Part shown: positions 1 to 64,000 of the stretch, piece by piece
How positions within the stretch are numbered: position 1 is the first letter of the stretch
Layout of the letters: every line of letters begins with the position of its first letter
Origin: Niveispirillum irakense DSM 11586
GTDB taxonomy: Bacteria > Pseudomonadota > Alphaproteobacteria > Azospirillales > Azospirillaceae
Length of the DNA stretch: 64,000 nucleotides
Direction: 5' to 3'
Assembly: GCF_000429645.1 (NCBI RefSeq)
Contig: NZ_AUCG01000006.1
Span: forward strand, 1-64,000
Notes under the pieces: generated by a model
What the model was told of the DNA's origin: nothing
Databases searched by the model: none
The model's input: the letters and a program-made list of their open reading frames with translations, nothing else
Made by a program: the position numbers and the translations under genes

Positions 1-533
1 CCTTCTCTCAATCGATTCACTTGTCCAAGAACCCGGCCCAAAAGCCGATAATCCATCGCCCCGATCTCCATCAGAAGACCGAAACCGGCACCCACAAAAG
101 CAGGAGGATCTCGCCGTTGCAATCCCCATCCAGCGCATAACCGCCAAACTCAGAGACTGCGAAACCATCGCCCGGCAGCTTGTCGCCGCCGCGTCGGTGG
201 AGCGCTTTCTAGCCAACCCCAACCAACCAGTCAACCAGTTTTTTTCATCCGTCCGCTTTTTTATTCAGCAGCAACCAAACCGCCAAACCCAAGCAAACCA
301 AAACCCGGCCAACCATCCCGCCAAATCACCAGCACCCAGACCCAAATCCAGACACCAGCAACCCGACAGGGGCAATAGTCAATTCCACTTGTCCGAAGAG
401 CAAAACCCTTCAAAGAACCAACCGCGGAACAGCATCTCAACGAGGCCAATCGTTCGCGGGGAGGTGTTTATAGCGCTCGTCGGGCGATCACGCAACATAA
501 ATTTACGCCAACTGCCACAGAAGTGAAATGCAC
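1..533. other. Left-edge region without a recognised gene
   Basis: One plus-strand frame is open from the window edge to a stop at 526. Its translation is low-complexity, rich in Gln, Asn, Pro and Arg, with an internal ATG at 200-202 and no domain I recognise. The plus strand here is markedly A/C-rich, which can give long open frames by composition alone. The frame could be the 3' end of a gene that starts off the window, or a decayed remnant. No transposase motif, RNA gene or clear terminator was seen. Confidence 0.3.
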
Positions 534-1160
534 TTACTCCAGGCAGCGGTGAGGAGCAGTGAGTGTCACCAGATCAGCAAGGGAAACCGCTGTCTCTGTC
601 CGCAGGTCGCCAGCCTTCGCCATTAGGAACAGTGAGGCTGATGACGTTTCGAGCGTCTTGCGCAACCACCAAGCCTGATCAGCCTGATACTTCCTTGTAG
701 ACAGTTTGGCTGTGTAGTTTCCGGGGAACTGTGTCGCCAAAGTGTCGATAAATTCGGCGGACCGCGTGCCCACAGGGGCTATAAATTCCCCATCAATATC
801 CGGCACGATATATAATTCGATATGGATGGCAATGTAATGACCATCTGGCTGGCGCTTCAGCCAAAGCAGGATGTGCTGGATGTCCGAATTTAGCCAGGTG
901 TGCATCTCGTGCACAACGGTAAAGGATGGCTCGGGCATCTCCCCCAGGAGCTTCTTTTCGATTATAAAATTTAATCGCCAAGGCCAGTTCCAGTTAGCAA
1001 GGGGATCGTCGGCGTCCTCCGGTGGCAACGGGTTTGGGTCTTGGGTGAGCAGCTTGGCAACAACAGCTGCATCAAAACAGGTAGGTTTCCCTGAATCGGC
1101 AGCGATCGAGGGGGACGATAACAAAAACAGGAAAAAAAGAAAAAGGATGGCGCGGATCAT
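534..1160 (-). CDS. Secreted hypothetical protein
   Basis: A 208-residue protein starting at an ATG with a GGA-rich site about 7 bases upstream. Residues 1-21 are a clear Sec signal peptide: MIR, then a run of Leu/Phe, then SPSIAA, with likely cleavage after IAA. The mature part is acidic in its first third (DPNPLPPEDADD), contains an NWNWPW aromatic patch near residue 57, and has two cysteines (C27 and C206) that could form a disulfide. I recognise no family. The gene lies just downstream of fumarase on the same strand, with a gap of about 56 bases, so read-through is possible. It is probably a periplasmic or exported protein of unknown role. Confidence 0.6.
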   Translation of the reverse strand: MIRAILFLFFLFLLSSPSIAADSGKPTCFDAAVVAKLLTQDPNPLPPEDADDPLANWNWPWRLNFIIEKKLLGEMPEPSFTVVHEMHTWLNSDIQHILLWLKRQPDGHYIAIHIELYIVPDIDGEFIAPVGTRSAEFIDTLATQFPGNYTAKLSTRKYQADQAWWLRKTLETSSASLFLMAKAGDLRTETAVSLADLVTLTAPHRCLE

Positions 1161-1216
1161 TCGGCCATCCTAATTCCAATTTAATCCAAACAGTAGGGAA
1201 ATGTACCTCAGCGAAC

Positions 1217-2839
1217 TTACTTCGTCGCTTCGAAGAAATCGTTGCCCTTGTCATCGGTGATGATGAAGGCGGGGAAATCCTCCACCTCAATGCGCCAGAT
1301 GGCTTCCATCCCCAGTTCGGGGAAGGCAATGCACTCGACCTTCTTGATACAATCCTGGGCGAGACGGGCGGCAGCACCACCGATGGAGCCCAGATAGAAG
1401 CCACCATGCTTCTGGCAGGCATTTTTCACCGCCAGCGAGCGGTTGCCCTTGGCCAGCATGACGAAGGAGCCACCGGCTTCCTGGAACTGATCGACGAAGC
1501 TGTCCATACGGCCAGCGGTTGTCGGGCCGAAGGAGCCCGAGGCAAAGCCCTCCGGCGTCTTGGCCGGACCGGCATAATAGATCGGGTGGTTCTTGAAATA
1601 ATCCGGCAACGGCTGCCCGGCGTCCAGGGCGGCACGTAGCTTGGCATGGGCGCTGTCGCGCGCCACGATCAGCGGGCCGGTCAGCGAGACGCGGGTGCGG
1701 ATCGGGTACTGGGTCAGAGTGGCCCGGATCTCCGCCATCGGCTTGGTCAGATCGATCTTCACCACCTCGTCAGAGAGGGACGCGGCATCCACGTCCGGCA
1801 GGAAGCGGGCGGGATCTGTCTCAAGCTGTTCCAGATAGATGCCGTCCTTGGTGATCTTGCCCAAGGCCTGACGGTCGGCCGAACAGGAAACGCCAATGCC
1901 GATCGGCAGCGAGGCACCATGGCGCGGCAGGCGGATCACCCGGACATCATGGCAGAAATATTTGCCGCCGAACTGCGCGCCAATGCCCAGCTTCTGGGAG
2001 GCGGCAAACAAAGCCTCTTCCATCTCCAGATCACGATAAGCGTGACCGCTTTCCGAGCCTTGCGTCGGCAGGCCATCATAATAGCGGGCCGAAGCCAGCT
2101 TCACCGTCTTCAGGTTCAGTTCCGCCGAAAGGCCGCCGATCACCACCGACAGATGGTAGGGCGGGCAGGCCGAAGTGCCCAGCGAGGCCATCTTCTCTTC
2201 AATGAAGGGGATCAGCCGATCGGGCGCCAGTACGGACGGCGTGGCCTGGAACAGGAAGGTCTTATTGGCGGAACCGCCACCCTTGGCCATGAAGAAGAAC
2301 TTATAGGCATCTTCCCCCTCGGCATAGATCTCGATCTGGCCGGGCAGGTTGGTGCGGGTGTTCTTCTCCTCATACATGGAGAGCGGGGCCACCTGGCTGT
2401 AGCGCAGGTTCCGCTTCAGATACGCATCGCGGATACCATCGGCCAGTGCCAGATCGTCGGCACCCTTGGTCCAGACGCGGCGGCCCTTTTTGCCCATGAC
2501 GATGGCCGTACCGGTATCCTGGCACATGGGCAGCACGCCACCGGCAGCGATGGAGGCGTTCTTCAGCAGGTCCAGGGCCACGAAACGATCGTTGGCCGAC
2601 GCCTCACTATCGTCCAGGATCTTGGCCAGCTGGGCCAGATGGCCGGGGCGCAGCAGATGGTTGATGTCGATGAAGGCCTGTTCGGCCAACAGGCGCAGCC
2701 CCTCCGGCTCCACCTTGAGGATGCTCTCGCCCTCGAACTCACTGACCGAGACATAATCGGACGTCAGCTTGCGATAGGGGGTCTTGTCCTCGCCAAGCGG
2801 GAACAGGCTGAAGCTCTGGGGCGAAAGATCATCAGGCAT
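1217..2839 (-). CDS. fumA: Class I fumarate hydratase (FumA type)
   Basis: A 540-residue iron-sulfur fumarase that reversibly hydrates fumarate to L-malate in the TCA cycle (cytoplasmic). The N-terminal (about 50-330) and C-terminal (about 335-540) fumerase domains are both present. Cysteines at 106 (LPMCQDTG), 225 (TSACPPYH) and 319 (GVSCSAD) fall within one residue of the three [4Fe-4S] ligands of E. coli FumA (105, 224, 318). Length is normal for the family (about 548). The conserved C-terminal [12 protein letters not shown] segment is intact. It is probably transcribed alone or with the secreted gene downstream. This class is oxygen- and superoxide-labile; whether a class II FumC exists elsewhere cannot be seen. 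Confidence 0.95.
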
Positions 2840-2995
2840 GGGTCGCTCTTACATCCGGGGCTTTCGGGGGTGGCGGGCCGGGCCGCCAGCAATGGGCATG
2901 ACATAGCGCGTCGGCAGGATGACTGCCAGCCCGGCGATGGTCGCAGAGCCCACGGGATGGATGGGCTGCCCCTCCCCTTCCCGCGGGCAGCCGCA

Positions 2996-3346
2996 TCAGC
3001 CCTGGGCAGCGATACAGACAATCTCCACCAGATAGCCGGGGGTCGCCAGCCGGGCTTCAACCGTGGCGCGGGCCGGAGGATTGGACTGGTCCACCCAGGC
3101 GTCCCAGACTTCGTTCATGGCGGCGAAGTTGCCAATGCTGGAGAGGTAAATGGTGGTGGAAAGGATCTTGGACTTGTCGCTGCCAGCTTCCGCCAGCAGT
3201 GCGTCGATCTGGGCCAGAACCTGGGCCGTCTGCCCCTTGATATCGGCATTGTTATCGGTGGCGACCTGGCCGGCCAGATAGACGGTGCCGTTATGGATGG
3301 CGGCTTCGCTCATACGGCGACCGGGCTGAAGACGGACAATGCTCAC
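2996..3346 (-). CDS. RidA/YjgF family protein
   Basis: A 116-residue Rid family protein. Members hydrolyse reactive 2-aminoacrylate and related enamine/imine intermediates released by PLP enzymes. I chose the GTG start at 3346-3344 because AGGAGA sits about 5 bases upstream; a start 10 codons further up lacks a comparable site. The chain shows the family pattern NGTVYLAGQVA (about 18-28), GQTAQVLAQIDALLAEAG and the RATVEARLA substrate-pocket stretch near residues 93-101, with Arg in the RATVE motif retained. The C-terminus VEIVCIAA lacks a typical RidA ending, so this may be one of the Rid2-7 subfamilies. It shares the strand of fumA, 156 bases upstream, and may be cotranscribed. Confidence 0.85.
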   Translation of the reverse strand: MSIVRLQPGRRMSEAAIHNGTVYLAGQVATDNNADIKGQTAQVLAQIDALLAEAGSDKSKILSTTIYLSSIGNFAAMNEVWDAWVDQSNPPARATVEARLATPGYLVEIVCIAAQG

Positions 3347-3516
3347 CGATGCTCTCCTCAGATAATGGCGCCGCAACCGGAATGATAAGGCGGCGCTTCT
3401 GCCATAAGGCGCTACAGCGCAGGCGGCAAGCCCGCTTACCGCCGGAAACAGGGATAGCAGACATGCGGCTTGCTGGCTGAAATTACGAAATGAACGACAG
3501 ACTTGAATAAAAATTA

Positions 3517-3542
3517 CGCCCCGGCACGGGAATGCCGGGGCG
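3517..3542 (-). terminator. Rho-independent terminator after the RND efflux genes
   Basis: A perfect 10-bp stem (CGCCCCGGCA pairing with TGCCGGGGCG) with a 6-base loop. On the minus strand it is followed by TAATTTTTATT, so it fits termination of the RND operon whose last codon is at 3599. No gene converges from the other side. Confidence 0.8.
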
Positions 3543-3598
3543 TTCTGGAAGAAAGTGACTGATTTGCGCTTCTAAGACAGGGAGAGAACTCCCCGTCC

Positions 3599-6500
3599 TT
3601 ATTCACCATCCAGCGGCTGCGGGCGCAGCGGTGCCGGCTCTTCCTTCGGGGTCAGCATCCGGCCCAGCTTGGGGGAGAGCCAGTGCTGGAGATCATCCAT
3701 CACGGTGAACATGGTCGGCACAAACACCAGCGACAACAGGGTCGAGGTGATAAGGCCACCGATCACGGCCACCGCCATGGGCTGACGGAATTCCGTATCC
3801 GCCCCCCAGCCCATGGCGATGGGGAACATGCCCGCCGCCATGGCAATCGTGGTCATGACAATGGGTCGGGCACGTTTGGCGCCAGCATCACGCAAGGCTT
3901 CCGCCCGGCTCATCCCATGGTCGCGGATGGCGACGATGGCATATTCAACCAGCAGGATGGAGTTCTTGGTGACGATGCCCATGAGCATCAGGATCCCGAT
4001 CAGGGCCGGCAGCGACAAAGACATCTGCCCGATCAGCAACCCGGCCACCGCCCCGCCCAACGACAGGGGCAGCGCCGTCATGATGGTGAGCGGCTGATAG
4101 AAATTGTGGAACAGCAGGATCAGCACGGCGATGATCAGCAGGAAGCCGGTTCCCAAAGCCACGGCAAAGCCCAGGAACAGGATTTCCATCTGCTCCGACC
4201 CACCATAAGCGGGCTTGGAGACGCCAGCCGGCATATGGGCCATGGATGGCAGGGCATTGATCGCCTTCATTGCCTCTCCCAGTTCCGCCCCGTTCAGGTC
4301 GGCCTGGATTGATACGCGGCGGGCACGATCAAACCGGTCGATCTGTACCGGGCCGGACCCCATATCCAGTTCTGCCACCGCATTCAGCGGAACGGTTGCA
4401 CCGTTATTGGCCCGCACCCGCAGATTGGCGATGACACCCAGGTCGCTGCGCGCCGCCTTATCCAACTGCACCCGGATCGGCACCAGACGGTCACCCAGGT
4501 TGAACTTGGCAGAGTTGGTGTCGATCTCACCCAAAGTGGCAACCTTGGCCACCTGCCCCAGGGCATAAACCGAGACACCCTGTTCCGCCGCCCGGTCGAA
4601 GAACGGCTTGATCTGGATTTCCGGCCGCTGCAACGGTGCGGTGGAGGTGACATTCTTCAGGATGGACAGTCCCTTCATCTCGGCCAGAACCTTGGCCGCA
4701 TGCTCGTCCAGCAGCTCGCCATTCTCGCTGGTCAGCATGATGGAGACGTCGCGATTGCCAAAGCCACCCGTGGAGTTGAAGCTGAACCGGGCGCCCGGAA
4801 TACGCTGCAATTCCGCCAGCACGCGATTTTCAAAATCCTTCTGGTGAACCCGCTCAGACCGGGGCTTCAACAACACGGTGATGGCACCCCTGCGGACCTG
4901 ACCGCCGCGACCGGCACGTTCCCATGTTGCCTCCACCTCGGGCTGTGCGCGCAGGATATTGGCGGCGCGCTGGGTGGTGCCATCCATCTGTTCCAGCGTC
5001 ACGCCGGGCGCCATTTCGACCTGCAGGTTGGAGAAACCGATATCCTGCGAGGGTACGAAGCCGGTCGGCAGCAGCGTCGATGCGAAGACCGAAAGGATGA
5101 AGAAGGCAGAGCCGGCCAGGATCGTCTTCCAGCGATGCAGCATGCACCAGTCCAGCAGCCCCAGATAGCGCTGCACCCAGGCGGGCGAGTCATCATGGTC
5201 AGGCTGGGCGGGCTTCAGCAGATAGGCTGCCATCAATGGCGTAAGAAGGCGGGCCACCAGCAGAGAGAACAGCACCGCAACGGCAACCGTGATGCCGAAG
5301 GACTTGAAATATTGTCCCGCAATACCGGGCATGAAGGAGACGGGCACGAACACCACAACGATGGTCATGGTGGTGGCAACCACCGCCAGCCCGATCTCGT
5401 CCGCCGCCTCCAGCGCTGCCGCATAGGGGCGTTTGCCCTGTCGGATATGGCGGACGATATTCTCAATCTCCACGATCGCGTCGTCGACGAGGATACCCAC
5501 CACCAGGGCCAGCGCCAGCATGGTCACGCCATTCAGGGTGAAGCCGAGCAGGTGCATCGCCAGGAAGGTTGGGATGGTCGAAAGCGGCATCGCCAGAGCG
5601 GAAATCAACGTCGCCCGCATGTCGCGCAGGAACCACCAGACGACACCGACCGCCAGAAGGGCACCGATCACCAGCGCCTCAATCGACGCGATATAGCTGT
5701 CGATGGTGAATTTGACGTTGGAGATGATCAACTGGAACTGAAGGTCGGGATAGTCCTTGCGGAGTTGTTCGACCGTTTCCAGCACACCTTCATAGACGGT
5801 GACTTCGCTGGAATTCGGCGCCCGGCTGATGGCGAAGCCGACAGCCGGCGTTCCGTTCAGACGGGAAACAGCCCGGAGTTCAGAAGTGCCGTCCACGACA
5901 TCGGCAATATCGGAGAGGCGGACCTTCGTGCCATTGGGAGTGGAAATCTCGATGGCACGCAACTCATCCACACTGCGCGCGCGACCCAGGGTGCGGATCG
6001 ACTGTTCCGCCGTGCCCAGTTCCCCACGCCCGCCCGGCATATCGACATTCAGGGCCTGGAGCTGCTGGTTCACCTCACCCGCCGTCACACCCAGCGCCAT
6101 CATACGGGCAGGATCGAGATTGACGCGGATTTCGCGGCTGAGACCGCCCAGACGCTCCACCTCGCCCACGCCGCCAACACGCTTCAGCGACCGGGCAATC
6201 TCACTGTCAATCAGCCAGGAAATCTGCTCGACCGAGCGGTAAGAAGAAGTGACGGTGTAATAAAGGATGGCATCGCCCGTCACATCCAGCCGCTGAACCT
6301 GCGGTTCATAAATATCCTGCGGCAGATCGGAGCGGATACGGCTGACGGCATCGCGCACATCATTGACGGCGCGGTCCGTGTTGTAGCCGATCTTGAATTC
6401 GATCGTGGTGTTGGAATTGCCATCCGTCACCGTCGAATTGACGTGATCGATACCGGTGACGTTGGCCACCGCATCCTCGATCTTTTTCGTCACCTCCTGT

Positions 6501-6688
6501 TCCAGTTCCGACGGCGCGGCACCGGGACGGCTGACATTGACATTCACCACCGGGAAGTCGATGTCCGGATTGTTGGTGATGTCCATCGTCAGGAACGAGA
6601 CGAGGCCGGCCAGAGTCAGGATGATGAACAAGACGATGGGCGGAACGGGATGGCGGATGGCGACCGCCGAGATATTGCCGCTGCTCAT
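3599..6688 (-). CDS. RND (HAE1/AcrB-type) efflux permease
   Basis: A 1029-residue inner-membrane RND pump subunit that uses the proton gradient to expel hydrophobic or amphiphilic drugs through a tripartite complex. The hydrophobic TM1 (about 10-30) and the two large periplasmic loops are present. The TM4 proton-relay pair is in VGILVDDAIVEIENI (about residues 395-410), and the TM10 lysine is in GIVTKNSILLVEY. Both support an active transporter of the HAE1 group rather than a metal (HME) pump. The gene follows its adaptor by about 30 bases on the same strand, forming a two-gene operon without an outer-membrane TolC-type gene, which must be supplied from elsewhere. A terminator follows. Confidence 0.93.
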   Translation of the reverse strand: MSSGNISAVAIRHPVPPIVLFIILTLAGLVSFLTMDITNNPDIDFPVVNVNVSRPGAAPSELEQEVTKKIEDAVANVTGIDHVNSTVTDGNSNTTIEFKIGYNTDRAVNDVRDAVSRIRSDLPQDIYEPQVQRLDVTGDAILYYTVTSSYRSVEQISWLIDSEIARSLKRVGGVGEVERLGGLSREIRVNLDPARMMALGVTAGEVNQQLQALNVDMPGGRGELGTAEQSIRTLGRARSVDELRAIEISTPNGTKVRLSDIADVVDGTSELRAVSRLNGTPAVGFAISRAPNSSEVTVYEGVLETVEQLRKDYPDLQFQLIISNVKFTIDSYIASIEALVIGALLAVGVVWWFLRDMRATLISALAMPLSTIPTFLAMHLLGFTLNGVTMLALALVVGILVDDAIVEIENIVRHIRQGKRPYAAALEAADEIGLAVVATTMTIVVVFVPVSFMPGIAGQYFKSFGITVAVAVLFSLLVARLLTPLMAAYLLKPAQPDHDDSPAWVQRYLGLLDWCMLHRWKTILAGSAFFILSVFASTLLPTGFVPSQDIGFSNLQVEMAPGVTLEQMDGTTQRAANILRAQPEVEATWERAGRGGQVRRGAITVLLKPRSERVHQKDFENRVLAELQRIPGARFSFNSTGGFGNRDVSIMLTSENGELLDEHAAKVLAEMKGLSILKNVTSTAPLQRPEIQIKPFFDRAAEQGVSVYALGQVAKVATLGEIDTNSAKFNLGDRLVPIRVQLDKAARSDLGVIANLRVRANNGATVPLNAVAELDMGSGPVQIDRFDRARRVSIQADLNGAELGEAMKAINALPSMAHMPAGVSKPAYGGSEQMEILFLGFAVALGTGFLLIIAVLILLFHNFYQPLTIMTALPLSLGGAVAGLLIGQMSLSLPALIGILMLMGIVTKNSILLVEYAIVAIRDHGMSRAEALRDAGAKRARPIVMTTIAMAAGMFPIAMGWGADTEFRQPMAVAVIGGLITSTLLSLVFVPTMFTVMDDLQHWLSPKLGRMLTPKEEPAPLRPQPLDGE

Positions 6689-6719
6689 GATACGGATGCC
6701 TCTCGATCAGGTCGGATCA

Positions 6720-7982
6720 TTATTGCGGCGGCAGGGGGCGGACATCGCCACCCACCACACCATCGGAAATGGTCACCTTCTCGCCCTCCCGCAGATAGGG
6801 GGCGCCCGTGAGAACCACTGATTCCCCGGCCGTCACACCGGACAGGATCGCAACCTTGCCATTGGCACGGCTGCCGGTGCGGATTTCCCGAACATGGACA
6901 ACATGATGACCATTCTCGTCTGCCGCCTTATCAGCGACGACCAGCAGGGACTTGGCATCACGGTAAACAATGGCGGCTTCCGGCACCACCGGGGCCGATA
7001 CGGTACCAACGCGGGCGATACCGGAAACGAACATGCCGGGGCGCAATTGTGGCGAAGCCGGCAGGGCGATCTTCACCTGACCGATACGCGAGCGGACATC
7101 AACAACCGGAGAAACCAGCCGAACCGTCCCGACAAACGGGTTGCCATCCGCGTCCGTGGCATTCAACACAACCTCCTGGCCGGGCGCGAGGCTGGGCAGG
7201 TCCACTTCCGGCACCTCGGCAACCAGTTCCACCCGGTCATCACGGATGATGGTGAAAAGCTCCGTCCCACCAGCCGACATCACGGCGCCCAGACGGGCGT
7301 TGCGCTTGGCAACGGTGCCATCGGTGGGGCTGCGGATTTCCGTCTGTGCCAGTCGGACAGCGGCCTGGTCACGGGCCGCGATGGCGACACCGACGCGGGC
7401 CTTTGCCGTTGCCGCCGTGGAACGGCGGGCGTCCAGATCACGACCGGAAATGGCACCGGTACGGGACAGTTCCTCCGCGCGGCGGATATTGGCTTCAGCT
7501 TCCGTGGCGATGGCTTCGGCTTCGCGCAGCGACGCCTCCCGCGAGGCCAGTTCCGCTTTCAGGACGCTGTCATCAAAACGGGCAAGGACTTGGCCAGCCT
7601 TCACCTTATCCCCTTCATCGACCAGCACCTGGACGATGGCAAGCCCGCTGACCTGGGTTCCGATCGGCAGTTCATCCCACGCCGCGAGGGAGCCGGTAAC
7701 CATCAGGTTGCGGGCCACATTTTCGGGGGCCGCCGTTACACTGGTGACGGTCAGGATGTTCGATGTACTGCCCGATGGCGGCACCGCTGGTGTCGCCGGT
7801 TGCTGGCGGTTGAGAAAGAAATAGGTCGCCGCCGCGGCAGCCACAACCAGCACCGTCCCCAGAATCAGCCATTTGTTCCTGCCGCTCGGCCGCTTGGCCG
7901 CATGGCCCTGGGACATAGCCTGACGGGGAAATGACCCCATATCAGACGGGTTGGGACGGGAGGGAAGGGGCTGGACAGTCAT
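6720..7982 (-). CDS. RND efflux periplasmic adaptor (membrane fusion protein)
   Basis: About 420 residues; bridges the RND permease to an outer-membrane channel. A single membrane anchor (NKWLILGTVLVVAAAAATYFF, about 37-57) follows a Pro/Arg-rich cytoplasmic tail. A split lipoyl domain, a long alpha-helical hairpin rich in Ala/Glu/Arg (about 135-205) and the beta-barrel domain (VELVAEVPEVDLPSL...) follow in order. The start is uncertain: ATG at 7982 is used here, and a TTG two codons upstream (7988) is closer to the AGAGG site. The gene is first in the operon with the permease. The C-terminus ends in a proline/glycine tail (GGDVRPLPPQ). Confidence 0.9.
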   Translation of the reverse strand: MTVQPLPSRPNPSDMGSFPRQAMSQGHAAKRPSGRNKWLILGTVLVVAAAAATYFFLNRQQPATPAVPPSGSTSNILTVTSVTAAPENVARNLMVTGSLAAWDELPIGTQVSGLAIVQVLVDEGDKVKAGQVLARFDDSVLKAELASREASLREAEAIATEAEANIRRAEELSRTGAISGRDLDARRSTAATAKARVGVAIAARDQAAVRLAQTEIRSPTDGTVAKRNARLGAVMSAGGTELFTIIRDDRVELVAEVPEVDLPSLAPGQEVVLNATDADGNPFVGTVRLVSPVVDVRSRIGQVKIALPASPQLRPGMFVSGIARVGTVSAPVVPEAAIVYRDAKSLLVVADKAADENGHHVVHVREIRTGSRANGKVAILSGVTAGESVVLTGAPYLREGEKVTISDGVVGGDVRPLPPQ

Positions 7983-8148
7983 CTTCAACGTAACCTCTGG
8001 CCAACCGCGGCATCGGGCGCGGCATCCGGGCGAGGGAAATCATGCGCGGCCCTCCTGCTTGCCAGGATTACCCCGTCACTCCCCCCTTTTCTAGCCGGAC
8101 AATACATCTACACAGCGACCGCGTGAAGAATAGGATGGTTTCGCGGTT

Positions 8149-8163
8149 GTAACGTATCGTTAC
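8149..8163. promoter_or_regulatory. Candidate TetR-type operator upstream of the RND operon
   Basis: A perfect inverted repeat, GTAACG-TAT-CGTTAC, lies about 165 bases upstream of the adaptor start and just past the end of the AEC transporter gene. The size and position fit a repressor operator in the RND promoter region. No TetR gene is adjacent, so the regulator would be elsewhere. This is an inference from symmetry only. Confidence 0.35.
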
Positions 8164-8184
8164 CGGCACGATCGCTCTATTCAC

Positions 8185-9117
8185 TCACCGGAAATAGTCG
8201 ATGATGAAGCCCGTGGTAAAAGCCGAACAGACCGTGGTCAGCAAGGTCGCGCTGGCAACACGATTGGGGTGGGCATCATATCGCTGGGCGAAAAGAAACG
8301 CATTCAGCCCCGCCGGCAGCGATGCTGTGGTAACGGCAATAGCTAATTGCAGATCAGGCAGATTGAAAAGATACCGGGCAGATACAAAAACCATCGCCGG
8401 CAAGATCATCAGCTTGACCAGAACCATGAACAAGGTGCGCCCGACAAGGTCTGTCACCGCCACGCCGACAAGGCTGGCGCCCAACGCAAAAAGCGAGCAG
8501 GGAACAGCCGCCGCCCCCAGCATCGCGACCGCCTGATCCAGCGGCAGCGGCAGCCGCCCGCCCAGGGAACCGAAGGCAAGCCCGGACATATTGGCGATAA
8601 TGACCGGATTCTTCATCAAGGCCAGCAGCGTATTGCCGGCCACCCGCCACGGCCCGCCGCCCCCTGCCCTGCCGGCTTCCGCCACCACGGTGGTGACCCC
8701 GACCAGGAAAGCGGCATGGAAGGTCGCGATCAGCAACATCTGCTGCAGACCCGCCTGCCCATAGGCGGACAGGGTCAAGGGCACGCCGACCAGCACCATG
8801 TTGGAGAAATTGCCCCCCAGGGTCAGCGATGCAGCACCCGCTGCCTGCTCGCGATAATGGAAACGGGCATAGAGAAAAGTGGCCAGCGTCACCAGCGCCA
8901 GGGCGCTGTAATAGGCGGCCAGCAGAGCCATTTCATCCGCATGGGGCAGGCCGCGCGCCGCCATGGACCGGAACAGCAGCGCCGGCAGGGCCAGATAATA
9001 GATGAAATTGCCCAGCGTCTTGGACACGTCGGCGGGAAAAAGCGGCGGGCGACCGACGGCAAAGCCTAGCGCCACAAGACCGAAGACCGGCAGGATAATG
9101 GTAAGGATCGTATCCAC
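8185..9117 (-). CDS. AEC family transporter (auxin efflux carrier type)
   Basis: A 310-residue integral membrane protein with about ten hydrophobic segments arranged as two five-helix halves, as in the AEC/BASS-like fold. The opening ILPVFGLVALGFAVGR and the central PVIIANMSGLAFG match the family, in which bacterial members export or take up carboxylates such as malate or malonate. The start codon is GTG (9117-9115) with a GGGGG stretch 12 bases upstream. It lies 6 bases after the stop of the MFS gene on the same strand, so the two are probably cotranscribed. The substrate cannot be told from sequence. Confidence 0.85.
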   Translation of the reverse strand: MDTILTIILPVFGLVALGFAVGRPPLFPADVSKTLGNFIYYLALPALLFRSMAARGLPHADEMALLAAYYSALALVTLATFLYARFHYREQAAGAASLTLGGNFSNMVLVGVPLTLSAYGQAGLQQMLLIATFHAAFLVGVTTVVAEAGRAGGGGPWRVAGNTLLALMKNPVIIANMSGLAFGSLGGRLPLPLDQAVAMLGAAAVPCSLFALGASLVGVAVTDLVGRTLFMVLVKLMILPAMVFVSARYLFNLPDLQLAIAVTTASLPAGLNAFLFAQRYDAHPNRVASATLLTTVCSAFTTGFIIDYFR

Positions 9118-9123
9118 GCCCGG

Positions 9124-10341
9124 TCAGCCCCCTGAAGCACGGTCAAGCCGCGCCAGCGGCAATGCAAGTATGAAAGCCAGGGCCAGCAGGCCCAGCACCA
9201 TCGCCACGACCCCGCCCCAGCCAACGCCATCCCATGCCAGACCGCCCGTGGCCCCCAGGATGCTGGAGCCCATGTAATAGCAGAAAAGATAAAGCGAGGA
9301 GGCCTGCGCCTTGGCTGCCGCCGCCCGGGCGCTGACCCAACTGCTGGCCACGGAATGGGCGGCGAAAAAGCTGAAGGTCAACAGCGCGACCCCACCAACC
9401 ACCAGCCAGAGCGGGCCAGCCGCCGTCATCGCCACACCTGCTGCGATACCAACAATCCCGACCGGCAATACCCGACCCCGACCAATTCGCCCAGCCAGCG
9501 CGCCGATCCAGGCCGAGCCGCCCATGCCCATGACATAGGCGCTGAAGATCAGGCCGATCATGGTCTGGCTGAGATTGTAAGGCGGCTCCAGCAGATGGAA
9601 GCCGATATAATTATAAAGGGTGACGAAGGCCCCCATCAGCAGGAAAGCCTGAGAGAACAACAGACACAGGCCGGGATCGCGGAATTGTCGCAGCAATCCC
9701 CGCGCCAGCGCTGCCGGATCAGGGGCCTGACGCTGAAAATGGCGGGATGCCGGCAATAATCGCCACAGGCCCAGGGCCGCCACAAGGCCCAACACGCCAA
9801 TACCAGCCGCCACCGGGCGCCAGGGCATGAAATCAACCGCAATACCCGTGGCCAGTCGCCCCACCATGCCGCCCAGCGCTGACGCGGCGATGTAAAGCCC
9901 CATGGCAAGCCCCAGGGCCTTCGGCTCCATCTCCTCCCCCAGATAGGCCATGGCGACAGCGGGCAACCCGGCCAGCGCCACGCCCATCAGGGTACGGGCC
10001 ACCAGCAGCCCATGCCAGGACGGGGTAAAGGCCACGATGATGGTCAAGAGCGACGCCGCCAGCAGCGACGCGACCATGATCGGCTTGCGGCCCCATACTT
10101 CCGACAGGCTGCCGGCTGCCAGCAGCGACAGCGCAAGCGCGCCCGTTGCCAGGGACAGCGACAAGGCGCTTTCCGCCGCACTGACCCGGAATTCCGCCGC
10201 CAGCAGCGGCAGCAGCGGCTGGGTATGGTACAGCAGGGCAAAGGTGGTCAGGCCCGCGCCGGCCATGGCGAGGCTGGTGCGGCGGAAGGCCGGCGTGCCA
10301 GCGGCAATGCGCCCTTCCGTCACCTGCTCCGGGGCCGGCAT
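9124..10341 (-). CDS. MFS transporter (YnfM/AraJ-like)
   Basis: A 405-residue major facilitator with 12 predicted membrane segments. Its opening LLYHTQPLLPLLAAEFRVS and the loop LSEVWGRKPIMV (a motif-A variant between TM2 and TM3) place it in the drug:H+ antiporter/sugar efflux group typified by YnfM. The central loop ASRHFQRQAPDPAALARGLLR separates two six-helix halves. It is 9 bases downstream of purT and 6 bases upstream of the AEC gene on the same strand, so purT-MFS-AEC look like one transcription unit. The substrate is unknown. Confidence 0.85.
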   Translation of the reverse strand: MPAPEQVTEGRIAAGTPAFRRTSLAMAGAGLTTFALLYHTQPLLPLLAAEFRVSAAESALSLSLATGALALSLLAAGSLSEVWGRKPIMVASLLAASLLTIIVAFTPSWHGLLVARTLMGVALAGLPAVAMAYLGEEMEPKALGLAMGLYIAASALGGMVGRLATGIAVDFMPWRPVAAGIGVLGLVAALGLWRLLPASRHFQRQAPDPAALARGLLRQFRDPGLCLLFSQAFLLMGAFVTLYNYIGFHLLEPPYNLSQTMIGLIFSAYVMGMGGSAWIGALAGRIGRGRVLPVGIVGIAAGVAMTAAGPLWLVVGGVALLTFSFFAAHSVASSWVSARAAAAKAQASSLYLFCYYMGSSILGATGGLAWDGVGWGGVVAMVLGLLALAFILALPLARLDRASGG

Positions 10342-10350
10342 GGCCGTCCC

Positions 10351-11523
10351 TCAGCGATAGGTAATTCGCACCTTGTCGGCGACTTCCTTGGCGGTCTTGC
10401 GCGCTTCGTCCGTATCCGTGCCCAGCGCCAGGGCCACACCCATGCGGCGATAGGGGCGGGTCGTCGGCTTGCCGAACAGGCGGATATCCACCTGCTGGTC
10501 GGGTCGGCCCGTGGACAAGGCGTCGGCAACACCGTCGAAACCGAAGGCATCTGACGCCCGGTCAGCCAGGATCACCGCGCTGGCAGCGGCGCCGCGCAGG
10601 GTGACGGCCGGAATGGGCAGGCCCAGGATAGCGCGGGCATGCAGGTCAAATTCCGACAGGTTCTGCGATGCCAGGGTCACCATACCCGTATCATGGGGAC
10701 GGGGGCTGAGTTCGGAGAAGATCACCTCGTCGCGGGTGACGAAAAATTCCACGCCGAAAATGCCGTACCCGCCCAGGTCATTCACCACCTTGGCCGCCAT
10801 CTCCTGCGCCGATTGCAGCAGATCAGCGCGCATCGCCATCGGCTGCCAGCTTTCCTGGTAATCGCCCCGTTCCTGCCGGTGGCCGATGGGCGGGCAGAAC
10901 ACGATGCCGTCGCGCGTGCGCACGGTCAGCAGCGTGATCTCGTACTCAAACGGCACGAATTCCTCGACAATCACCTTGGCGCGGTCACCGCGCATATTGG
11001 CGACAGCATATTCCCAGGCGGTCTTCAGATCCGCCTCGGCACGCACCGTGCTCTGCCCCTTGCCGGAAGAGGACATGACCGGCTTGATCACACAAGGCAG
11101 GCCGGTATGGGCGATGGCGGCCACCACCTCGTCATAGCTTTCAGCATAGCGATACCGGCTGGTGCGCAGGCCGAGATCAACGGCGGCCAGTTCGCGGATA
11201 CGGTCGCGGTTCATCGTCATGATGGTCGCGCGGGCGGACGGCACGACGGTGAAGCCCTCCTGCTCCAGCTCGGCCAGCATCTCGGTGCGGATGGCCTCCA
11301 CCTCCGGCACGATAAAATCGGGCCGGTGCTTCTCCGCCGCGGCGCGCAGCTTGTCGCCATCCAGCATGGGGAACACTTCACGTCCATCGGCAACCTGCAT
11401 GGCCGGCGCATCATCATAGGCGTCGCAGGCAATCACCTGCGCGCCCAGGCGCTTGGCGGAGATAACAAACTCACGCCCCAATTCACCGGAACCGAGAAGC
11501 AGGATTTTCGCCGTGAAAGCCAT
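10351..11523 (-). CDS. purT: Formate-dependent GAR transformylase PurT
   Basis: A 390-residue ATP-grasp enzyme that makes formylglycinamide ribonucleotide from GAR, formate and ATP in purine synthesis without folate. The start at 11523 (MAFTAKILLLGSGELGREF) has AAGAG about 7-8 bases upstream and gives a length almost identical to E. coli PurT (392); a start eight codons further up is less likely. The N-terminal Rossmann-like GSGELGREF, the ATP-binding KPVMSSSGKGQS (about residues 150-162) and the metal-binding FSELSPRPHDTG near 264-275 are all present. It heads a same-strand run with two transporters, which have no obvious metabolic link. Confidence 0.95.
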   Translation of the reverse strand: MAFTAKILLLGSGELGREFVISAKRLGAQVIACDAYDDAPAMQVADGREVFPMLDGDKLRAAAEKHRPDFIVPEVEAIRTEMLAELEQEGFTVVPSARATIMTMNRDRIRELAAVDLGLRTSRYRYAESYDEVVAAIAHTGLPCVIKPVMSSSGKGQSTVRAEADLKTAWEYAVANMRGDRAKVIVEEFVPFEYEITLLTVRTRDGIVFCPPIGHRQERGDYQESWQPMAMRADLLQSAQEMAAKVVNDLGGYGIFGVEFFVTRDEVIFSELSPRPHDTGMVTLASQNLSEFDLHARAILGLPIPAVTLRGAAASAVILADRASDAFGFDGVADALSTGRPDQQVDIRLFGKPTTRPYRRMGVALALGTDTDEARKTAKEVADKVRITYR

Positions 11524-11683
11524 GATGGATCGCTCTTGTCTGGTCATACCCGTTGCGCCAGACCCTACGTTCCTTCAGGCCTGCCGACAAATGCGCTCTG
11601 CCCCACCCTGCATCGCCACACCCGCCGATCACGGGCATCCAGCGCCCATTGACGGGCGCGGCACTTGGACGTAAAGCCAAGCC

Positions 11684-12316
11684 ATGACCGATCAAGCCCC
11701 CGCCCCCACCCTGGAAACCCTGTTCGTCACCCGCATCTACCGCGCCGAACTGGACGCGGGCGAGGGGTTCAATGATGAACTGGCCGCCTGCTGCATGTCC
11801 GCCGCGGAAGATGACCGGGCGGGGCAGAAATGGTCGCTGAAGAACGGCTATGCCGGCTACACCTCCTATTCCTCGATCGACGATCTGCCCTGGCGCTATC
11901 CGGCGGTGAAGCTGCTGAAATCGCATCTCGACCGGCATGTGAAAGCCTATGCCAAGCTGCTGGAATGGGATCTGGGGGGCCGCAAGCTGGAACTGGATAA
12001 TCTCTGGATCAATGTGCTGGACCCCGGCGGGATGCACGGCTCTCACATCCATCCCAACAGCGTGATCAGCGGCACCTATTATGTCGATATCCCGGAAGGG
12101 GCCAGCGCCCTGCGCTTTGAAGACCCCCGTCTGGCCCTGATGATGGCGGCGCCGCCGCGCAAGCCCAAGGCCGCGCGGGAGCTGCAGCCCAGCATCGCCA
12201 TGGCCCCCAAGCCCGGCACCCTGCTGCTGTGGGAAAGCTGGCTGCGCCATGAAGTGACGCTGAACCAGGCGGAAACGGAACGCGTGTCGATCAGCTTCAA
12301 TTACGCGTGGCGCTAA
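11684..12316 (+). CDS. Putative 2OG-Fe(II) oxygenase (TIGR02466/PF13759 type)
   Basis: A 210-residue double-stranded beta-helix protein. It shows GSHIHPNSVISGTYYVD (about 119-135) with metal-type histidines, a second histidine in WLRHEV (H189) and an Arg 11 residues later (R200) that would bind 2-oxoglutarate. Relatives are often next to or fused with TPR proteins, and here the 3' end overlaps the convergent giant TPR-glycosyltransferase gene by 20 bases. It could hydroxylate a peptide, protein or glycan, but no substrate is established. It is divergent from purT across 160 bases, with a weak ribosome-binding site (AAGCCAAGCC before the ATG). Confidence 0.8.
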   Translation: MTDQAPAPTLETLFVTRIYRAELDAGEGFNDELAACCMSAAEDDRAGQKWSLKNGYAGYTSYSSIDDLPWRYPAVKLLKSHLDRHVKAYAKLLEWDLGGRKLELDNLWINVLDPGGMHGSHIHPNSVISGTYYVDIPEGASALRFEDPRLALMMAAPPRKPKAARELQPSIAMAPKPGTLLLWESWLRHEVTLNQAETERVSISFNYAWR

Positions 12317-15300
12317 GCAGCAGGGACACCGCCCGCGCAACGGCCTGATTTGCCCCCTCCCCCTCTCGGGCTAACAGCCGCATGGCGGGGTACCAGGGGC
12401 GGATAGCGGTGCCCAGGCTGGTCCAGTCCGGGCCGGACAGACGCCAGGTAGGCGTGCCCAGCGCACCCGCCAGTTCCCCGATGAAGGTCGGTACGGCGAT
12501 TACCAGATCAAGGCCGGCGATCAGGGCCGCCAGCCCGTCCAGATCGTCCCGCAGGTCCAGATCGTCAAAGCGATGCAGGGTCAGGCCGGCTTTGGCCGCC
12601 CGTTCCTTTTCCGCTTCTGTCGCGCCAAGCTGCAAATCCACCAGATGCATCCCCGGCACCCGCGCCAGCGGTGCCAGCGTGGTGACATCGGTATAGGACA
12701 AGGCCCGTTCCACCGTGATGCTGGAGGAACGCCAGGCCAGACCCACCTTCAATCCCGGGCCTAAGGCCGCCAACCGGGCAGCCCATTGGCCCTGTGCCGA
12801 GGCATCCGCGCACAAGAGGGGCATTGGCGGGGCAATATCGGCCAGATGCGGCCAGAGGATGCCCGCTAGATCGCCGGCAGCAATGGCAAGATCGGCGTCA
12901 GTCGGGCGCGGTTGCGCCGCCCTGACCAGGGCCTGCGGAAACGAACGGGTGAACAGTCCCACCAGCCTCGGGTCCGTTTCCATCACCACCCGGCCACCCA
13001 AGGCCAGAAGGGCCGGATAGGCGGCCGCGAACATGATCTGGTCGCCAATCCCCTGTTCACCCCATACCAGCAGCCGGCGTCCATCCAGCGGCTCCCCCCG
13101 CCAGACCGGCAGGTCGATATCACGGCCCCGCACATCCGGGCTGCCCGCAAAACGGCTAGCATAGCCCCGCCATCCCCCCGTCAGATCACCGTCAGCCAAA
13201 TCCAGCAGAGACCGGTTATAAAGCGCCGCCGGCAAGTCAGGTGCCAGGGACAGGGCCTTGTCATAATGGCGACGAGCGGCGTCATCCAATCCCCGAAGCG
13301 ATTCCACGCGCCCCAGATTGTTCCAGGCATCGGCCAGGGCAGGGTCATCGGCCAGCGCCTGCCGATGCGCCGCCTCTGCCCCCGCCAGATCGCCGCTCAT
13401 GCGCAATGCCTCCCCCAGCCCGGTGCGCAGCAGGGCGTCCTCCCCCCCTGCGGCAAGGGCCTGACGATAGGCATCGGCCGCCTCTTCCGGGCGGTCCATG
13501 TCACGCAGAAGCTCCGCCATATTGGCCAGCGCCACCACCCAGCCGGGTTTCAGCGACAAGGCCCGTTTCTGCGCGGCCAGCGCATCTTCACGGCGGTTCA
13601 GGCGGCGCAGGGCATTGCCCAGGTTGCTCCAGACTTCCGGTGCTACCGGCTGTTGCGCGAGGGCCTGACGATAGGCTTTCTCTGCCGCCGCTGGCTGGTC
13701 CCTGTCCTGAAGCAGATTGCCGAAATTGACCCAGGCCGCGGTGTAAGCCGGCTCCACCGTCAAAGCCCGGCGCATCAAGGGTTCCGCCGCCGCCAATTCA
13801 CCCATCTGGTGGTGCGCCAGCCCCAGCAGATGCAGGGCGACCGGCTGTTCCGGCGCCTGGTCCAGCACGGCCCGGTAGAAGGGCATGGCCGCCTGCGGAT
13901 CGCCACCACGTTGATGCTCCACGCCCTGGCCCAGCAGTTCCTCCACCGTGCCGACGGGCAGTGGGGGGGGAGCGGGCGGTGTCTCCTGCCCCAAACTGGT
14001 CAGCAACCGCACGACCACCGGCACCTGATCCACCACCTTTCCAGCGGCGGGCACGGTGATGATGCGCTGGGAGGCGAACCAGGGCCGCACCCCCGTGCCA
14101 AGCCGGGTCCAGTCAAGCGCTCCGGACAGGCGCCAGACGGGTACGCCCAGGGCGCCGGCCAACTCCCCCACCGCTGTTGCTGTGGAAATGACAAGATCAA
14201 GGCCCATCATCAACCCGGCCACCGCTTCCAGGTCGTTCTTCTGATCCAGGTCAGGCCAGCGATGGATGGTGATACCGTGCGCCGCCTCAAAGGCGGCAAT
14301 CTCCTCCACCGCCCCGTCATATTGCAGGGAAACCACCTGCACCCCTGGCAGGCGGGCCAGGGGCAGCCAGTCGGCCAGCGTGGTATAGGCGTCAACCCGA
14401 TCCGCCGTCTGCAACTGGCTGCGCCAGCACAGGCCGATCTTCAGCCCCGGCCCCAGCGCTGCCAGACGGTCCGCACCCGCCGCCGCCTTGTCCGGCAACG
14501 GGGACAGAAAGGCCGCCCCATCCCAGCCGGCCAAGGCAGGACGGACCAGGGACGGCAGCGAACCCGCAGGTATGGCAAGATCGGGGGCATGCGCCATCCC
14601 CTCCCCCTCCGGCACGAAGCGGGCGAAGGGAAAGGCGCGGCTGAACAGGCCGATCAGGCGGGGGTCCGCCTCGACCACCACATCCCCATCCAGATCACCT
14701 AAATGACGGTAAAGGCCGGCAAACATCACCTCATCGCCCAGCCCCTGTTCCCGCTGCACCAGCAGGCGGCGGCCTGCCAGCGGTTCCCCCTGCCAGCGCG
14801 GAAGGGGCAAAAGTGCGACACCCCGCACCTCCCCACTGTCAAACCGGGCTTCATGGCCTTGCCAGCCAGCCTTGAGATCCCCCAGCGCCAGCGACAAAAG
14901 CCCGTGATTATAGAGCGCGCGGCCAAAGCCCGGCCGCAGGGCAAGCGCCCGGTCCAGCGCATCGCGGGCCGCTGGGCCGTCACCCTTCTGGACCAGCAAC
15001 AGGGAGCGGTTCACCTCCGCCTCGGCAAAGCCGGGATCAGCGGCCAGGGCCCGGTCCTGACAGGCCATCGCTTCGGCTATATTACCCTGACGGGCAAGGC
15101 ACAGGCCCAGATAGCTCCAGGCATCGGCCAGATTGTCATCCAGCGCCAGGGCCTGACGCAGGGTGCCAGCCGCCTGTGCATACTGGCCCAATCCATGCTG
15201 GGCCACCCCCAGATTGGCAAGCGCGCGGGGATAATCCGGCCGCTGCTTCAAGGCCCGCTGGTGCGCGGTCACCGCCTCGGCCGGGCGGCACTGGTCCATC

Positions 15301-18300
15301 AGCGCCGTGCCCAGATTGGTCCAGGCTTCAGGATATTGCGGCCGCAGGGCCAGGGCCTGACGGAAGGCGCGAGCCGCATCCTCTGGCTGGCCCAGCGCTT
15401 TCAGGACGCTGCCCCGGCTGTTATGGGCGATGGCGAAATCCGGATCGGCAGCAAGCGCCTGATCCACAAGCGCCAGCGCTTCCACCCCATCACCCTGCGC
15501 CAGCCGCACCACGGCCAGCAGATGCAGCGCATCGCCATGGTCGGGATCATGGGCGAGAATGGTACGATAGCCCTGTTCCGCCCCTGCCAAATCTCCCTGC
15601 TGGTGCAGGCGCAGGACATCCGCGATGGCCGGCGGCGGGCCGGGCGGAAGAAGGGGCAAGGGATTGGCAACCGGCAGGGCAACCTCCGGCACCGTCAATA
15701 GCCGCTGCAATTCCGCCCGCATCGGCGCGACGCAGGCCTGCACCGGCGCATTCGCCACAGGCATGAAAACACGCATGCAGGCAAACCAGGGACGCACAGC
15801 GGTGCCCAGACAGGTCCAGTCCGGGGTGGGCTGGAAGCGCCATGTCGGCACACCCAGGCTTGCCGCCATTTCCCCCACCGACGTGCTGGCGCTGATCACC
15901 AGATCCAGCCCGGCGGTCAGCGCCGCCGCCCCTTCCAGATCCTGTTTCAGGTCCAGATCGTCCCACCTGTGCAGGGTGATGCCATGATCGCGGGCAAGGG
16001 CCGCCACCTCTGCCTTGGTATCCCCATATTGCAGATTGATGGGGATGATACCGGGCAAAGACAGGATCGGCAGCAGATCGGCCAAAGACAGATAGGCCGG
16101 CGCGCGCACGGAATCGACCAACCCCGACCGCCAGCAGATCCCCACCCGCAGGCCTGGCCCCAGTGCGTCCACCCGCCGGGCGAAATCCGCCGCCCGGTCA
16201 GGATCGGGCGCCAGCCAGGGCCGGGCAGTCGCGAAATCCCCCAGGCGGGGCCGCAGCCAGCGCGGCAAATCCCCCATAGGGCAGTGATAATCGGCATCGG
16301 TCGGGTCCGGCGTTTCGGCCCGCACCAAAGCCCCCGGCAAAGACCGGGCAAACAGGCCCACCAGTCGGGGTGAACATTCCACCACCAGCACCGCCCCAAG
16401 CACCTGCAGGGCCGGCAGCAGGGAACCGAACATCAATTCATCGCCAATCCCCTGTTCCCGCCAGACCAGCACGCGCTTTCCCGCCACATCCTGTCCCTGC
16501 CAAGGGGGTATGGTGAAGGAACGCGCCTCCGCCTGCTGGGTAGAGTGGAAGCGCAAAGCCTGATCCGCCCAGCCCCGGTCCAGCCGGCCCAGTTCCAGAT
16601 CCAGCATGGCGCGGTTGGTACGGGCCAGCACCTCCCCTGGCCGGCGGTCCAGCAACCGGTCCAGCACGGCCACCGCCGCGGTCGGGCGACGGGCTGTTGC
16701 CAGCGCCTGGGCATAATCAATCTGGGCATTGGCATAATCGGGGGCCTCTCCGGCCACCTGCGCCAGCAGGGTCAGCCCCTCCTCCATAAAACCCGGCACC
16801 GTGCGCCCGACGGCGACCAGGGCACTGCCCAGGCTGGTTCGCGCCTCCACGGAACCGGGATTCAGGTCCAGTGCCCGGCGCAGTGGGGCCAAAGCCTCCT
16901 GCGCCCGATCGGCCGCCTTCAGCGCCTGTCCCAGATTGACCCAGCCTGCTAAAAAATTGGGATCGGCCCGCGTGGCATCCCGGTGGGCCGCGATGGCGCC
17001 CTCCTTATCCCCCCTGGCAGCCAGCACATGCCCCAGCGCATCCAGTGCGGCGGCAAAGCCGGGTTGGGCCGCCAGGCACCGGCGCAGCAGCGCCTCCGCC
17101 TCCCCATTGTCGCCCTTGTCGTTCAATGCCAGCGCGAGGTTGACCTGCGTGCCGGAACTGTCAGGCCGGTGTGTCAGTGCCTGCCGGTAGAAGGGAATGG
17201 CATCCACCGGGTCGCCCCCCATACGCAGGCAATTGGCCAGATTGACCAGGGCCGCGACATAATCCGGCTTCAGCGCCACGGCGCGGCGCATGAGCGGCAC
17301 GCCTTCCGCCGCCTGCCCTTCCTGGGATAGGGCATAGCCCAGCAGATGCAGCGCCATCACATCATCAGGATCATGGGCCAGCACGGCCCGATAAAGGGGG
17401 ATGGCCGCCGCCCGGTTTCCTGATTGATGCAGCACCATCGCGCGTTGCAGCGCGTCCGGCGATAGTGGCGCCGGGGCCGGAACGGAAACAGGCACCGGAA
17501 CCATCAGCAAGTCCCGCAGATGCCGTGCCATGGTGGGTAACATGCTGGCGGCCGGCAATCGCGGCAGGGCTTTGAAATCCCGCATGCTCCCATACCAGGG
17601 GCGCACCGCTGTGCCCAACCGGGTCCAGTCATCATCGTTGGAAAAACGCCAGACCGGTACGCCCAAGGCGCCCGCCAGTTCGCCTACCGCCGTCCCGGCT
17701 GAAATGACCAGATCAAGCGCCCCCATCAGGGCGGCCACACCATCTTGATCATCCCGCAGGTCCAACCCTTCCGGCCGCAGGAAACAGGCATCGGGATATG
17801 CGACCACCGCGGCGTCCAGTTCGGCCCGCGTCTCGGCCACGGCAAGATCATATTGCAGCGGTACCCAGCAGATACCCGGCAAGGCAAACAGGGGGGCCCA
17901 ATCGGCAAGGCGGCTGTAAAGCCCCTCCCGGTTGGCGCTGCGCAGCCCACTGCGCCAGCAAAAGCCAATGGTCAGGCGCCCGCCTGCCTCATTTTCCAGA
18001 TACCGGCGCCAGGCTGCCACCCCCGCCGGGTCTGGCACCAGCCAGGGCTTGCCATCGAAGCTGGCCAGATCACGGCGCAGGAAACCACCCAGGCTGGCCA
18101 CCGCGATCTGATAATCAGCGGCAACCCTCTCCTCAGCAGCGGCAACCGTCAGGCCGGAAAAGGACCGGCGGAGCAGGGGCACCAGCCGGGCATCACATTG
18201 CACCGTCACCGGCCCATCCAACCCGTCCAGGGGAGGCAAGAAGCCGGCAAACATAATCTCATCCCCCAGCCCCTGTTCAGGCCGGACCAGCAGGCGGGCG

Positions 18301-19097
18301 CCCTTCAATGGCCCACCCTGCCAGGGGGGCAGAGGCAGGTCGCGCCCGGCATTGCCGGGTTTGGCGCGGAACCGTTCCTCATAAAGCGGCCAGGCCTCTG
18401 CCAGCTTGCCTTTGCCGAACAGGTCCAGCGCCACATTCAGCTTCGCCACGGGCAGATGCGGGTCCAGCGACAGCGCTTTACGGAAACAGGCATCCGCATC
18501 CTCCAGCCGGCCTTGCCGTCGCAGCAGATTGCCCAGATTGGCATGGGCCATCGGAAAGCTGGAATTAATCTGCAATGCCTGCCGCAGCGCATGTTCCGCT
18601 TCCTGCGGGCGGGCCAGTTCCCCCAGCGCCGCCCCCAGATTGGACCAGCCATCGGCGCGCTGGGGGGCGATCTTCGTGGCGCGGCGGGCCGCCACCTCCG
18701 CATCAGCCGGGCGTTCCTGTTCCAGCAGCACGGCGGCCAGATTGGACCAGGCATCCGGCATATCCGCCTTCAGCGCCAAAGCCCGGCGGAACGCGGCCTC
18801 GGCATCGCGAAAGCGGCGCTGAGCCATCAACATGCCGCCCAGATTATTCTGGATGGAAGCCGATTTAGGATCGGCCTTCGCTGCCTTCTGGACCAGCGCC
18901 AGCCCTTCCTCCGCCACGCCGGTCTGCCACAGGGCCAGCCCCAGCAGGTGGGTGGCATCCACCTGTTTCGGGAGGCGTGCCAGCACAGCCCGGTAAAGCG
19001 GGATGGCGCCGGCGGCATCGCCGCCCTGGTGACGGGCGATGGCAGCCGACAGAAGGCTGGCGGGCGAGTCGGCGCTTTGGGTCTTGTCGCGGTCCAT
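12297..19097 (-). CDS. Giant four-module TPR-glycosyltransferase protein
   Basis: A 2266-residue cytoplasmic protein built from four homologous modules (about residues 1-540, 545-1140, 1155-1705 and 1715-2266). Each module has 4-7 TPR repeats (pattern W.NLG..L...G....A...R.AL...P) followed by a GT-B-like domain related to the SPINDLY/OGT and GT9 groups. The signature EQG(L/I)GDE.MF recurs at about 274, 881, 1450 and 2014. Each module later carries a G(F/L/I)(C/A)WRS block, an HR..DLD..(D/N)DL.G segment, a DLVIS..T.VGELAGALG(V/T)P.WR motif and DWT.LGTA(V/I)RPW. The last module has GDQ for GDE and IAVPTFIGE for ISA.TAVGE, so it may be catalytically altered. Neighbours make nucleotide sugars, which suggests protein (possibly flagellin) O-glycosylation. 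No signal peptide. The 3' end overlaps the 2OG oxygenase gene by 20 bases. Confidence 0.88.
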   Translation of the reverse strand: MDRDKTQSADSPASLLSAAIARHQGGDAAGAIPLYRAVLARLPKQVDATHLLGLALWQTGVAEEGLALVQKAAKADPKSASIQNNLGGMLMAQRRFRDAEAAFRRALALKADMPDAWSNLAAVLLEQERPADAEVAARRATKIAPQRADGWSNLGAALGELARPQEAEHALRQALQINSSFPMAHANLGNLLRRQGRLEDADACFRKALSLDPHLPVAKLNVALDLFGKGKLAEAWPLYEERFRAKPGNAGRDLPLPPWQGGPLKGARLLVRPEQGLGDEIMFAGFLPPLDGLDGPVTVQCDARLVPLLRRSFSGLTVAAAEERVAADYQIAVASLGGFLRRDLASFDGKPWLVPDPAGVAAWRRYLENEAGGRLTIGFCWRSGLRSANREGLYSRLADWAPLFALPGICWVPLQYDLAVAETRAELDAAVVAYPDACFLRPEGLDLRDDQDGVAALMGALDLVISAGTAVGELAGALGVPVWRFSNDDDWTRLGTAVRPWYGSMRDFKALPRLPAASMLPTMARHLRDLLMVPVPVSVPAPAPLSPDALQRAMVLHQSGNRAAAIPLYRAVLAHDPDDVMALHLLGYALSQEGQAAEGVPLMRRAVALKPDYVAALVNLANCLRMGGDPVDAIPFYRQALTHRPDSSGTQVNLALALNDKGDNGEAEALLRRCLAAQPGFAAALDALGHVLAARGDKEGAIAAHRDATRADPNFLAGWVNLGQALKAADRAQEALAPLRRALDLNPGSVEARTSLGSALVAVGRTVPGFMEEGLTLLAQVAGEAPDYANAQIDYAQALATARRPTAAVAVLDRLLDRRPGEVLARTNRAMLDLELGRLDRGWADQALRFHSTQQAEARSFTIPPWQGQDVAGKRVLVWREQGIGDELMFGSLLPALQVLGAVLVVECSPRLVGLFARSLPGALVRAETPDPTDADYHCPMGDLPRWLRPRLGDFATARPWLAPDPDRAADFARRVDALGPGLRVGICWRSGLVDSVRAPAYLSLADLLPILSLPGIIPINLQYGDTKAEVAALARDHGITLHRWDDLDLKQDLEGAAALTAGLDLVISASTSVGEMAASLGVPTWRFQPTPDWTCLGTAVRPWFACMRVFMPVANAPVQACVAPMRAELQRLLTVPEVALPVANPLPLLPPGPPPAIADVLRLHQQGDLAGAEQGYRTILAHDPDHGDALHLLAVVRLAQGDGVEALALVDQALAADPDFAIAHNSRGSVLKALGQPEDAARAFRQALALRPQYPEAWTNLGTALMDQCRPAEAVTAHQRALKQRPDYPRALANLGVAQHGLGQYAQAAGTLRQALALDDNLADAWSYLGLCLARQGNIAEAMACQDRALAADPGFAEAEVNRSLLLVQKGDGPAARDALDRALALRPGFGRALYNHGLLSLALGDLKAGWQGHEARFDSGEVRGVALLPLPRWQGEPLAGRRLLVQREQGLGDEVMFAGLYRHLGDLDGDVVVEADPRLIGLFSRAFPFARFVPEGEGMAHAPDLAIPAGSLPSLVRPALAGWDGAAFLSPLPDKAAAGADRLAALGPGLKIGLCWRSQLQTADRVDAYTTLADWLPLARLPGVQVVSLQYDGAVEEIAAFEAAHGITIHRWPDLDQKNDLEAVAGLMMGLDLVISTATAVGELAGALGVPVWRLSGALDWTRLGTGVRPWFASQRIITVPAAGKVVDQVPVVVRLLTSLGQETPPAPPPLPVGTVEELLGQGVEHQRGGDPQAAMPFYRAVLDQAPEQPVALHLLGLAHHQMGELAAAEPLMRRALTVEPAYTAAWVNFGNLLQDRDQPAAAEKAYRQALAQQPVAPEVWSNLGNALRRLNRREDALAAQKRALSLKPGWVVALANMAELLRDMDRPEEAADAYRQALAAGGEDALLRTGLGEALRMSGDLAGAEAAHRQALADDPALADAWNNLGRVESLRGLDDAARRHYDKALSLAPDLPAALYNRSLLDLADGDLTGGWRGYASRFAGSPDVRGRDIDLPVWRGEPLDGRRLLVWGEQGIGDQIMFAAAYPALLALGGRVVMETDPRLVGLFTRSFPQALVRAAQPRPTDADLAIAAGDLAGILWPHLADIAPPMPLLCADASAQGQWAARLAALGPGLKVGLAWRSSSITVERALSYTDVTTLAPLARVPGMHLVDLQLGATEAEKERAAKAGLTLHRFDDLDLRDDLDGLAALIAGLDLVIAVPTFIGELAGALGTPTWRLSGPDWTSLGTAIRPWYPAMRLLAREGEGANQAVARAVSLLLSATRN

Positions 19098-19274
19098 TCC
19101 AGGTCCGGGCGGCGGGCGGGAGGCCAGCTTATCCCAAGCGCATGCCGGTTACCAAGCCGGACAGCAGCACCAATGTCACCCCTGATGTTTGAAACACTTA
19201 ACCCGCCTGCACAAACTGGGTAGCATCATGCGCAGAACCCGGATGCCCCGGCCCCGCGAACGGACAATAAGCGC

Positions 19275-20300
19275 ATGAACGCGATCGCCTCCCGCCCTGC
19301 CACCCTGTTCAAGGGTGCCTCCATCATGATCACCGGCGGGACCGGTTCGTTCGGGCGGCGCTTTGCCCGCTGGCTGTTGACCAACGCCAAACCGCGCCGG
19401 CTGGTCATCTTCTCCCGTGATGAGTTCAAACAATATGAGATGCAGCAGCAATTCGCCGATCTGGACAAACAGGGCGTGCTGCGCTTTTTCATTGGGGATG
19501 TGCGCGACCAGCAGCGCCTGGACATGGCGATGCGGGAAATCGACTATGTGGTCCATGCCGCCGCACTGAAACATGTGCCGACGGCGGAATATAACCCGCT
19601 GGAATGTATCCGCACCAATATCAATGGCGCGGAAAATGTTGTGCATGCCGCCATCTATAACAAGGTGAAGCAGGTGGTGGCCCTGTCCACCGATAAGGCG
19701 GCCAGCCCGATCAATCTCTATGGCGCGTCCAAGCTGGCCTCGGACAAGATTTTCGTGGCGTCGAACAATCTGTCCGGCTCCGTTGGCACGCGCTTTGCCG
19801 CCGTGCGCTACGGCAATGTGGTCGGCTCCCGTGGCAGCGTCGTACCCTTTTTCCGCAAACTGGTGGCGGAAGGGGCGACCAGCCTGCCCATCACCGACGA
19901 GCGCATGACCCGTTTCTGGATCACATTGGATAAGGGTGTGGAGTTCGTCGCCTCTTGCTTCACCATGATGCAGGGGGGCGAGATTTTCGTGCCCAAGATC
20001 CCGTCCATGCGCATCGTGGATCTGGCCCGCACCATGGCGCCAAACCTGCCGCACCGGGTTGTCGGCATCCGGCCAGGGGAAAAGCTGCACGAGATCATGA
20101 TCACGGAGGATGATGCCCGCCAGACGGTGGAACTATCCGACCGCTATGTGATCGAACCCGCCTTCAACTGGTGGGATCGCGGTTCCTACGCCAAGCATGA
20201 CGCCAAGCCCGTGCCGGACGGGTTCAGCTACCGGTCCGACACCAATCCCCATTGGCTGACGGGGGAGGAGATGCTGGCCCTGCTGGACCGCCCGGCATGA
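19275..20300 (+). CDS. pseB: UDP-GlcNAc 4,6-dehydratase (inverting), PseB
   Basis: A 341-residue extended SDR that removes water from UDP-GlcNAc and inverts C5, giving UDP-2-acetamido-2,6-dideoxy-beta-L-arabino-hexos-4-ulose, the first step towards pseudaminic-type sugars. The NAD(P) site is ITGGTGSFGRRF (about 17-28). The PseB hallmarks SRDEFKQYEM, HAAALKHVP(T) and the modified catalytic triad region STDKA..P.N.YGASKLASD are clear. Length is normal (about 333). It opens an operon in which the next start codon overlaps its stop (ATGA at 20297). No strong Shine-Dalgarno precedes the ATG at 19275. Confidence 0.93.
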   Translation: MNAIASRPATLFKGASIMITGGTGSFGRRFARWLLTNAKPRRLVIFSRDEFKQYEMQQQFADLDKQGVLRFFIGDVRDQQRLDMAMREIDYVVHAAALKHVPTAEYNPLECIRTNINGAENVVHAAIYNKVKQVVALSTDKAASPINLYGASKLASDKIFVASNNLSGSVGTRFAAVRYGNVVGSRGSVVPFFRKLVAEGATSLPITDERMTRFWITLDKGVEFVASCFTMMQGGEIFVPKIPSMRIVDLARTMAPNLPHRVVGIRPGEKLHEIMITEDDARQTVELSDRYVIEPAFNWWDRGSYAKHDAKPVPDGFSYRSDTNPHWLTGEEMLALLDRPA

Positions 20301-21532
20301 GCGGGCGCTTCATCCCCTATGGCCGGCAATATCTGGACGAAGCGGATATCCAGGCCGTTACCCAGGTGTTGCGCGGCGACTGGCTGACCCAGGGGCCCAG
20401 CGTCGGCTGGTTTGAGAAAAGTTTCGCCGCCCATGTCGGTGCACGCCATGGCGTGGCCTGCGCCAATGGCACGGCCGCGCTGCATCTGGCCCTGCTGGCG
20501 CTGGGCATCGGGCCGGGCGATGCAGTGATCGTGCCCAGCATCACCTTCCTGGCCACCGCCAATGTCGTGCGCCATGTCGGCGCGGATGTCGTCTTCGCCG
20601 ATGTCGATCCCCATACCGGACTGATGCGCCGCCAGGATGCGGAAGCGGCACTTAAGCGGGCTGCCACCAGGGGATGGCGCGTGCGGGCCATTATGCCCGT
20701 GCATCTGGCGGGGCAACCCGCCGATATGGCCGGACTGGCCGATCTGGCTGCCGCCAAAGGGCTGGTTCTGGTCGAAGATGCGTGCCACGCCGCGGGCACG
20801 CAACTGGCTGGTGCGGATGGCAGCACCCTGATGGCTGTGGGGGCCTGCGACCGGTCGGCCATGGCCTGTTTCTCCTTCCACCCGGTCAAGACGATGGCGA
20901 CCGGCGAAGGCGGCATGGTCACCACCAATGATGATGAACTGGCCGCCGCCCTGCGCCGTCATGTCAGCCATGGGATGAGCCGGGATGAAGCAGATTTCAC
21001 CCGCACCGACGCCGCCTACGGTGCCGATGGCAAGCCCAATCCCTGGTATTATGAAATGGCGTCACCCGGCTTCAATTACCGGCTGACCGATATCCAGGCG
21101 GCCTTGGGCCTGTCGCAACTGGCCAAGCTGGACCGGTTCGTGGCGGCACGGCGCACGCTGGTGGAGACCTATGATCGGGCCTTCGCCCCGCTCGCCCCCT
21201 GGCTGCGCCCAGCGGCGCGGGTGGCGGATGCGGCACCCGGCTGGCACCTTTATCCGGTGCTGGTGGATTATGCCGCCTTGGGCCTGGACCGCAGCGCCTT
21301 CATGGGTCTGTTGCGGCAACAGGGGATCGGGACCCAGGTGCATTACATCCCCGTCCATAGCCAGCCCTATTACCAGCAGCTTTACGGGCCCCTGGACTTG
21401 CCCGGCGCGGAAAGCTGGTATCGGCACTGCCTGTCCCTGCCGCTGTTTGCCGGCATGGCCATGACCGATCTGGAACGGGTGGTCGCGGCGGTGACCGATG
21501 TGGTGACAAGCCGCGTCCCCGCATCTCGATAA
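20297..21532 (+). CDS. pseC: PseC-like nucleotide-sugar 4-aminotransferase
   Basis: A 411-residue PLP enzyme of the DegT/DnrJ/EryC1 family. It converts the PseB 4-keto product to UDP-4-amino-4,6-dideoxy-N-acetyl-beta-L-altrosamine. The start is the ATG at 20297, which overlaps the pseB stop and gives the usual N-terminus FIPYGRQYLDEADI. The PLP-binding lysine lies in FSFHPVKTMATGEGGM (about 192-207), and NGTAALHLAL and VEDACHA are typical. The C-terminal HYIPVHSQPYYQ matches PseC. It is translationally coupled to pseB and followed 23 bases later by an SDR gene. Confidence 0.92.
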   Translation: MSGRFIPYGRQYLDEADIQAVTQVLRGDWLTQGPSVGWFEKSFAAHVGARHGVACANGTAALHLALLALGIGPGDAVIVPSITFLATANVVRHVGADVVFADVDPHTGLMRRQDAEAALKRAATRGWRVRAIMPVHLAGQPADMAGLADLAAAKGLVLVEDACHAAGTQLAGADGSTLMAVGACDRSAMACFSFHPVKTMATGEGGMVTTNDDELAAALRRHVSHGMSRDEADFTRTDAAYGADGKPNPWYYEMASPGFNYRLTDIQAALGLSQLAKLDRFVAARRTLVETYDRAFAPLAPWLRPAARVADAAPGWHLYPVLVDYAALGLDRSAFMGLLRQQGIGTQVHYIPVHSQPYYQQLYGPLDLPGAESWYRHCLSLPLFAGMAMTDLERVVAAVTDVVTSRVPASR

Positions 21533-21555
21533 CATTGAAGAACAGAGCCTGCACC

Positions 21556-22320
21556 ATGCCCGCCATCCTGAACCCCATGGACATGACCGGCCGCCACATC
21601 CTGGTCACCGGTGCCTCCGCCGGGATTGGCCGGGCAACGGCCATCATGCTGTCGCGGCTGGGTGCCAGGGTCACCATCACCGGCCGGGACGAAAGCCGGC
21701 TGGCCGCCACATTCGCCGCCCTGGCCGGTGACGGGCACCATCACGCCGCCTTCGATCTGTCAGCGATTGATGCCATCCCGGCCTGGATGAAGGAGCGGGC
21801 ACGCCTGACCGCCCCCTTCCACGGCATTGCCCATTGCGCTGGCATCCAGACCCTGCGCCCCATCCGCATTTTTCAGAGCGATTTCTTTGAAGAGGTGATG
21901 CGCACCAACTTGGGTGCCGCCCTGGCGCTGGCCAAGGGGCTGCGGCAGAAGGGGGTGAAGGCGGACAAGGCCAGCCTTGTCTATATTTCCTCCACCGCCG
22001 CCACGGCATCATCGCCGGCCAATGTCGTCTATGCCGCCGCCAAGGGCGGCATCATTGCCGCCACCAAGGGCCTGTCGGCGGAATTGCTGCCTGATGCGAT
22101 CCGGGTTAATTGTGTCGTGCCCAGCATCGTGATGACGGAACTGATCGAACGCGGCTTTGAAAAGCTGAATGAGGAACAGATCCAGCATCTGGAAAAGCTG
22201 CAGCCCCTTGGTTTCGGCCACCCGGACGATGTGGCCCATGCGATCAGTTTCCTGCTGTCCGACGCTGCCCGCTGGATCACCGGCACATCCATGGTGGTGG
22301 ATGGGGGCCGTACGGCATGA
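21556..22320 (+). CDS. SDR oxidoreductase of the sugar operon (PtmA/FabG-like)
   Basis: A 254-residue classical short-chain dehydrogenase. It has the cofactor motif VTGASAGIGRAT (about 16-27), the N-A-G equivalent HCAGIQ, catalytic Ser in YISSTAATAS and the YAAAK motif (Tyr/Lys), and ends ITGTSMVVDGGRTA. The start is the ATG at 21556; a TTG seven codons earlier is also in frame. Campylobacter PtmA, a flagellin-modification SDR, has a comparable place in a nonulosonate-type cluster, but the substrate here is unknown. Its stop overlaps the next start (ATGA at 22317), so it is tightly coupled to the Rieske gene. Confidence 0.85.
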   Translation: MPAILNPMDMTGRHILVTGASAGIGRATAIMLSRLGARVTITGRDESRLAATFAALAGDGHHHAAFDLSAIDAIPAWMKERARLTAPFHGIAHCAGIQTLRPIRIFQSDFFEEVMRTNLGAALALAKGLRQKGVKADKASLVYISSTAATASSPANVVYAAAKGGIIAATKGLSAELLPDAIRVNCVVPSIVMTELIERGFEKLNEEQIQHLEKLQPLGFGHPDDVAHAISFLLSDAARWITGTSMVVDGGRTA

Positions 22321-22808
22321 CAGATGGCTGGGCGCTGCTGGGACGTGCCGCCGATCTGGCAGAACCGGGGCAATGGATCACCGGCTGGCTGGGCGCGGTG
22401 CCGGTGGTGGTGCGCAACTTTGCCGGCACGCCGCGCGGCTTCCGCAATATCTGTTCCCACCGCTTCGCCCAGATGCTGACCGCCCCCACCGGCAAGGGGC
22501 CGCTGCGCTGCCCCTATCATGCCTGGGTCTATGATGCCGATGGCGTACCCAAGGCCATCCCCTTCAACGATACGGATTTCCATCTGGGTGATGCCGACCG
22601 ACAGGCGCTGGCCCTGCCGGCGGTGGCGGTGCTGGTGACGGGTGGACTGGTCTTCACCCATCTCCAGCCCGATGCCGATCCGGCACCCGTTATGGGCTGG
22701 CCGCTCACGGATGGCCCCTTCCCCCAGCACCTGCCGGATGGGTCGCTGATCGGTCCGGATGCGGCGATCCTGGAACGGCGCAGCAGCCAACGGGGCTGTG
22801 GATGCTGA
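22317..22808 (+). CDS. Stand-alone Rieske [2Fe-2S] domain protein
   Basis: A 163-residue protein with a complete Rieske motif: C46-x-H48 (ICSHR) and C65-x2-H68 (CPYHAW), which would carry a [2Fe-2S] cluster. It begins like the Rieske part of an aromatic-ring or sugar oxygenase (LGRAADLAEPGQW) and continues to the usual domain-exit strand (GGLVFTHLQPDAD). It then ends in a short Cys-containing tail with no catalytic domain. Its stop overlaps the start of the following oxygenase by 7 bases (ATGCTGA). It probably delivers electrons to the next gene product as a split oxygenase. A frameshift in a once single gene is a less likely alternative, because the second protein has its own normal N-terminus. 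Confidence 0.8.
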   Translation: MTDGWALLGRAADLAEPGQWITGWLGAVPVVVRNFAGTPRGFRNICSHRFAQMLTAPTGKGPLRCPYHAWVYDADGVPKAIPFNDTDFHLGDADRQALALPAVAVLVTGGLVFTHLQPDADPAPVMGWPLTDGPFPQHLPDGSLIGPDAAILERRSSQRGCGC

Positions 22809-23677
22809 ATTACGACCAGCCGCCGCCCCGCCGCCGCCTGCTGCCCGCCCATTGGTTTTATGCGGCGGACAGTTTCGCCCGCGAAAGCGAAGCGATGAGC
22901 CACCGCCTGCCCTGGCGCTATGCCGGGCTGGCGGGCGATTCTCTGGTCGACGGTGTGGAAGTCGAGGCGTGCGGTGGGTTTTTGTTCCGCCGCCAGCGAA
23001 TGGATGCGCCAGCGCTGGCCGATTGGTTGGGGCCGTTTGCGACACGGCTGGACTTAATGTCCCCTGCCCTATCGGCCCCAGTAGGGGCCGATGCCGTGGA
23101 ATTTGCCGCCAACTGGAAGATCCTGGTGGAGAACACGCTGGATGATTTCCACGGCTCCACCGTGCATCCCCAGACCATCCACCCGGCGGTGGATGCCGAC
23201 TGGCGTCAGCACCTGCACACCGAACGCCATGGCCCGCACAGCCATTCAAGCTGGAAACTATCCGCCGCCACGGCGCAATGGTGGGAAAAGCTGGTGGCAC
23301 GCGGCGGTCTTGCCCGCTTCGCCGCCCAGGACCGCTATGACCATACGTACATCTTCCCCGACCTCTATGTCGCCAGTTTCCACGGTGCCATGGTAATTGT
23401 GCATCGGGTTGTGCCTTTGGCGGTGGACCGGACAAGGCTGGAATGGCGCACCTTCCTTCCCAGCCACAATCCAGGCGACCGCAAGCGCGATGCCTTCCGC
23501 CGGTCCCTTGCCGGACAGTTGGCCCTTTCCGCCCGACAAGTGATTGAGGAAGATCGGCCCTTATGTGAAATGGTGCAGGCTGGCCGTGCCGGTGCCACCG
23601 GCCCCGGCATGCTGGGCTGGCGGGAACAGCGTATCGGCGATGTGCATGACGCCCTGGCCACCCTTCTGGACATTTGA
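22802..23677 (+). CDS. Rieske-type oxygenase catalytic subunit lacking its own Rieske domain
   Basis: A 291-residue protein with the catalytic half of a Rieske non-haem iron oxygenase. The mononuclear iron site is in NWKILVENTLDDFHG (bridging D114, ligand H117) and VH (H122), and a C-terminal EEDRPLCEMVQ segment offers the Asp ligand. The N-terminal 47 residues (LLPAHWFYAADSF...) resemble the normal start of such enzymes. Where the Rieske domain should follow, however, the chain jumps from YAGLAGDSL straight to VEVEACGGFLFRR, the strand that normally comes after it. The missing domain is supplied by the overlapping upstream gene. CMP-Neu5Ac hydroxylase is a known Rieske enzyme acting on a sugar, so oxidation of a nucleotide sugar is plausible. 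Confidence 0.8.
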   Translation: MLNYDQPPPRRRLLPAHWFYAADSFARESEAMSHRLPWRYAGLAGDSLVDGVEVEACGGFLFRRQRMDAPALADWLGPFATRLDLMSPALSAPVGADAVEFAANWKILVENTLDDFHGSTVHPQTIHPAVDADWRQHLHTERHGPHSHSSWKLSAATAQWWEKLVARGGLARFAAQDRYDHTYIFPDLYVASFHGAMVIVHRVVPLAVDRTRLEWRTFLPSHNPGDRKRDAFRRSLAGQLALSARQVIEEDRPLCEMVQAGRAGATGPGMLGWREQRIGDVHDALATLLDI

Positions 23678-23686
23678 GGCCATTGA

Positions 23687-24244
23687 ATGACCCAATCCCT
23701 GTCCTTCCGCCGCCCCACCCCGGATGATGCGGCCTTGCTGCTGGGCTGGCGGCGGCTGCCGGAAATTTCCAGCCAATCCTTTTCCGATGTGCCGGATGAT
23801 CTGGACCGGCAGCGCGACTGGCTGGCCCGCAGTGCGACGCGCAGCGATTTCCACCACCGCATCATCCAGGTGGATGGGGTGGATGTCGGCTATGGCAGCA
23901 TCACCATCACCCAGCCCGATTGGGGCGTGGGCACCATCGGCGTTTATATGGGTGACCGGCGGGGGCGCATCGGCATCGGTGCGCTGAACTTCGCCCCCAT
24001 GCTGAACCATTGTTTCTACACGCTAGGCCTGCGCAAGCTGGTAAACCAGATTTTCGCCGATAATGAGCGGGTGCATAAGGGCCAAGCCATGCTGGGCTAT
24101 CGCCATGTCGGCGTGCTGCGGGCGCACGCGGTGAAGAACGATGTGCCCCGCGATGTGCATCTGTTTGAAATGCTGGCAGCAGACTGGTTCGCCATCCGCC
24201 CCCGTTTCGGACTGATGGCCGATATGGATGGGCGGGTCTGGTAA
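23687..24244 (+). CDS. GNAT acetyltransferase, PseH-like
   Basis: A 185-residue GNAT-fold acetyltransferase. It shows the usual opening SFRRPTPDDAALLLGWRRLPEI and the acetyl-CoA region GVYMGDRRGRIGIGALNFAPML, followed by FYTLGLRKLVNQIFADNERVHKGQAMLGYRHVG split over the last strands. In PseB-PseC clusters the third enzyme, PseH, N-acetylates the 4-amino group, and this gene fits that slot. It is the last gene of the plus-strand sugar operon, 9 bases after the Rieske oxygenase. The later pathway genes pseG, pseI and pseF are not in the window. Confidence 0.8.
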   Translation: MTQSLSFRRPTPDDAALLLGWRRLPEISSQSFSDVPDDLDRQRDWLARSATRSDFHHRIIQVDGVDVGYGSITITQPDWGVGTIGVYMGDRRGRIGIGALNFAPMLNHCFYTLGLRKLVNQIFADNERVHKGQAMLGYRHVGVLRAHAVKNDVPRDVHLFEMLAADWFAIRPRFGLMADMDGRVW

Positions 24245-24258
24245 CACCTGAAATGAAA

Positions 24259-24284
24259 CCGGCCGCCAGGGGTCTGGCGGCCGG
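24259..24284. terminator. Hairpin between the sugar operon and the nag PTS operon
   Basis: An 11-bp GC-rich stem (CCGGCCGCCAG pairing with CTGGCGGCCGG) with a 4-base loop lies between convergent genes. An outer ATGAAACC/GGTTTCAT pair at 24253-24260 and 24293-24300 is also present. T-tracts are short, so termination efficiency is uncertain. Confidence 0.5.
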
Positions 24285-24299
24285 ATCGACAAGGTTTCA

Positions 24300-25991
24300 T
24301 CAGCCCTTCACCAGGGCTGTCCCCGGCGCCAGCAACAGATGCAATACGCCATCGCTTGGTATGGCGCTGGTGCGCACGCCAAGGGGGCCTAGTGCTGCCA
24401 GATCGGCACGGGCGGAATTGGCCAGTTCCACACGCAGCCGCGTGCCATGTCGTGTTACGCGGCGGATATTATCCGCTCCCCCCAGGGCTGCCAGACCCGC
24501 CGCGCTTAAGGCCACTGCGGTTACCGGGGCCGCAGCCTCGGTCGGTACCGGTGCTGGGCTTCCTGCCTGGGCCAGCGCATCGCGGATTTCCACGGCCACG
24601 CTATCGGCGATCGGCCCCAGCACCACCTGCAATGCCTTGTCAGACGGGCGGATGATACCGCGGGCACCCAGTGCCTTCAGGGCAGTGTCGTCCACCTTGC
24701 CCTGATCAACGACGATCAGGCGCAGGCGGGTCGTGCAGGCGCTGACGGAGGTAAGGTTGGCGCCACCGCCCAATGCTGCAACAAAGCCCGCCCCCCGACC
24801 ACCGGCCTGAAGGGCACTGGCGGCGGCAGTGTTTACCGGCGCCTCATCCTCACGTCCCGGCGTCTTCAAATTGAAGCGGCGGATAACGAAGCTGAACACC
24901 GCGTAATAAAGCGCGAAATAGACCAGCCCAACCGGCAGCAGCAGCAGCGGCTTGGTCGCCTTGCCATAATTCAGCACATAATCAAACAGACCGGCGGAGA
25001 AGCCGAAGCCCAGCTTCACCCCCAGCACATCCATCGCCACCATGGCGATGCCGGTCAGCACCGCATGCAGCACATATAAGGCCGGGGCCAGGAACATGAA
25101 GCTGAATTCGATCGGCTCCGTCACCCCGGTCAGCAGCGCCGTCAATGCCAGGGAGAACAGCATGCCGCCCACGGCCTTGCGGCGATCCGGCAGGGCGGCG
25201 CGGTACATCGCCAAGCAAGCCGCCGGCAGGCCGAACATCATCACCGGGAAAAACCCGGCCATGAAACCGCCCGCCGTGGGGTCACCGGCGAAGAAGCGGC
25301 GCAGATCGCCAGCCGTGCCGTTAAAATCCCCCTGCACGAACCAGAAGACATTGTTCAGGATATGATGCAGGCCAGTCACAAGCAGCAGCCGGTTCAGCAC
25401 GCCGAAAATGAACAGGCCGATGCCGCCCGCCTCGGCGATGCCATGGCTCAACCCATCCACGCCGGCGCTGATATGGGCAAAACCCAGCCCGATAATGACA
25501 GCCAGCACCAGACCCGCCGCCCCCGCAACAATGGGCACAAAACGGCGACCACCGAAGAAGGCCAGATATTCCGGCAGCTTGATGGTGGAGAAGCGGTTAT
25601 AGAACACGCCCCCGATCAGACCGGAAATGATGCCGACCGGCACATCCAGCCGCGTCACCGCCTTGGTCTTCCAGGCAGCGATGGCGAGATCACCAACCAC
25701 CTCTGGCGGCACGGTCAGCAGGGCCTTGCCGGCTTCATTAGCCACCAGGAAACAGACGATGCCGGCCAAGGCCGCTGCCCCATTGCCATCCCGGGCATAG
25801 CCCGTGGCCACGCCGATGGCAAACAGCAGGCCGAGATGCGCAAACAATGCGTCACCAGCAGCCGACAGGAAGCCGATATCCAGCAAATCAGGCTGGCCCA
25901 GGCGCAGCATCAGACCGGCCACAGGCAGAACGGCGATGGGCAGCATCAGGGCGCGGCCCAGCGGCTGCAGCTTTTCCAGGATCGCCTTCAT
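24300..25991 (-). CDS. nagE: N-acetylglucosamine PTS transporter IIC-IIB (NagE-like) with an extra IIB-like domain
   Basis: A 563-residue PTS permease that takes up and phosphorylates N-acetylglucosamine. Residues 1-375 are the membrane IIC domain (LMLPIAVLPVAGLMLR opening, TGLHHILNN, GVTEPIEFSFMFLAP). A IIB domain at about 400-475 has the phospho-cysteine C419 in SACTTRLRL. A second IIB-like repeat at about 497-560 has the same NIRRV..(T)RLRV pattern, but His515 stands where the cysteine should be, so it cannot phosphorylate by the normal route. The IIA domain is absent because it is fused to HPr and EI in the upstream gene. Start and stop codons overlap (ATGA at 25988-25991), and it is the last gene of the operon. 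Confidence 0.9.
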   Translation of the reverse strand: MKAILEKLQPLGRALMLPIAVLPVAGLMLRLGQPDLLDIGFLSAAGDALFAHLGLLFAIGVATGYARDGNGAAALAGIVCFLVANEAGKALLTVPPEVVGDLAIAAWKTKAVTRLDVPVGIISGLIGGVFYNRFSTIKLPEYLAFFGGRRFVPIVAGAAGLVLAVIIGLGFAHISAGVDGLSHGIAEAGGIGLFIFGVLNRLLLVTGLHHILNNVFWFVQGDFNGTAGDLRRFFAGDPTAGGFMAGFFPVMMFGLPAACLAMYRAALPDRRKAVGGMLFSLALTALLTGVTEPIEFSFMFLAPALYVLHAVLTGIAMVAMDVLGVKLGFGFSAGLFDYVLNYGKATKPLLLLPVGLVYFALYYAVFSFVIRRFNLKTPGREDEAPVNTAAASALQAGGRGAGFVAALGGGANLTSVSACTTRLRLIVVDQGKVDDTALKALGARGIIRPSDKALQVVLGPIADSVAVEIRDALAQAGSPAPVPTEAAAPVTAVALSAAGLAALGGADNIRRVTRHGTRLRVELANSARADLAALGPLGVRTSAIPSDGVLHLLLAPGTALVKG

Positions 25992-28540
25992 GCGCCAAAC
26001 TCCCGGGCCAGGGTACGAACATCGGCCGCCGTGGCGCAGGTCAGTGCGGCAGCGGCATGGGCCTTGGCCTGATCCAGCGTCAGGCTGGACACAAGCGCCT
26101 TGATTTCAGGAACGATGGCAGGCGTAGCCGACAATTCCGCCACGCCCAACCCCACCAGGATAGGCACGGCCAACGGGTCCGAGGCCAGGCTGCCGCACAC
26201 ACCCGTCCATTTGCCATGGCGCGCCGCGCCCTGGCAGGTCTGCGCAATCAGGCGCAGCACCGACGGGTGCAGACCGTCGATGGAGCCGGCCACGGCAGCA
26301 TTGCCGCGATCCATGGCGAGGGAATATTGCGTCAGGTCATTGGTGCCAATGGACAGGAAATCGGCCTCTGCCGCCAGCAGGTCGGCTGTCACCGCCGCCG
26401 CCGGGGTTTCCACCATCACGCCCAGTTCCACCTTCTCGGTGATGCCCATCTCCGCCCGGACGCGGTCCAGCACGGCGCGCACACGCCGCAACTCGTCCAC
26501 GCCTGCGATCATCGGCACCATGATGCGGCACTGGCCCACCGGCTGTACCGACAGGATGGCGCGGATCTGATCCTCCAGCATGGAAGGATAGGCGAAGCCG
26601 ACGCGGATGCCGCGCAGGCCCAAAGCCGGGTTCTCCTCCGCTGGGATCGGCAGATAGGGTGCCGGCTTGTCACCGCCAATATCCAGCAGCCGCACGATCA
26701 GCGGCCGGCCTTCCAGGGCGGTGGCAATGGCTTGGTAATCGGCAGCCTGTTCGGCCACGGTCGGCGCCGTTGCCCGTTCCAGGAACAGGAACTCAGTCCG
26801 CAGCAGGCCGCTGCCCTCCGCGCCATTGGCTATCGCCTGCTTGGCATCGGCTTCCGATCCCAGATTGGCGAACACTTCGATCCGGGTGCCGTCGGCGGTA
26901 TGGCAGGGCTTGCCCGCCGCGGCCTTCGCCGCCGCGCGCCGCGCGGCAATCACCGCCAGCTTGTCGCGCGCAGCATTCAGCGTGGCTTCATCCGGGGCGA
27001 CATGCAGGCAGCAGCCGGTCGCATCCAGGATCAGGTCCGTACCGTCACCCACGTGTCGCAGTGCCGGGCCAATAGCGACCAGCGCCGGCAGCCCCATGCT
27101 GGCCGCCAGGATGGCAACATGGGAAGTAGGGCCGCCGCGCTCAACGACAAAGCCGACAACATTTTCCGTATCCAGCGCCATGACCTGCGACGGCAGCAGA
27201 TCTTCCGCCACCAGCACCGTGCCGGGCGGGAAGGTGAGCGGCGCATCCGCAACCCCTTCCAGCACGGCCAGAACCCGGCGCTCCAGATCCAGCATATCAT
27301 CGGCGCGTTCAGCCAGATGGGCATCGCCGGTAGCGCGCAGGGCATCGGCCTGGGGCCTTACCGCCTGCCGCCACGCATGGCCGGCGCTGGCGCCGCCCTT
27401 GATTGCCCGCGCCGCCTGCTCAACCAACCCTTCATCGGCCAGCATGGCGCGGTGGGCGCCGATGATGGCTTTCTGCGGGCCGGTAGCATGGGCGGCTTCC
27501 CCGTCCAGCCGGGTTACCAGGGTGGCAAGGGCTTCGTCCAGCCTTGCCTGTTCCACCGTCGGGCCCTTGCCCTCCGGCGGCACATCGATTTCCGGCAGGC
27601 GGAAGGCACGGGCCTGACCTACCGCCAGACCGGGCGACGCCGTCACGCCAGCCAGCTTGCCGTCCGCCGGAATATGCGTCACGGCGGGCTTTGCAACTGG
27701 GGCAGCAGCAACCGGCTTGGCCTTGGCCGCCGTCGCCGGGTCGGCTTTCTCACCCATGCCGCTTTCGATCAGCGCGACGACGGCACCCAGGGCCGCGTCC
27801 GCATCGGCACCCTGGGCGGTGACAGTGATGCTGTCGCCCAGACGGATTGCCAGCGTCAGCAAGCCCACGGGGCTGCGCGCATTCATCGCCTTGTCACCTT
27901 TGGCGATGGTGACACTGGCGCCATAGGGGGCCAGGGCTTCCTTGATGCGGGCCGCCGGACGGGCGTGGATACCATGCGCCAGCGGGACAATCACGGTGTG
28001 AGAGATGCCCTCCCCGCCCGCCAGCTCCGCAGTCGTAACTGGCGCCTGGGCGGTGAGGATGAAGATATAGTCCCCCGCAGTGACCGGCCCATTTTCCCGC
28101 GTGCGGGTCAGGCTGTAGCCCTGCGTCTCCAGCAGCAAAACGGGGGTGATGACAGCCGGCGCCGCCTGAACGATGGCGTCCAGATCAAACCGGATCAGCA
28201 CATCACCACGCGAGACCCGGTCCCCCTGGGCGACGAGGGGCGTGAAGCCCGTCCCGCCCAAGGCCACCGTATCGATGCCGATATGCATCAGGATTTCCGC
28301 GCCCTCGGCGGCACGGATGGTGACGGCGTGTCCGCTCTCATTCAAGGCGGTGACAACGCCGTCGCAGGGAGCAACAAGTTGCCCGCTCGTGGGGTCGATG
28401 GCCACGCCATCCCCCAGCATGCGGCCAGCGAAAACAGCGTCGGGCACTTCATCGAGAACCGTCAGCCAACCGGTCAGGGGGGCGCCGATGGCGATGGACG
28501 CCCCGGCGATACCGTCGATCATTGTGGTCGGTGGTGTCAT
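25988..28540 (-). CDS. PTS multiphosphoryl protein IIA-HPr-EI (NagF type)
   Basis: About 850 residues combining three phosphotransfer steps for the GlcNAc PTS. The N-terminal IIA-Glc-like domain has the active His in LMHIGIDTV (about residue 86). The HPr domain has its His in GIHARPAAR (about 193) and regulatory-type MNARSPVGLL. The enzyme I part runs from about 290 to the end, with its phospho-His in RGGPTSHVAI (about 474), PEP-binding GLLRTEFLFLER and the C-terminal CGSLASDP. The start is the ATG at 28540; a TTG four codons earlier lies too near the GGAG site. With nagE it makes a self-sufficient phosphorelay independent of general PTS proteins. Confidence 0.93.
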   Translation of the reverse strand: MTPPTTMIDGIAGASIAIGAPLTGWLTVLDEVPDAVFAGRMLGDGVAIDPTSGQLVAPCDGVVTALNESGHAVTIRAAEGAEILMHIGIDTVALGGTGFTPLVAQGDRVSRGDVLIRFDLDAIVQAAPAVITPVLLLETQGYSLTRTRENGPVTAGDYIFILTAQAPVTTAELAGGEGISHTVIVPLAHGIHARPAARIKEALAPYGASVTIAKGDKAMNARSPVGLLTLAIRLGDSITVTAQGADADAALGAVVALIESGMGEKADPATAAKAKPVAAAPVAKPAVTHIPADGKLAGVTASPGLAVGQARAFRLPEIDVPPEGKGPTVEQARLDEALATLVTRLDGEAAHATGPQKAIIGAHRAMLADEGLVEQAARAIKGGASAGHAWRQAVRPQADALRATGDAHLAERADDMLDLERRVLAVLEGVADAPLTFPPGTVLVAEDLLPSQVMALDTENVVGFVVERGGPTSHVAILAASMGLPALVAIGPALRHVGDGTDLILDATGCCLHVAPDEATLNAARDKLAVIAARRAAAKAAAGKPCHTADGTRIEVFANLGSEADAKQAIANGAEGSGLLRTEFLFLERATAPTVAEQAADYQAIATALEGRPLIVRLLDIGGDKPAPYLPIPAEENPALGLRGIRVGFAYPSMLEDQIRAILSVQPVGQCRIMVPMIAGVDELRRVRAVLDRVRAEMGITEKVELGVMVETPAAAVTADLLAAEADFLSIGTNDLTQYSLAMDRGNAAVAGSIDGLHPSVLRLIAQTCQGAARHGKWTGVCGSLASDPLAVPILVGLGVAELSATPAIVPEIKALVSSLTLDQAKAHAAAALTCATAADVRTLAREFGA

Positions 28541-28566
28541 GCTCAGGGCCAAAACTCCGGTTGGCG

Positions 28567-29712
28567 TCAGGCGATGCGGGTGCCGGCGATCCAGGTCCCC
28601 GCAGGATGGAAATCAGCCGTCAGGCGAACCCAATCGGCGGCAAGACCGGGCGACAGCGTCCCCCGCTGATGCGAAAGCCCAAGGAAGGCCGCCGGCGCTG
28701 ATGATGCCATGATGGCAGCCTCTGCGGGCGACCGGCCCAGACGGTTGATGGTATTGCGGAAAGCAGCCGTCATGTCGATGGCGGCACCAGCCAGCGTACC
28801 ATCCTCACCGACGCAGCGGCCATCCCGTACCAGGATACGGCGGCCATGCAGGTCAAATTCCGTCACATCCACGCCAACGCAGGACATCGCATCGGTAACC
28901 AGCATGAAACGGTCAAGCGGTCGCGCCCGCAACGCGATGCGGAATGCGGCATCATGGGCATGGAAACCATCGACAATCAGCCCGCAATAGGCAGTCTGAT
29001 TATCCAGCGACGCCCCGACAACACCGGGCGAACGATGCACCAGGGGCGACATGGCATTATAGAGATGCGTCACCCCCGTCATGCCGGCGGCGAAAGCAGC
29101 GGTCGCTGTATCATAATCAGCATCGCTGTGGCCGATCGCCAGGATGACCCCCAGCTCGCGCAGCCGGGCGATGTCATCCAGCGGCACCAGTTCCGGGGCC
29201 AGCGTCAACATTACCTTGCCGCGACGGGGCTTCTCAAACAAGGCCAGCATTTCCGGGTCCAGGCGGCGGAACTTGCCCGCATCATGGATACCCTTGCGCG
29301 TCACGCTGATGATCGGCCCTTCGACATGCACCCCCAGGAACCCGGGCACACCAGCGGAAAACGCTTCATCTGCCGCGTCCAGCGCCCGGCCAATCACCGC
29401 CGGCACATCGCTGATCAATGTCGCCATGAAGCCGGTGGTGCCATATCGGGCATGGGCGCGGCCGATGGTGGCAATACCCTCCACCGTTGGCTCATCATTG
29501 AACAACACGCCGCCGCCGCCATTGACCTGCGTGTCGATAAAACCAGGGACCAGCCAACCCCCCTCCAGATCGACCGTTTCAGCAGCGGTGGCATCGGCGA
29601 CGGAGAGCGGTGCGACAGACGCGATATGCCCGTCGGCCACCGCAATCGCGGCACCATCCAGAATGCCGGCCGGTGTCACCACCCGGCCATTGACAAAGCG
29701 GAACCCGGTCAT
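28567..29712 (-). CDS. nagA: N-acetylglucosamine-6-phosphate deacetylase
   Basis: A 381-residue amidohydrolase that removes the acetyl group from GlcNAc-6-P to give glucosamine-6-P. Metal-site and substrate motifs are in order: PGFIDTQVNGGGG (about 54-66), VHVEGPIIS (Glu ligand), GHSDADYD, THLYNAMSPLVHRSPG and VTDAMSCVG with the catalytic Asp. Length is normal. Its start overlaps the stop of the SIS deaminase (29709-29712), and the PTS fusion gene starts 27 bases downstream, so the four nag genes are one operon read leftwards. Confidence 0.95.
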   Translation of the reverse strand: MTGFRFVNGRVVTPAGILDGAAIAVADGHIASVAPLSVADATAAETVDLEGGWLVPGFIDTQVNGGGGVLFNDEPTVEGIATIGRAHARYGTTGFMATLISDVPAVIGRALDAADEAFSAGVPGFLGVHVEGPIISVTRKGIHDAGKFRRLDPEMLALFEKPRRGKVMLTLAPELVPLDDIARLRELGVILAIGHSDADYDTATAAFAAGMTGVTHLYNAMSPLVHRSPGVVGASLDNQTAYCGLIVDGFHAHDAAFRIALRARPLDRFMLVTDAMSCVGVDVTEFDLHGRRILVRDGRCVGEDGTLAGAAIDMTAAFRNTINRLGRSPAEAAIMASSAPAAFLGLSHQRGTLSPGLAADWVRLTADFHPAGTWIAGTRIA

Positions 29713-30773
29713 CGCGTTTCGGTCACCTTGGAGAGGAAGAGGGGACGATCCGGATCATGCCCACGCGCCAGGGACAGGGCATTGGCCATCTGATAGAAGC
29801 TCTGGATCATCAGGATCGGCTCAATCACCGGGTGCGCGGCCAGGGCCGGCAGACCGGAACCACCGTCGGCCTTCGCGTCGGCCAGGCACACATTGGCGCC
29901 GCGCTCGGCAAAAAGCGATGCCGCCTCACGCACGCCGTTGCCGGCAGCGTCAGAACCGGCAAAAGCCAGAACGGGAAAACCGTCGCGCACAATGGCCATC
30001 GGACCATGGCGAACTTCAGCGGCGCTGAATGCTTCCGCGTGCAGGCCGCAGGTTTCCTTGAACTTCAAGGCCGCTTCCTGGGCGATGGCAAAGCTGTAGC
30101 CACGACCGATGGTGAACAGGTTGCGCGCATCGCGCAGAGCGGCGACAGCAGCAGACCAATCCAGACCATTGGCACGCTCCAGCAGCGCAGGCAGAGCCTG
30201 CACGGCGTCACGCATGCCATCATCATCCGCCCATTCCGCCACCAGGGCCGCAAGCCCAGCCAGGGAAACGATGTAGGATTTTGTTGCCGCAACCGACTTT
30301 TCCGGCCCGGCCTTCAAACCGATGCAGGTATCCGCCAACGCGGCCAGGGGCGAGCTTTCGTCATTGACGAAGGCAACCACGCGGGCACCGGCCTTTTTAT
30401 AAGCCTCCGCCGTTGCCAGCAGATCCGGACTGCGACCACTTTGCGAAATGGCAATGCAAAGCGCGCCCGCCGCCACAACCGGCGCGTCAAAAACCGAAAC
30501 CACAGAGGGTGCCGCGGAAGCCACAGGCACACCCACCCGCGTTTCGATCAGGTATTTGCCATAGGTCGCGGCATGATCGGAAGAACCACGGGCCACCGTT
30601 ACGACCAGCGACGGCGGCGCCGACCGCAAGGACACACCCAAGGCACGGAGTGCGTCGCCATTACCTTCCAGCAGGCGCCGAACAGCCACACCCGCTTCCG
30701 CCGCCTCTGACGACATCAGCGTGGTACCTTGCCCCCCGGCCACGTTCTTCTGATCAGCGACCACCATCATCAT
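29709..30773 (-). CDS. SIS-type glucosamine-6-phosphate deaminase (NagB-II)
   Basis: A 354-residue protein with two SIS domains (about 45-170 and 200-330), similar to the isomerase half of GlmS but without a glutaminase domain. Such NagB-II enzymes convert glucosamine-6-P to fructose-6-P and ammonia, which completes GlcNAc catabolism. Typical blocks are TVARGSSDHAATYGKYLIE, SQSGRSPDLL, AATKSYIVSL and EVRHGPMAIV. The start is uncertain among the clustered ATGs at 30773 and a downstream ATG (TTLMSSEAAEAG) preceded by AAGG. It is the first of four overlapping nag genes, with a TTGGTATT motif about 42 bases upstream. Confidence 0.88.
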   Translation of the reverse strand: MMMVVADQKNVAGGQGTTLMSSEAAEAGVAVRRLLEGNGDALRALGVSLRSAPPSLVVTVARGSSDHAATYGKYLIETRVGVPVASAAPSVVSVFDAPVVAAGALCIAISQSGRSPDLLATAEAYKKAGARVVAFVNDESSPLAALADTCIGLKAGPEKSVAATKSYIVSLAGLAALVAEWADDDGMRDAVQALPALLERANGLDWSAAVAALRDARNLFTIGRGYSFAIAQEAALKFKETCGLHAEAFSAAEVRHGPMAIVRDGFPVLAFAGSDAAGNGVREAASLFAERGANVCLADAKADGGSGLPALAAHPVIEPILMIQSFYQMANALSLARGHDPDRPLFLSKVTETR

Positions 30774-30814
30774 CCATTGCTATGTATCCCGTTGCGACCA
30801 TAATAAGTCACATA

Positions 30815-30822
30815 TTGGTATT
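30815..30822 (+). promoter_or_regulatory. TTGGTATT motif, candidate GlcNAc-regulon operator (site 1)
   Basis: TTGGTATT in an AT-rich spacer just upstream of the nagB-II start. The same 8-mer occurs upstream of the CutC/PNGase A genes and of the TonB receptor. GGTAT-type half-sites are common in HutC-group GntR operators, which include GlcNAc regulators. The link is an inference. Confidence 0.35.
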
Positions 30823-30846
30823 GTTCAAGGTTCTATATACGTCTTA

Positions 30847-31578
30847 TCAGACGGGCAATAGAGAGCGAAGCTGGGCGACTTTTTCCGCATTGGTTCGCAG
30901 GCGCGGACCATTCTGGAAGCCGAAACGGCGCTCCGCGTCCCCTGCCGCCTCCAGCGGCGCCCTGCATGATGCATGGATTTCCCGGACGCCCGCCGCCAGC
31001 AAAGCCGGCACAGAGGCCGCGTCAACGCCACCGCCCGCCAGAATGATGATGCGGCCATCGGCCTGCCGCACCAACTTACCCAGCGTCTCTACCCCATCAA
31101 TCGCACGCGGCTGACAGCCGGAGGTGAGAATCCGATCAAACCCGAGGGTAATGGCCTGCTCCATCGCCGCCAAGGGATCGGCGCAGAGATCGAAGGCGCG
31201 GTGAAGGGTCAGGGACAGGGTACGCCCGCGCTTCTCACCTTCCTGGCGTGCATGGGCAACCCATTGCTGCAAAAGGCTTACATCCAGCCCGCCAGCATCA
31301 TTGCTGGCACCAATCACCACACCCGCCAGACCAGCTTCCGCCGCATCTGTAATGTCCTGTGCTATCAGCGCCGCCTCCTGTGTATCGTACCGGAAATCCC
31401 CATCACGCGGCCGGGCCAGCATAAGGGTCGGGATCGGCGCGGCGGCTGCCAGACGGATCAGGGAAGCCGATGGCGTGAGCCCCCCCACAGAGAGCCCGGC
31501 ACACAGCTCCATCCGGTCACCGCCACCCTGAACAGCCGCGGCGATCCCCGCCCCCTCTTCCACACAAACTTCAAGCAT
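30847..31578 (-). CDS. cutC: CutC/PF03932 family TIM-barrel protein
   Basis: A 243-residue TIM-barrel protein of the CutC family. It has the typical opening LEVCVEEGAGIAAAVQGGGDRMELCAGL split across strands 1 and 2, LARPRDGDFRY, GAS..AGGLD, LTLHRAFDLCADP, RILTSGC and IILAGGGVDAAS. The old copper-tolerance role of CutC has not held up in E. coli, and no firm biochemical function is established. Here the gene sits directly upstream of, and on the same strand as, the nag operon, with a gap of about 73 bases, and a TTGGTATT-type site lies just before its start. That suggests a role in amino-sugar or glycan metabolism. The ATG at 31578 is preferred over a GTG two codons upstream. Confidence 0.85.
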   Translation of the reverse strand: MLEVCVEEGAGIAAAVQGGGDRMELCAGLSVGGLTPSASLIRLAAAAPIPTLMLARPRDGDFRYDTQEAALIAQDITDAAEAGLAGVVIGASNDAGGLDVSLLQQWVAHARQEGEKRGRTLSLTLHRAFDLCADPLAAMEQAITLGFDRILTSGCQPRAIDGVETLGKLVRQADGRIIILAGGGVDAASVPALLAAGVREIHASCRAPLEAAGDAERRFGFQNGPRLRTNAEKVAQLRSLLPV

Positions 31579-31590
31579 GATCACACCATT

Positions 31591-31598
31591 AATACCAA
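31591..31598 (-). promoter_or_regulatory. TTGGTATT motif, candidate GlcNAc-regulon operator (site 2)
   Basis: AATACCAA on the plus strand (TTGGTATT on the minus) lies 12 bases before the CutC start, in the divergent region shared with the PNGase A gene. Flanking ACCATT copies at 31585 and 31605 give a direct-repeat look. It would be well placed to repress either gene. Confidence 0.35.
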
Positions 31599-31830
31599 TA
31601 TATAACCATTTAGCAATTCATAGCCGGGCATTCGGCTGATGCCGGGAATTTCGCGCTGCCAAGGCCAGGAATTTTCTAAGGCGTTAAGCCAAAGATAAAT
31701 CCAATTTATGCTTTTGAGAAATCCTTATTGAACAAATCTGTCACTTATTTCATGGTCATGATAGCGCAAACAGACAAGAACAAATCCGCGCACGCCACCT
31801 CCCTCCTATGGTTCCTGCTCAGGGACGTAC

Positions 31831-33498
31831 ATGATGAAAAAATGCTTATGGCCTGCCCTCTTCGTAGCGGCATTGGCAAGCCCTGTCGCCGCGGCGGAGT
31901 ATATCGCCCCGCCGCTGCCCGCCGTGGGGACGAACACGATGGCGGATATAGAGTTGCTGGTACCGCGCCCGGCAACAGAGCCCTGTATCGTCGAGCTGTT
32001 TCCCAAAAGGGAATTTGTCGGTGACCAGCCTGTTCCCTTCGATTATGCCCCACCAAAAAACTGCAAAGGCCCCTGGGCCAAAGTCGTGATTGAGGCGGAT
32101 TATGCCGTCTCCGCCGGCCGACAGTTTGACCGCACCGCTATCATCGATATTGGCGGGGTCAATGTCTATTTCGGCACCACCATGGAGCCCCGCAAGGATA
32201 TCGCCCCGGAATGGCATGTCGAGCGTGACATTACCGACTATCAGGCTCACCTGCTGCAAAAGCATAAAGGGGCGACGCTGCTGGTCAATTACGTTGATGA
32301 TACCTATACCGGGCATCTGACCGGCAAAGCCCGTATTCTATTTTATCCGGCAAGCAAAGACGTTGCGATCGCAACCACCGCCCCCTTCGTCAAGCCGCTC
32401 TCCGATGCGCCGGTCCGTCTCGATTCGGATAACCCGAAGCTGGTTTCCTCCGTCCGTTTCCCCGCCAATCTGGAAAAGCTCTATCTGGATCTTCTGGCCG
32501 AACCGCAAGGGGCCGACGAATTCTGGTATGCTTGCGTTGAGGATCGTTTTGCCGGTGATGGCAAAGGCAATTGCGGTGGCGGCGCGTGGCGCGAAGTCGA
32601 TGTCTGGATCGATGGCGCGCGTGCCGGGACGGCCCCCCTTTATCCCTGGATTTATACCGGCGGTATCAATCCTTATATGTGGTTCCCGACACCCGGTATT
32701 CAGACCCTGAATTTCGAGCCGACGCGGCTGGACCTGACCCCGTTTGCCGGTTTACTGACCGATGGCAAACCGCATGAGATCGCCGTGACGATCCATGGTC
32801 TGCGCAAGTACTTCCTGGTGACGGGTACCCTGATGGGCTGGCAGGACGCGGGCGCAAAAAGGGTAACGGGCGCCGTGATCAGCAACACTCTCGGGGAACC
32901 GACGGTAACCGTCGATTCCCAGCGCCTGCGCCCTGGGGCTGACGGCGATTTAAACGGAGACAGCCTGACAAACCAATCCCGAACCTATGAAATTGCGGGA
33001 TATGTCGATACTTCGCACGGACGGGTGGAAACACGGGTCCGCAGCGGCGTGCGCTTTATGAACCGGCAGGATTTTGTCAGCAGTGCAGAGGGCGACATCT
33101 GGCGTGTCGATCAGGTTACCTTGATCGATAACCAAACGCAGACCATAGACCAGCGTGGCTCTACAGTGAGCCAGTTCCAGGCTCGATATCCATTGACCAT
33201 CGATATGAAGGTCAATGGTGATGAAACCAACCGGACACAGAATTTACGACTGGCTCAGGGGCTGTGGTCTTACAAGTCCAGCACCGATCCATCCGGCCAG
33301 CGACGCTGGCAGGAGACAAATTATGTCGTGCAGCCGAGCCTCCGCGCTGAACTCGACCCTAAATCCCGACGGTCGCGTAAAGTCGAAGGAAGCTCGTTTA
33401 TTCGGCTTCATATAAAAGACAGCGAAGATGGATGCTATGATCGTATGATCAATATCAAAGACAATTCTGTCGCATCCGCATCCGATAACTGTCCATGA
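31831..33498 (+). CDS. Secreted PNGase A-type peptide:N-glycanase
   Basis: A 555-residue exported protein of the peptide-N4-(N-acetyl-beta-glucosaminyl)asparagine amidase A family, which cleaves N-glycans from glycoproteins. Residues 1-22 are a signal peptide (MMKK, hydrophobic core, PVAAA). The family fingerprint is clear: RTAIIDIGGVNVYFGTT.EP (about 101-120), WHVERDITDY, then FWYACVEDRF, GGGAWREVDVWIDG (about 251-264), PWIYTGGINPYMWFP, LDLTPFAGLL.DGKPHEI and the LVTGTLMGWQD strand. The AGGGA ribosome site is 5 bases before the ATG. It stands alone on the plus strand, divergent from the CutC/nag genes, and is followed by a terminator. Few bacterial members are characterised, so specificity is inferred. 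Confidence 0.85.
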   Translation: MMKKCLWPALFVAALASPVAAAEYIAPPLPAVGTNTMADIELLVPRPATEPCIVELFPKREFVGDQPVPFDYAPPKNCKGPWAKVVIEADYAVSAGRQFDRTAIIDIGGVNVYFGTTMEPRKDIAPEWHVERDITDYQAHLLQKHKGATLLVNYVDDTYTGHLTGKARILFYPASKDVAIATTAPFVKPLSDAPVRLDSDNPKLVSSVRFPANLEKLYLDLLAEPQGADEFWYACVEDRFAGDGKGNCGGGAWREVDVWIDGARAGTAPLYPWIYTGGINPYMWFPTPGIQTLNFEPTRLDLTPFAGLLTDGKPHEIAVTIHGLRKYFLVTGTLMGWQDAGAKRVTGAVISNTLGEPTVTVDSQRLRPGADGDLNGDSLTNQSRTYEIAGYVDTSHGRVETRVRSGVRFMNRQDFVSSAEGDIWRVDQVTLIDNQTQTIDQRGSTVSQFQARYPLTIDMKVNGDETNRTQNLRLAQGLWSYKSSTDPSGQRRWQETNYVVQPSLRAELDPKSRRSRKVEGSSFIRLHIKDSEDGCYDRMINIKDNSVASASDNCP

Positions 33499-33510
33499 TA
33501 TGGGGAACGA

Positions 33511-33538
33511 CCTCTCATTTCTCTGGAATGAGAGGTTT
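33511..33538 (+). terminator. Terminator after the PNGase A gene
   Basis: A 9-bp stem (CCTCTCATT pairing with AATGAGAGG) with a 7-base loop and a short TTT run, starting 13 bases past the stop codon. Confidence 0.6.
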
Positions 33539-34098
33539 ACAGGCTACAGGCGTGCCTTGTTTGAAAAATAATTCGGCATGGCATGCCGTGGTCTGGCCGA
33601 TAACGCGTCAGCACGCATAAAAGTCACTGTCATCTCATCTAATGAAAAAAGTTCCGAATTTTAAAATAAAGGCGGAAATTACGACTTTACTTACACCATT
33701 CTCTTTCACGGATAGAGAGATTTCTTCTATAAATTGGATTTATAGATATTTATTATAAGTTCATTTTGGTTATGTTATTTCACAAATTTGATATTACAGG
33801 GCTTAATTTGGTATTGAATTGATCCGATTGGCATGTCAGCTTTGTGTTCGGTATGTGACAGTTCGCTTTGCGCATATCCGATTTAGGGGGCAGGCACCAA
33901 GAAAATTGGGAAAAGGGGCATAGCCTGAAAAAGGAGGTCTTTTCTTTCAGGCGCTCAGTCAATCAAATTAAAAATATTCGTATACTGACCAACGATAATA
34001 ATTTGGCGCTTTAATCAAGTACAAAGCACATGGGTTCATTATCGGAGCCATATGCACGCAAGCGTCTCTGAACTGGGGTTAGTAAACAGGGGGAGTTA
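33539..34098 (+). other. AT-rich leader region of the TonB receptor gene
   Basis: About 560 bases without a supportable gene. Composition is much more AT-rich than the neighbours, especially at 33640-33780. It contains the third TTGGTATT copy (33808-33815) and ends in a strong GGGGGAG ribosome site before the receptor ATG. No RNA family was recognised. A long untranslated leader or multi-operator promoter is plausible. Confidence 0.5.
33808..33815 (+). promoter_or_regulatory. TTGGTATT motif, candidate GlcNAc-regulon operator (site 3)
   Basis: Third exact TTGGTATT, about 285 bases before the TonB receptor start, in AT-rich DNA. The shared sequence with sites 1 and 2 is ATT-rich around a GGTAT core. 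The large distance to the start codon makes a direct operator role less certain here. Confidence 0.3.
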
Positions 34099-37000
34099 AT
34101 GAGAGTCTTGAACAAGATTCTGCTGGCATCCACATGCGGGGCCAGTTTGTTAGCGTTATCCACGGGCGCCCTTGCACAGCAAGCGGCATCCAACTCGGAA
34201 ACGCTTTCTGAAATCATCGTGACCGGTACGCGCATCTCCCGCCCGAACCAAAAGGCAGCAGCACCGATTCAATCGGTGACGGCCGCCGAGATTCAGGCGC
34301 AGGCTGCGGTGAATATCGAAGAAGTCATGAACCGGATGCCGCAGATCGCACCGGACAGTCAGCAGAATTACCAGGATTCCGACGGTCGCCAGCGGATCAA
34401 GCTGCGCAATCTGGGCTTTGAGCGCACACTGGTCCTGATCGACGGCAAGCGCCTGGGCACCCAGAACGGGCAGGATACCGGCATCATCCCGACCAGCCTG
34501 CTGGAGCGTGTGGATGTGCTGACCGGTGGTGCCTCCTCGGTTTATGGCTCCGATGCTATTGCGGGCGTGGTGAACTTCGTTCTGAAAAAGAACTACGAAG
34601 GTTTCCAGGTCAACGCCAACCACAATTTCTATTATCACGACAATAAGCGTACCCAGGTCTCCGACATCGCGGACCGGTACAGCTTCAACCCGGCATCGGG
34701 AACACACCGCGATGGCGGCCGTACCGATGTTACGGTGACGGCAGGCAAGTCCTTCTTCGAAGACCGGCTGCATCTGTCCGGCTTCGCCAATTACCGCCGC
34801 GCCAATCTGGTGCCCTACAGCGCGCGTGAAACCTCTGCCTGCCAGTTGACCGAGGTCAGCAAGGACGGCGACCTGAACTGCACCGCCTCCACCTATACGC
34901 CGGCGGGCTATCTGTCCCCGCGCGGTGGCACCAATAACGGGTCGGTTTATCTGAACAATCCCAACGGGGACAAAACCTTTGTTCCCTATGGCAATGGGCC
35001 GGGCCTGGCGGCCAACCCGTATGACGGCTATTCATTCCAGCGCAAGAATGAGCGCTGGAATGCCGGTGGCTTCGGCACGCTGGAACTGACGGATTCCGCA
35101 GAGCTTTACACCAATGTTCTGTGGTTCCGTGACAAGTCGTCCAATCCGTTCCCTGCCCGCGTTTATAGCTACACGGCTTATGGCAGCGATCCGTATCAGG
35201 TGAACTGCAACAACCCGCTGATGTCGGCGGCCCAGGCCCAGAGCCTTTGCGGCAGCAATGCCGGCACCGGCGCGATGCTGCCTCTGGACGTCCGTTACCG
35301 CTTCAACAGCCTGCCGGATGTTGAAGATGTGTATATCAACAAGGGCACCCGTATCAGCGGCGGCATCCGCGGCGACTTTGCCGAGGTCTGGAGCTATGAT
35401 ATTGGCGGCGTCTATGCGCGCAACCAGCAGGATACGAAGGGCGGTAACTTCGCGGATTATGACAAGGTCAACCGCTCGCTGAACGTCGTCAATGTCAATG
35501 GCACGCCCACCTGCGTGTCGAAGATCAATGGCACAGACCCGGATTGCGTGCCCTTCGACGCCTTCCGCGCCAACAACAACGACCAAGCGCTGTTCGACTA
35601 CCTGCTGACCGGCCGCAACGGCACCAACACCAGCGTTGGCACGCTGAAGAACGTCCTGGCCAATGTCCAGGGTGATCTGGGCGCCTATGGCATCACGTCA
35701 CCATGGGCCGAAGATGGCGTCGCCATCGCGCTGGGCGGTGAATATCGCCATGATGAGTTGCGCAGCTATGCCGACGAAATCTATCGCGAAGAAAATGGCG
35801 GTACGGACAGCACCCGCCGTCAGCATGCCTGGGAAGCCAATGCCGAATTCCAGGCTCCGCTGGTGCAGAAGCAACCGGGCGCGGAACTGGTGCAGATCAA
35901 CGGCGGCTACCGTATCTCCAAATACAGCAGCAACCCGGATGCCTTCTCCACCTGGAAGGGCGAAACCATCTATGCGCCGGTAGAGGACATCACGTTCCGT
36001 GCGTCCATCAACCGGGCACAGCGTGCCCCGACGGTTGTTGAAATTTCCCAGGCCAAGAACATCAATTATGGCACCCAGGGCGGTTCCCATAATGATTTCT
36101 GCGCCAGCACCCCGCGTCAGGTTCAAGATCCCAACGATCCGACCAAGACGATCACCGTCTATGATGCCCCGAAGGCTTCGCAGGCCGTCTGCGCCGCCAC
36201 CGGCCTCGCACCGGCGCAGTATGGCAGCCGCGATCTTTCCTGCCCGGATGGCAAGTGCACGGTCCAGTATGGCGGTTTCACCGTCGATCCGGAAACCGCT
36301 TATACCAAGACCATCGGCGTGGTCTTCACGCCGCGCTTCGCCAAGGGCCTGGTGGTGTCCGTCGATCGGTTCATGATCGATCTGAAGGATTCCATCGGCT
36401 ATAACGATTACGATTATTTCTGGAACGGCTGCTTGCAGCAGGGCAGCGACTTCTTCTGCTCCAAGTTTGTCCGTGGCGCGAATGGCAGCCTGTTCAGCGC
36501 ACCGTCCAGCAACCCGACCTCCGGCTTCATCCGGGCGGGTACCACCAACTATTACCGCAGCAAGTCCCATGGCTGGGATATCCAGGCCCAGTACAAGCTG
36601 GACATGGATGATCTGAATTGGGGCGATATCGGTACGGTCGACTGGAACTTCGCCGGTTCCTTGACCACGCTGGCCGGCGGTCAGGATTCGCCGATCCTGT
36701 CCAAGTATAATTGCGCCGGTTATTATGGCGGGCCGTGCGGTCAGTTGATCCCGAAATGGTCGCATGGTCTGCGCACCACCTACACCTCGCCGGAAGGCGC
36801 TTTCACCGCCTCCTTCAACTGGCGTTACCTGGGCTCGCTGACCAATGTCAGCAATTCCGGCAAGCCGGAACTGGGCTGGAGCGAAGGACGCGATCGCAAG
36901 ACCTTCTATCGCATCCCCGGCTACAGCTACTTCGATCTGGCCTTCACCTATCGTGTGGCCGAGGGGTACACGGTTCGTCTGGCGTCGAACAATCTGTTCG

Positions 37001-37122
37001 ACAAGCGCCCGCCGATCCTGCCGGACTCCTACAATTACGGTCTGTCGCGCAGCAACACCCTGGCTGCACGGTATGACTCCCTGGGCCGTCAGATCGCGAT
37101 CGGTGCCACGATCGACTTCTGA
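34099..37122 (+). CDS. TonB-dependent receptor
   Basis: A 1007-residue outer-membrane receptor. Residues 1-26 are a signal peptide ending in ALAQ. A TonB box-like ETLSEIIVTGTRI follows (about 33-46). The plug domain has IQSVTAAEIQAQAA, LRNLGFERTLVLIDGKR and GGASSVYGSDAIAGVVNFVLKK in separate strands. The barrel carries several paired cysteines in loops and ends LGRQIAIGATIDF with the usual C-terminal Phe. The form (long loops, no iron-siderophore marks) is common in sphingomonads and Caulobacter-like bacteria for oligosaccharide or peptide uptake. Its place after the PNGase A gene suggests glycan or glycopeptide import. The ribosome site GGGGGAG is 3 bases from the ATG. A strong terminator follows. 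Confidence 0.92.
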   Translation: MRVLNKILLASTCGASLLALSTGALAQQAASNSETLSEIIVTGTRISRPNQKAAAPIQSVTAAEIQAQAAVNIEEVMNRMPQIAPDSQQNYQDSDGRQRIKLRNLGFERTLVLIDGKRLGTQNGQDTGIIPTSLLERVDVLTGGASSVYGSDAIAGVVNFVLKKNYEGFQVNANHNFYYHDNKRTQVSDIADRYSFNPASGTHRDGGRTDVTVTAGKSFFEDRLHLSGFANYRRANLVPYSARETSACQLTEVSKDGDLNCTASTYTPAGYLSPRGGTNNGSVYLNNPNGDKTFVPYGNGPGLAANPYDGYSFQRKNERWNAGGFGTLELTDSAELYTNVLWFRDKSSNPFPARVYSYTAYGSDPYQVNCNNPLMSAAQAQSLCGSNAGTGAMLPLDVRYRFNSLPDVEDVYINKGTRISGGIRGDFAEVWSYDIGGVYARNQQDTKGGNFADYDKVNRSLNVVNVNGTPTCVSKINGTDPDCVPFDAFRANNNDQALFDYLLTGRNGTNTSVGTLKNVLANVQGDLGAYGITSPWAEDGVAIALGGEYRHDELRSYADEIYREENGGTDSTRRQHAWEANAEFQAPLVQKQPGAELVQINGGYRISKYSSNPDAFSTWKGETIYAPVEDITFRASINRAQRAPTVVEISQAKNINYGTQGGSHNDFCASTPRQVQDPNDPTKTITVYDAPKASQAVCAATGLAPAQYGSRDLSCPDGKCTVQYGGFTVDPETAYTKTIGVVFTPRFAKGLVVSVDRFMIDLKDSIGYNDYDYFWNGCLQQGSDFFCSKFVRGANGSLFSAPSSNPTSGFIRAGTTNYYRSKSHGWDIQAQYKLDMDDLNWGDIGTVDWNFAGSLTTLAGGQDSPILSKYNCAGYYGGPCGQLIPKWSHGLRTTYTSPEGAFTASFNWRYLGSLTNVSNSGKPELGWSEGRDRKTFYRIPGYSYFDLAFTYRVAEGYTVRLASNNLFDKRPPILPDSYNYGLSRSNTLAARYDSLGRQIAIGATIDF

Positions 37123-37147
37123 TAAGTCCAAAAGCGTAGCCCTTTGC

Positions 37148-37181
37148 AGCGGGACCGTCACCGACGGTCCCGCTTTCTTTT
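37148..37181 (+). terminator. Strong terminator after the TonB receptor gene
   Basis: A perfect 12-bp stem (AGCGGGACCGTC pairing with GACGGTCCCGCT) with a 3-base loop, followed by TTCTTTTTG. It insulates the receptor from ahpC. Confidence 0.9.
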
Positions 37182-37232
37182 TGCGGGCGTGGCAAGGGTT
37201 TGGGCGAAGGGCCGAGGAGGCTGCATAACTTG

Positions 37233-37269
37233 ATAGCCTAGACCTATCAAATTTTCATAATTTATCTAT
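37233..37269. promoter_or_regulatory. OxyR-type binding site upstream of ahpC
   Basis: The site matches the OxyR tetramer pattern ATAG-N7-CTAT-N7-ATAG-N7-CTAT. ATAG is at 37233-37236, CTAT at 37244-37247, a degenerate quarter (TCAT) at 37255-37258 and CTAT at 37266-37269, all at the required spacing. The first half is embedded in a TTGATAG/CTATCAA inverted repeat. oxyR itself lies three genes downstream. The site is about 93 bases before the ahpC start. Confidence 0.7.
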
Positions 37270-37361
37270 TTCATATATCAGAGCCGCACCTATATGTTAG
37301 GCGTCGTTGCGGGCCGATGAGGCTTGCACCCCCTTTTAATGCTAATTTTTGGGAAGCAGAC

Positions 37362-37925
37362 ATGTCTCTCGTGAACACCAAGATCAAGCCCTTCAAGGCC
37401 CAGGCATTCAAGAACGGCAAGTTCATCGAAGTGACCGATGCCGATACCGCCGGCAAGTGGTCCGTGTTCTTCTTCTACCCGGCCGATTTCACCTTCGTCT
37501 GCCCGACCGAGCTGGGTGACGTTGCCGACCATTATGAAGAGCTGCAGAAGCTGGGCGTGGAAGTCTATTCCGTGTCCACCGACACGCACTTCACCCACAA
37601 GGCTTGGCACGATGCGTCCGAGACCATCGCCAAGATCAAGTACACCATGATCGGTGACCCGACCCACGAAATCTCGTCCAACTTCGAGGTTCTGCGTCCG
37701 GGCCAGGGTCTGGCCGACCGTGGCACCTTCATCGTCGACCCGAACGGTGTCATCCAGGCCGCTGAAGTGACCGCTGAAGGCATCGGCCGCGACGCGTCCG
37801 ACCTGCTGCGCAAGATCAAGGCCGCCCAGTATGTTGCCGCCCATCCGGGCGAAGTCTGCCCGGCCAAGTGGCAGGAAGGCGAAAAGACGTTGGCTCCGTC
37901 GCTGGACCTCGTCGGCAAGATCTAA
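37362..37925 (+). CDS. ahpC: Alkyl hydroperoxide reductase subunit C (peroxiredoxin)
   Basis: A 187-residue 2-Cys peroxiredoxin that reduces H2O2 and organic peroxides. The peroxidatic cysteine is C47 in [10 protein letters not shown] and the resolving cysteine is C166 in GEVCPAKW, both at the E. coli AhpC positions. The start at 37362 ([12 protein letters not shown]) has GGGAAG upstream; a longer in-frame extension has no support. Length equals the family norm. An OxyR-like site lies in the promoter. It is followed by ahpF after two hairpins, which may lower ahpF expression relative to ahpC. Confidence 0.97.
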
Positions 37926-37934
37926 GTCAGTACC

Positions 37935-37961
37935 GGGAGCCGCCCCTGGCGGGCGGCTCCC
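37935..37961 (+). terminator. Hairpin between ahpC and ahpF
   Basis: An 11-bp stem (GGGAGCCGCCC pairing with GGGCGGCTCCC) with a 5-base loop just after the ahpC stop. A second, smaller hairpin (CCGTGCC/GGCACGG, loop GAA) follows at 38005-38021. T-rich stretches after each are imperfect, so partial termination or mRNA stabilisation is more likely than a full stop. Confidence 0.55.
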
Positions 37962-38058
37962 CCCCTCCCCTACCTTTTACTTTTAAAATTTGTCAGGCTG
38001 ATGCCCGTGCCGAAGGCACGGAATACCCTTTCTTTGCCTGCGTATCCGGAGAGCCCGC

Positions 38059-39642
38059 ATGCTTGATAATGCCATGAAGACCCAGCTCAAGGCCTATCTG
38101 GAGCGGGTCGTGCGTCCGATCGAAATCAAGGCTTTCATCGATGAGAGCCCGCGTTCCAAGCAGATGCTGGACCTGCTGAACGATATTTCCTCCGTGTCCG
38201 ATCAGGTCACCGTGACCGAGATCGCAGACGCCAAGGATGCCCGCATCCCCTCCTTCGCGCTGACCTCCCCCGGTCAGTCGATTGATCTGGTTTTTGCCGG
38301 CCTGCCCATGGGGCATGAATTCACCTCCCTGGTGCTGGCGCTTTTGCAGGTTGGCGGCTATCCGCCCAAGATCGAACAGGCGCTGATCGACCAGATCAAG
38401 GATCTGGATGGCGATTTCACATTTGAGACCTATTTCTCCCAATCCTGTCAGAATTGCCCGGATGTGGTGCAGGCGCTGAACCTGATGGCCGTCCTGAATC
38501 CCCGTATCCGCCATGTCGCCGTTGATGGTGCCGGCTTCCAGGACGAGGTGGAGAAGCGGCAGGTCATGTCCGTTCCCACTATCTATATGAACGGCGCCGT
38601 CTTCGGCACTGGCCGCATGGGTGTTGAGGAGATCGTCGCCAAGCTGGATAGCGGTGCCGCCGCCCGCGAGGCCAAGCGCCTGAGCAATGCCGAGCCGTTT
38701 GATGTACTGGTTGTCGGCGGCGGCCCTGCCGGCGCTGCGGCCGCCATCTATGCCGCCCGCAAGGGTGTGCGGACCGGCGTGGCCGCCGAGCGTTTCGGCG
38801 GTCAGGTGCTGGACACGATGGAGATCGCCAATTTCATCTCCGTGCCCCACACGGAAGGCCCGAAGCTGGCCACGGCGCTGGAAACCCATGTCCGCGATTA
38901 TGAAGTGGACATCATGAACCTGCAGCGGGCCACCAAACTGGTCACTGACGGCGACCTGATCGGGGTTGAATTGGCCAATGGTGCCACGCTGCGGTCCAAA
39001 TCTGTCATCCTGTCCACGGGTGCCCGCTGGCGCCGGATGGGCGTGCCGGGTGAAGAGCAGTACATGACCAAGGGTGTTGCCTTCTGCCCGCATTGCGACG
39101 GCCCCCTGTTCAAGGGCAAGCGCGTCGCCGTGATCGGTGGCGGCAATTCCGGTGTGGAAGCGGCGATTGATCTGGCCGGCATCGTGGGCCATGTCACCTT
39201 GCTGGAATTTGACAGCAAGCTGCGCGCCGATGATGTGTTGCAGCGCAAGCTCCGTTCCCTGCCCAATGTCCGTATCATCCTGTCCGCCCGCACCACGGAA
39301 GTGACCGGCGATGGGGCCAAGGTGGACGGCCTGAAATATGAGGACCGCACCAGCAACGAGATCCACCATATCGCGCTGGAAGGCATCTTCGTGCAGATCG
39401 GCCTGCTGCCCAACACGGAATGGCTGAAAGGTACGGTGGAACTGTCGCCGCGCGGTGAAGTTCTCATCAATGATCGGGGGGAAACTTCGGTTCCGGGTGT
39501 GTTCGCGGCCGGTGACTGCACCACGGTCCCCTATAAGCAGATCGTCATTGCCATGGGTGAAGGCGCCAAAGCCTCCCTCGCGGCATTCGATCACCTGATC
39601 CGCACGTCTGCGCCCGCTGTTGCGCAAGAAGTGGCGGCATGA
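38059..39642 (+). CDS. ahpF: Alkyl hydroperoxide reductase subunit F
   Basis: A 527-residue flavoprotein that passes electrons from NADH to AhpC. The N-terminal tandem thioredoxin-like domain (about 1-200) carries the Cxx[10 protein letters not shown]. The FAD domain begins at [14 protein letters not shown] (about 215), the second CxxC is in AFCPHCDGP (about 345), the NADH site is [13 protein letters not shown], and GVFAAGDCT is near the end. The start at 38059 has GGAGAG about 6 bases upstream. Order ahpC-ahpF-oxyR. Confidence 0.96.
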
Positions 39643-39644
39643 TC

Positions 39645-39708
39645 AGGTGGGGCGGCGCCCCCCTTCCCCCCGCTTCCCCCCTGGGGGGTGCCGCCACCTT
39701 ATTTTACT
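39645..39708 (+). terminator. Terminator between ahpF and oxyR
   Basis: A long GC-rich imperfect stem (AGGTGG.GCGGCGCCCCCC with GGGGGGTGCCGCCACCT) enclosing a C-rich loop, followed by TATTTTACTTT. It ends about 10 bases before the oxyR start. Confidence 0.6.
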
Positions 39709-39718
39709 TTGAGTGTCG

Positions 39719-40630
39719 ATGACCCTGCGTGAACTGCAATATCTGGTCGCCCTCGCCACCCACCGGAACTTCCGGCGGGCGGCGGAGGCATGTCTGGTCA
39801 GCCAGCCCACCCTTTCCACGCAGATCAGCAAGTTGGAAGATGAGTTGGGCGTCCTGCTGCTGGAGCGGGATCGCCGCAAGGTGATGCTGACACCCGCCGG
39901 CCAGGATGCGGTGGAACGGGCGCAGCGCATCTTGCGCGAAGTGGATGAGATGAAAGAGGCTGCCCGACATGCCGGGACAGTGGAAGCCGGCACCTTGAAG
40001 CTGGGCATCTTCCCCACGCTGGGCCCCTACCTGCTGCCCTATCTGGTGCCCCTGATACGTGATCGTTATCCGCAGTTAAAGCTGCTGCTGTTTGAAGAAA
40101 AAAGCGACACGCTGCTGGCGCGCCTGGATAAGGGAACGCTGGATGCGGCCTTCCTGGCATTGCCGGTCAAGGATGACCGGCTGCAGAGCGAGTTCCTGTT
40201 CCGGGAACCTTTCCTGATGGCTGTGCCGGCTGACCATCCGTTGGCTGACCATGGCAGCGTGACCTTGGACGATTTGCGCACCCACACCCTGATGCTGCTG
40301 GAAGAAGGGCATTGCCTGCGCAATCAGGCACTGGAGGTCTGCCAGTTGTCCGGCGCGCAGGAGACGTCCGAATTCCGCGCCACCAGCCTGGAAACCTTGC
40401 GGCAGATGGTGATCGCCGGGATGGGCGCCACCCTGCTGCCGGCGCTGGCAATCAACAGCACCGGCAGCGAACCGCAGAATATGCGGCTGTTGCGTTTCCA
40501 GGATGAGGAGCCCAGCCGGGAAATAGGGCTTATCTGGCGCCGGACCTCCCCCATGGGTTTTCTGTTCAAGCAAATCGCGGAAATCTGCCGCGATGCCATG
40601 CGTAAAGAGGCAAAGCTGGCAGCAGCCTGA
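39719..40630 (+). CDS. oxyR: OxyR, peroxide-sensing LysR regulator
   Basis: A 303-residue LysR-type activator of the hydrogen peroxide response. The N-terminal HTH is MTLRELQYLVALATHRNFRR and QPTLSTQISKLE in separate helices. With the ATG at 39719 the redox cysteines fall at residues 199 and 208 (EEGHC...ALEVC), identical to E. coli OxyR; a GTG two codons earlier would shift this. It probably controls ahpC-ahpF through the site at 37233-37269, and possibly itself. Its 3' end converges on an FNR-like gene with an 18-base gap. Confidence 0.95.
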   Translation: MTLRELQYLVALATHRNFRRAAEACLVSQPTLSTQISKLEDELGVLLLERDRRKVMLTPAGQDAVERAQRILREVDEMKEAARHAGTVEAGTLKLGIFPTLGPYLLPYLVPLIRDRYPQLKLLLFEEKSDTLLARLDKGTLDAAFLALPVKDDRLQSEFLFREPFLMAVPADHPLADHGSVTLDDLRTHTLMLLEEGHCLRNQALEVCQLSGAQETSEFRATSLETLRQMVIAGMGATLLPALAINSTGSEPQNMRLLRFQDEEPSREIGLIWRRTSPMGFLFKQIAEICRDAMRKEAKLAAA

Positions 40631-40647
40631 AAGGCGGGCACGCTTGA

Positions 40648-41382
40648 TCAGGCCGCCGTCGCGATGGCTGACAGTTTATCGCGGTCACAAATCATCCGGT
40701 TTGGCGACGTCTCATGTAACGCACCCAAGCGTTTGAAGTCAGAGATGGTTCTGCTGGCAGTCTCCAGCGTTACTGCCAGCATGGAGCCCAGATCTTCGCG
40801 GGTGAAAAGACGGATCGGCTCCTCTGGCTTTTCTTCCGACAGAAGCAGAAGTAACCGCGCCAACCGCTGGCGGGCGCTGCCGGTGGAGAGGCCTGTAAGA
40901 AAGCCGTCCGCTGTGGTCAGCGCTTCATGCCATTTTTCCATCAGCTTGTAATGTACCCGTGGATTTGTCGCCTGCAGGCGGCGGACCTCGCTGACAGGAA
41001 TGCGACAAACCTCCACCGGCTGAAGGGCGATCGCCATATGCTCATAGGTGGGGCGGAGTAACGCTTCCAGGCCTGCCACACCGCCCAGCCGAACCAGGCG
41101 CACAATACGTTGCGCTCCATCGGGCTGGTATTGGACCAGCTTCACCAGCCCCTGCCGGATCGTGTAAACTGCGTCGGCGGGATCATCCAACCCATAAAGC
41201 TGACCGCCTGCATCAAAATGGATTTCCTCAATCGGGGAATGGAATTGGTCAAAATCCTCTTCCCGCAGGTCGGCGAAGAGAACCAGATGCCGGATACCAC
41301 AGCTTCGGCAGGCCGCAGCCCCCTTCCATGCATTGTTAATCTCCGGCGGCTTCACAGCCCGATCTCCCCTTACAATCACCAT
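40648..41382 (-). CDS. FNR/CRP-family regulator with an incomplete FNR cysteine set
   Basis: A 244-residue regulator with an N-terminal Cys region, a cyclic-nucleotide-type beta-roll (about 50-150), a dimerisation helix and a C-terminal HTH (FTREDLGSMLAVTLETASR, ISDFKRLG). Against E. coli FNR, C25 and C28 match C20 and C23, and C126 (VCRIP) matches C122. The position of C29 is V34, so one of four [4Fe-4S] ligands is missing. It may bind a different cluster, sense another signal or be cluster-free. AAAGGG lies 4 bases before the ATG. It is read in the same direction as ndh and the DUF892 gene. Confidence 0.85.
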   Translation of the reverse strand: MVIVRGDRAVKPPEINNAWKGAAACRSCGIRHLVLFADLREEDFDQFHSPIEEIHFDAGGQLYGLDDPADAVYTIRQGLVKLVQYQPDGAQRIVRLVRLGGVAGLEALLRPTYEHMAIALQPVEVCRIPVSEVRRLQATNPRVHYKLMEKWHEALTTADGFLTGLSTGSARQRLARLLLLLSEEKPEEPIRLFTREDLGSMLAVTLETASRTISDFKRLGALHETSPNRMICDRDKLSAIATAA

Positions 41383-41492
41383 TAAACCCTTTGAAAAACG
41401 GTGATTGCTCAGGTTACCTGGGCCGGCAACCGATACGTAGGTAAATAATGACGCGGGCGGACCATTGCGTCCCGCGCCTCTTACCCGCCCAC

Positions 41493-42875
41493 TTATCCTT
41501 GCCGCCTGCGCAAGGGGAGTTCTTGGGCAGCATCGGCAGGTGGTCCTGTCTCGGCCTCCTCCTGGGCGGCTTGCGGCGCCTGATCCGTCGGCTCGTCGGC
41601 CAGGATCGGTTCTTCACTGCTTGCAGCGGCGCCGGTGATAAGCCGTGCGCTACGCTGGAAGGTGATAAAATTCCAGGCCCAATGGATGCCGACAATCCAA
41701 CGGTTGCGCCGGCCGACCAGGAAATGGATATGGACAAAGCTCCAGAACAGCCAGCCGATCAACCCTTTCAGCTCAATCCGCCCGATACGCACGACTGCCG
41801 CCTTGCGCCCGACCGTCGCCAGATCACCCTGATGGCGATAGATAAAGGGCCCCGGCTCTGTCCGCCCCGCAATACGGGCGGCCAGCAGACGCCCCACATA
41901 GGCACCAGCCTGCTTGGCGGCGGGGGCCAGGCCGGGCACCGGCTTGCCTTTTCCATCCGTGATGGCAGCGGTGTCACCAATCACGAAAATGTCCCGATCA
42001 TCCGGGAGTGAGAGGTCTGGGCTCACCCGCACCCGTCCCGCCTTGTCTTTCTCCACCCCCAGCCAGCGGGCGGCGGGCGATGCGATAACACCGGCAGCCC
42101 AGATAATGGTGGCAGCCTCAATCCGCCTTTCCCCGAGCGCGACACCATGCGTGTCGCAATGGGTGACAGGCTGGCCAGTCACTAACTCAACGCGCATGGC
42201 GGCAAGGGCACGGGCAACATAATCCGCCAGATGTTCCGGCAGCGCCGCCAGTAAACGGGGGCCTGCCTCTACCAGCACAACCCGTGCCGTCCGCGGATCG
42301 ACATGGCGGAAATCCAGCGGCAGCGCGTCACGGGCGATTTCAGCGATGGCGCCCGCCATCTCGACACCCGTCGGGCCGCCGCCGATAACCACGAAGGTTA
42401 ACAGCCTTTCCCGTTCCACCGGGTCGGACGTCGCCTCTGCCCGTTCAAAGGCCAGCAGGATACGACGGCGGATTTCCGTCGCATCCTCAATGGTCTTCAA
42501 CCCCGGCGCCACGCCCTCCCATTCCGGGTTGCCAAAATAGGAATGGGTGGCCCCGGTCGCCAGGATCAGGTGATCATAGGGAATATCACCGACATCGCTG
42601 TGAACATGACATGCGTCACGGTCGATCCCGGTCACCTCCGCCATCAGGACGCTGATATTGGGATGTCGGCCCAGAATGCTCCGGATCGGCCACGCCACGT
42701 CAGCCGGCGACAGCGCGGCGCTGGCCACCTGATAGAGCAGCGGTTGGAAGCAATGATGGTTCTGCCGGTCGATCACCGTCACCTCGGCCTGGGTACCAGC
42801 TAAGGCCTTGGCGGCTTCCAGCCCGCCGAAACCGGCACCCACGATGACGATATGCGGCCGCCGCTCCCCTGTCAC
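41493..42875 (-). CDS. ndh: Type II NADH dehydrogenase (NDH-2)
   Basis: A 460-residue FAD enzyme that oxidises NADH and reduces quinone without pumping protons, peripheral to the inner membrane. The FAD motif is IVIVGAGFGGLEAA (about 9-22), followed by HHCFQPLLYQVA. The NADH motif FVVIGGGPTGVEMAG lies near 162-176, and VIGDTAAI near 290. The C-terminal region from about 370 (GLIGWLFWSFVHIHFL) is the hydrophobic membrane-binding part, followed by a Pro/Ala/Glu-rich tail unlike the rest. Its start overlaps the stop of the DUF892 gene (42872-42875), so they are coupled. Confidence 0.92.
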   Translation of the reverse strand: MTGERRPHIVIVGAGFGGLEAAKALAGTQAEVTVIDRQNHHCFQPLLYQVASAALSPADVAWPIRSILGRHPNISVLMAEVTGIDRDACHVHSDVGDIPYDHLILATGATHSYFGNPEWEGVAPGLKTIEDATEIRRRILLAFERAEATSDPVERERLLTFVVIGGGPTGVEMAGAIAEIARDALPLDFRHVDPRTARVVLVEAGPRLLAALPEHLADYVARALAAMRVELVTGQPVTHCDTHGVALGERRIEAATIIWAAGVIASPAARWLGVEKDKAGRVRVSPDLSLPDDRDIFVIGDTAAITDGKGKPVPGLAPAAKQAGAYVGRLLAARIAGRTEPGPFIYRHQGDLATVGRKAAVVRIGRIELKGLIGWLFWSFVHIHFLVGRRNRWIVGIHWAWNFITFQRSARLITGAAASSEEPILADEPTDQAPQAAQEEAETGPPADAAQELPLRRRQG

Positions 42876-43363
42876 CGCTTCTCGCCCGTCAGCAGAAATT
42901 GCTGTACCAGGGCGGGCAGATTATCGCGCAGCCATCCGGCCATCGCCTCTTCCTCCCGGCGGATCGCCTCCAATGTCGCGGCGATGGCGGGTTCACCCGC
43001 GGCCTGGGCCGCCGCGATAAGGACCGTATAATTAGCCACCTCGAACTGCTCGAAAGCGTGGCTGAACACCGCCCCTTTGACCACTTCATCGGTCACGAAC
43101 ATGCCAGACAAAGCCTGGGCCGTTCCGGTAAAGGCGGCGAAACCGGTTTTCAGGCTGGACGTGTCGGCGCCAAGCTGATGCAGGCATTGTTTCACCTGTT
43201 CAGCCTGCCCCTTTGTCTCCTGAATATGTTGATCCAGTTTTGCCGAAAGTGACGGATACTGGTTGAGGCGCGAGCGCAGATTATCCATCAGTTTCTCGGC
43301 CTGGACCTCCATCGCATAGGCGTCCTGCAGCCAGTCGATCAGATGTTCGCGCGGCGTGGTCAT
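42872..43363 (-). CDS. DUF892 ferritin-like protein (YciE-related)
   Basis: A 163-residue all-helical protein of the DUF892 family, a ferritin-like four-helix bundle. The E/H pattern of a di-iron site appears in YAMEVQAEKLMDNL, HIQETKGQAEQV, FEQFEVANYTVL and IRREEEAMAGW. Members are stress-induced in enterobacteria (YciE/YciF) and many soil bacteria, but the reaction is unknown. The start at 43363 is chosen because GGAG lies 8 bases upstream. It is translationally coupled to ndh. Confidence 0.88.
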   Translation of the reverse strand: MTTPREHLIDWLQDAYAMEVQAEKLMDNLRSRLNQYPSLSAKLDQHIQETKGQAEQVKQCLHQLGADTSSLKTGFAAFTGTAQALSGMFVTDEVVKGAVFSHAFEQFEVANYTVLIAAAQAAGEPAIAATLEAIRREEEAMAGWLRDNLPALVQQFLLTGEKR

Positions 43364-43517
43364 ATCCTGTCTCCGCAAAGTTGGGTTGGTTCGTCATGGC
43401 AACGCTGCGCAGGGGGTGAGAGTTGCCACCACGGCAACGGCTCTTTCGTGTTGATGCTTCCTCTTTTGATAAAATCTGGAGCGAAAGAGGCGCGAAACGC
43501 GTTGTTTCCATCCCTTA

Positions 43518-43865
43518 TCAAAGCAGCGAAAGGACGGTCACCAGAACGGCCCCCACCAACGTCCCCAAAGCCAGCAGACCAAATAATCGTTGATTGCTCA
43601 TCCAGACCTCCCCTGTCATGGAACGGAACACACCCGCACCACCGGTTTCATTCGCGCGGCTTGTATGAACAGGCGGCGGTGCACCGCCTGTTGCGATCTG
43701 CCCCGCCGCCTCGTCATCCGTGCCCAATGGCGCAGCCGCCGGATCGGGGAAAGCCACCTTATCACCCGTTTCCCCGGTATCGGTCGCTGACCGCAGCCGC
43801 TGCCCCTGGTCCGGCCTCTCCGCTGCGGGGGCCGCAGGATTGGATTTATGCTGTTCATCATTCAT
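43518..43865 (-). CDS. Small C-terminally membrane-anchored protein
   Basis: About 115 residues. The first 90 are hydrophilic, disordered and rich in Ala/Pro/Asp/Gly. The C-terminus has one transmembrane helix (LFGLLALGTLVGAVLVTVLSLL). I recognise no family. The start at 43865 has AGG about 7 bases upstream and overlaps the end of the preceding small gene, so the two are coupled. Tail-anchored arrangement with N-in orientation is inferred. Confidence 0.6.
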   Translation of the reverse strand: MNDEQHKSNPAAPAAERPDQGQRLRSATDTGETGDKVAFPDPAAAPLGTDDEAAGQIATGGAPPPVHTSRANETGGAGVFRSMTGEVWMSNQRLFGLLALGTLVGAVLVTVLSLL

Positions 43866-44151
43866 GGTCATGCCTGCTGATCAGCTTGTTGAAGCGGCTG
43901 GGAGCATTGGTTTCCGTTTCTTCCTGATAAAGGAAACAAAGCTCCCGTTCTTCGAATTTGGCGAAGAAGTCCTCCCAACTGACCGGCTCAAGCGCACCTG
44001 CGCTATGATTATCGCCATCAGCAAACAGGATGCGCAGCACCCCGATATCTTCCTCATCACCACTCGCCTTCACATGGGCGGGCCGGCCGTTACGGGCTTC
44101 CACCCATTGGCGGATAAGCCTGTGGTCCTGCGTGGTCCTTGCCTCGCTCAT
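43858..44151 (-). CDS. Small conserved acidic protein of unknown function
   Basis: A 97-residue cytoplasmic protein ending in LISRHDHE. The block VSWEDFFAKFEERELCFLYQEET followed by SRFNKLISR (about 57-92, non-contiguous here) recalls a small conserved family found beside stress genes and often left as hypothetical or misnamed as 1,4-alpha-glucan branching enzyme. It is far too short to be a branching enzyme. It is the first of a two-gene pair with the tail-anchored protein. The role is unknown. Confidence 0.7.
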   Translation of the reverse strand: MSEARTTQDHRLIRQWVEARNGRPAHVKASGDEEDIGVLRILFADGDNHSAGALEPVSWEDFFAKFEERELCFLYQEETETNAPSRFNKLISRHDHE

Positions 44152-44423
44152 CTCAACCTCTCATGCCGACGGGTGGGACGGTGCCTCCCCCTGTGTAACG
44201 ACGTAGCGCCCTGCATGTGCGTCGTCGGCAGGCGGCCTAACCCCGATGCCCGACAGGTGAGGCCACGGGTTGCCCCCTTTGGTTTCCCGCCCCCTCGTCT
44301 TTTCCCCGTGACAAAAGCCGGCCCCACCTTCTGCCCGGCGGAGAGCTACCCACCTGCTGTCAGCAGCGAGAAGCGCCGAGATCGGCCCTTGTGTTTCCTC
44401 CAAAGAAACAAACGGAGATGAAA

Positions 44424-44846
44424 ATGAAGATCAGCGAGATCATGTCCCGCGATGTGACCTTGACCACGCCGGATGAAAGCATCCGCGAGGCCGCGCGGAA
44501 AATGCGGGAGATTGATGCCGGCATTCTGCCGGTCAGCGAGGGCGACCGGCTGGTCGGGATGATCAGCGATCGTGACCTTGCCATCCGGGCCTTGGCCGAT
44601 GGCCGATTACCCGACACGCCGGTGCGGGAGGTGATGTCCACCGATATCCGCTATCTTTTCGAGGATGAGACGACAGAAAGCCTGGGCGATAACATCGAGG
44701 ATAACCGCCTGCGCCGCTTCCCTGTCGTGAACCGGGACAAGCGGCTGGTGGGCATCGTTTCGGTCGGCGATCTGGCCCGGCACAGCCAGGATACGCGGCA
44801 GGTCGCATCCGCCCTTCATGCCGTATCAGGAAACCGCCAGGGCTGA
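44424..44846 (+). CDS. Tandem CBS-domain protein
   Basis: A 140-residue protein consisting of two CBS domains (about 8-60 and 70-130), each with the G(M/I)(I/V)S..DLA.R signature. Such stand-alone CBS pairs bind adenine nucleotides (AMP, ATP, NAD) and are common in stress loci of soil alphaproteobacteria. The ATG at 44424 is preferred because GGAG lies 6 bases upstream. Its neighbours are an SDR downstream on the same strand and the divergent small-protein pair. Confidence 0.85.
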   Translation: MKISEIMSRDVTLTTPDESIREAARKMREIDAGILPVSEGDRLVGMISDRDLAIRALADGRLPDTPVREVMSTDIRYLFEDETTESLGDNIEDNRLRRFPVVNRDKRLVGIVSVGDLARHSQDTRQVASALHAVSGNRQG

Positions 44847-44920
44847 ACGCCGTTATCTGATTAAGAAGCGGCTGCACGATGCCGCCCCTCCCTCCCCATT
44901 CCGACGATGCAGGAGCCACC

Positions 44921-45793
44921 ATGCTGGACGATCCGCGCTTTGACGCCCCCCGCCCGCCTCAGCCCCGGCAACAACAGGACATGCCGGGCCACACGGCCGC
45001 CATGGACCCGAAACCCGATCATGGTGAAGAAACTTATCGCGGCAGCGGCCGGCTGCAAGGAAGGGTGGCCTTGATCACTGGCGGTGATTCCGGCATCGGT
45101 CGTGCCGTTGCCATCGCCTTTGCCCGGGAAGGGGCGGATGTCATCATCTCCTATTACGATGAACATGATGATGCGGCGGAAACCGGAAGGTGGGTTAAAA
45201 ATGCGGGACGCGAACCGCTGCTGATCGCCGGCGACATCTGCGAGGAAGCGCATTGCCGCCATCTTGTGGACCGTGCGATGGAACAGTTTGGCCGGCTGGA
45301 TATCCTGGTCAATAATGCCGCCCACCAGGCCTCCTTTGCCGATATTGCCGATATCACTGCGGAGGAATGGGACATTACCTTCCGCACCAACATCCATAGC
45401 CAGTTCTATCTGGCAAAGGCCGCCATCGCGGTGATGAAACCCGGCGCGAGTATCATCAATACCAGTTCCATCAATGCCAAAGACCCCAACCCGCAATTGC
45501 TGGCCTATGCCACCACAAAAGGGGCCATCGCCAATTTCACGGCCGGTCTCGCCGGGATGGTGGCGGAAAAAGGTATCCGCGTGAATGCGGTTGCGCCAGG
45601 GCCGATCTGGACACCGCTGATCCCCTCCACCATGCCGGCGGAGAAGGTCGAATCCTTCGGCAGCAATACGCCCCTGGGCCGGGCCGGTCAGCCGGCGGAA
45701 CTGGCGCCGGCCTATGTGATGCTCGCCTCCCCGGAATCCTCATACATCACCGGCGCCATCATCCCGGTCACCGGCGGGCGCCTGATGCTTTAA
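44921..45793 (+). CDS. SDR oxidoreductase, YhdF/YghA type
   Basis: A 290-residue short-chain dehydrogenase with a 35-45-residue Pro/Gln-rich N-terminal extension typical of the general-stress SDRs YhdF, YdaD and YghA. The cofactor site is ALITGGDSGIGRAVA (about 49-63). NNAAHQ, the catalytic Ser in INTSSINAKD and YATTKGA follow, and it ends ITGAIIPVTGG. The start at 44921 has AGGAG 6 bases upstream. The 3' end overlaps the convergent MaoC gene by 4 bases. The substrate is unknown. Confidence 0.88.
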   Translation: MLDDPRFDAPRPPQPRQQQDMPGHTAAMDPKPDHGEETYRGSGRLQGRVALITGGDSGIGRAVAIAFAREGADVIISYYDEHDDAAETGRWVKNAGREPLLIAGDICEEAHCRHLVDRAMEQFGRLDILVNNAAHQASFADIADITAEEWDITFRTNIHSQFYLAKAAIAVMKPGASIINTSSINAKDPNPQLLAYATTKGAIANFTAGLAGMVAEKGIRVNAVAPGPIWTPLIPSTMPAEKVESFGSNTPLGRAGQPAELAPAYVMLASPESSYITGAIIPVTGGRLML

Positions 45794-46290
45794 CCTTCCG
45801 GCACGTCCCCCGGCCCTGGCGGCACCATGACCAGCAGCACATTTTCCGCCGTCAGGGCCGGTCTTTCCTCCCCCTCAATCTCCATGCTGGCAACAAAGAC
45901 AATCAGCCACTGGCCGGGCTGACGCTGGCTTGCCTGTTTCAGCGTGAAATGGGCGCGGATACGCCGGCCCGTCCGGACGGGTGCAAGGAAACGCACGGCG
46001 TTCAGCCCGTAATTCACCATCATGCTCGCCCCTTCCAGCGGGGGAACGGCCTGTTGAAACAACCCCGCCAGCAGGGACAGCGTCAGATAACCATGGGCCA
46101 CCGTTCCGCCGAATGGCGCTTCCCGGGCCGCCCGTTCAGGATCGACATGGATGAACTGGTGGTCCCCGGTCACGTCGGCAAACCGGTTGATACGGTCCTG
46201 GTCGATCAACACCCAAGGGGAAGAGCCGACGCGCTGCCCCACCCGTGCAGCCAGTTCGCCGACCGGTATCGCCTGTAATGCCGCGCTCAT
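45790..46290 (-). CDS. MaoC-like (R)-specific enoyl-CoA hydratase family protein
   Basis: A 166-residue single hot-dog-fold protein. The catalytic signature is FADVTGDHQFIHVDPERA (about 36-53, Asp and His) with FGGTVAHGYLTLSLL after it. Related proteins hydrate trans-2-enoyl-CoA to (R)-3-hydroxyacyl-CoA, feeding PHA or branched-chain degradation; the closest style is nodulation-protein-N-like dehydratases. The start at 46290 follows AGAGGAAG. A perfect GTCAAAC/GTTTGAC palindrome sits 12 bases upstream. Confidence 0.85.
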   Translation of the reverse strand: MSAALQAIPVGELAARVGQRVGSSPWVLIDQDRINRFADVTGDHQFIHVDPERAAREAPFGGTVAHGYLTLSLLAGLFQQAVPPLEGASMMVNYGLNAVRFLAPVRTGRRIRAHFTLKQASQRQPGQWLIVFVASMEIEGEERPALTAENVLLVMVPPGPGDVPEG

Positions 46291-46302
46291 GCTGCTTCCT
46301 CT

Positions 46303-46320
46303 GTCAAACATACGTTTGAC
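46303..46320. promoter_or_regulatory. PsrA-like palindrome upstream of the MaoC gene
   Basis: GTCAAAC-ATAC-GTTTGAC: perfect 7-bp arms with a 4-base spacer. It contains the (G/C)AAAC-N2-4-GTTT(G/C) pattern described for the fatty-acid-responsive TetR regulator PsrA. Its position just before the MaoC ribosome site suits repression of a lipid-related gene. No TetR gene is in the window. Confidence 0.5.
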
Positions 46321-46335
46321 CTCAGCATGAGACAA

Positions 46336-46962
46336 TCAGGCGACTTTGTCGATAAAGCTCAACAGCGGCACCCAGTCCGCCTTGATATCAAGGGCGCGCT
46401 TGCTGGTCAGGTCAAAAAGGGCGAGCCCTTCGGCCGCAAGATCGGGATAAAGCTGACTGTCGCGCAGGCGGGTCACCACCTGATGCCCCACCCCTTCCAG
46501 AAACTGGTCCAACCGGTCGGCGGCCTTGGTGCGCGGGCGCAACCGGTTACCGATGATGGCAACGGGCACCTTGTTCTTGCGGATAGATTTCAACTCATCC
46601 AGCCGCTTCAAATACCGTTCCGTCGCCGCCTCATCAAAGGCACCGGGCAGGAGTGGCAGCACGACCAGATCGGCCAGCTTCACCAGATCTTCCACATCCT
46701 TGGGCTTCATCGCCGCCGGGACATCGATCACCAGCCGCCCCGGCCCGTCGGGCACATCGCCAACCTGCTTGGTCCAGTCCCGGCCTTCAATGGGTGCTGC
46801 TTTTTCCGACCGACGCTTCAGCCAGCCGGAGGCCGATTTCTGCCGGTCCATCTCCGCCAGAATGGTGCGGTGGCCGGCAGTGGCGAAGGCGGCGGCAAGA
46901 TGGGTGGAAATGGTCGTCTTGCCGACGCCGCCTTTGATATTGCTGACCAGGACCGTAAGCAT
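46336..46962 (-). CDS. Orphan ParA/MinD-type ATPase
   Basis: A 208-residue P-loop ATPase with the deviant Walker A KGGVGKTT (about 10-17), a switch-I-type stretch EMDRQKSASGW and Walker B LVIDVPAA. No parB-like gene is adjacent, so it is not the chromosomal ParAB pair. Small orphan ParA proteins of this size position cargos such as chemotaxis clusters or plasmids, but the cargo cannot be inferred here. The next genes on this strand are MaoC downstream and CYTH/CHAD upstream (47 bases away). Confidence 0.85.
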   Translation of the reverse strand: MLTVLVSNIKGGVGKTTISTHLAAAFATAGHRTILAEMDRQKSASGWLKRRSEKAAPIEGRDWTKQVGDVPDGPGRLVIDVPAAMKPKDVEDLVKLADLVVLPLLPGAFDEAATERYLKRLDELKSIRKNKVPVAIIGNRLRPRTKAADRLDQFLEGVGHQVVTRLRDSQLYPDLAAEGLALFDLTSKRALDIKADWVPLLSFIDKVA

Positions 46963-47009
46963 GCTCTTCCTTTCACTCTCTCATCGGCGCGATGTGCAGC
47001 CGGTGACGA

Positions 47010-48587
47010 TCACAGATCGGCAGCCGGATCGTCAGCCGATGGCCGCTTCCAGAACGGGGCCGTCTCCGCAAAGCGGCGCCAGTCGCGCACCACTGCCTCT
47101 TCCCCATCATGCAGGCCGCGCGCATGCCAGCCGATCACCAGCCCCGCCCCGCGCTGCCATCCTTTGGGCAGGCCGGACCGGCCCTCAAGCTCATCCATCA
47201 ACTTGGTGATGGTGGCGACATCCTGAAGATGGCCTAACCGGTCCTGCAGGCTGGACAGATCCTCCAGGAAGCGTTTCAGGGCCTTGCCCTCGTACAGACC
47301 CCGGAAGAAATCGGCCGCATAGCGCAGCTTTTTCAAGGCGATGCGCAACTCGTGCCGCTGTTCCGCGCCGGCATGGGCAAAGCCCTTGCCCTCCTTGCGG
47401 GCCTTGCGCAGGCGCTTGTCCAGCAAAGCGGCGGCCAGTTCCGTAACGGGGCGCAACAGCAGGGCCGAACGTTCGCTGACCGGCTGGTTGCGCCAATGCC
47501 GCCCATCCAGCCAGGCTGCCAGATCCAGCAGCAGAGCCGTATAGCGGGGGGAGCCGACGGCGGCGCGCGCCTCCGCATACCCATCACGGCGGGCTGCCTG
47601 AGCGGCCTTCTCCAAAGCCGCCAACCCCGGATGATCGACCAAGGCGGCGCTGACCGGGGGCAGCAATTCCCCCAGGAAGACATCCCATTCCCGCGCCGCG
47701 CCCAGGGAGCCCGCCAGCCATTTGATTTCCGGCACCAGCTTTTCCGCTTGTTCCGTGGGGATCAAGGGCCGGAAGATCTGAAAGGTGGAGCGCAGCCGGC
47801 GCAAGGCCACCCGCATCTGATGCACCCCTTCCGGATCGTCACCGGTCAGGGTGGCCTGTTCATTGGCAGTCAGGTGGACAAGGCAGCTTCGCACAATGTC
47901 GGCCAGCGCCTCTTCCACCGTCGCCTCGTCACTCAGCGCCAGCTTGGCGGCACGCTGGGTTTGCGGCTCCGCCCCATCGGCCAGCGCATAGCCGCGCGCT
48001 GACTTCGTGGCCATTTCCAGCCGCATCGGCACCTGTTCATGGATGGCGCGGGCCATGCGGTAAAGGCAGGCCGTATCCTCCCCTTCCACCAGCTCCAGTT
48101 CCAGTTCATGGACGGGCAGCACAGCGCCTTGCGGGGTGGTGATCTCCCCCTGATCAATCGCCACCTCCACCTTCATCCCCTCTTCCGGGGTGATCAGGCG
48201 GATCTGGCGGCGGATGCGGGTTTCAAACAAGGGCAGCAGATCAGCATTGGTCAGGGGCCCCAGCGGGGCCAGCACGTCCGGATCGGGCAACAGCGCGATA
48301 TCTGGTTCTGGCCCCGGTACGGGCACCTCCCATTCCCCCCGGACCAGGGCGCCGATCCCCGGCGGCGGGGCGGATTTCAGCGTCTGAACCAGCTTCTTGC
48401 CCTGCCGGCGCACGCGCAGCGACAAGCCATTTTTCTGCAACAACCGGTCCGCCGTATCAAAATAGACGCTGTCCAGCGACTTGGCGGCGGGTTTGGCCCC
48501 TGGCGTGGCCAGAACCGGCAATTTGCGCAGCCGGTCCATATCCTCGGCGCGTACCGACAATTTCAGTTCGATTTCACGGGGGGACAT
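47010..48587 (-). CDS. CYTH-CHAD domain protein (inorganic triphosphatase-like)
   Basis: A 525-residue protein. The N-terminal CYTH domain opens with REIELKL (ExExK metal-triphosphate signature) and has [11 protein letters not shown] and LRVRRQGKK, typical of inorganic triphosphatases such as E. coli YgiF. The C-terminal CHAD domain (from about residue 230) has conserved histidines and arginines ([30 protein letters not shown]) and binds polyphosphate. The start at 48587 ([10 protein letters not shown]) is chosen because the fold begins there; an ATG 8 codons upstream is possible. It probably acts in polyphosphate metabolism. Confidence 0.9.
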
Positions 48588-48840
48588 GGTCCGTTTCGCC
48601 CTATGCTCCATGGTGGAAACAGGGGCGGCAGAAGGTGATTCTCCCGCGCCCAGCCTCATTTGCGACAGAACGATGACAAGTGTTTCAAATCCTGTCTATC
48701 GCAGCCGCCGCTTTTTTTTGCATTCTGCCCGTGACAGATCGTCGGCGGCGCAGTTGCCGGGGGCGCACTTTTGTGCTTCCCTCCGCCCGCTTTTGCGCAC
48801 TCAATGCGAAATATTCTTCAAGCCCTCGGGGAAATCCGTC

Positions 48841-50037
48841 ATGCGCTTCCAGACCCTGGATACTATCGACGTTGCCGGCAAGACCGTGCTGGTCCGGGCC
48901 GACCTGAATGTGCCCGTGGCCGATGGGCAGGTGTCCGACACCACCCGCATCGACCGTCTGATCCCCACCCTGAAGGAAATCGCCGCCAAGGGCGCCAAGG
49001 TGGTGGTGCTGTCGCATTTCGGTCGCCCCAAGAATGGCCCGGATGAAAAGAACAGCCTGCGTCAGGTGGTGTCGTCGGTGGAAAAGGCGCTGGGCGCCCC
49101 GGTCGCCTTCGCCGCTGATTGCGTGGGCGAAACCGCCAGCAATGCCATCGCTGCCCTGCCGGCTGGCGGCGTGCTGATCCTGGAAAATACCCGCTTCCAT
49201 GCGGGGGAAGAGAAGAACGATCCGGAACTGGCCAAGGCCATCGCCGCGCTGGGCGATGTCTATGTCAATGACGCCTTCTCCGCCGCACACCGCGCCCATG
49301 CCTCCACCGAAGGCGTTGCCCACCTGCTGCCGTCTGCCGCTGGCCGTCTGATGCAGGCGGAACTGGAAGCACTGGGCAAGGCCCTGGCGGCGCCGGAACG
49401 GCCGGTGGCCGCTGTGGTTGGCGGGGCCAAAATCTCCAGCAAGCTGGAACTGCTGCTGAACATGGTGGCTAAGGTCGACATGCTGGTGCTGGGCGGCGGT
49501 ATGGCCAACACCTTCCTGTTCGCCAAGGGCGTCTCTGTCGGCAAGTCGCTGTGTGAAGTGGACATGGCCGATCAGGCCCGCGCCATCATGGACAAGGCAG
49601 CGGCTTCGGGCTGTGAGCTGCTGCTGCCGGTTGACGGCATGATGACCAAGGAATTCAAGGCCGGTGCCGCCCATCGTCTGGCCGATGTCACCGACATCGC
49701 CGCTGACGAGATGATGCTGGATGTCGGCCCGAAGACGGTTGAATTCCTGTCCCTCAAACTTCAGGGCGCCAAGACCCTGGTCTGGAATGGCCCGATGGGC
49801 GCATTCGAGATTCAGCCCTTCGACAGTGGCACCAATGCCGTTGCCGGTCTGGTTGCCGCCTTGACCCAGCAGGGCCGCCTGCTGTCGGTTGCTGGCGGCG
49901 GTGATACGGTCGCAGCGCTGGAACATGCCGGCGTGGCCGACAAGTTCTCCTACGTTTCCACCGCCGGCGGCGCTTTCCTGGAATGGCTGGAAGGCAAGAC
50001 CCTGCCCGGTGTCGCCGCCCTGGAAAAGCACGCCTGA
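48841..50037 (+). CDS. pgk: Phosphoglycerate kinase
   Basis: A 398-residue glycolytic kinase that makes 3-phosphoglycerate and ATP from 1,3-bisphosphoglycerate. The start at 48841 ([14 protein letters not shown]) has GGGGAAA upstream and matches the family N-terminus; the frame is open further upstream but that part is not homologous. RADLNVP, the substrate-binding [18 protein letters not shown] and the C-terminal nucleotide-binding [10 protein letters not shown] are all present. No gap or fba gene is adjacent. A bidirectional terminator separates it from clpP. Confidence 0.96.
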
Positions 50038-50095
50038 AGCGGGATTGGCGGGGGGCCTGAAAGCCCCCTGACCGGTTCTACAAATGACTGAAAAA

Positions 50096-50130
50096 GAAAA
50101 CGCGCCCGGTGATGTGCCGGGCGCGTTTTC
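50096..50130. terminator. Bidirectional terminator between pgk and clpP-like gene
   Basis: A 14-bp stem including CGCGCCCGG/CCGGGCGCG with flanking A4/T4 pairs and a 7-base loop. T-runs on both strands (TTTTCTTTTC on plus, TTTTCTTTTTC on minus) fit two convergent genes. Confidence 0.9.
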
Positions 50131-50155
50131 TTTTCCGATGGTAATCCCGGTGGGA

Positions 50156-50767
50156 TCAGAACCCGTCGGCAGTCTCGATAACGTGGGACACGATACCGTA
50201 TTCCTTGGCCTCTTCAGCCGACATCCAGAAATTACGGTCGGTGTCCACGGCCACCCGCTCGATCGGCTGGCCGGTTTCACGGGCGATCACCGCGTTGATG
50301 CGATGACGCATCTTGATGATCTCCTTCGCCTCGATGGCGATATCGGTGGCGGGGCCACCCACACCACCGGCCGGCTGGTGGATCATGAAGCGGGTGTTGG
50401 GCAGGCAGTAGCGATCTTCCTTGGCGGCACCCAGAAAAATGTGCGCGCCAGCGGAAGCGACCCAGCCGGTACCCAGCACCTTCACCTTCGGCTTGATGAA
50501 GCGGATCATGTCATGGATCGTGTCGCCGGATTCGACGTGACCGCCGGGCGAGTTGATCACCAGCTTGATCGGTTCGTCATTTTCAGCGGCAAGGGCCAGC
50601 AACTGGGCGACGACGGCCTGCGCCACCTTCTGGTTGATCTCGCCAAACAGCAGGATCGTGCGGGCCTTGAACAGGTTCTGCGCCACGCCGGGCGGGGCCT
50701 TCGCCTGTTCCTTGGCCTCGGTGTCCGGCTTTTCTTCTTCGTCGAGACGGATCGGATGAACGAGCAA
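50156..50767 (-). CDS. clpP: ClpP-family serine protease, divergent type
   Basis: A 203-residue ClpP-fold peptidase with the catalytic triad in place: S105 (GWVASAGAHI), H130 (MIHQPAGG) and D175 (VAVDTDRNFW). The oxyanion motif NSPGGHVESG is intact. Its Lys/Glu/Pro-rich N-terminus (residues 9-27) and VASAGA in place of the usual AASMGA set it apart from the main housekeeping ClpP, so it is likely a second paralogue. No clpX or tig gene is adjacent. Confidence 0.85.
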   Translation of the reverse strand: MLVHPIRLDEEEKPDTEAKEQAKAPPGVAQNLFKARTILLFGEINQKVAQAVVAQLLALAAENDEPIKLVINSPGGHVESGDTIHDMIRFIKPKVKVLGTGWVASAGAHIFLGAAKEDRYCLPNTRFMIHQPAGGVGGPATDIAIEAKEIIKMRHRINAVIARETGQPIERVAVDTDRNFWMSAEEAKEYGIVSHVIETADGF

Positions 50768-50873
50768 GGGAAGCGCTCCTGGTTTGAAGACCTTTACAAC
50801 AGTGACCTAGCCGGAAATCGGCCCCGGTTCAACCCGTCGCATCAGCCATTATGGCGATTGTCGGAAATGGTTT

Positions 50874-52370
50874 CTAGGAGAGGTCGATCCAGACGCTCTT
50901 CAAATCGGTATATTTCTCCATCGCGTGCAGGCTTTTGTCACGTCCGAAGCCCGATTGCTTGAAGCCGCCGAAGGGTACGGTGATATCGCCGCCATCATAG
51001 CAGTTGATCCAGACACTGCCGGCCCGGATCGCGCGGGCCGCTTTCATCGCCGTGCTGATATCGCGGGTCCAGACGGCCGCCGCCAAGCCATAGATCGTGT
51101 CATTGGCGATACGGAACGCCTCTTCCGTGCTGGAAAAGCTGATGGTGGACAGGACAGGGCCGAAAATCTCCTCCCGCGCGATGGTCATATTGTTGTCCAC
51201 GCGGTCGAACAGGGTCGGCTCGATATAAAAACCGCCCGTCTCCTCCCGTGCGGCGAAGCCACCCAGGCGCAGGGCCGCCCCTTCCGCCTTGCCCTTGGCG
51301 ATGTAGGACAGCACCCGTTCATGCTGGCGGGCATCGACCATGGCACCCATGGTGCTTTTCGGGTCCAGCGGGTCGCCGGGCTTCCAGCGGGCGGCATGGT
51401 GGGTTACCCGCTCCAGGAATTCGTCCTTGATGCTTTCATGCACCAGCAGGCGGGAACCGGCGGTGCAGACCTCACCCTGGTTAAAGAAAATACCGCCCAC
51501 AGCCTCCCGCGCGGCGCGGTCCAGGTCGGGCGCATCGGGCAGGATGATATGCGGGCTTTTGCCGCCGCATTCCAGCGACACGCGCTTCAGGTTGCTTTCG
51601 CCTGAATAGCGCATGAAATATTTGCCAACCTCGGTGGAGCCGGTAAAGGCCAGCATATCCACATCCATGTGCCGGCCGATCGCTTGGCCGGCCGTCTCCC
51701 CGAAGCCGGGCACGACATTCAGCACCCCTTCCGGCAGCCCTGCCTGCACGGCCAGTTCCGCCAGGAACAGGGCCGTCAGGGGCGATTGTTCCGCCGGTTT
51801 CAGCACGACAGAATTACCCGTCGCCAGCGCCGGGGCGATCTTCCACACCGCCATCATCAGGGGGAAGTTCCAGGGCACGACAACGCCGATCACCCCCAGC
51901 GGCTCCCGCAGGATCAGGGACATGGCGTCCGGGCCGCTGGGGCCCACCTGATCATAAAGCTTGTCGATGGCCTCGGCGTAATATTGCACGCAGCGTACCG
52001 ACAGGGGGATATCGACATTGCGGGCATCGCGGATGGGCTTGCCCATGTCCAGCGTTTCCAGCAATGCCAGCTCGTCGGCATTCTCCTCCATCAACTGCGC
52101 CAGCTTTGCCAGCACGCTTTTGCGCGCGCGGGGGTGCCGGTCGCGCCAGACGCCATTCTCAAAGGTGCGGCGGGCCGCGGCCACGGCGCGGTCCACATCC
52201 TCCGCATCGCATTCCGCAACCTGGGTCAGCACCTTGCCGTCGCGTGGGCTGATACAGTCGAAACGCTTGCCACTGGCGGCATCCACAAACCGGCCATCAA
52301 TGAAGGCCTGATTGCGGAACTGAAGCCGGGCGGCCTTGTCGTGCCAGCTTGGGGTGGCGTTGGCGTCCAT
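50874..52370 (-). CDS. Aldehyde dehydrogenase (PuuC-like)
   Basis: A 498-residue NAD(P)-dependent aldehyde dehydrogenase. The catalytic Cys is in FFNQGEVCTAGSRL and the Glu in LECGGKSPH (about residues 265-305), with the cofactor motif FTGSTEVGKYF. Overall style (SPRDGKVLTQVAECDAEDVDRAV opening, PFGGFKQSGFGRDKS end) is closest to gamma-glutamyl-gamma-aminobutyraldehyde dehydrogenases. A PuuA-like ligase lies 4 kb away (56466), which supports a polyamine role, though they are not an operon. The start at 52370 has AGGAGGACAGG directly upstream; a longer upstream frame is rejected. Confidence 0.9.
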   Translation of the reverse strand: MDANATPSWHDKAARLQFRNQAFIDGRFVDAASGKRFDCISPRDGKVLTQVAECDAEDVDRAVAAARRTFENGVWRDRHPRARKSVLAKLAQLMEENADELALLETLDMGKPIRDARNVDIPLSVRCVQYYAEAIDKLYDQVGPSGPDAMSLILREPLGVIGVVVPWNFPLMMAVWKIAPALATGNSVVLKPAEQSPLTALFLAELAVQAGLPEGVLNVVPGFGETAGQAIGRHMDVDMLAFTGSTEVGKYFMRYSGESNLKRVSLECGGKSPHIILPDAPDLDRAAREAVGGIFFNQGEVCTAGSRLLVHESIKDEFLERVTHHAARWKPGDPLDPKSTMGAMVDARQHERVLSYIAKGKAEGAALRLGGFAAREETGGFYIEPTLFDRVDNNMTIAREEIFGPVLSTISFSSTEEAFRIANDTIYGLAAAVWTRDISTAMKAARAIRAGSVWINCYDGGDITVPFGGFKQSGFGRDKSLHAMEKYTDLKSVWIDLS

Positions 52371-52568
52371 CCTGTCCTCCTGGGCCGTGGTGGCCCCTTT
52401 TGCCTGATGGTGTTGCGGGCAAGAGTGCATCCGCCACCGCGGCAGGACAAGTACCCGCATTTCGGCAAAGTGTTTAAGCCATCCGGCAAAGCGCCGAACG
52501 GATGCAGGGATCACAGAGATGGCCTATTTATCGTTTCAGCAAATCTGCCAATTTGATTGGAGCATCCG

Positions 52569-52886
52569 ATGTCTGGCAATCACTCCTCCACAGCCTCTCT
52601 GGCGGCGCTGCGTGATACGGTGATGGCAGATCGCGCGCTGTTGTCTCGCCTTTCCACAATCGCGGACCAGGAAGCGGTGCTGGACGAGTTGATGGCCGTT
52701 GCGAGTGCCAACAAAATCTCTGTTGATAGCGGCACTGTACGCCAAGCCATGAAAGAGGAACTTGCCTCTGTCCATGAGGGCGAACTCTCAGACGAGGAAT
52801 TGGAGATGGTCGCCGCGGGGACGCGAAGCGATGCCCCGAAAATAGATGGTGGCGGCAAACGCCGGCCCTCATCTGGCCCTGCCTAA
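52569..52886 (+). CDS. Nif11-like RiPP precursor-type peptide 1
   Basis: A 105-residue peptide with the layout of a nif11-type leader: a helical N-terminal region (SLAALRDTVMADRALL, about 10-25), then GELSDEELEMVAAG ending at residue 84 as a double-glycine-like cleavage motif. A 21-residue Gly/Lys/Arg/Pro-rich tail without cysteine follows. The leader is about 42% identical, without gaps, to the peptide encoded next to it. GGAG lies 8 bases before the ATG. No modifying enzyme or peptidase-containing exporter is visible nearby. It could also be a non-RiPP Nif11-domain protein. Confidence 0.75.
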   Translation: MSGNHSSTASLAALRDTVMADRALLSRLSTIADQEAVLDELMAVASANKISVDSGTVRQAMKEELASVHEGELSDEELEMVAAGTRSDAPKIDGGGKRRPSSGPA

Positions 52887-52958
52887 GTACATTTTCATGG
52901 CCGATGAGCAGCAAAGGCCATGCTGTTTACCGAATCCTTCATTTATGGAGAATGAGCA

Positions 52959-53270
52959 ATGACCGGTACCGCCCACTATGATGAAAACATGGTCACCCTG
53001 CGGGATGCCATTTTTGCCGATCCGGCTCTCGTGGATCGGCTGTCGGGCATTGAGGACCGTGATGTCCTGGCCCAGGAAGTGCTGAGCTTCGCCAGCGCCA
53101 ACGGGATCAATGTGGATATCGAAGCCCTGCGCGGCACGCTGGATGAAGCCATCGACAATATGCGTTCCTCCGAACTGTCGGACGAGGATCTGGAGAATGT
53201 GGCAGCCGGCATGCTCGTGCCGTCATATTCCAAGCAGTCGCCGAAGGGCGAGAGAATCACCATTGGCTGA
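52959..53270 (+). CDS. Nif11-like RiPP precursor-type peptide 2
   Basis: A 103-residue paralogue of the previous gene. The leader again runs exactly to residue 84 (SELSDEDLENVAAG), followed by a 19-residue tail (MLVPSYSKQS, then PKGERITIG) unrelated to that of its neighbour. A conserved leader with a divergent tail is the pattern expected of a RiPP precursor family. GGAGAATGAGCA precedes the ATG. It is 72 bases after the first peptide and is followed by a long hairpin. Confidence 0.75.
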   Translation: MTGTAHYDENMVTLRDAIFADPALVDRLSGIEDRDVLAQEVLSFASANGINVDIEALRGTLDEAIDNMRSSELSDEDLENVAAGMLVPSYSKQSPKGERITIG

Positions 53271-53343
53271 TTTTTTGCTGCACCCGTCTGGCAACAGGAA
53301 CGTCAGGCTCCCATTGTCCGCATGACATGTTAGCAGTTGCACA

Positions 53344-53390
53344 ATCGTGGCCAGGATGAGGGGATAGTGTCCTCTCATCCTGGCCACGAT
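53344..53390 (+). terminator. Long perfect hairpin after the Nif11 genes, covering the eamA start
   Basis: A 17-bp perfect stem (ATCGTGGCCAGGATGAG pairing with its exact complement at 53374-53390), extended to 20 bp with one G-U pair, and a 7-base loop. GGTTTTG follows. It can end the Nif11 transcript. It also includes the first possible start codon of the transporter (53389). Confidence 0.75.
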
Positions 53391-54270
53391 GGTTTTGATG
53401 CGCCCCCGTCATATTGCCCTTGCCGTGCTTGTTGCCCTGATCTGGGGGTTGAATTTTGTCGTCATCAAGCTGGCACTGACCGGCTTTCCACCGCTCCTGC
53501 TGACCGCGCTTCGCTTCATGCTGGCCGCCTTGCCAGCCCTTTTCATCGCCAAGCCCGCCGGGCTGCGCTGGCGCGACATGGCCCTGGTGGCGACATTCCT
53601 TTTTATCGGCCATTACGCCTTTCTATTTTCCGCCCTGGATAAAGGCATGTCCGCGGGGCTGGCATCTGTCGTGCTGCAAAGCCAGGCCTTCATTACCATG
53701 CTGCTGGCCGTGCCTATCCTGGCCGAGAAACCGGGCCGCCGGCAGGTGACAGGGGCGGCAATCGCTGCTGCCGGTCTGATCATCACAGCCAGCACTGTCG
53801 GACTGGATGTAACCTGGATGGGATTTGCCCTAACCCTTCTGGCAGCCGCCAGTTGGGCCATGGGCAATGTGTTGACACGGCGCCTGCCCCCGACGCCCAC
53901 TTTCCCGCTGATGGTCTGGCTGAGCCTGATTCCGCCCTTGCCGGCACTCGCCCTGTCACTGCTGCTGGAGGGGCCGGAGCGGATCGGCCACGCGCTGACC
54001 CATGTCACCTGGACCGCGGGTTTGTCCCTGCTTTACATCGCCGTTCTTTCCACCCTGGTGGCCTTCGGGATCTGGGGCTTTCTGTTGAAGACGTACCGCG
54101 CTGGGATGGTGGCGCCCTTCTCCCTGCTGGTGCCCGTTGTCGGCACGATTACGGCGCATCTCGCCTTTGATGAAAGTTTCGGCCCGCTGCGCATGGCCGG
54201 CATGGTTCTGATTTTTGCCGGTATCATGGTGCCTGCCCTGCCCTGGCCGCGCCGTCCCCGCATGGTATGA
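53389..54270 (+). CDS. EamA/DMT family transporter
   Basis: A 293-residue protein with ten predicted membrane helices in two EamA repeats (about 10-140 and 150-285), of the RhaT/YdcZ/O-acetylserine exporter type. Key segments are ALIWGLNFVVIKLAL and SPADMGLA-like ALDKGMSAGLASVVLQSQAF in the first half, and MGNVLTRRLP between the halves. The start may be 53389 or the ATG three codons later (53398); neither has a clear ribosome-binding site, and the first lies in a hairpin stem. The substrate is unknown; export of amino acids or metabolites is typical. Confidence 0.85.
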   Translation: MVLMRPRHIALAVLVALIWGLNFVVIKLALTGFPPLLLTALRFMLAALPALFIAKPAGLRWRDMALVATFLFIGHYAFLFSALDKGMSAGLASVVLQSQAFITMLLAVPILAEKPGRRQVTGAAIAAAGLIITASTVGLDVTWMGFALTLLAAASWAMGNVLTRRLPPTPTFPLMVWLSLIPPLPALALSLLLEGPERIGHALTHVTWTAGLSLLYIAVLSTLVAFGIWGFLLKTYRAGMVAPFSLLVPVVGTITAHLAFDESFGPLRMAGMVLIFAGIMVPALPWPRRPRMV

Positions 54271-54287
54271 CGGGGACGGCGCTGCGA

Positions 54288-55973
54288 TCAGGCGGCCCGC
54301 ACTTCGGACAGGAAGCGATCAACTTCCAGAGTCAGACGCTCCGCTTCACGCGAGAGTTGGGCTGCGGCACTCAACACAGAACCGGCAGCCTCGCCCGTTC
54401 CCTGGGCTGTTTCATTGACGCCGCTGATATTGCTGCTGATTTCCTGTGTGCCAATGGCCGCCTGCTGCACGTTGCGGGCAATTTCCCGCGTGGCTGCATC
54501 CTGTTCCTCCACAGCAGCAGCAATGGTGGTGGCGATCTCATTGATATTGCCGATGGTCTGGGTCACCTCCACCGTGGCGGCGACGGCACTGTCGGTCGCC
54601 TGCTGCACAGCAGCGATACGGCTGGAAATATCCTCCGTCGCCTTGGCCGTCTGGGTCGCCAAGCTCTTAACTTCCGACGCAACGACCGCGAAGCCTTTAC
54701 CGGCTTCCCCGGCGCGGGCGGCTTCAATAGTCGCATTCAAGGCCAGCAAGTTGGTCTGGCTTGCAATATCGGCGATCAACTGCACCACGGCACCGATGGC
54801 CTTGGCCTCCGAAGCCAGTTCCTGGATGGTGCGGTTGGTTTCCAGCGCGCGGTCGCTGGCCTCGCGGGAGATAGTGGCAGAAGAACCAACCTGCCGCGTA
54901 ATCTCACCAATGGAACTGGTCATCTCCTCGGCAGAAGCCGCAACCGTTTGCACATTTGCTGATGTCTGCTCCGTCGCGCTGGAGACGGCAGCGCTTTGCT
55001 GACGGGTCTGTTCAGCCATGGCGGAAAGTTCCTGCGCGCTACCTTGCAATTCGGTCGCTGAGCTTGCAACCAGCGTTACAACCGATTTCACATTCCGCTC
55101 GAACTGGCTGGCCATATCATGCAGGGCGCGACGGCGCTCTGCCGCGGCGTTCTCTTCCGCCGCCTTCATCTGGGCGCGCATACGCTCGGTTTCCTGGGCA
55201 TTCCGGCGGAACTGTTCCAGGCCACTGGCCAGATGCCCCACTTCATCCCCCCGGCCAAGACCAGGAACAGCCAGATCCAGATTACCGTCCGCCACCTTGC
55301 GCATCGTCTCTGTCAACCGGCTTAACGGGCGGGTGATGGTGCCGATGGCAATGTAAAGCGACAAGGCAACAGCAACCAAGGCGCCAACCCCGCCGATGGT
55401 CAGCATGCTGGCCGTCGCCGTCACCACTTGATCCGTCGCCTGCTGGGCCCGATCTTCAATGGCCCGCCGGATCTCCTCGGTCAGGCGAATATTCGCGTCG
55501 CGCAAAGACACCATTTTAGGGTCAAACCGTTCGCTGATCGCCTTACCCGCCTCTTCATCGCGGTTCTCAATGAGAATCTGTTCAATTTGGGCAAATTCTT
55601 GTCGCAATCCAGCCAATCCATTTTCCAGGCTGCGAACTTCCTCACTCCAAGCCGGCACCAGACCGCGCAGGTCTTTGTAATCGGATGCAGCTTGATCCAT
55701 GCTGGTACGCGCTTCGGCGATGGCAACGTTAATCTGCGCCTCCTCATCCATAGCCATCGCTCTGTATGTCTGCTGACCAGCAGCAATAACCGTCCGGTTA
55801 GTACGTGCCAGCTTGACCATCGCGTATACTTCTTCCTTTATAAGCGATGTATAGTTTCCATTCACCTTATTAATGTTTCGTTCACCAATGAACATTATTA
55901 ACGACATCATCACGAGCATCATGACGATGATCGATGTTATTCGCACAGTAATGGAAATATTTGTTATTTTCAT
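54288..55973 (-). CDS. Methyl-accepting chemotaxis protein
   Basis: A 561-residue inner-membrane chemoreceptor. TM1 (about 8-29), a periplasmic four-helix-bundle sensor of about 160 residues without PAS or Cache marks, TM2 (about 190-212) and HAMP ([24 protein letters not shown]) follow in order. The cytoplasmic signalling domain has the conserved tip [24 protein letters not shown]. No C-terminal CheR-binding pentapeptide is visible; it ends FLSEVRAA. The ligand is unknown. It converges on the EamA gene with a 17-base gap. Confidence 0.93.
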
Positions 55974-56072
55974 TGTCTCGCCCCTTCCTACTACTAGTTT
56001 CCCCGGATGCCATACTGGATTATGTCGGTTTAGTTTCCGAGATATCCATGCAACCGTTTGAGTCTGGCAGGG

Positions 56073-56102
56073 ATATCGGATTTTTCAATATCGGATTTTT
56101 CA
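56073..56102. repeat. Tandem 15-bp repeat upstream of the xre gene
   Basis: Two perfect head-to-tail copies of ATATCGGATTTTTCA, ending 40 bases before the XRE start. Direct repeats at this place could be operator half-sites for the regulator, or a slippage product. The repeat lies in AT-rich DNA between divergent genes (mcp and xre). Confidence 0.7.
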
Positions 56103-56142
56103 ATTTACAGCGAGCTGCCGCAAAAATTCGGGAGAAATCGCT

Positions 56143-56388
56143 GTGCTGATCGCCCCTCGGGAACACGCAATTGTTGGCGCATGCCTGGAGCGTGCCCGCC
56201 GCAATGCCAAAGTGACGCAGCAAGAGTTGGCGCGTCGATTAGGCAAACCCCAATCCTTCATTTCTTCGTATGAGACCGGGCAGCGCCGGGTTGATGTGCT
56301 CGAAATGATCTTGATTCTGCACGCGCTGAACATTGATGCGCGTCTGATTTTTGATGAAATCTATCTGCACTTCCCACGAACCCCCTGA
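56143..56388 (+). CDS. Small XRE-family HTH regulator
   Basis: An 81-residue protein that is essentially one lambda-repressor-like HTH (ARRNAKVTQQELARRLGKP, then SFISSYETGQRRVDVLE). There is no ligand domain. The start is GTG at 56143 with GGGAG 8 bases upstream. No toxin gene is next to it, so an antitoxin role is unsupported. It is 77 bases upstream of the PuuA-like gene on the same strand and may regulate it or itself through the tandem repeat just upstream. Confidence 0.85.
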   Translation: MLIAPREHAIVGACLERARRNAKVTQQELARRLGKPQSFISSYETGQRRVDVLEMILILHALNIDARLIFDEIYLHFPRTP

Positions 56389-56465
56389 CGGGTGCTGCGC
56401 CGTGCTTGACAGAAGCTGTCCGACACGGTGCCATGCCCGCCATTATCAACCCGCGGACCTTTCCC

Positions 56466-57833
56466 ATGACCGCCCCCGACCTTTCCGCCGAAATCGCGGC
56501 CTTCCGCCAAGCCCATCCCGATATCATCGCGGTGGACGCACTGTTGCCTGACCTGTGCGGGGTGTTTCGGGGCAAACGGGTGCCCATCGCGGAGCTTGAT
56601 AAGCTCTATAAGGAAGGGGTGGCCCTGCCCGGCTGCACCTTCGCCGTCGATATCACCGGCGATACGGTGGAAGAGACCGGCATGTCGGTTGAAAAGGGTG
56701 TGCCGGACCGGGTGTGCCGCCCGGTGCCGGGAACGCTGACCCGTGTGCCCTGGTCGGCCAAGCCGCTGGGGCAGGTGCTATTATCGATGCGGGGGGAGGA
56801 TGGCAGCCCGTTCCCCTATGCCCCCCGGTCCCTGGTGGAAACGTTGCAGGCGGCGTTACGCCAGCGCGGCCTTACGCCCGTCGTGGCCGTGGAGCTTGAA
56901 TTTTATCTGATCGACCGTGATAGAGCACCCGGCGCGCAGCCTTCTCCCCCCACCAGCCCCCGCAGTGGGCGGGTCCAGGACCGTACCCAGGTTTATGGGC
57001 TGGCCGAGCTGGAGGATTTCGAGGATGTGCTGGATGAGATCACAGCCGCCGCGCAAGCCCAGGGCATTCCAGCCGGCACCGCCATTGCTGAATATGGGCC
57101 GGGCCAATATGAAATCACGTTGAACCACCGGCCCGATGCCCTGCGTGCAGCCGACGATGCCGTGCTGTTCAAGCGCGTGGTCCAGGGAGTGGCGCGGCGC
57201 CACGGCTTTGAAGCCACCTTCATGGCCAAGCCTTATGCCGACCAGGCCAGCAGCGGCATGCATATCCATATGAGCGTGCTGAATGATGCGGGGGAGAATA
57301 TCTTCGCCGATCCTGCGCCGGAAGGCTCCCTGCTGTTGCGGCAGGCCATCGGCGGGATGGCGCAGACATTGCCGGCGACCATGGCCCTGGCTGCGCCCGG
57401 TGCCAATAGCTGGCGACGCTTCCAGGTCGGTTCCTACGCGCCCACCATCATCGGGTGGGGCGTGAATAACCGAACCGCACCTCTGCGCATACCCGCCGGC
57501 GGGCCGGAAAGCCGGCGGGTGGAATATCGGATCGCCGGGGCCGATGCCAATCCCTATCTGGTGCTGGCGGGCATGCTGGCCGGGCTGCTCCACGGCCTGG
57601 ACGAGCATATTGATCCCGGCCCGCCACTGGAGGGGAATGCCTATGAAGCAAGCGCCCCTCATCTGCCGACCGAATGGGGAACCGCGCTGACGCTGTTCAC
57701 CACCTCCTCCATCCTGCGCCAATGGTTCGGGGATGCTTTTGTCGATACCTATGCCATCACAAAACAGGCGGAGCGGGCGAAATTCGCCGCCCAGGTGACC
57801 CCGCTGGAATGGGAGTGGTATCTGCGCGCCTGA
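56466..57833 (+). CDS. Glutamine synthetase-family ligase (PuuA-like)
   Basis: About 455 residues, type III-like glutamine synthetase family. The N-terminal beta-grasp (DLCGVFRGKRVPIAELDKL) and the catalytic domain with VVAVELEFYLID (metal-binding Glu), EYGPGQYEITLNHRPDAL (divided over two strands), GMHIHMS (catalytic His/Met) and EYRIAGADANPYL are intact. Closest in style to gamma-glutamylputrescine synthetases, the first step of glutamylated polyamine breakdown. The start is uncertain: ATG 56466 matches family N-termini, while 56433 is also in frame. A PuuC-like ALDH is 4 kb upstream. Confidence 0.85.
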   Translation: MTAPDLSAEIAAFRQAHPDIIAVDALLPDLCGVFRGKRVPIAELDKLYKEGVALPGCTFAVDITGDTVEETGMSVEKGVPDRVCRPVPGTLTRVPWSAKPLGQVLLSMRGEDGSPFPYAPRSLVETLQAALRQRGLTPVVAVELEFYLIDRDRAPGAQPSPPTSPRSGRVQDRTQVYGLAELEDFEDVLDEITAAAQAQGIPAGTAIAEYGPGQYEITLNHRPDALRAADDAVLFKRVVQGVARRHGFEATFMAKPYADQASSGMHIHMSVLNDAGENIFADPAPEGSLLLRQAIGGMAQTLPATMALAAPGANSWRRFQVGSYAPTIIGWGVNNRTAPLRIPAGGPESRRVEYRIAGADANPYLVLAGMLAGLLHGLDEHIDPGPPLEGNAYEASAPHLPTEWGTALTLFTTSSILRQWFGDAFVDTYAITKQAERAKFAAQVTPLEWEWYLRA

Positions 57834-57957
57834 CTAAAAGCGGGAATAGCGTCTGGATCAGGGGCGCGGGCACCAATGGACCGGAAGCGGCTCTATCCCG
57901 CGGCGCCCGCGACAGATATACTGACTTCCAATCATTCCGCAGCCGGATGCTATACCC

Positions 57958-58656
57958 GTGAGCGAAGCCAATCCTGCCAATCTCGATCGTATCGAACTGC
58001 TGCAAGCGCTAAGCGTGGAGCAGCGTGCCGCCATTGCACGCCAATGCAGTTGGCGGCATTTCCATCCCCACGAACAGATTGTGGACCGGGCATCAGACAG
58101 CCGGGACGTCTGCCTGATCGTAGAGGGCCGCGTCCGCGTCGTGAACTATTCCCTCTCCGGCCGGGAAATCACCTTCGACGATATCGAGTCTGGGGGCTAT
58201 CTGGGGGAATTATCGGCCATTGATAGCGGCCCCCGCTCCGCCTCCATCGTGGCATTGACGGAAACGCTGGTCGCTTTCATGTCGCCCCGCCTGTTCCTGG
58301 AGACGGTAACCACGCATCCGGCCATCGGCACCCTGGTCATGCGCCGCCTGGCCCATATCGTCCGCACCTCTACCGGTCGAATCATGGACCTTTCCACCCT
58401 GGGGGCGAATAACCGGGTCCATGCGGAGTTGCTGCGTCTGGCCAAGGCTGGCATGCGCGATGATAATACCGCTGAGATCACGCCGGTGCCGATCCACTCT
58501 GATATTGCCAGCCGCGTCTCCACGACGCGGGAGACCGTGGCCAGGGTGATGAGCGACCTTTCGCGGGATAATCTTGTTATTCGTCAAGGCAATAGCCTGA
58601 TCATCCAGGATTTTGATCGGCTGGAGGAGATGGTGGAAGAGGTGCGTGGCGATTGA
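57958..58656 (+). CDS. Crp/Fnr-family transcriptional regulator
   Basis: A 232-residue regulator with an N-terminal cyclic-nucleotide-binding domain (about 15-125) and a winged HTH near the C-terminus (SDIASRVSTTRETVARVMSDL). The phosphate-binding cassette GELSAIDSGPRSASIVAL contains the Arg and Ser expected for cAMP binding, so cAMP or cGMP may be the ligand. There is no FNR-type cysteine cluster. The start is GTG at 57958. It is probably monocistronic, with AT-rich DNA and a terminator downstream. Confidence 0.9.
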   Translation: MSEANPANLDRIELLQALSVEQRAAIARQCSWRHFHPHEQIVDRASDSRDVCLIVEGRVRVVNYSLSGREITFDDIESGGYLGELSAIDSGPRSASIVALTETLVAFMSPRLFLETVTTHPAIGTLVMRRLAHIVRTSTGRIMDLSTLGANNRVHAELLRLAKAGMRDDNTAEITPVPIHSDIASRVSTTRETVARVMSDLSRDNLVIRQGNSLIIQDFDRLEEMVEEVRGD

Positions 58657-58764
58657 CCCCGCCATGCAGCAACGCCTGTGACAGAGAGTGGTTAAATTTT
58701 GAGTGTGTTATCATCGACACGCTTTTTCCCTTTTAAAGCCCGTCGATCTGGTCTATATAAAAGT

Positions 58765-58862
58765 GACTTGACCGTTGCATATGCGCCACGGTTAGGGACT
58801 TTACCTCCTTATGAGGCTCCCTTCATCTCTGGCCGGCTGCCAATCGCAGCCGGCTTTTTTTT
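58765..58862 (+). ncRNA. Candidate small RNA
   Basis: A CTATAT box at 58753-58758, matching the alphaproteobacterial -10 consensus, with a weak CTTTTA -35 17 bases upstream, would start a transcript near 58765. It would end at the strong terminator at 58832-58862. The RNA would be about 98 bases, contains ACCTCCTT (anti-Shine-Dalgarno-like) at about 58803-58810 and has no good reading frame. It could instead be the 3' UTR of the Crp-type gene. Confidence 0.35.
58832..58862 (+). terminator. Strong intrinsic terminator
   Basis: A perfect 9-bp stem (GCCGGCTGC pairing with GCAGCCGGC), a 5-base loop and an 8-base T run. It ends plus-strand transcription ahead of the convergent fliN gene, 176 bases after the Crp-type stop codon. 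Confidence 0.9.
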
Positions 58863-58912
58863 GCCTGTATGGAGAGACGGCAGGCCCCTGCCGCGGCGCC
58901 CCGTGGGGCTGA

Positions 58913-59230
58913 TCAGTTATTGATCCGGGCAAATTCACGGAAGGTGACGGCAATCTTGTCTTCGACGATGGTCACCTCACCGCGCGCCACCATCCGGCCG
59001 GACACAACGATATCGGAAAGGTCGTCGATCTTGCGATCCAGCTCCACAATAGCGCCACGGCCCAGCTTCAACAGGTCGCGGACACGGATGTTGGAGGTGC
59101 CCAACACAACGCTCATCTCCACTTCCGTATCATAGACGGCGGAGATTTCCGGCTGCTCAGGCACGACCTTGACGCTGCCGCCGCCAGCCATTTCCCCGAA
59201 CATTGCATCAATATCGTCCTGGTCGGGCAT
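58913..59230 (-). CDS. fliN: Flagellar motor switch protein FliN
   Basis: A 105-residue protein with the C-ring SpoA domain of FliN: VEMSVVLGTSNIRVRDLLKLG, IVELDR, VVSGRMVARGEVTIVEDK (separate strands). The N-terminal 25 residues are short and acidic. The start at 59230 (MPDQDDIDAMF) follows GGGGGACAGG and avoids overlap with mug. FliN forms the cytoplasmic switch ring with FliM and FliG, binding export and chemotaxis partners; those genes are not in the window. Confidence 0.9.
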   Translation of the reverse strand: MPDQDDIDAMFGEMAGGGSVKVVPEQPEISAVYDTEVEMSVVLGTSNIRVRDLLKLGRGAIVELDRKIDDLSDIVVSGRMVARGEVTIVEDKIAVTFREFARINN

Positions 59231-59252
59231 GAACCTGTCCCCCATCAGCCCT

Positions 59253-59798
59253 TCAAACTGTCGGTGATGGTAGCATGGCTGCCGCCCGTCTTGCAGCGAC
59301 AAAGGCAGCCACCGCGCGCCAGGGCATCAGATCAAAAGAACGCCGGGCCTGGCCGGAGGGGGATGGTAGCACGAAAAGCGCGATCCCCTCCCAGTCCGCC
59401 GGTTGCCGACCCCAGGAAATAACGGCGTTGCGCCCCAGAAAGACGCGCGCGCCATTCTTGCTGGTAAAGGCGATGGCCGCCGGACGATGGGCGCGCATCT
59501 TGACCTGGAAGCCGGTGACATCGAAAGCGTCCGGCGACAGGTCGGCATCATTGCCAATCTCGGTCTTGTTCAGGTCGGTCAGTCCGATCCCCAGGTCCAG
59601 CAGGCCCGGATATTGCGCGGCCCGCCAGCGCTCGGGCAGCAGGCCGATCTCCCACAGGGTCGGCCAGAAACGGTTACCCGGATTGGCATAATAAGCCGCC
59701 TGGGCGGCGGAGATGCGCGAGGGGGCCGTACCGCAAAAAACAAGGTCAAGGCCGGGGCGTAGCAGGTCGGGCAGGATCATGCGGTCAATCTGGCCCAT
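59253..59798 (-). CDS. mug: Mismatch-specific (G/U, G/T) DNA glycosylase Mug
   Basis: A 181-residue uracil-DNA glycosylase-superfamily protein that excises uracil or thymine mispaired with G. The first motif is LVFCGTAPSRISA, with GTAPS in place of the E. coli Mug GINPG; YANPGNRFWPTLWEIGLL and the later loop VLPSPSGQARR complete the fold. Length is normal. It is 22 bases upstream of fliN on the same strand, which is probably incidental to its repair role. The start could be 59798 or an ATG six codons later. Confidence 0.85.
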   Translation of the reverse strand: MGQIDRMILPDLLRPGLDLVFCGTAPSRISAAQAAYYANPGNRFWPTLWEIGLLPERWRAAQYPGLLDLGIGLTDLNKTEIGNDADLSPDAFDVTGFQVKMRAHRPAAIAFTSKNGARVFLGRNAVISWGRQPADWEGIALFVLPSPSGQARRSFDLMPWRAVAAFVAARRAAAMLPSPTV

Positions 59799-59875
59799 CC
59801 GGCCTGCTGGGGCAAGGGCGGCACTTCTTGCCCATCCCCGATGCCGATAGCCTGAAAATGGCTGAATCCCTCACT

Positions 59876-59891
59876 TGGCACGCTGATTGCT
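59876..59891 (+). promoter_or_regulatory. Sigma-54 promoter of the flgF operon
   Basis: TTGGCACGCTGATTGCT: a GG at 59877-59878 (-24) and GC at 59889-59890 (-12), separated by exactly 10 bases, match the sigma-54 consensus TGGCACG-N4-TTGC. It lies about 57 bases before the flgF start. Middle-class flagellar operons are commonly sigma-54-dependent with FlbD- or FleQ-type activators. Confidence 0.85.
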
Positions 59892-59947
59892 TTTAACATT
59901 CCCGACCGGGCCGCCCAGCCCGTTGGTTTGTTCCAGAGGGTAAGACG

Positions 59948-60670
59948 ATGGAAAATTCACTCTACATCACGCTGTCCCGGCAGGAAGCCCTGCGCCGGCA
60001 GATGGAAGTGGTTTCCAACAATATCGCCAACATGAACACGACCGGCTTCAAGTCGCAGCGCATGCTGTTCCTTGAATATCTGGAACAGCCGGACCGTAAG
60101 GGCGACAAGATGAGCTTCGTCCAGGATTACGGCCTGATGCGCAATACCAACGCCGGCCCGCTGACTGTGACCAGCAATCAGATGGATGTGGCGCTGCGGG
60201 GGGAGGGTTACTTCGCCGTGGAGACGCTCTCCGGCCCGCGCTACACCCGGGGTGGCTCGCTTCAGCTCAATGCCAACCGGGAACTGGTGGATCGCGCCGG
60301 CCTGCCGATCCTGGATCAGAACAACCAGCGCCTCACCCTGCCGGCCGATACCACCCAGGTCTTCATCCGGGGTGACGGCACAATCGAGACTGAACAGGGT
60401 CAGGTCGGTCGGTTGAAGGTGGTGAATTTCGCCGATCAGCAGCGGATGACCGAGTTGGGCGGCGGCCTTTACACCACCGACCAGGAAGAAATTGCCGTTG
60501 CCCAGCCCGATATTGCCCAGGGGGCGCTGGAAGGCTCCAACGTGCAGAGCGTGGTGGAGATGACGCAGATGATCGACGTCATGCGCACCTATCAAAACGT
60601 CCAGAAGATGATCGATACCGAACATGAACGGATCCGCACCGCGATCCGTCAACTCGCCCGCGCTCAGTAA
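59948..60670 (+). CDS. flgF: Flagellar basal-body rod protein FlgF
   Basis: A 240-residue proximal-rod protein. The N-terminal rod motif NSLYITLSRQEALRRQM..VSNNIANMNTTGFK and the C-terminal helix (VQSVVEMTQMIDVMRTYQNVQKMI, in part) that packs in the rod are present, with the central FlgE/F/G core (DVALRGEGYFAVET, YTRGGSLQ). No signal peptide; it is exported by the flagellar type III system. AGAGGG is 7 bases before the ATG. First gene of a four-gene operon. Confidence 0.96.
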   Translation: MENSLYITLSRQEALRRQMEVVSNNIANMNTTGFKSQRMLFLEYLEQPDRKGDKMSFVQDYGLMRNTNAGPLTVTSNQMDVALRGEGYFAVETLSGPRYTRGGSLQLNANRELVDRAGLPILDQNNQRLTLPADTTQVFIRGDGTIETEQGQVGRLKVVNFADQQRMTELGGGLYTTDQEEIAVAQPDIAQGALEGSNVQSVVEMTQMIDVMRTYQNVQKMIDTEHERIRTAIRQLARAQ

Positions 60671-60684
60671 AGGGGATCAGGAAA

Positions 60685-61470
60685 ATGCGTAGCCTCTCCA
60701 TCGGCTCCACCGGCATGCTGGCCCAGCAGTTGAACGTGGAAACCATCTCCAACAATATCGCCAATATGACGACGACCGGTTACAAGCGTCAGCGGGCTGA
60801 GTTCCAGGACCTGCTGTACCAGAACCAGCGTCGCGTCGGCTCCACCTCGTCCGATGCCGGCACCATCGTCCCCTCGGGCATCCAGGTCGGCACGGGTGTC
60901 AAGGCCGCTGCCATCTACCGGATCAACGAGCAGGGCAACATCAACCCCACCGGCAACACGCTGGATATCGCCATCAACGGCCAGGGCTATTTCCAGGTCC
61001 AGTTGCCGAACGGTGAGACGGCCTATACCCGCGATGGCACGCTGGGCCTGTCGCCAGAAGGCACCATCGTCACCCATGACGGCTATCAGGTGATCCCTGG
61101 CATCGCCATCCCGCAAAACACGGTCGACATCACGGTCAACCCGAATGGCGAAGTGCTGGCCAAGATCGATGGCCAGGTGGAATTGCAGAATGTCGGCCAG
61201 ATCCAGCTGGCCACCTTCCCCAACACGGCCGGCCTGGAAGCGATTGGCGACAATCTGCTGCTGGAAACGCCGGCCTCTGGCGCTGCCGTGGCCGGCAATC
61301 CCGGCGGGCCCGGCTTCGGTCGCCTGATGCAGGGTGCCGTGGAGACCTCCAACGTCAATATCGTGGCAGAGATCACCCAGCTCATCACGGCCCAACGGGC
61401 TTACGAGATGAACTCCCGCGTCATCTCCACCACCGACCAGATGATGCAGTCGGTCAGCCAGCTCCGCTAA
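60685..61470 (+). CDS. flgG: Flagellar basal-body distal rod protein FlgG
   Basis: A 261-residue distal rod protein, exported by the flagellar type III system. The N-terminus MRSLSIGSTGMLAQQLNVE and SNNIANMTTTGYKRQR, the core DIAINGQGYFQVQ and the C-terminal VNIVAEITQLITAQRAYEMNS split by conserved turns match the family at normal length (260 in enterobacteria). It starts 14 bases after flgF with AGGGGATCAGG upstream. Confidence 0.97.
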   Translation: MRSLSIGSTGMLAQQLNVETISNNIANMTTTGYKRQRAEFQDLLYQNQRRVGSTSSDAGTIVPSGIQVGTGVKAAAIYRINEQGNINPTGNTLDIAINGQGYFQVQLPNGETAYTRDGTLGLSPEGTIVTHDGYQVIPGIAIPQNTVDITVNPNGEVLAKIDGQVELQNVGQIQLATFPNTAGLEAIGDNLLLETPASGAAVAGNPGGPGFGRLMQGAVETSNVNIVAEITQLITAQRAYEMNSRVISTTDQMMQSVSQLR

Positions 61471-61510
61471 GCCCTACCTTATCCGCTGCTTCCGCCGCCG
61501 GAGAACGATA

Positions 61511-62497
61511 ATGAACCGCCTCGCCGCCCTCCTGCTTTCCGCCACGCTGCTGTCGGCCCCCATCGCCAGCGCCGCGACCTTGAAGCCCGCCGGCTCGGTC
61601 GCCGCCACCCAGATCACCCTGGGCGATCTGTTCGATGGGCTGCCGGCGGATGTTGCGGCGCGGATGGTGATGGCGGCCCCCGCCCCCGGCAGCAGCCTGA
61701 CATTGGATGCCGGCATGCTGGCGCGGATCGCTGGCGCAAACGGCATCACCTGGCGGCCCATCAGCCCCTACGACAATGCGCAGATAAAGCGGGAAGCGGT
61801 GGAGGTCAGCACCGCTGGCATCCAGGATGCGCTGCGGACCGCCCTGATCCAGGCGGGCACCGGTGCCGACGTGGATATCCAGCTCGATAACCGTACCTTG
61901 AGCCTGTTTTTGCCGACCGGCAGCGACGCCTCCGTCCGGGTGGAAAATCTTGCCTATGAGCCCGCCCGTGGCCGCCTGACCGCCGATCTGGTGGCGCCAG
62001 CCAGTGGACCTGAACTGATGCGCCAGACCGTTACCGGTCGTGCCATCGATATGGTGGAACTGCCGGTCCTGACCCGCCGCCTGCAGACCGGGGAGGTCAT
62101 CAGCGAGGGTGATCTGACCTATCTGCGCACCCCCCGTGACCGGCTGATTGCCGGGGCTGTCACCGATAGCACTGATCTGGTTGGCAAAACCCTGCGCCGC
62201 ACCGTCACGCCCAATCAGGCTGTGAACAGCCGCGACGTGCGGGAACCGGTGCTGGTGGCCAAGGGGGCGATGGTGACCATCATGCTTCAGTCGGACCTGA
62301 TGACCCTGACGACCCAGGGTAAATCCCTGGCCGATGGTTCCCAGGGTGAGTTGGTACGGATTGTGAATACGTCCAGCAGCAGAGTGATCGAGGCGATCGT
62401 GGCCGGCCCCAATCTGGTGGCCGTCCGTCCCGCCGGCCAGATCGCCGCCGCAAACCAATCCGCAGCCCGTCCGGCTACCGTCCGGGCGAGCCGTTAA
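61511..62497 (+). CDS. flgA: Flagellar P-ring assembly chaperone FlgA
   Basis: A 328-residue periplasmic chaperone for the P-ring subunit FlgI. Residues 1-21 are a signal peptide (SAPIASA). The C-terminal SAF domain (VVELPVLTRRLQTGEVISEGDL-like strands, then LRRTVTPNQAVNSRDVREPVLVAKG) lies at about 175-260. It is longer than enterobacterial FlgA (219) because of an extra N-terminal domain common in alphaproteobacteria. GGAGAACGATA precedes the ATG. flgI is not in the window. Confidence 0.92.
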   Translation: MNRLAALLLSATLLSAPIASAATLKPAGSVAATQITLGDLFDGLPADVAARMVMAAPAPGSSLTLDAGMLARIAGANGITWRPISPYDNAQIKREAVEVSTAGIQDALRTALIQAGTGADVDIQLDNRTLSLFLPTGSDASVRVENLAYEPARGRLTADLVAPASGPELMRQTVTGRAIDMVELPVLTRRLQTGEVISEGDLTYLRTPRDRLIAGAVTDSTDLVGKTLRRTVTPNQAVNSRDVREPVLVAKGAMVTIMLQSDLMTLTTQGKSLADGSQGELVRIVNTSSSRVIEAIVAGPNLVAVRPAGQIAAANQSAARPATVRASR

Positions 62498-62508
62498 GGA
62501 GAACCGAT

Positions 62509-63273
62509 ATGTCCGCTGCCCAGACGTTCCGTGCCGTCCGTACATTGACCCTGCTGACGCTGGGCGCCACCATGCTGACCGCTTGCGGCACCGCCGACCG
62601 GCTGGCCAATATCGGTAAGGCCCCTGCCCTGTCAGCGATTGAGGATCCGTCCCGCAATCCTAATTACCAGCCCGTGCGCCTGCCCATGCCGGAAGCACCA
62701 GTGGTGGACCGGCAGGCCAACTCGCTGTGGCGGGCCGGATCGCGCGCCTTCTTCAAGGACCAGCGCGCCGCCCGCGTCGGCGACATCCTGACCGTCAATA
62801 TCCAGATCAATGACCGGGCGCAGTTGCAAAACCGCACACAGCGCACCCGTAACGGCACGGACAGCCTGGGCATTCCCAACCTGTTTGGCCTGGAGGCCAG
62901 CACCAACAACATTCTGCCAAACTCGGTGGACCCGGCCAATCTGATCAGCACCAATGGCACCAGCACCAGCAATGGTGACGGCCAGATCCAGCGGCAGGAA
63001 CAGATCAATCTCCAGGTCGCGGCCCTGATCGTGCAGGTTCTGCCCAATGGCAACATGGTGGTCCAGGGCAAGCAGGAAGTGCGCGTGAATTACGAGGTGC
63101 GGGAATTGATGCTGACCGGCATCATCCGGCCGGAAGACATCACCTCGGCCAACACGATTTCCTATGAAAAAATTGCCGAGGCACGGATTTCCTATGGCGG
63201 GCGCGGCAATGTCAGCGAATTGCAGCAGCCGCGCTGGGGCCAGCAGGTGCTGGAAGTCATCAACCCGTTCTGA
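62509..63273 (+). CDS. flgH: Flagellar L-ring lipoprotein FlgH
   Basis: A 254-residue outer-membrane lipoprotein forming the L-ring. The lipobox is MLTAC with Cys26. The conserved regions SLWRAGSRAFFKDQRAARVGDILTV (parted at AAR), NLQVAALIVQVLPNGNMVVQG and GIIRPEDITSANTI match FlgH at the usual length. AGGAGAACCGAT precedes the ATG, 11 bases after flgA. It is the last gene of the operon, followed by a terminator. Confidence 0.95.
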   Translation: MSAAQTFRAVRTLTLLTLGATMLTACGTADRLANIGKAPALSAIEDPSRNPNYQPVRLPMPEAPVVDRQANSLWRAGSRAFFKDQRAARVGDILTVNIQINDRAQLQNRTQRTRNGTDSLGIPNLFGLEASTNNILPNSVDPANLISTNGTSTSNGDGQIQRQEQINLQVAALIVQVLPNGNMVVQGKQEVRVNYEVRELMLTGIIRPEDITSANTISYEKIAEARISYGGRGNVSELQQPRWGQQVLEVINPF

Positions 63274-63284
63274 TGAAACCAGCA

Positions 63285-63316
63285 AAAAGGCGGCCCGGAG
63301 AGCCGGACCGCCTTTT
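63285..63316. terminator. Bidirectional terminator after flgH
   Basis: A 13-bp stem with one mismatch (AAAAGGCGG.CCGG with CCGG.CCGCCTTTT) and an AGAG loop. Short T-runs lie on both strands, suiting the convergent flgH and KduD-like genes. Confidence 0.8.
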
Positions 63317-63363
63317 CCTGCCAGGAGTAGCCAGCCGATCCCAGACAGATCGACCGATTTTTC

Positions 63364-64000
63364 TTACCGGGCCAGCCAGCCGCCATCGACGGCGAGCGTG
63401 GTGCCGTGGACATAGTCTGCGGCACTGGAGGACAGGAACACGGCGGCCCCGCCCAGATCGGCGGGCGTGCCCCAGCGGTTGGCCGGGATGCGGGCCAGGA
63501 TATCGCGGTTGCGACCCTCGTCTGCGCGCAGGGCTTCGGTATTGTTGGTGGCGAAATAGCCGGGTGCGATGGCATTCACATTAATGCCCTTGGCCGCCCA
63601 TTCATTGGCCAGCAGCTTGGTCAGCCCGGCAATGCCGCTCTTGGACGCGGTATAGGACGCCACCCGGATCCCGCCCTGGAAGGACAGCATGCTGGCAATA
63701 TTGATGATCTTGCCGCCCGTGCCCTGGGCCAGGAACTGCTTGGCCACGGCCTGGGCCAGAAAGAAGGGCGTCTTCAGATTGACGTCCAGCACCAGATCCC
63801 AGTCGGCTTCCGTGAAATCCAGCGCATCGGCACGGCGGATGGTGCCAGCGTTGTTCACCAGAATATCCAGCCGGCCAAAAGCGGCCACGGCCTTTTCCAC
63901 CACCTCGGCCACCGGCGCACCGGTGCCCAGATCGGCATGGACGAAATGGAACTTGGCGCCGGCCGCTTCCACCGCCTGCTGCGTGTCGCTGGGCGTGGAC
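63364..64000 (-). CDS. KduD-like SDR (2-deoxy-gluconate/DKII dehydrogenase), cut by the right edge
   Basis: The C-terminal part of about 210 residues of a short-chain dehydrogenase; the frame stays open to the window edge, so the start and cofactor motif are missing. NNAGTIRR, the catalytic Ser in IASMLSFQGG, YTASKSG, and the end LAVDGGWLAR with YFATNNTEALRAD strongly resemble KduD (2-dehydro-3-deoxy-D-gluconate 5-dehydrogenase) of pectin breakdown. The neighbouring genes that could confirm this lie off the window. Confidence 0.85.
   Translation of the reverse strand, partial: STPSDTQQAVEAAGAKFHFVHADLGTGAPVAEVVEKAVAAFGRLDILVNNAGTIRRADALDFTEADWDLVLDVNLKTPFFLAQAVAKQFLAQGTGGKIINIASMLSFQGGIRVASYTASKSGIAGLTKLLANEWAAKGINVNAIAPGYFATNNTEALRADEGRNRDILARIPANRWGTPADLGGAAVFLSSSAADYVHGTTLAVDGGWLAR

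What the first reader, a model, noticed from the sequence alone, without database searches (positions are those of the whole stretch)
22317..23677. Split Rieske oxygenase in which the Rieske domain is a separate upstream gene
The first gene is a complete Rieske domain (C46/H48, C65/H68) with no catalytic domain. The second has a normal oxygenase N-terminus and iron site (D114, H117, H122), but the Rieske domain is cleanly missing between YAGLAGDSL and VEVEACGGFLF. The two overlap by ATGCTGA, which implies coupled synthesis. Both halves keep the domain-exit strand, so this is not a simple frameshift of one gene. I know of no described sugar-modifying oxygenase with this two-subunit form.
Basis: partly seen in the sequence, partly recalled or inferred. 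Interest (0 to 1): 0.75.

Follow-up and report, generated by a model that had tools for sequence, protein, structure and literature searches.

The report
Rieske oxygenase split into two genes
An iron enzyme of a bacterial sugar pathway that is normally one protein is encoded here as two separate genes, one for the electron-relay cluster and one for the reactive iron site; the split is conserved and looks functional, and the nearest described precedent is a caffeine-degrading enzyme.

Summary
ORF1 (22317-22808) is a Rieske domain without a catalytic domain; ORF2 (22802-23677) is a Rieske-oxygenase catalytic domain without a cluster. They overlap by ATGCTGA in a row pseB-pseC-SDR-ORF1-ORF2-GNAT. 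It is not an artefact: among 82 family genomes ORF1 and ORF2 occur in the same 30; all 31 ORF1 and 32 ORF2 aligned keep the metal ligands; dN/dS is 0.10-0.26 in eight genome pairs; in two genomes of another family the halves are convergent genes on opposite strands. The halves share segments on both sides of what each lost, which favours duplication with complementary loss over plain gene fission. Best reading: an obligate two-part oxygenase, ORF1 supplying electrons and ORF2 the oxygen chemistry, in a pseudaminic-acid-type pathway. Interaction, substrate and reductase are not shown; the ORF2 model failed and no complex was modelled. One genome shows both halves in one frame, but its assembly has a frame break in another oxygenase gene, so this is weak. 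NdmCDE already separates the Rieske domain, there fused to the reductase, so this is a new variant of a known kind.

The parts
22317..22808 (+). ORF1, free-standing Rieske [2Fe-2S] protein, 163 aa
   Evidence: Pfam Rieske 1.9e-11; AlphaFold2 model pLDDT 69, pTM 0.71, best listed fold matches are oxygenase large subunits
22452..22520 (+). cluster ligands C46, H48, C65, H68 of ORF1
   Evidence: invariant in 31 of 31 ORF1 aligned
22802..22808 (+). ATGCTGA overlap of the ORF1 stop and ORF2 start
   Evidence: 7-base overlap in all 7 junctions of the genus that were measured
22802..23677 (+). ORF2, oxygenase catalytic subunit without Rieske cluster, 291 aa
   Evidence: Pfam Ring_hydroxyl_A 4.8e-24
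22937..22951 (+). place in ORF2 (residues 46-50) where the cluster-binding part is missing
   Evidence: HMM positions 40-126 absent
23141..23167 (+). D114, H117, H122 of ORF2: bridging acid and two iron ligands
   Evidence: invariant in 32 of 32 ORF2 aligned
23552..23554 (+). D251, probable third iron ligand
   Evidence: invariant in 32 of 32; role inferred
21556..22320 (+). SDR oxidoreductase, overlaps the ORF1 start by ATGA
   Evidence: Pfam adh_short_C2; beside the pair in g1, g3 and g11 loci examined
23687..24244 (+). GNAT acetyltransferase, PseH-like
   Evidence: PseH 44.2 bits, under the cut-off of 93.1
19275..20300 (+). PseB, UDP-GlcNAc 4,6-dehydratase (inverting)
   Evidence: 537.8 bits, cut-off 407.75
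20297..21532 (+). PseC, aminotransferase
   Evidence: 470.2 bits, cut-off 423.5

Best explanation
ORF1 and ORF2 are the two subunits of one Rieske-type non-heme iron oxygenase. ORF1 receives electrons from a reductase encoded elsewhere and holds them on its [2Fe-2S] cluster. It docks on ORF2 where the Rieske domain of the neighbouring subunit would sit in a normal trimer and passes electrons by way of D114 to the iron held by H117, H122 and D251, which activates O2. The split is tolerable because in ordinary Rieske oxygenases the useful transfer already runs between subunits. The pair most likely arose from duplicated whole oxygenases by complementary loss, one copy losing the iron domain and the other the cluster. 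It acts in a pseudaminic-acid-type sugar pathway, on the sugar or on an acyl group bound for it. Shown: gene anatomy, conserved ligands, co-occurrence, purifying selection, shared segments. Inferred: docking, electron path, order of events, substrate.
For: Complementary domains with all metal ligands kept: 31 of 31 ORF1, 32 of 32 ORF2. ORF1 (1e-60 or better) and ORF2 (1e-60 or better) are in the same 30 of 82 family genomes; the next matches, 6.6e-54 and 1.5e-43, are intact oxygenases (thresholds set after seeing the gap). dN/dS 0.10-0.25 (ORF1) and 0.11-0.26 (ORF2) in eight pairs. Convergent neighbours in G473 and G474, still side by side. Overlap or spacing of -7 to +13 bases in 26 of 32 genomes. 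Shared HMM segments: in the 15 g3 genomes ORF1 reaches 168-179 while ORF2's second part starts at 117-127. G432 holds SDR - complete oxygenase - complete oxygenase - GNAT in the same order. Transfer between subunits: 12.2 angstrom to the neighbour against 44 within a chain in CntA (PMC7948474, passages).
Against: No complex, activity, substrate or reductase is shown. ORF2 modelled at pLDDT 34.9, unusable. In the trees G432's two oxygenases do not pair with ORF1 and ORF2 respectively, so that locus only pictures a possible ancestor. With G473 and G474 added, ORF1 is not one clade in the best tree (single clade not rejected, p-AU 0.088), so ORF1 may have arisen twice. A second oxygenase matches in all 30 genomes, so a mixed assembly is possible. 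The one-frame case in G064 may be an assembly or real indel.
Confidence: 0.66

Rival explanations
1. ORF2 assembles with the intact Rieske oxygenase of the same genome, whose Rieske domain feeds the ORF2 iron in a mixed trimer or hexamer; ORF1 is a ferredoxin-like relay for one or both.
For: Every one of the 30 genomes with the pair has at least one further match to the oxygenase, often a few kb away. A review lists alpha3-alpha'3 heterohexamers among known assemblies (PMC12445004, passages).
Against: ORF1 and ORF2 are gained and lost together and lie side by side in 28 of 32 genomes (26 spaced -7 to +13 bases; 2 convergent 7 bases apart), whereas the window's intact oxygenase is on another contig. 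Many family genomes have the intact one alone.
Confidence: 0.18
2. The pair has lost O2 chemistry and one or both halves now serve another role, for instance a structural or binding protein in the pathway.
For: No activity is known, and no FAD_binding_6 reductase lies on the window's contig.
Against: All cluster ligands and all iron ligands, and the bridging acid, are invariant under purifying selection.
Confidence: 0.07
3. Frameshift, pseudogene or sequencing error in one ordinary oxygenase gene.
For: The ends overlap in different frames, as after an indel; one relative (G064) reads through in one frame.
Against: The same organisation is in 26 genomes with the halves overlapping or up to 13 bases apart, in two with about 1.3 kb between them, and in two on opposite strands; the halves share segments, which a frameshift does not give; dN/dS is low. 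Complete plasmids of Azospirillum carry both as separate annotated genes.
Confidence: 0.01
4. A member of the NdmCDE kind, in which the Rieske domain sits on the reductase.
For: ORF2 resembles NdmC in lacking the Rieske domain.
Against: ORF1 has no flavin, NADH or plant-type ferredoxin domain at 163 aa, and none of the six genes scanned in the row matches a GST model.
Confidence: 0.02

Closest known systems
NdmCDE, 7-methylxanthine N7-demethylase of Pseudomonas putida CBB5 (PMC4408171, passages)
   Same: The catalytic protein (NdmC) lacks a Rieske cluster, which is supplied by another polypeptide.
   Different: There the Rieske domain is part of the reductase NdmD and a GST-like protein NdmE is needed; here it is a small free protein, with no reductase or GST-like gene in the row. 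Sequence relation to NdmC was not tested.
CntA carnitine monooxygenase and related quaternary-amine oxygenases (GbcA)
   Same: Best solved relative by sequence for ORF2 (6y9c, 4e-5); GbcA is ORF1's best NCBI family hit (52.1 bits, far under its cut-off of 670). Intact relatives carry Glu at the bridging position like CntA.
   Different: CntA is one polypeptide with both domains; ORF2 has Asp at the bridging position.
Rieske ferredoxins of three-component dioxygenases
   Same: Small free Rieske protein.
   Different: They feed the oxygenase's own Rieske cluster; ORF2 has none. ORF1 matches oxygenase large subunits best among the listed families and folds.
Alpha3-alpha'3 Rieske oxygenases (listed in PMC12445004, passages)
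   Same: Two related large subunits in one enzyme, a possible starting point.
   Different: As recalled, their subunits are complete; here each has lost one domain.
CMP-Neu5Ac hydroxylase (CMAH), recalled only
   Same: Rieske-type enzyme acting on an activated nine-carbon sugar.
   Different: Not compared here.

Membership tests
Rieske oxygenase | Rieske cluster motif C-x-H ... C-x2-H | tested here: met
   In ORF1 only; 31 of 31, in 0 of 32 ORF2 by pattern
Rieske oxygenase | Catalytic domain with bridging acid and 2-His-1-carboxylate iron site | tested here: met
   In ORF2; Pfam 4.8e-24, ligands 32 of 32
Rieske oxygenase | Both domains in one polypeptide | tested here: not met
   Two genes in 31 of 32 genomes; one frame in G064, uncertain
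Rieske oxygenase | C3 assembly with intersubunit electron transfer | not testable with these tools
   No complex modelled; ORF2 model failed
NdmCDE | Rieske domain carried by a reductase | tested here: not met
   ORF1 matches only Rieske above cut-off
NdmCDE | GST-like partner required | tested here: not met
   None of the six genes scanned in the row matches GST; need for a partner untested
Pseudaminic acid pathway locus | PseB and PseC | tested here: met
   Above cut-offs
Pseudaminic acid pathway locus | PseH, PseG, PseI, PseF | tested here: inconclusive
   GNAT PseH-like under cut-off; PseI above cut-off near the pair in relative L041; the window's own genome not searched for PseG, PseI, PseF

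The most novel reading that the evidence does not exclude
A Rieske oxygenase that became an obligate two-part enzyme through duplication and complementary loss: one copy reduced to a free electron-relay subunit, the other to a cluster-free oxygenase, used in nucleotide-sugar biosynthesis. The halves occur as overlapping, separated and convergent genes, and the relay subunit may have arisen twice.
Probability: 0.5. Interest if true: 0.72.

Novelty: new variant of a known kind. Interest (0 to 1): 0.6.

Why it matters
In Rieske oxygenases the cluster and the iron that work together sit on different subunits; a gene-level split is a natural test of that rule, and lets each half be mutated, metal-loaded or swapped alone. 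It also points to an uncharacterised oxidation step in bacterial pseudaminic-acid-type sugars, among others in soil and plant-associated Azospirillum.

Tried and rejected
Frameshift or pseudogene: rejected.

The ORF1 model (pLDDT 69, best of five; the others 46.7-54.5) was used only to say that it resembles oxygenase Rieske domains.

Orthology of G432's two complete oxygenases with ORF1 and ORF2: not supported by the trees. Of six genomes outside the family reached through the SDR, two hold the pair (G473, G474), one two complete oxygenases (G432), one a different oxygenase (G355), and two no oxygenase in the stretches read (G140, 12 kb; G227, 10 kb of contig C226, though it has an intact one on C125).

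ORF1 tails as remnants of the catalytic domain: the 15 g3 tails alone score 0.3-7.5 bits against the intact HMM, the best of 202 reported shuffles (300 made) 4.4, so weak alone. G473's tail did not exceed its shuffles against the g3 tails; G474's was missed by my cutting pattern.

One frame in G064 as proof of partnership: withdrawn as strong evidence after finding that another oxygenase gene of G064 changes frame midway.

A first pattern count gave the third ligand in 29 of 32; the alignment gives 32 of 32.

Full report
What is in the window. ORF1 (22317-22808, 163 aa) and ORF2 (22802-23677, 291 aa) overlap by ATGCTGA. ORF1 matches Pfam Rieske, ORF2 the ring-hydroxylating catalytic domain (and VanA_C), neither the other's domain. 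Before them on the + strand lie PseB (19275-20300), PseC (20297-21532) and an SDR (21556-22320), after them a GNAT (23687-24244). PseB and PseC exceed the NCBI cut-offs; the GNAT resembles PseH below its cut-off.

What each half lost and what both keep. Against an HMM of 12 intact relatives (362 positions), the window's ORF1 covers 29-145 and ORF2 covers 8-39 (weakly, 0.4 bits) and 127-359. In the 15 g3 genomes ORF1 reaches 168-179, while ORF2 keeps a front part up to 39-62 (8.5-12.7 bits) and resumes at 117-127. Together they make a whole oxygenase, and they share segments. A simple cut of one gene gives no shared segments; duplication with complementary loss does. ORF2 of g3 (327-339 aa) and g11 (317-329 aa) is longer than in the window's genus (291-292 aa for complete copies), with extra residues where the Rieske fold would be but without its ligands; I read this as a remnant.

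How widespread. In 82 genomes of the family, ORF2 at 1e-60 or better is in 30 (8 of g1, the window's genus; 15 of g3; 7 of g11). ORF1 at 1e-60 or better is in the same 30; the next matches are intact oxygenases (1.5e-43 for the ORF2 query, 6.6e-54 for ORF1). The cut-offs were set after seeing these gaps, and the ORF1 profile included some of these genomes. In G072 the halves are on different contigs. ORF2 at 1e-38 was in 4 of 385 genomes drawn from the class, all of this family, and at 1e-50 in 1 of 299 drawn from the phylum, the window's own. The SDR as bait (8 of 385 at 1e-50; 5 of 39 at 1e-60 in the family of G432) led to G473 and G474 of another family, which hold the pair. That makes 32 genomes. 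Contig lengths and titles tie four g1 genomes to Azospirillum sp. RU38E, strain AAP38, a Niveispirillum MAG and an Azospirillum MAG, and two g3 genomes to Azospirillum plasmids. In the two plasmid records opened, the genes are annotated as 'Rieske 2Fe-2S domain-containing protein' and 'RHO alpha subunit C-terminal catalytic domain-containing protein', between SDR and GNAT genes.

Arrangements. Of 32 genomes, 26 have the halves in tandem with spacing from -7 to +13 bases; G036 and G046 have 1318 and 1319 bases between them, in G046 with a gene that I read as TnpB-like; G473 and G474 have them convergent, 7 bases apart; G072 has them on two contigs; G064 has them in one frame of 448 codons. In G064 a second oxygenase gene changes frame near its residue 166, so an indel, real or of assembly, may also explain the single frame.

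Signs of function. C46, H48, C65, H68 are in 31 of 31 ORF1, and D114, H117, H122, D251 in 32 of 32 ORF2 (G072's ORF1 was not aligned). dN/dS is 0.10-0.25 for ORF1 and 0.11-0.26 for ORF2 in eight pairs; G473/G474 is near synonymous saturation.

Trees. ORF2 is one clade against intact relatives (30 rows, 100/100; bootstrap not settled there; 11 rows with G473 and G474, 100/100). ORF1 is one clade without G473 and G474 (29 rows, 98/93). With them, those two go with G432's oxygenases (90/80 and 91/87), and a single clade is not rejected (p-AU 0.088). Branches are long and the Rieske alignments have 113-119 columns.

A possible ancestor. G432 has SDR - complete oxygenase - complete oxygenase - GNAT in the same order. 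The trees do not make the first the sister of ORF1 and the second of ORF2, so it pictures the starting layout without proving descent.

How it would work. In CntA, cluster and iron are 44 angstrom apart in a chain but 12.2 angstrom apart across the interface, with a bridging acid (PMC7948474, passages). A review describes C3 assemblies with transfer between subunits (PMC12445004, passages). A free Rieske protein could therefore stand in for the neighbour's Rieske domain. ORF2 has Asp at the bridging position, the five intact relatives shown have Glu. The genome's three FAD_binding_6 places are on contigs C8 (two) and C4, none on the window's contig; both on C8 lie beside other oxygenases. The electron donor is unknown. 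The substrate is inferred from context only; genes annotated or matched as ketoacyl-ACP synthase III near several of the loci make an unusual acyl group one option.

Known or new. NdmCDE is a described split (PMC4408171, passages), differing as listed. Eight searches of an open-access library listed no paper whose title or abstract start concerns this pair or Rieske oxygenases in pseudaminic acid synthesis; two searches listed 15 of 289 and 15 of 160 papers, and most subscription papers are not held. This is weak evidence of absence.

Noticed in passing
L069 (G432) 8388-10585: Two complete Rieske oxygenase genes in tandem, overlapping by 28 bases, between an SDR and a GNAT gene.
   Followed up: partly
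L002, L041 11098-12201, L047 8587-9714 and others: An intact Rieske oxygenase, about 30-36% identical to ORF2, accompanies the pair in all 30 family genomes as a further match, often within a few kb; it too sits near pse-type genes in L041.
   Followed up: partly
L115 (G064) 1223-2312: The second oxygenase gene of G064 changes frame midway, by real mutation or by assembly error.
   Followed up: partly
L049 7182-8306: A gene that reads as TnpB-like lies between ORF1 and ORF2; in L111 a gene annotated TnpB lies just upstream of the SDR.
   Followed up: no
L069 5486-6559, L088 7200-8288, L111 2220-3314: Ketoacyl-ACP synthase III-like genes recur beside the SDR, GNAT or oxygenase genes, suggesting an unusual acyl group on the sugar.
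   Followed up: no
12297-19097 (-): A 2266-residue protein of many TPR repeats with a weak glycosyltransferase-9 match, divergent from pseB; perhaps a glycosyltransferase for the sugar.
   Followed up: no
24300-30773 (-): From reading the translations: PTS permease, PTS phosphotransfer fusion, N-acetylglucosamine-6-phosphate deacetylase-like and SIS-domain genes, an amino-sugar uptake row next to the sugar operon.
   Followed up: no
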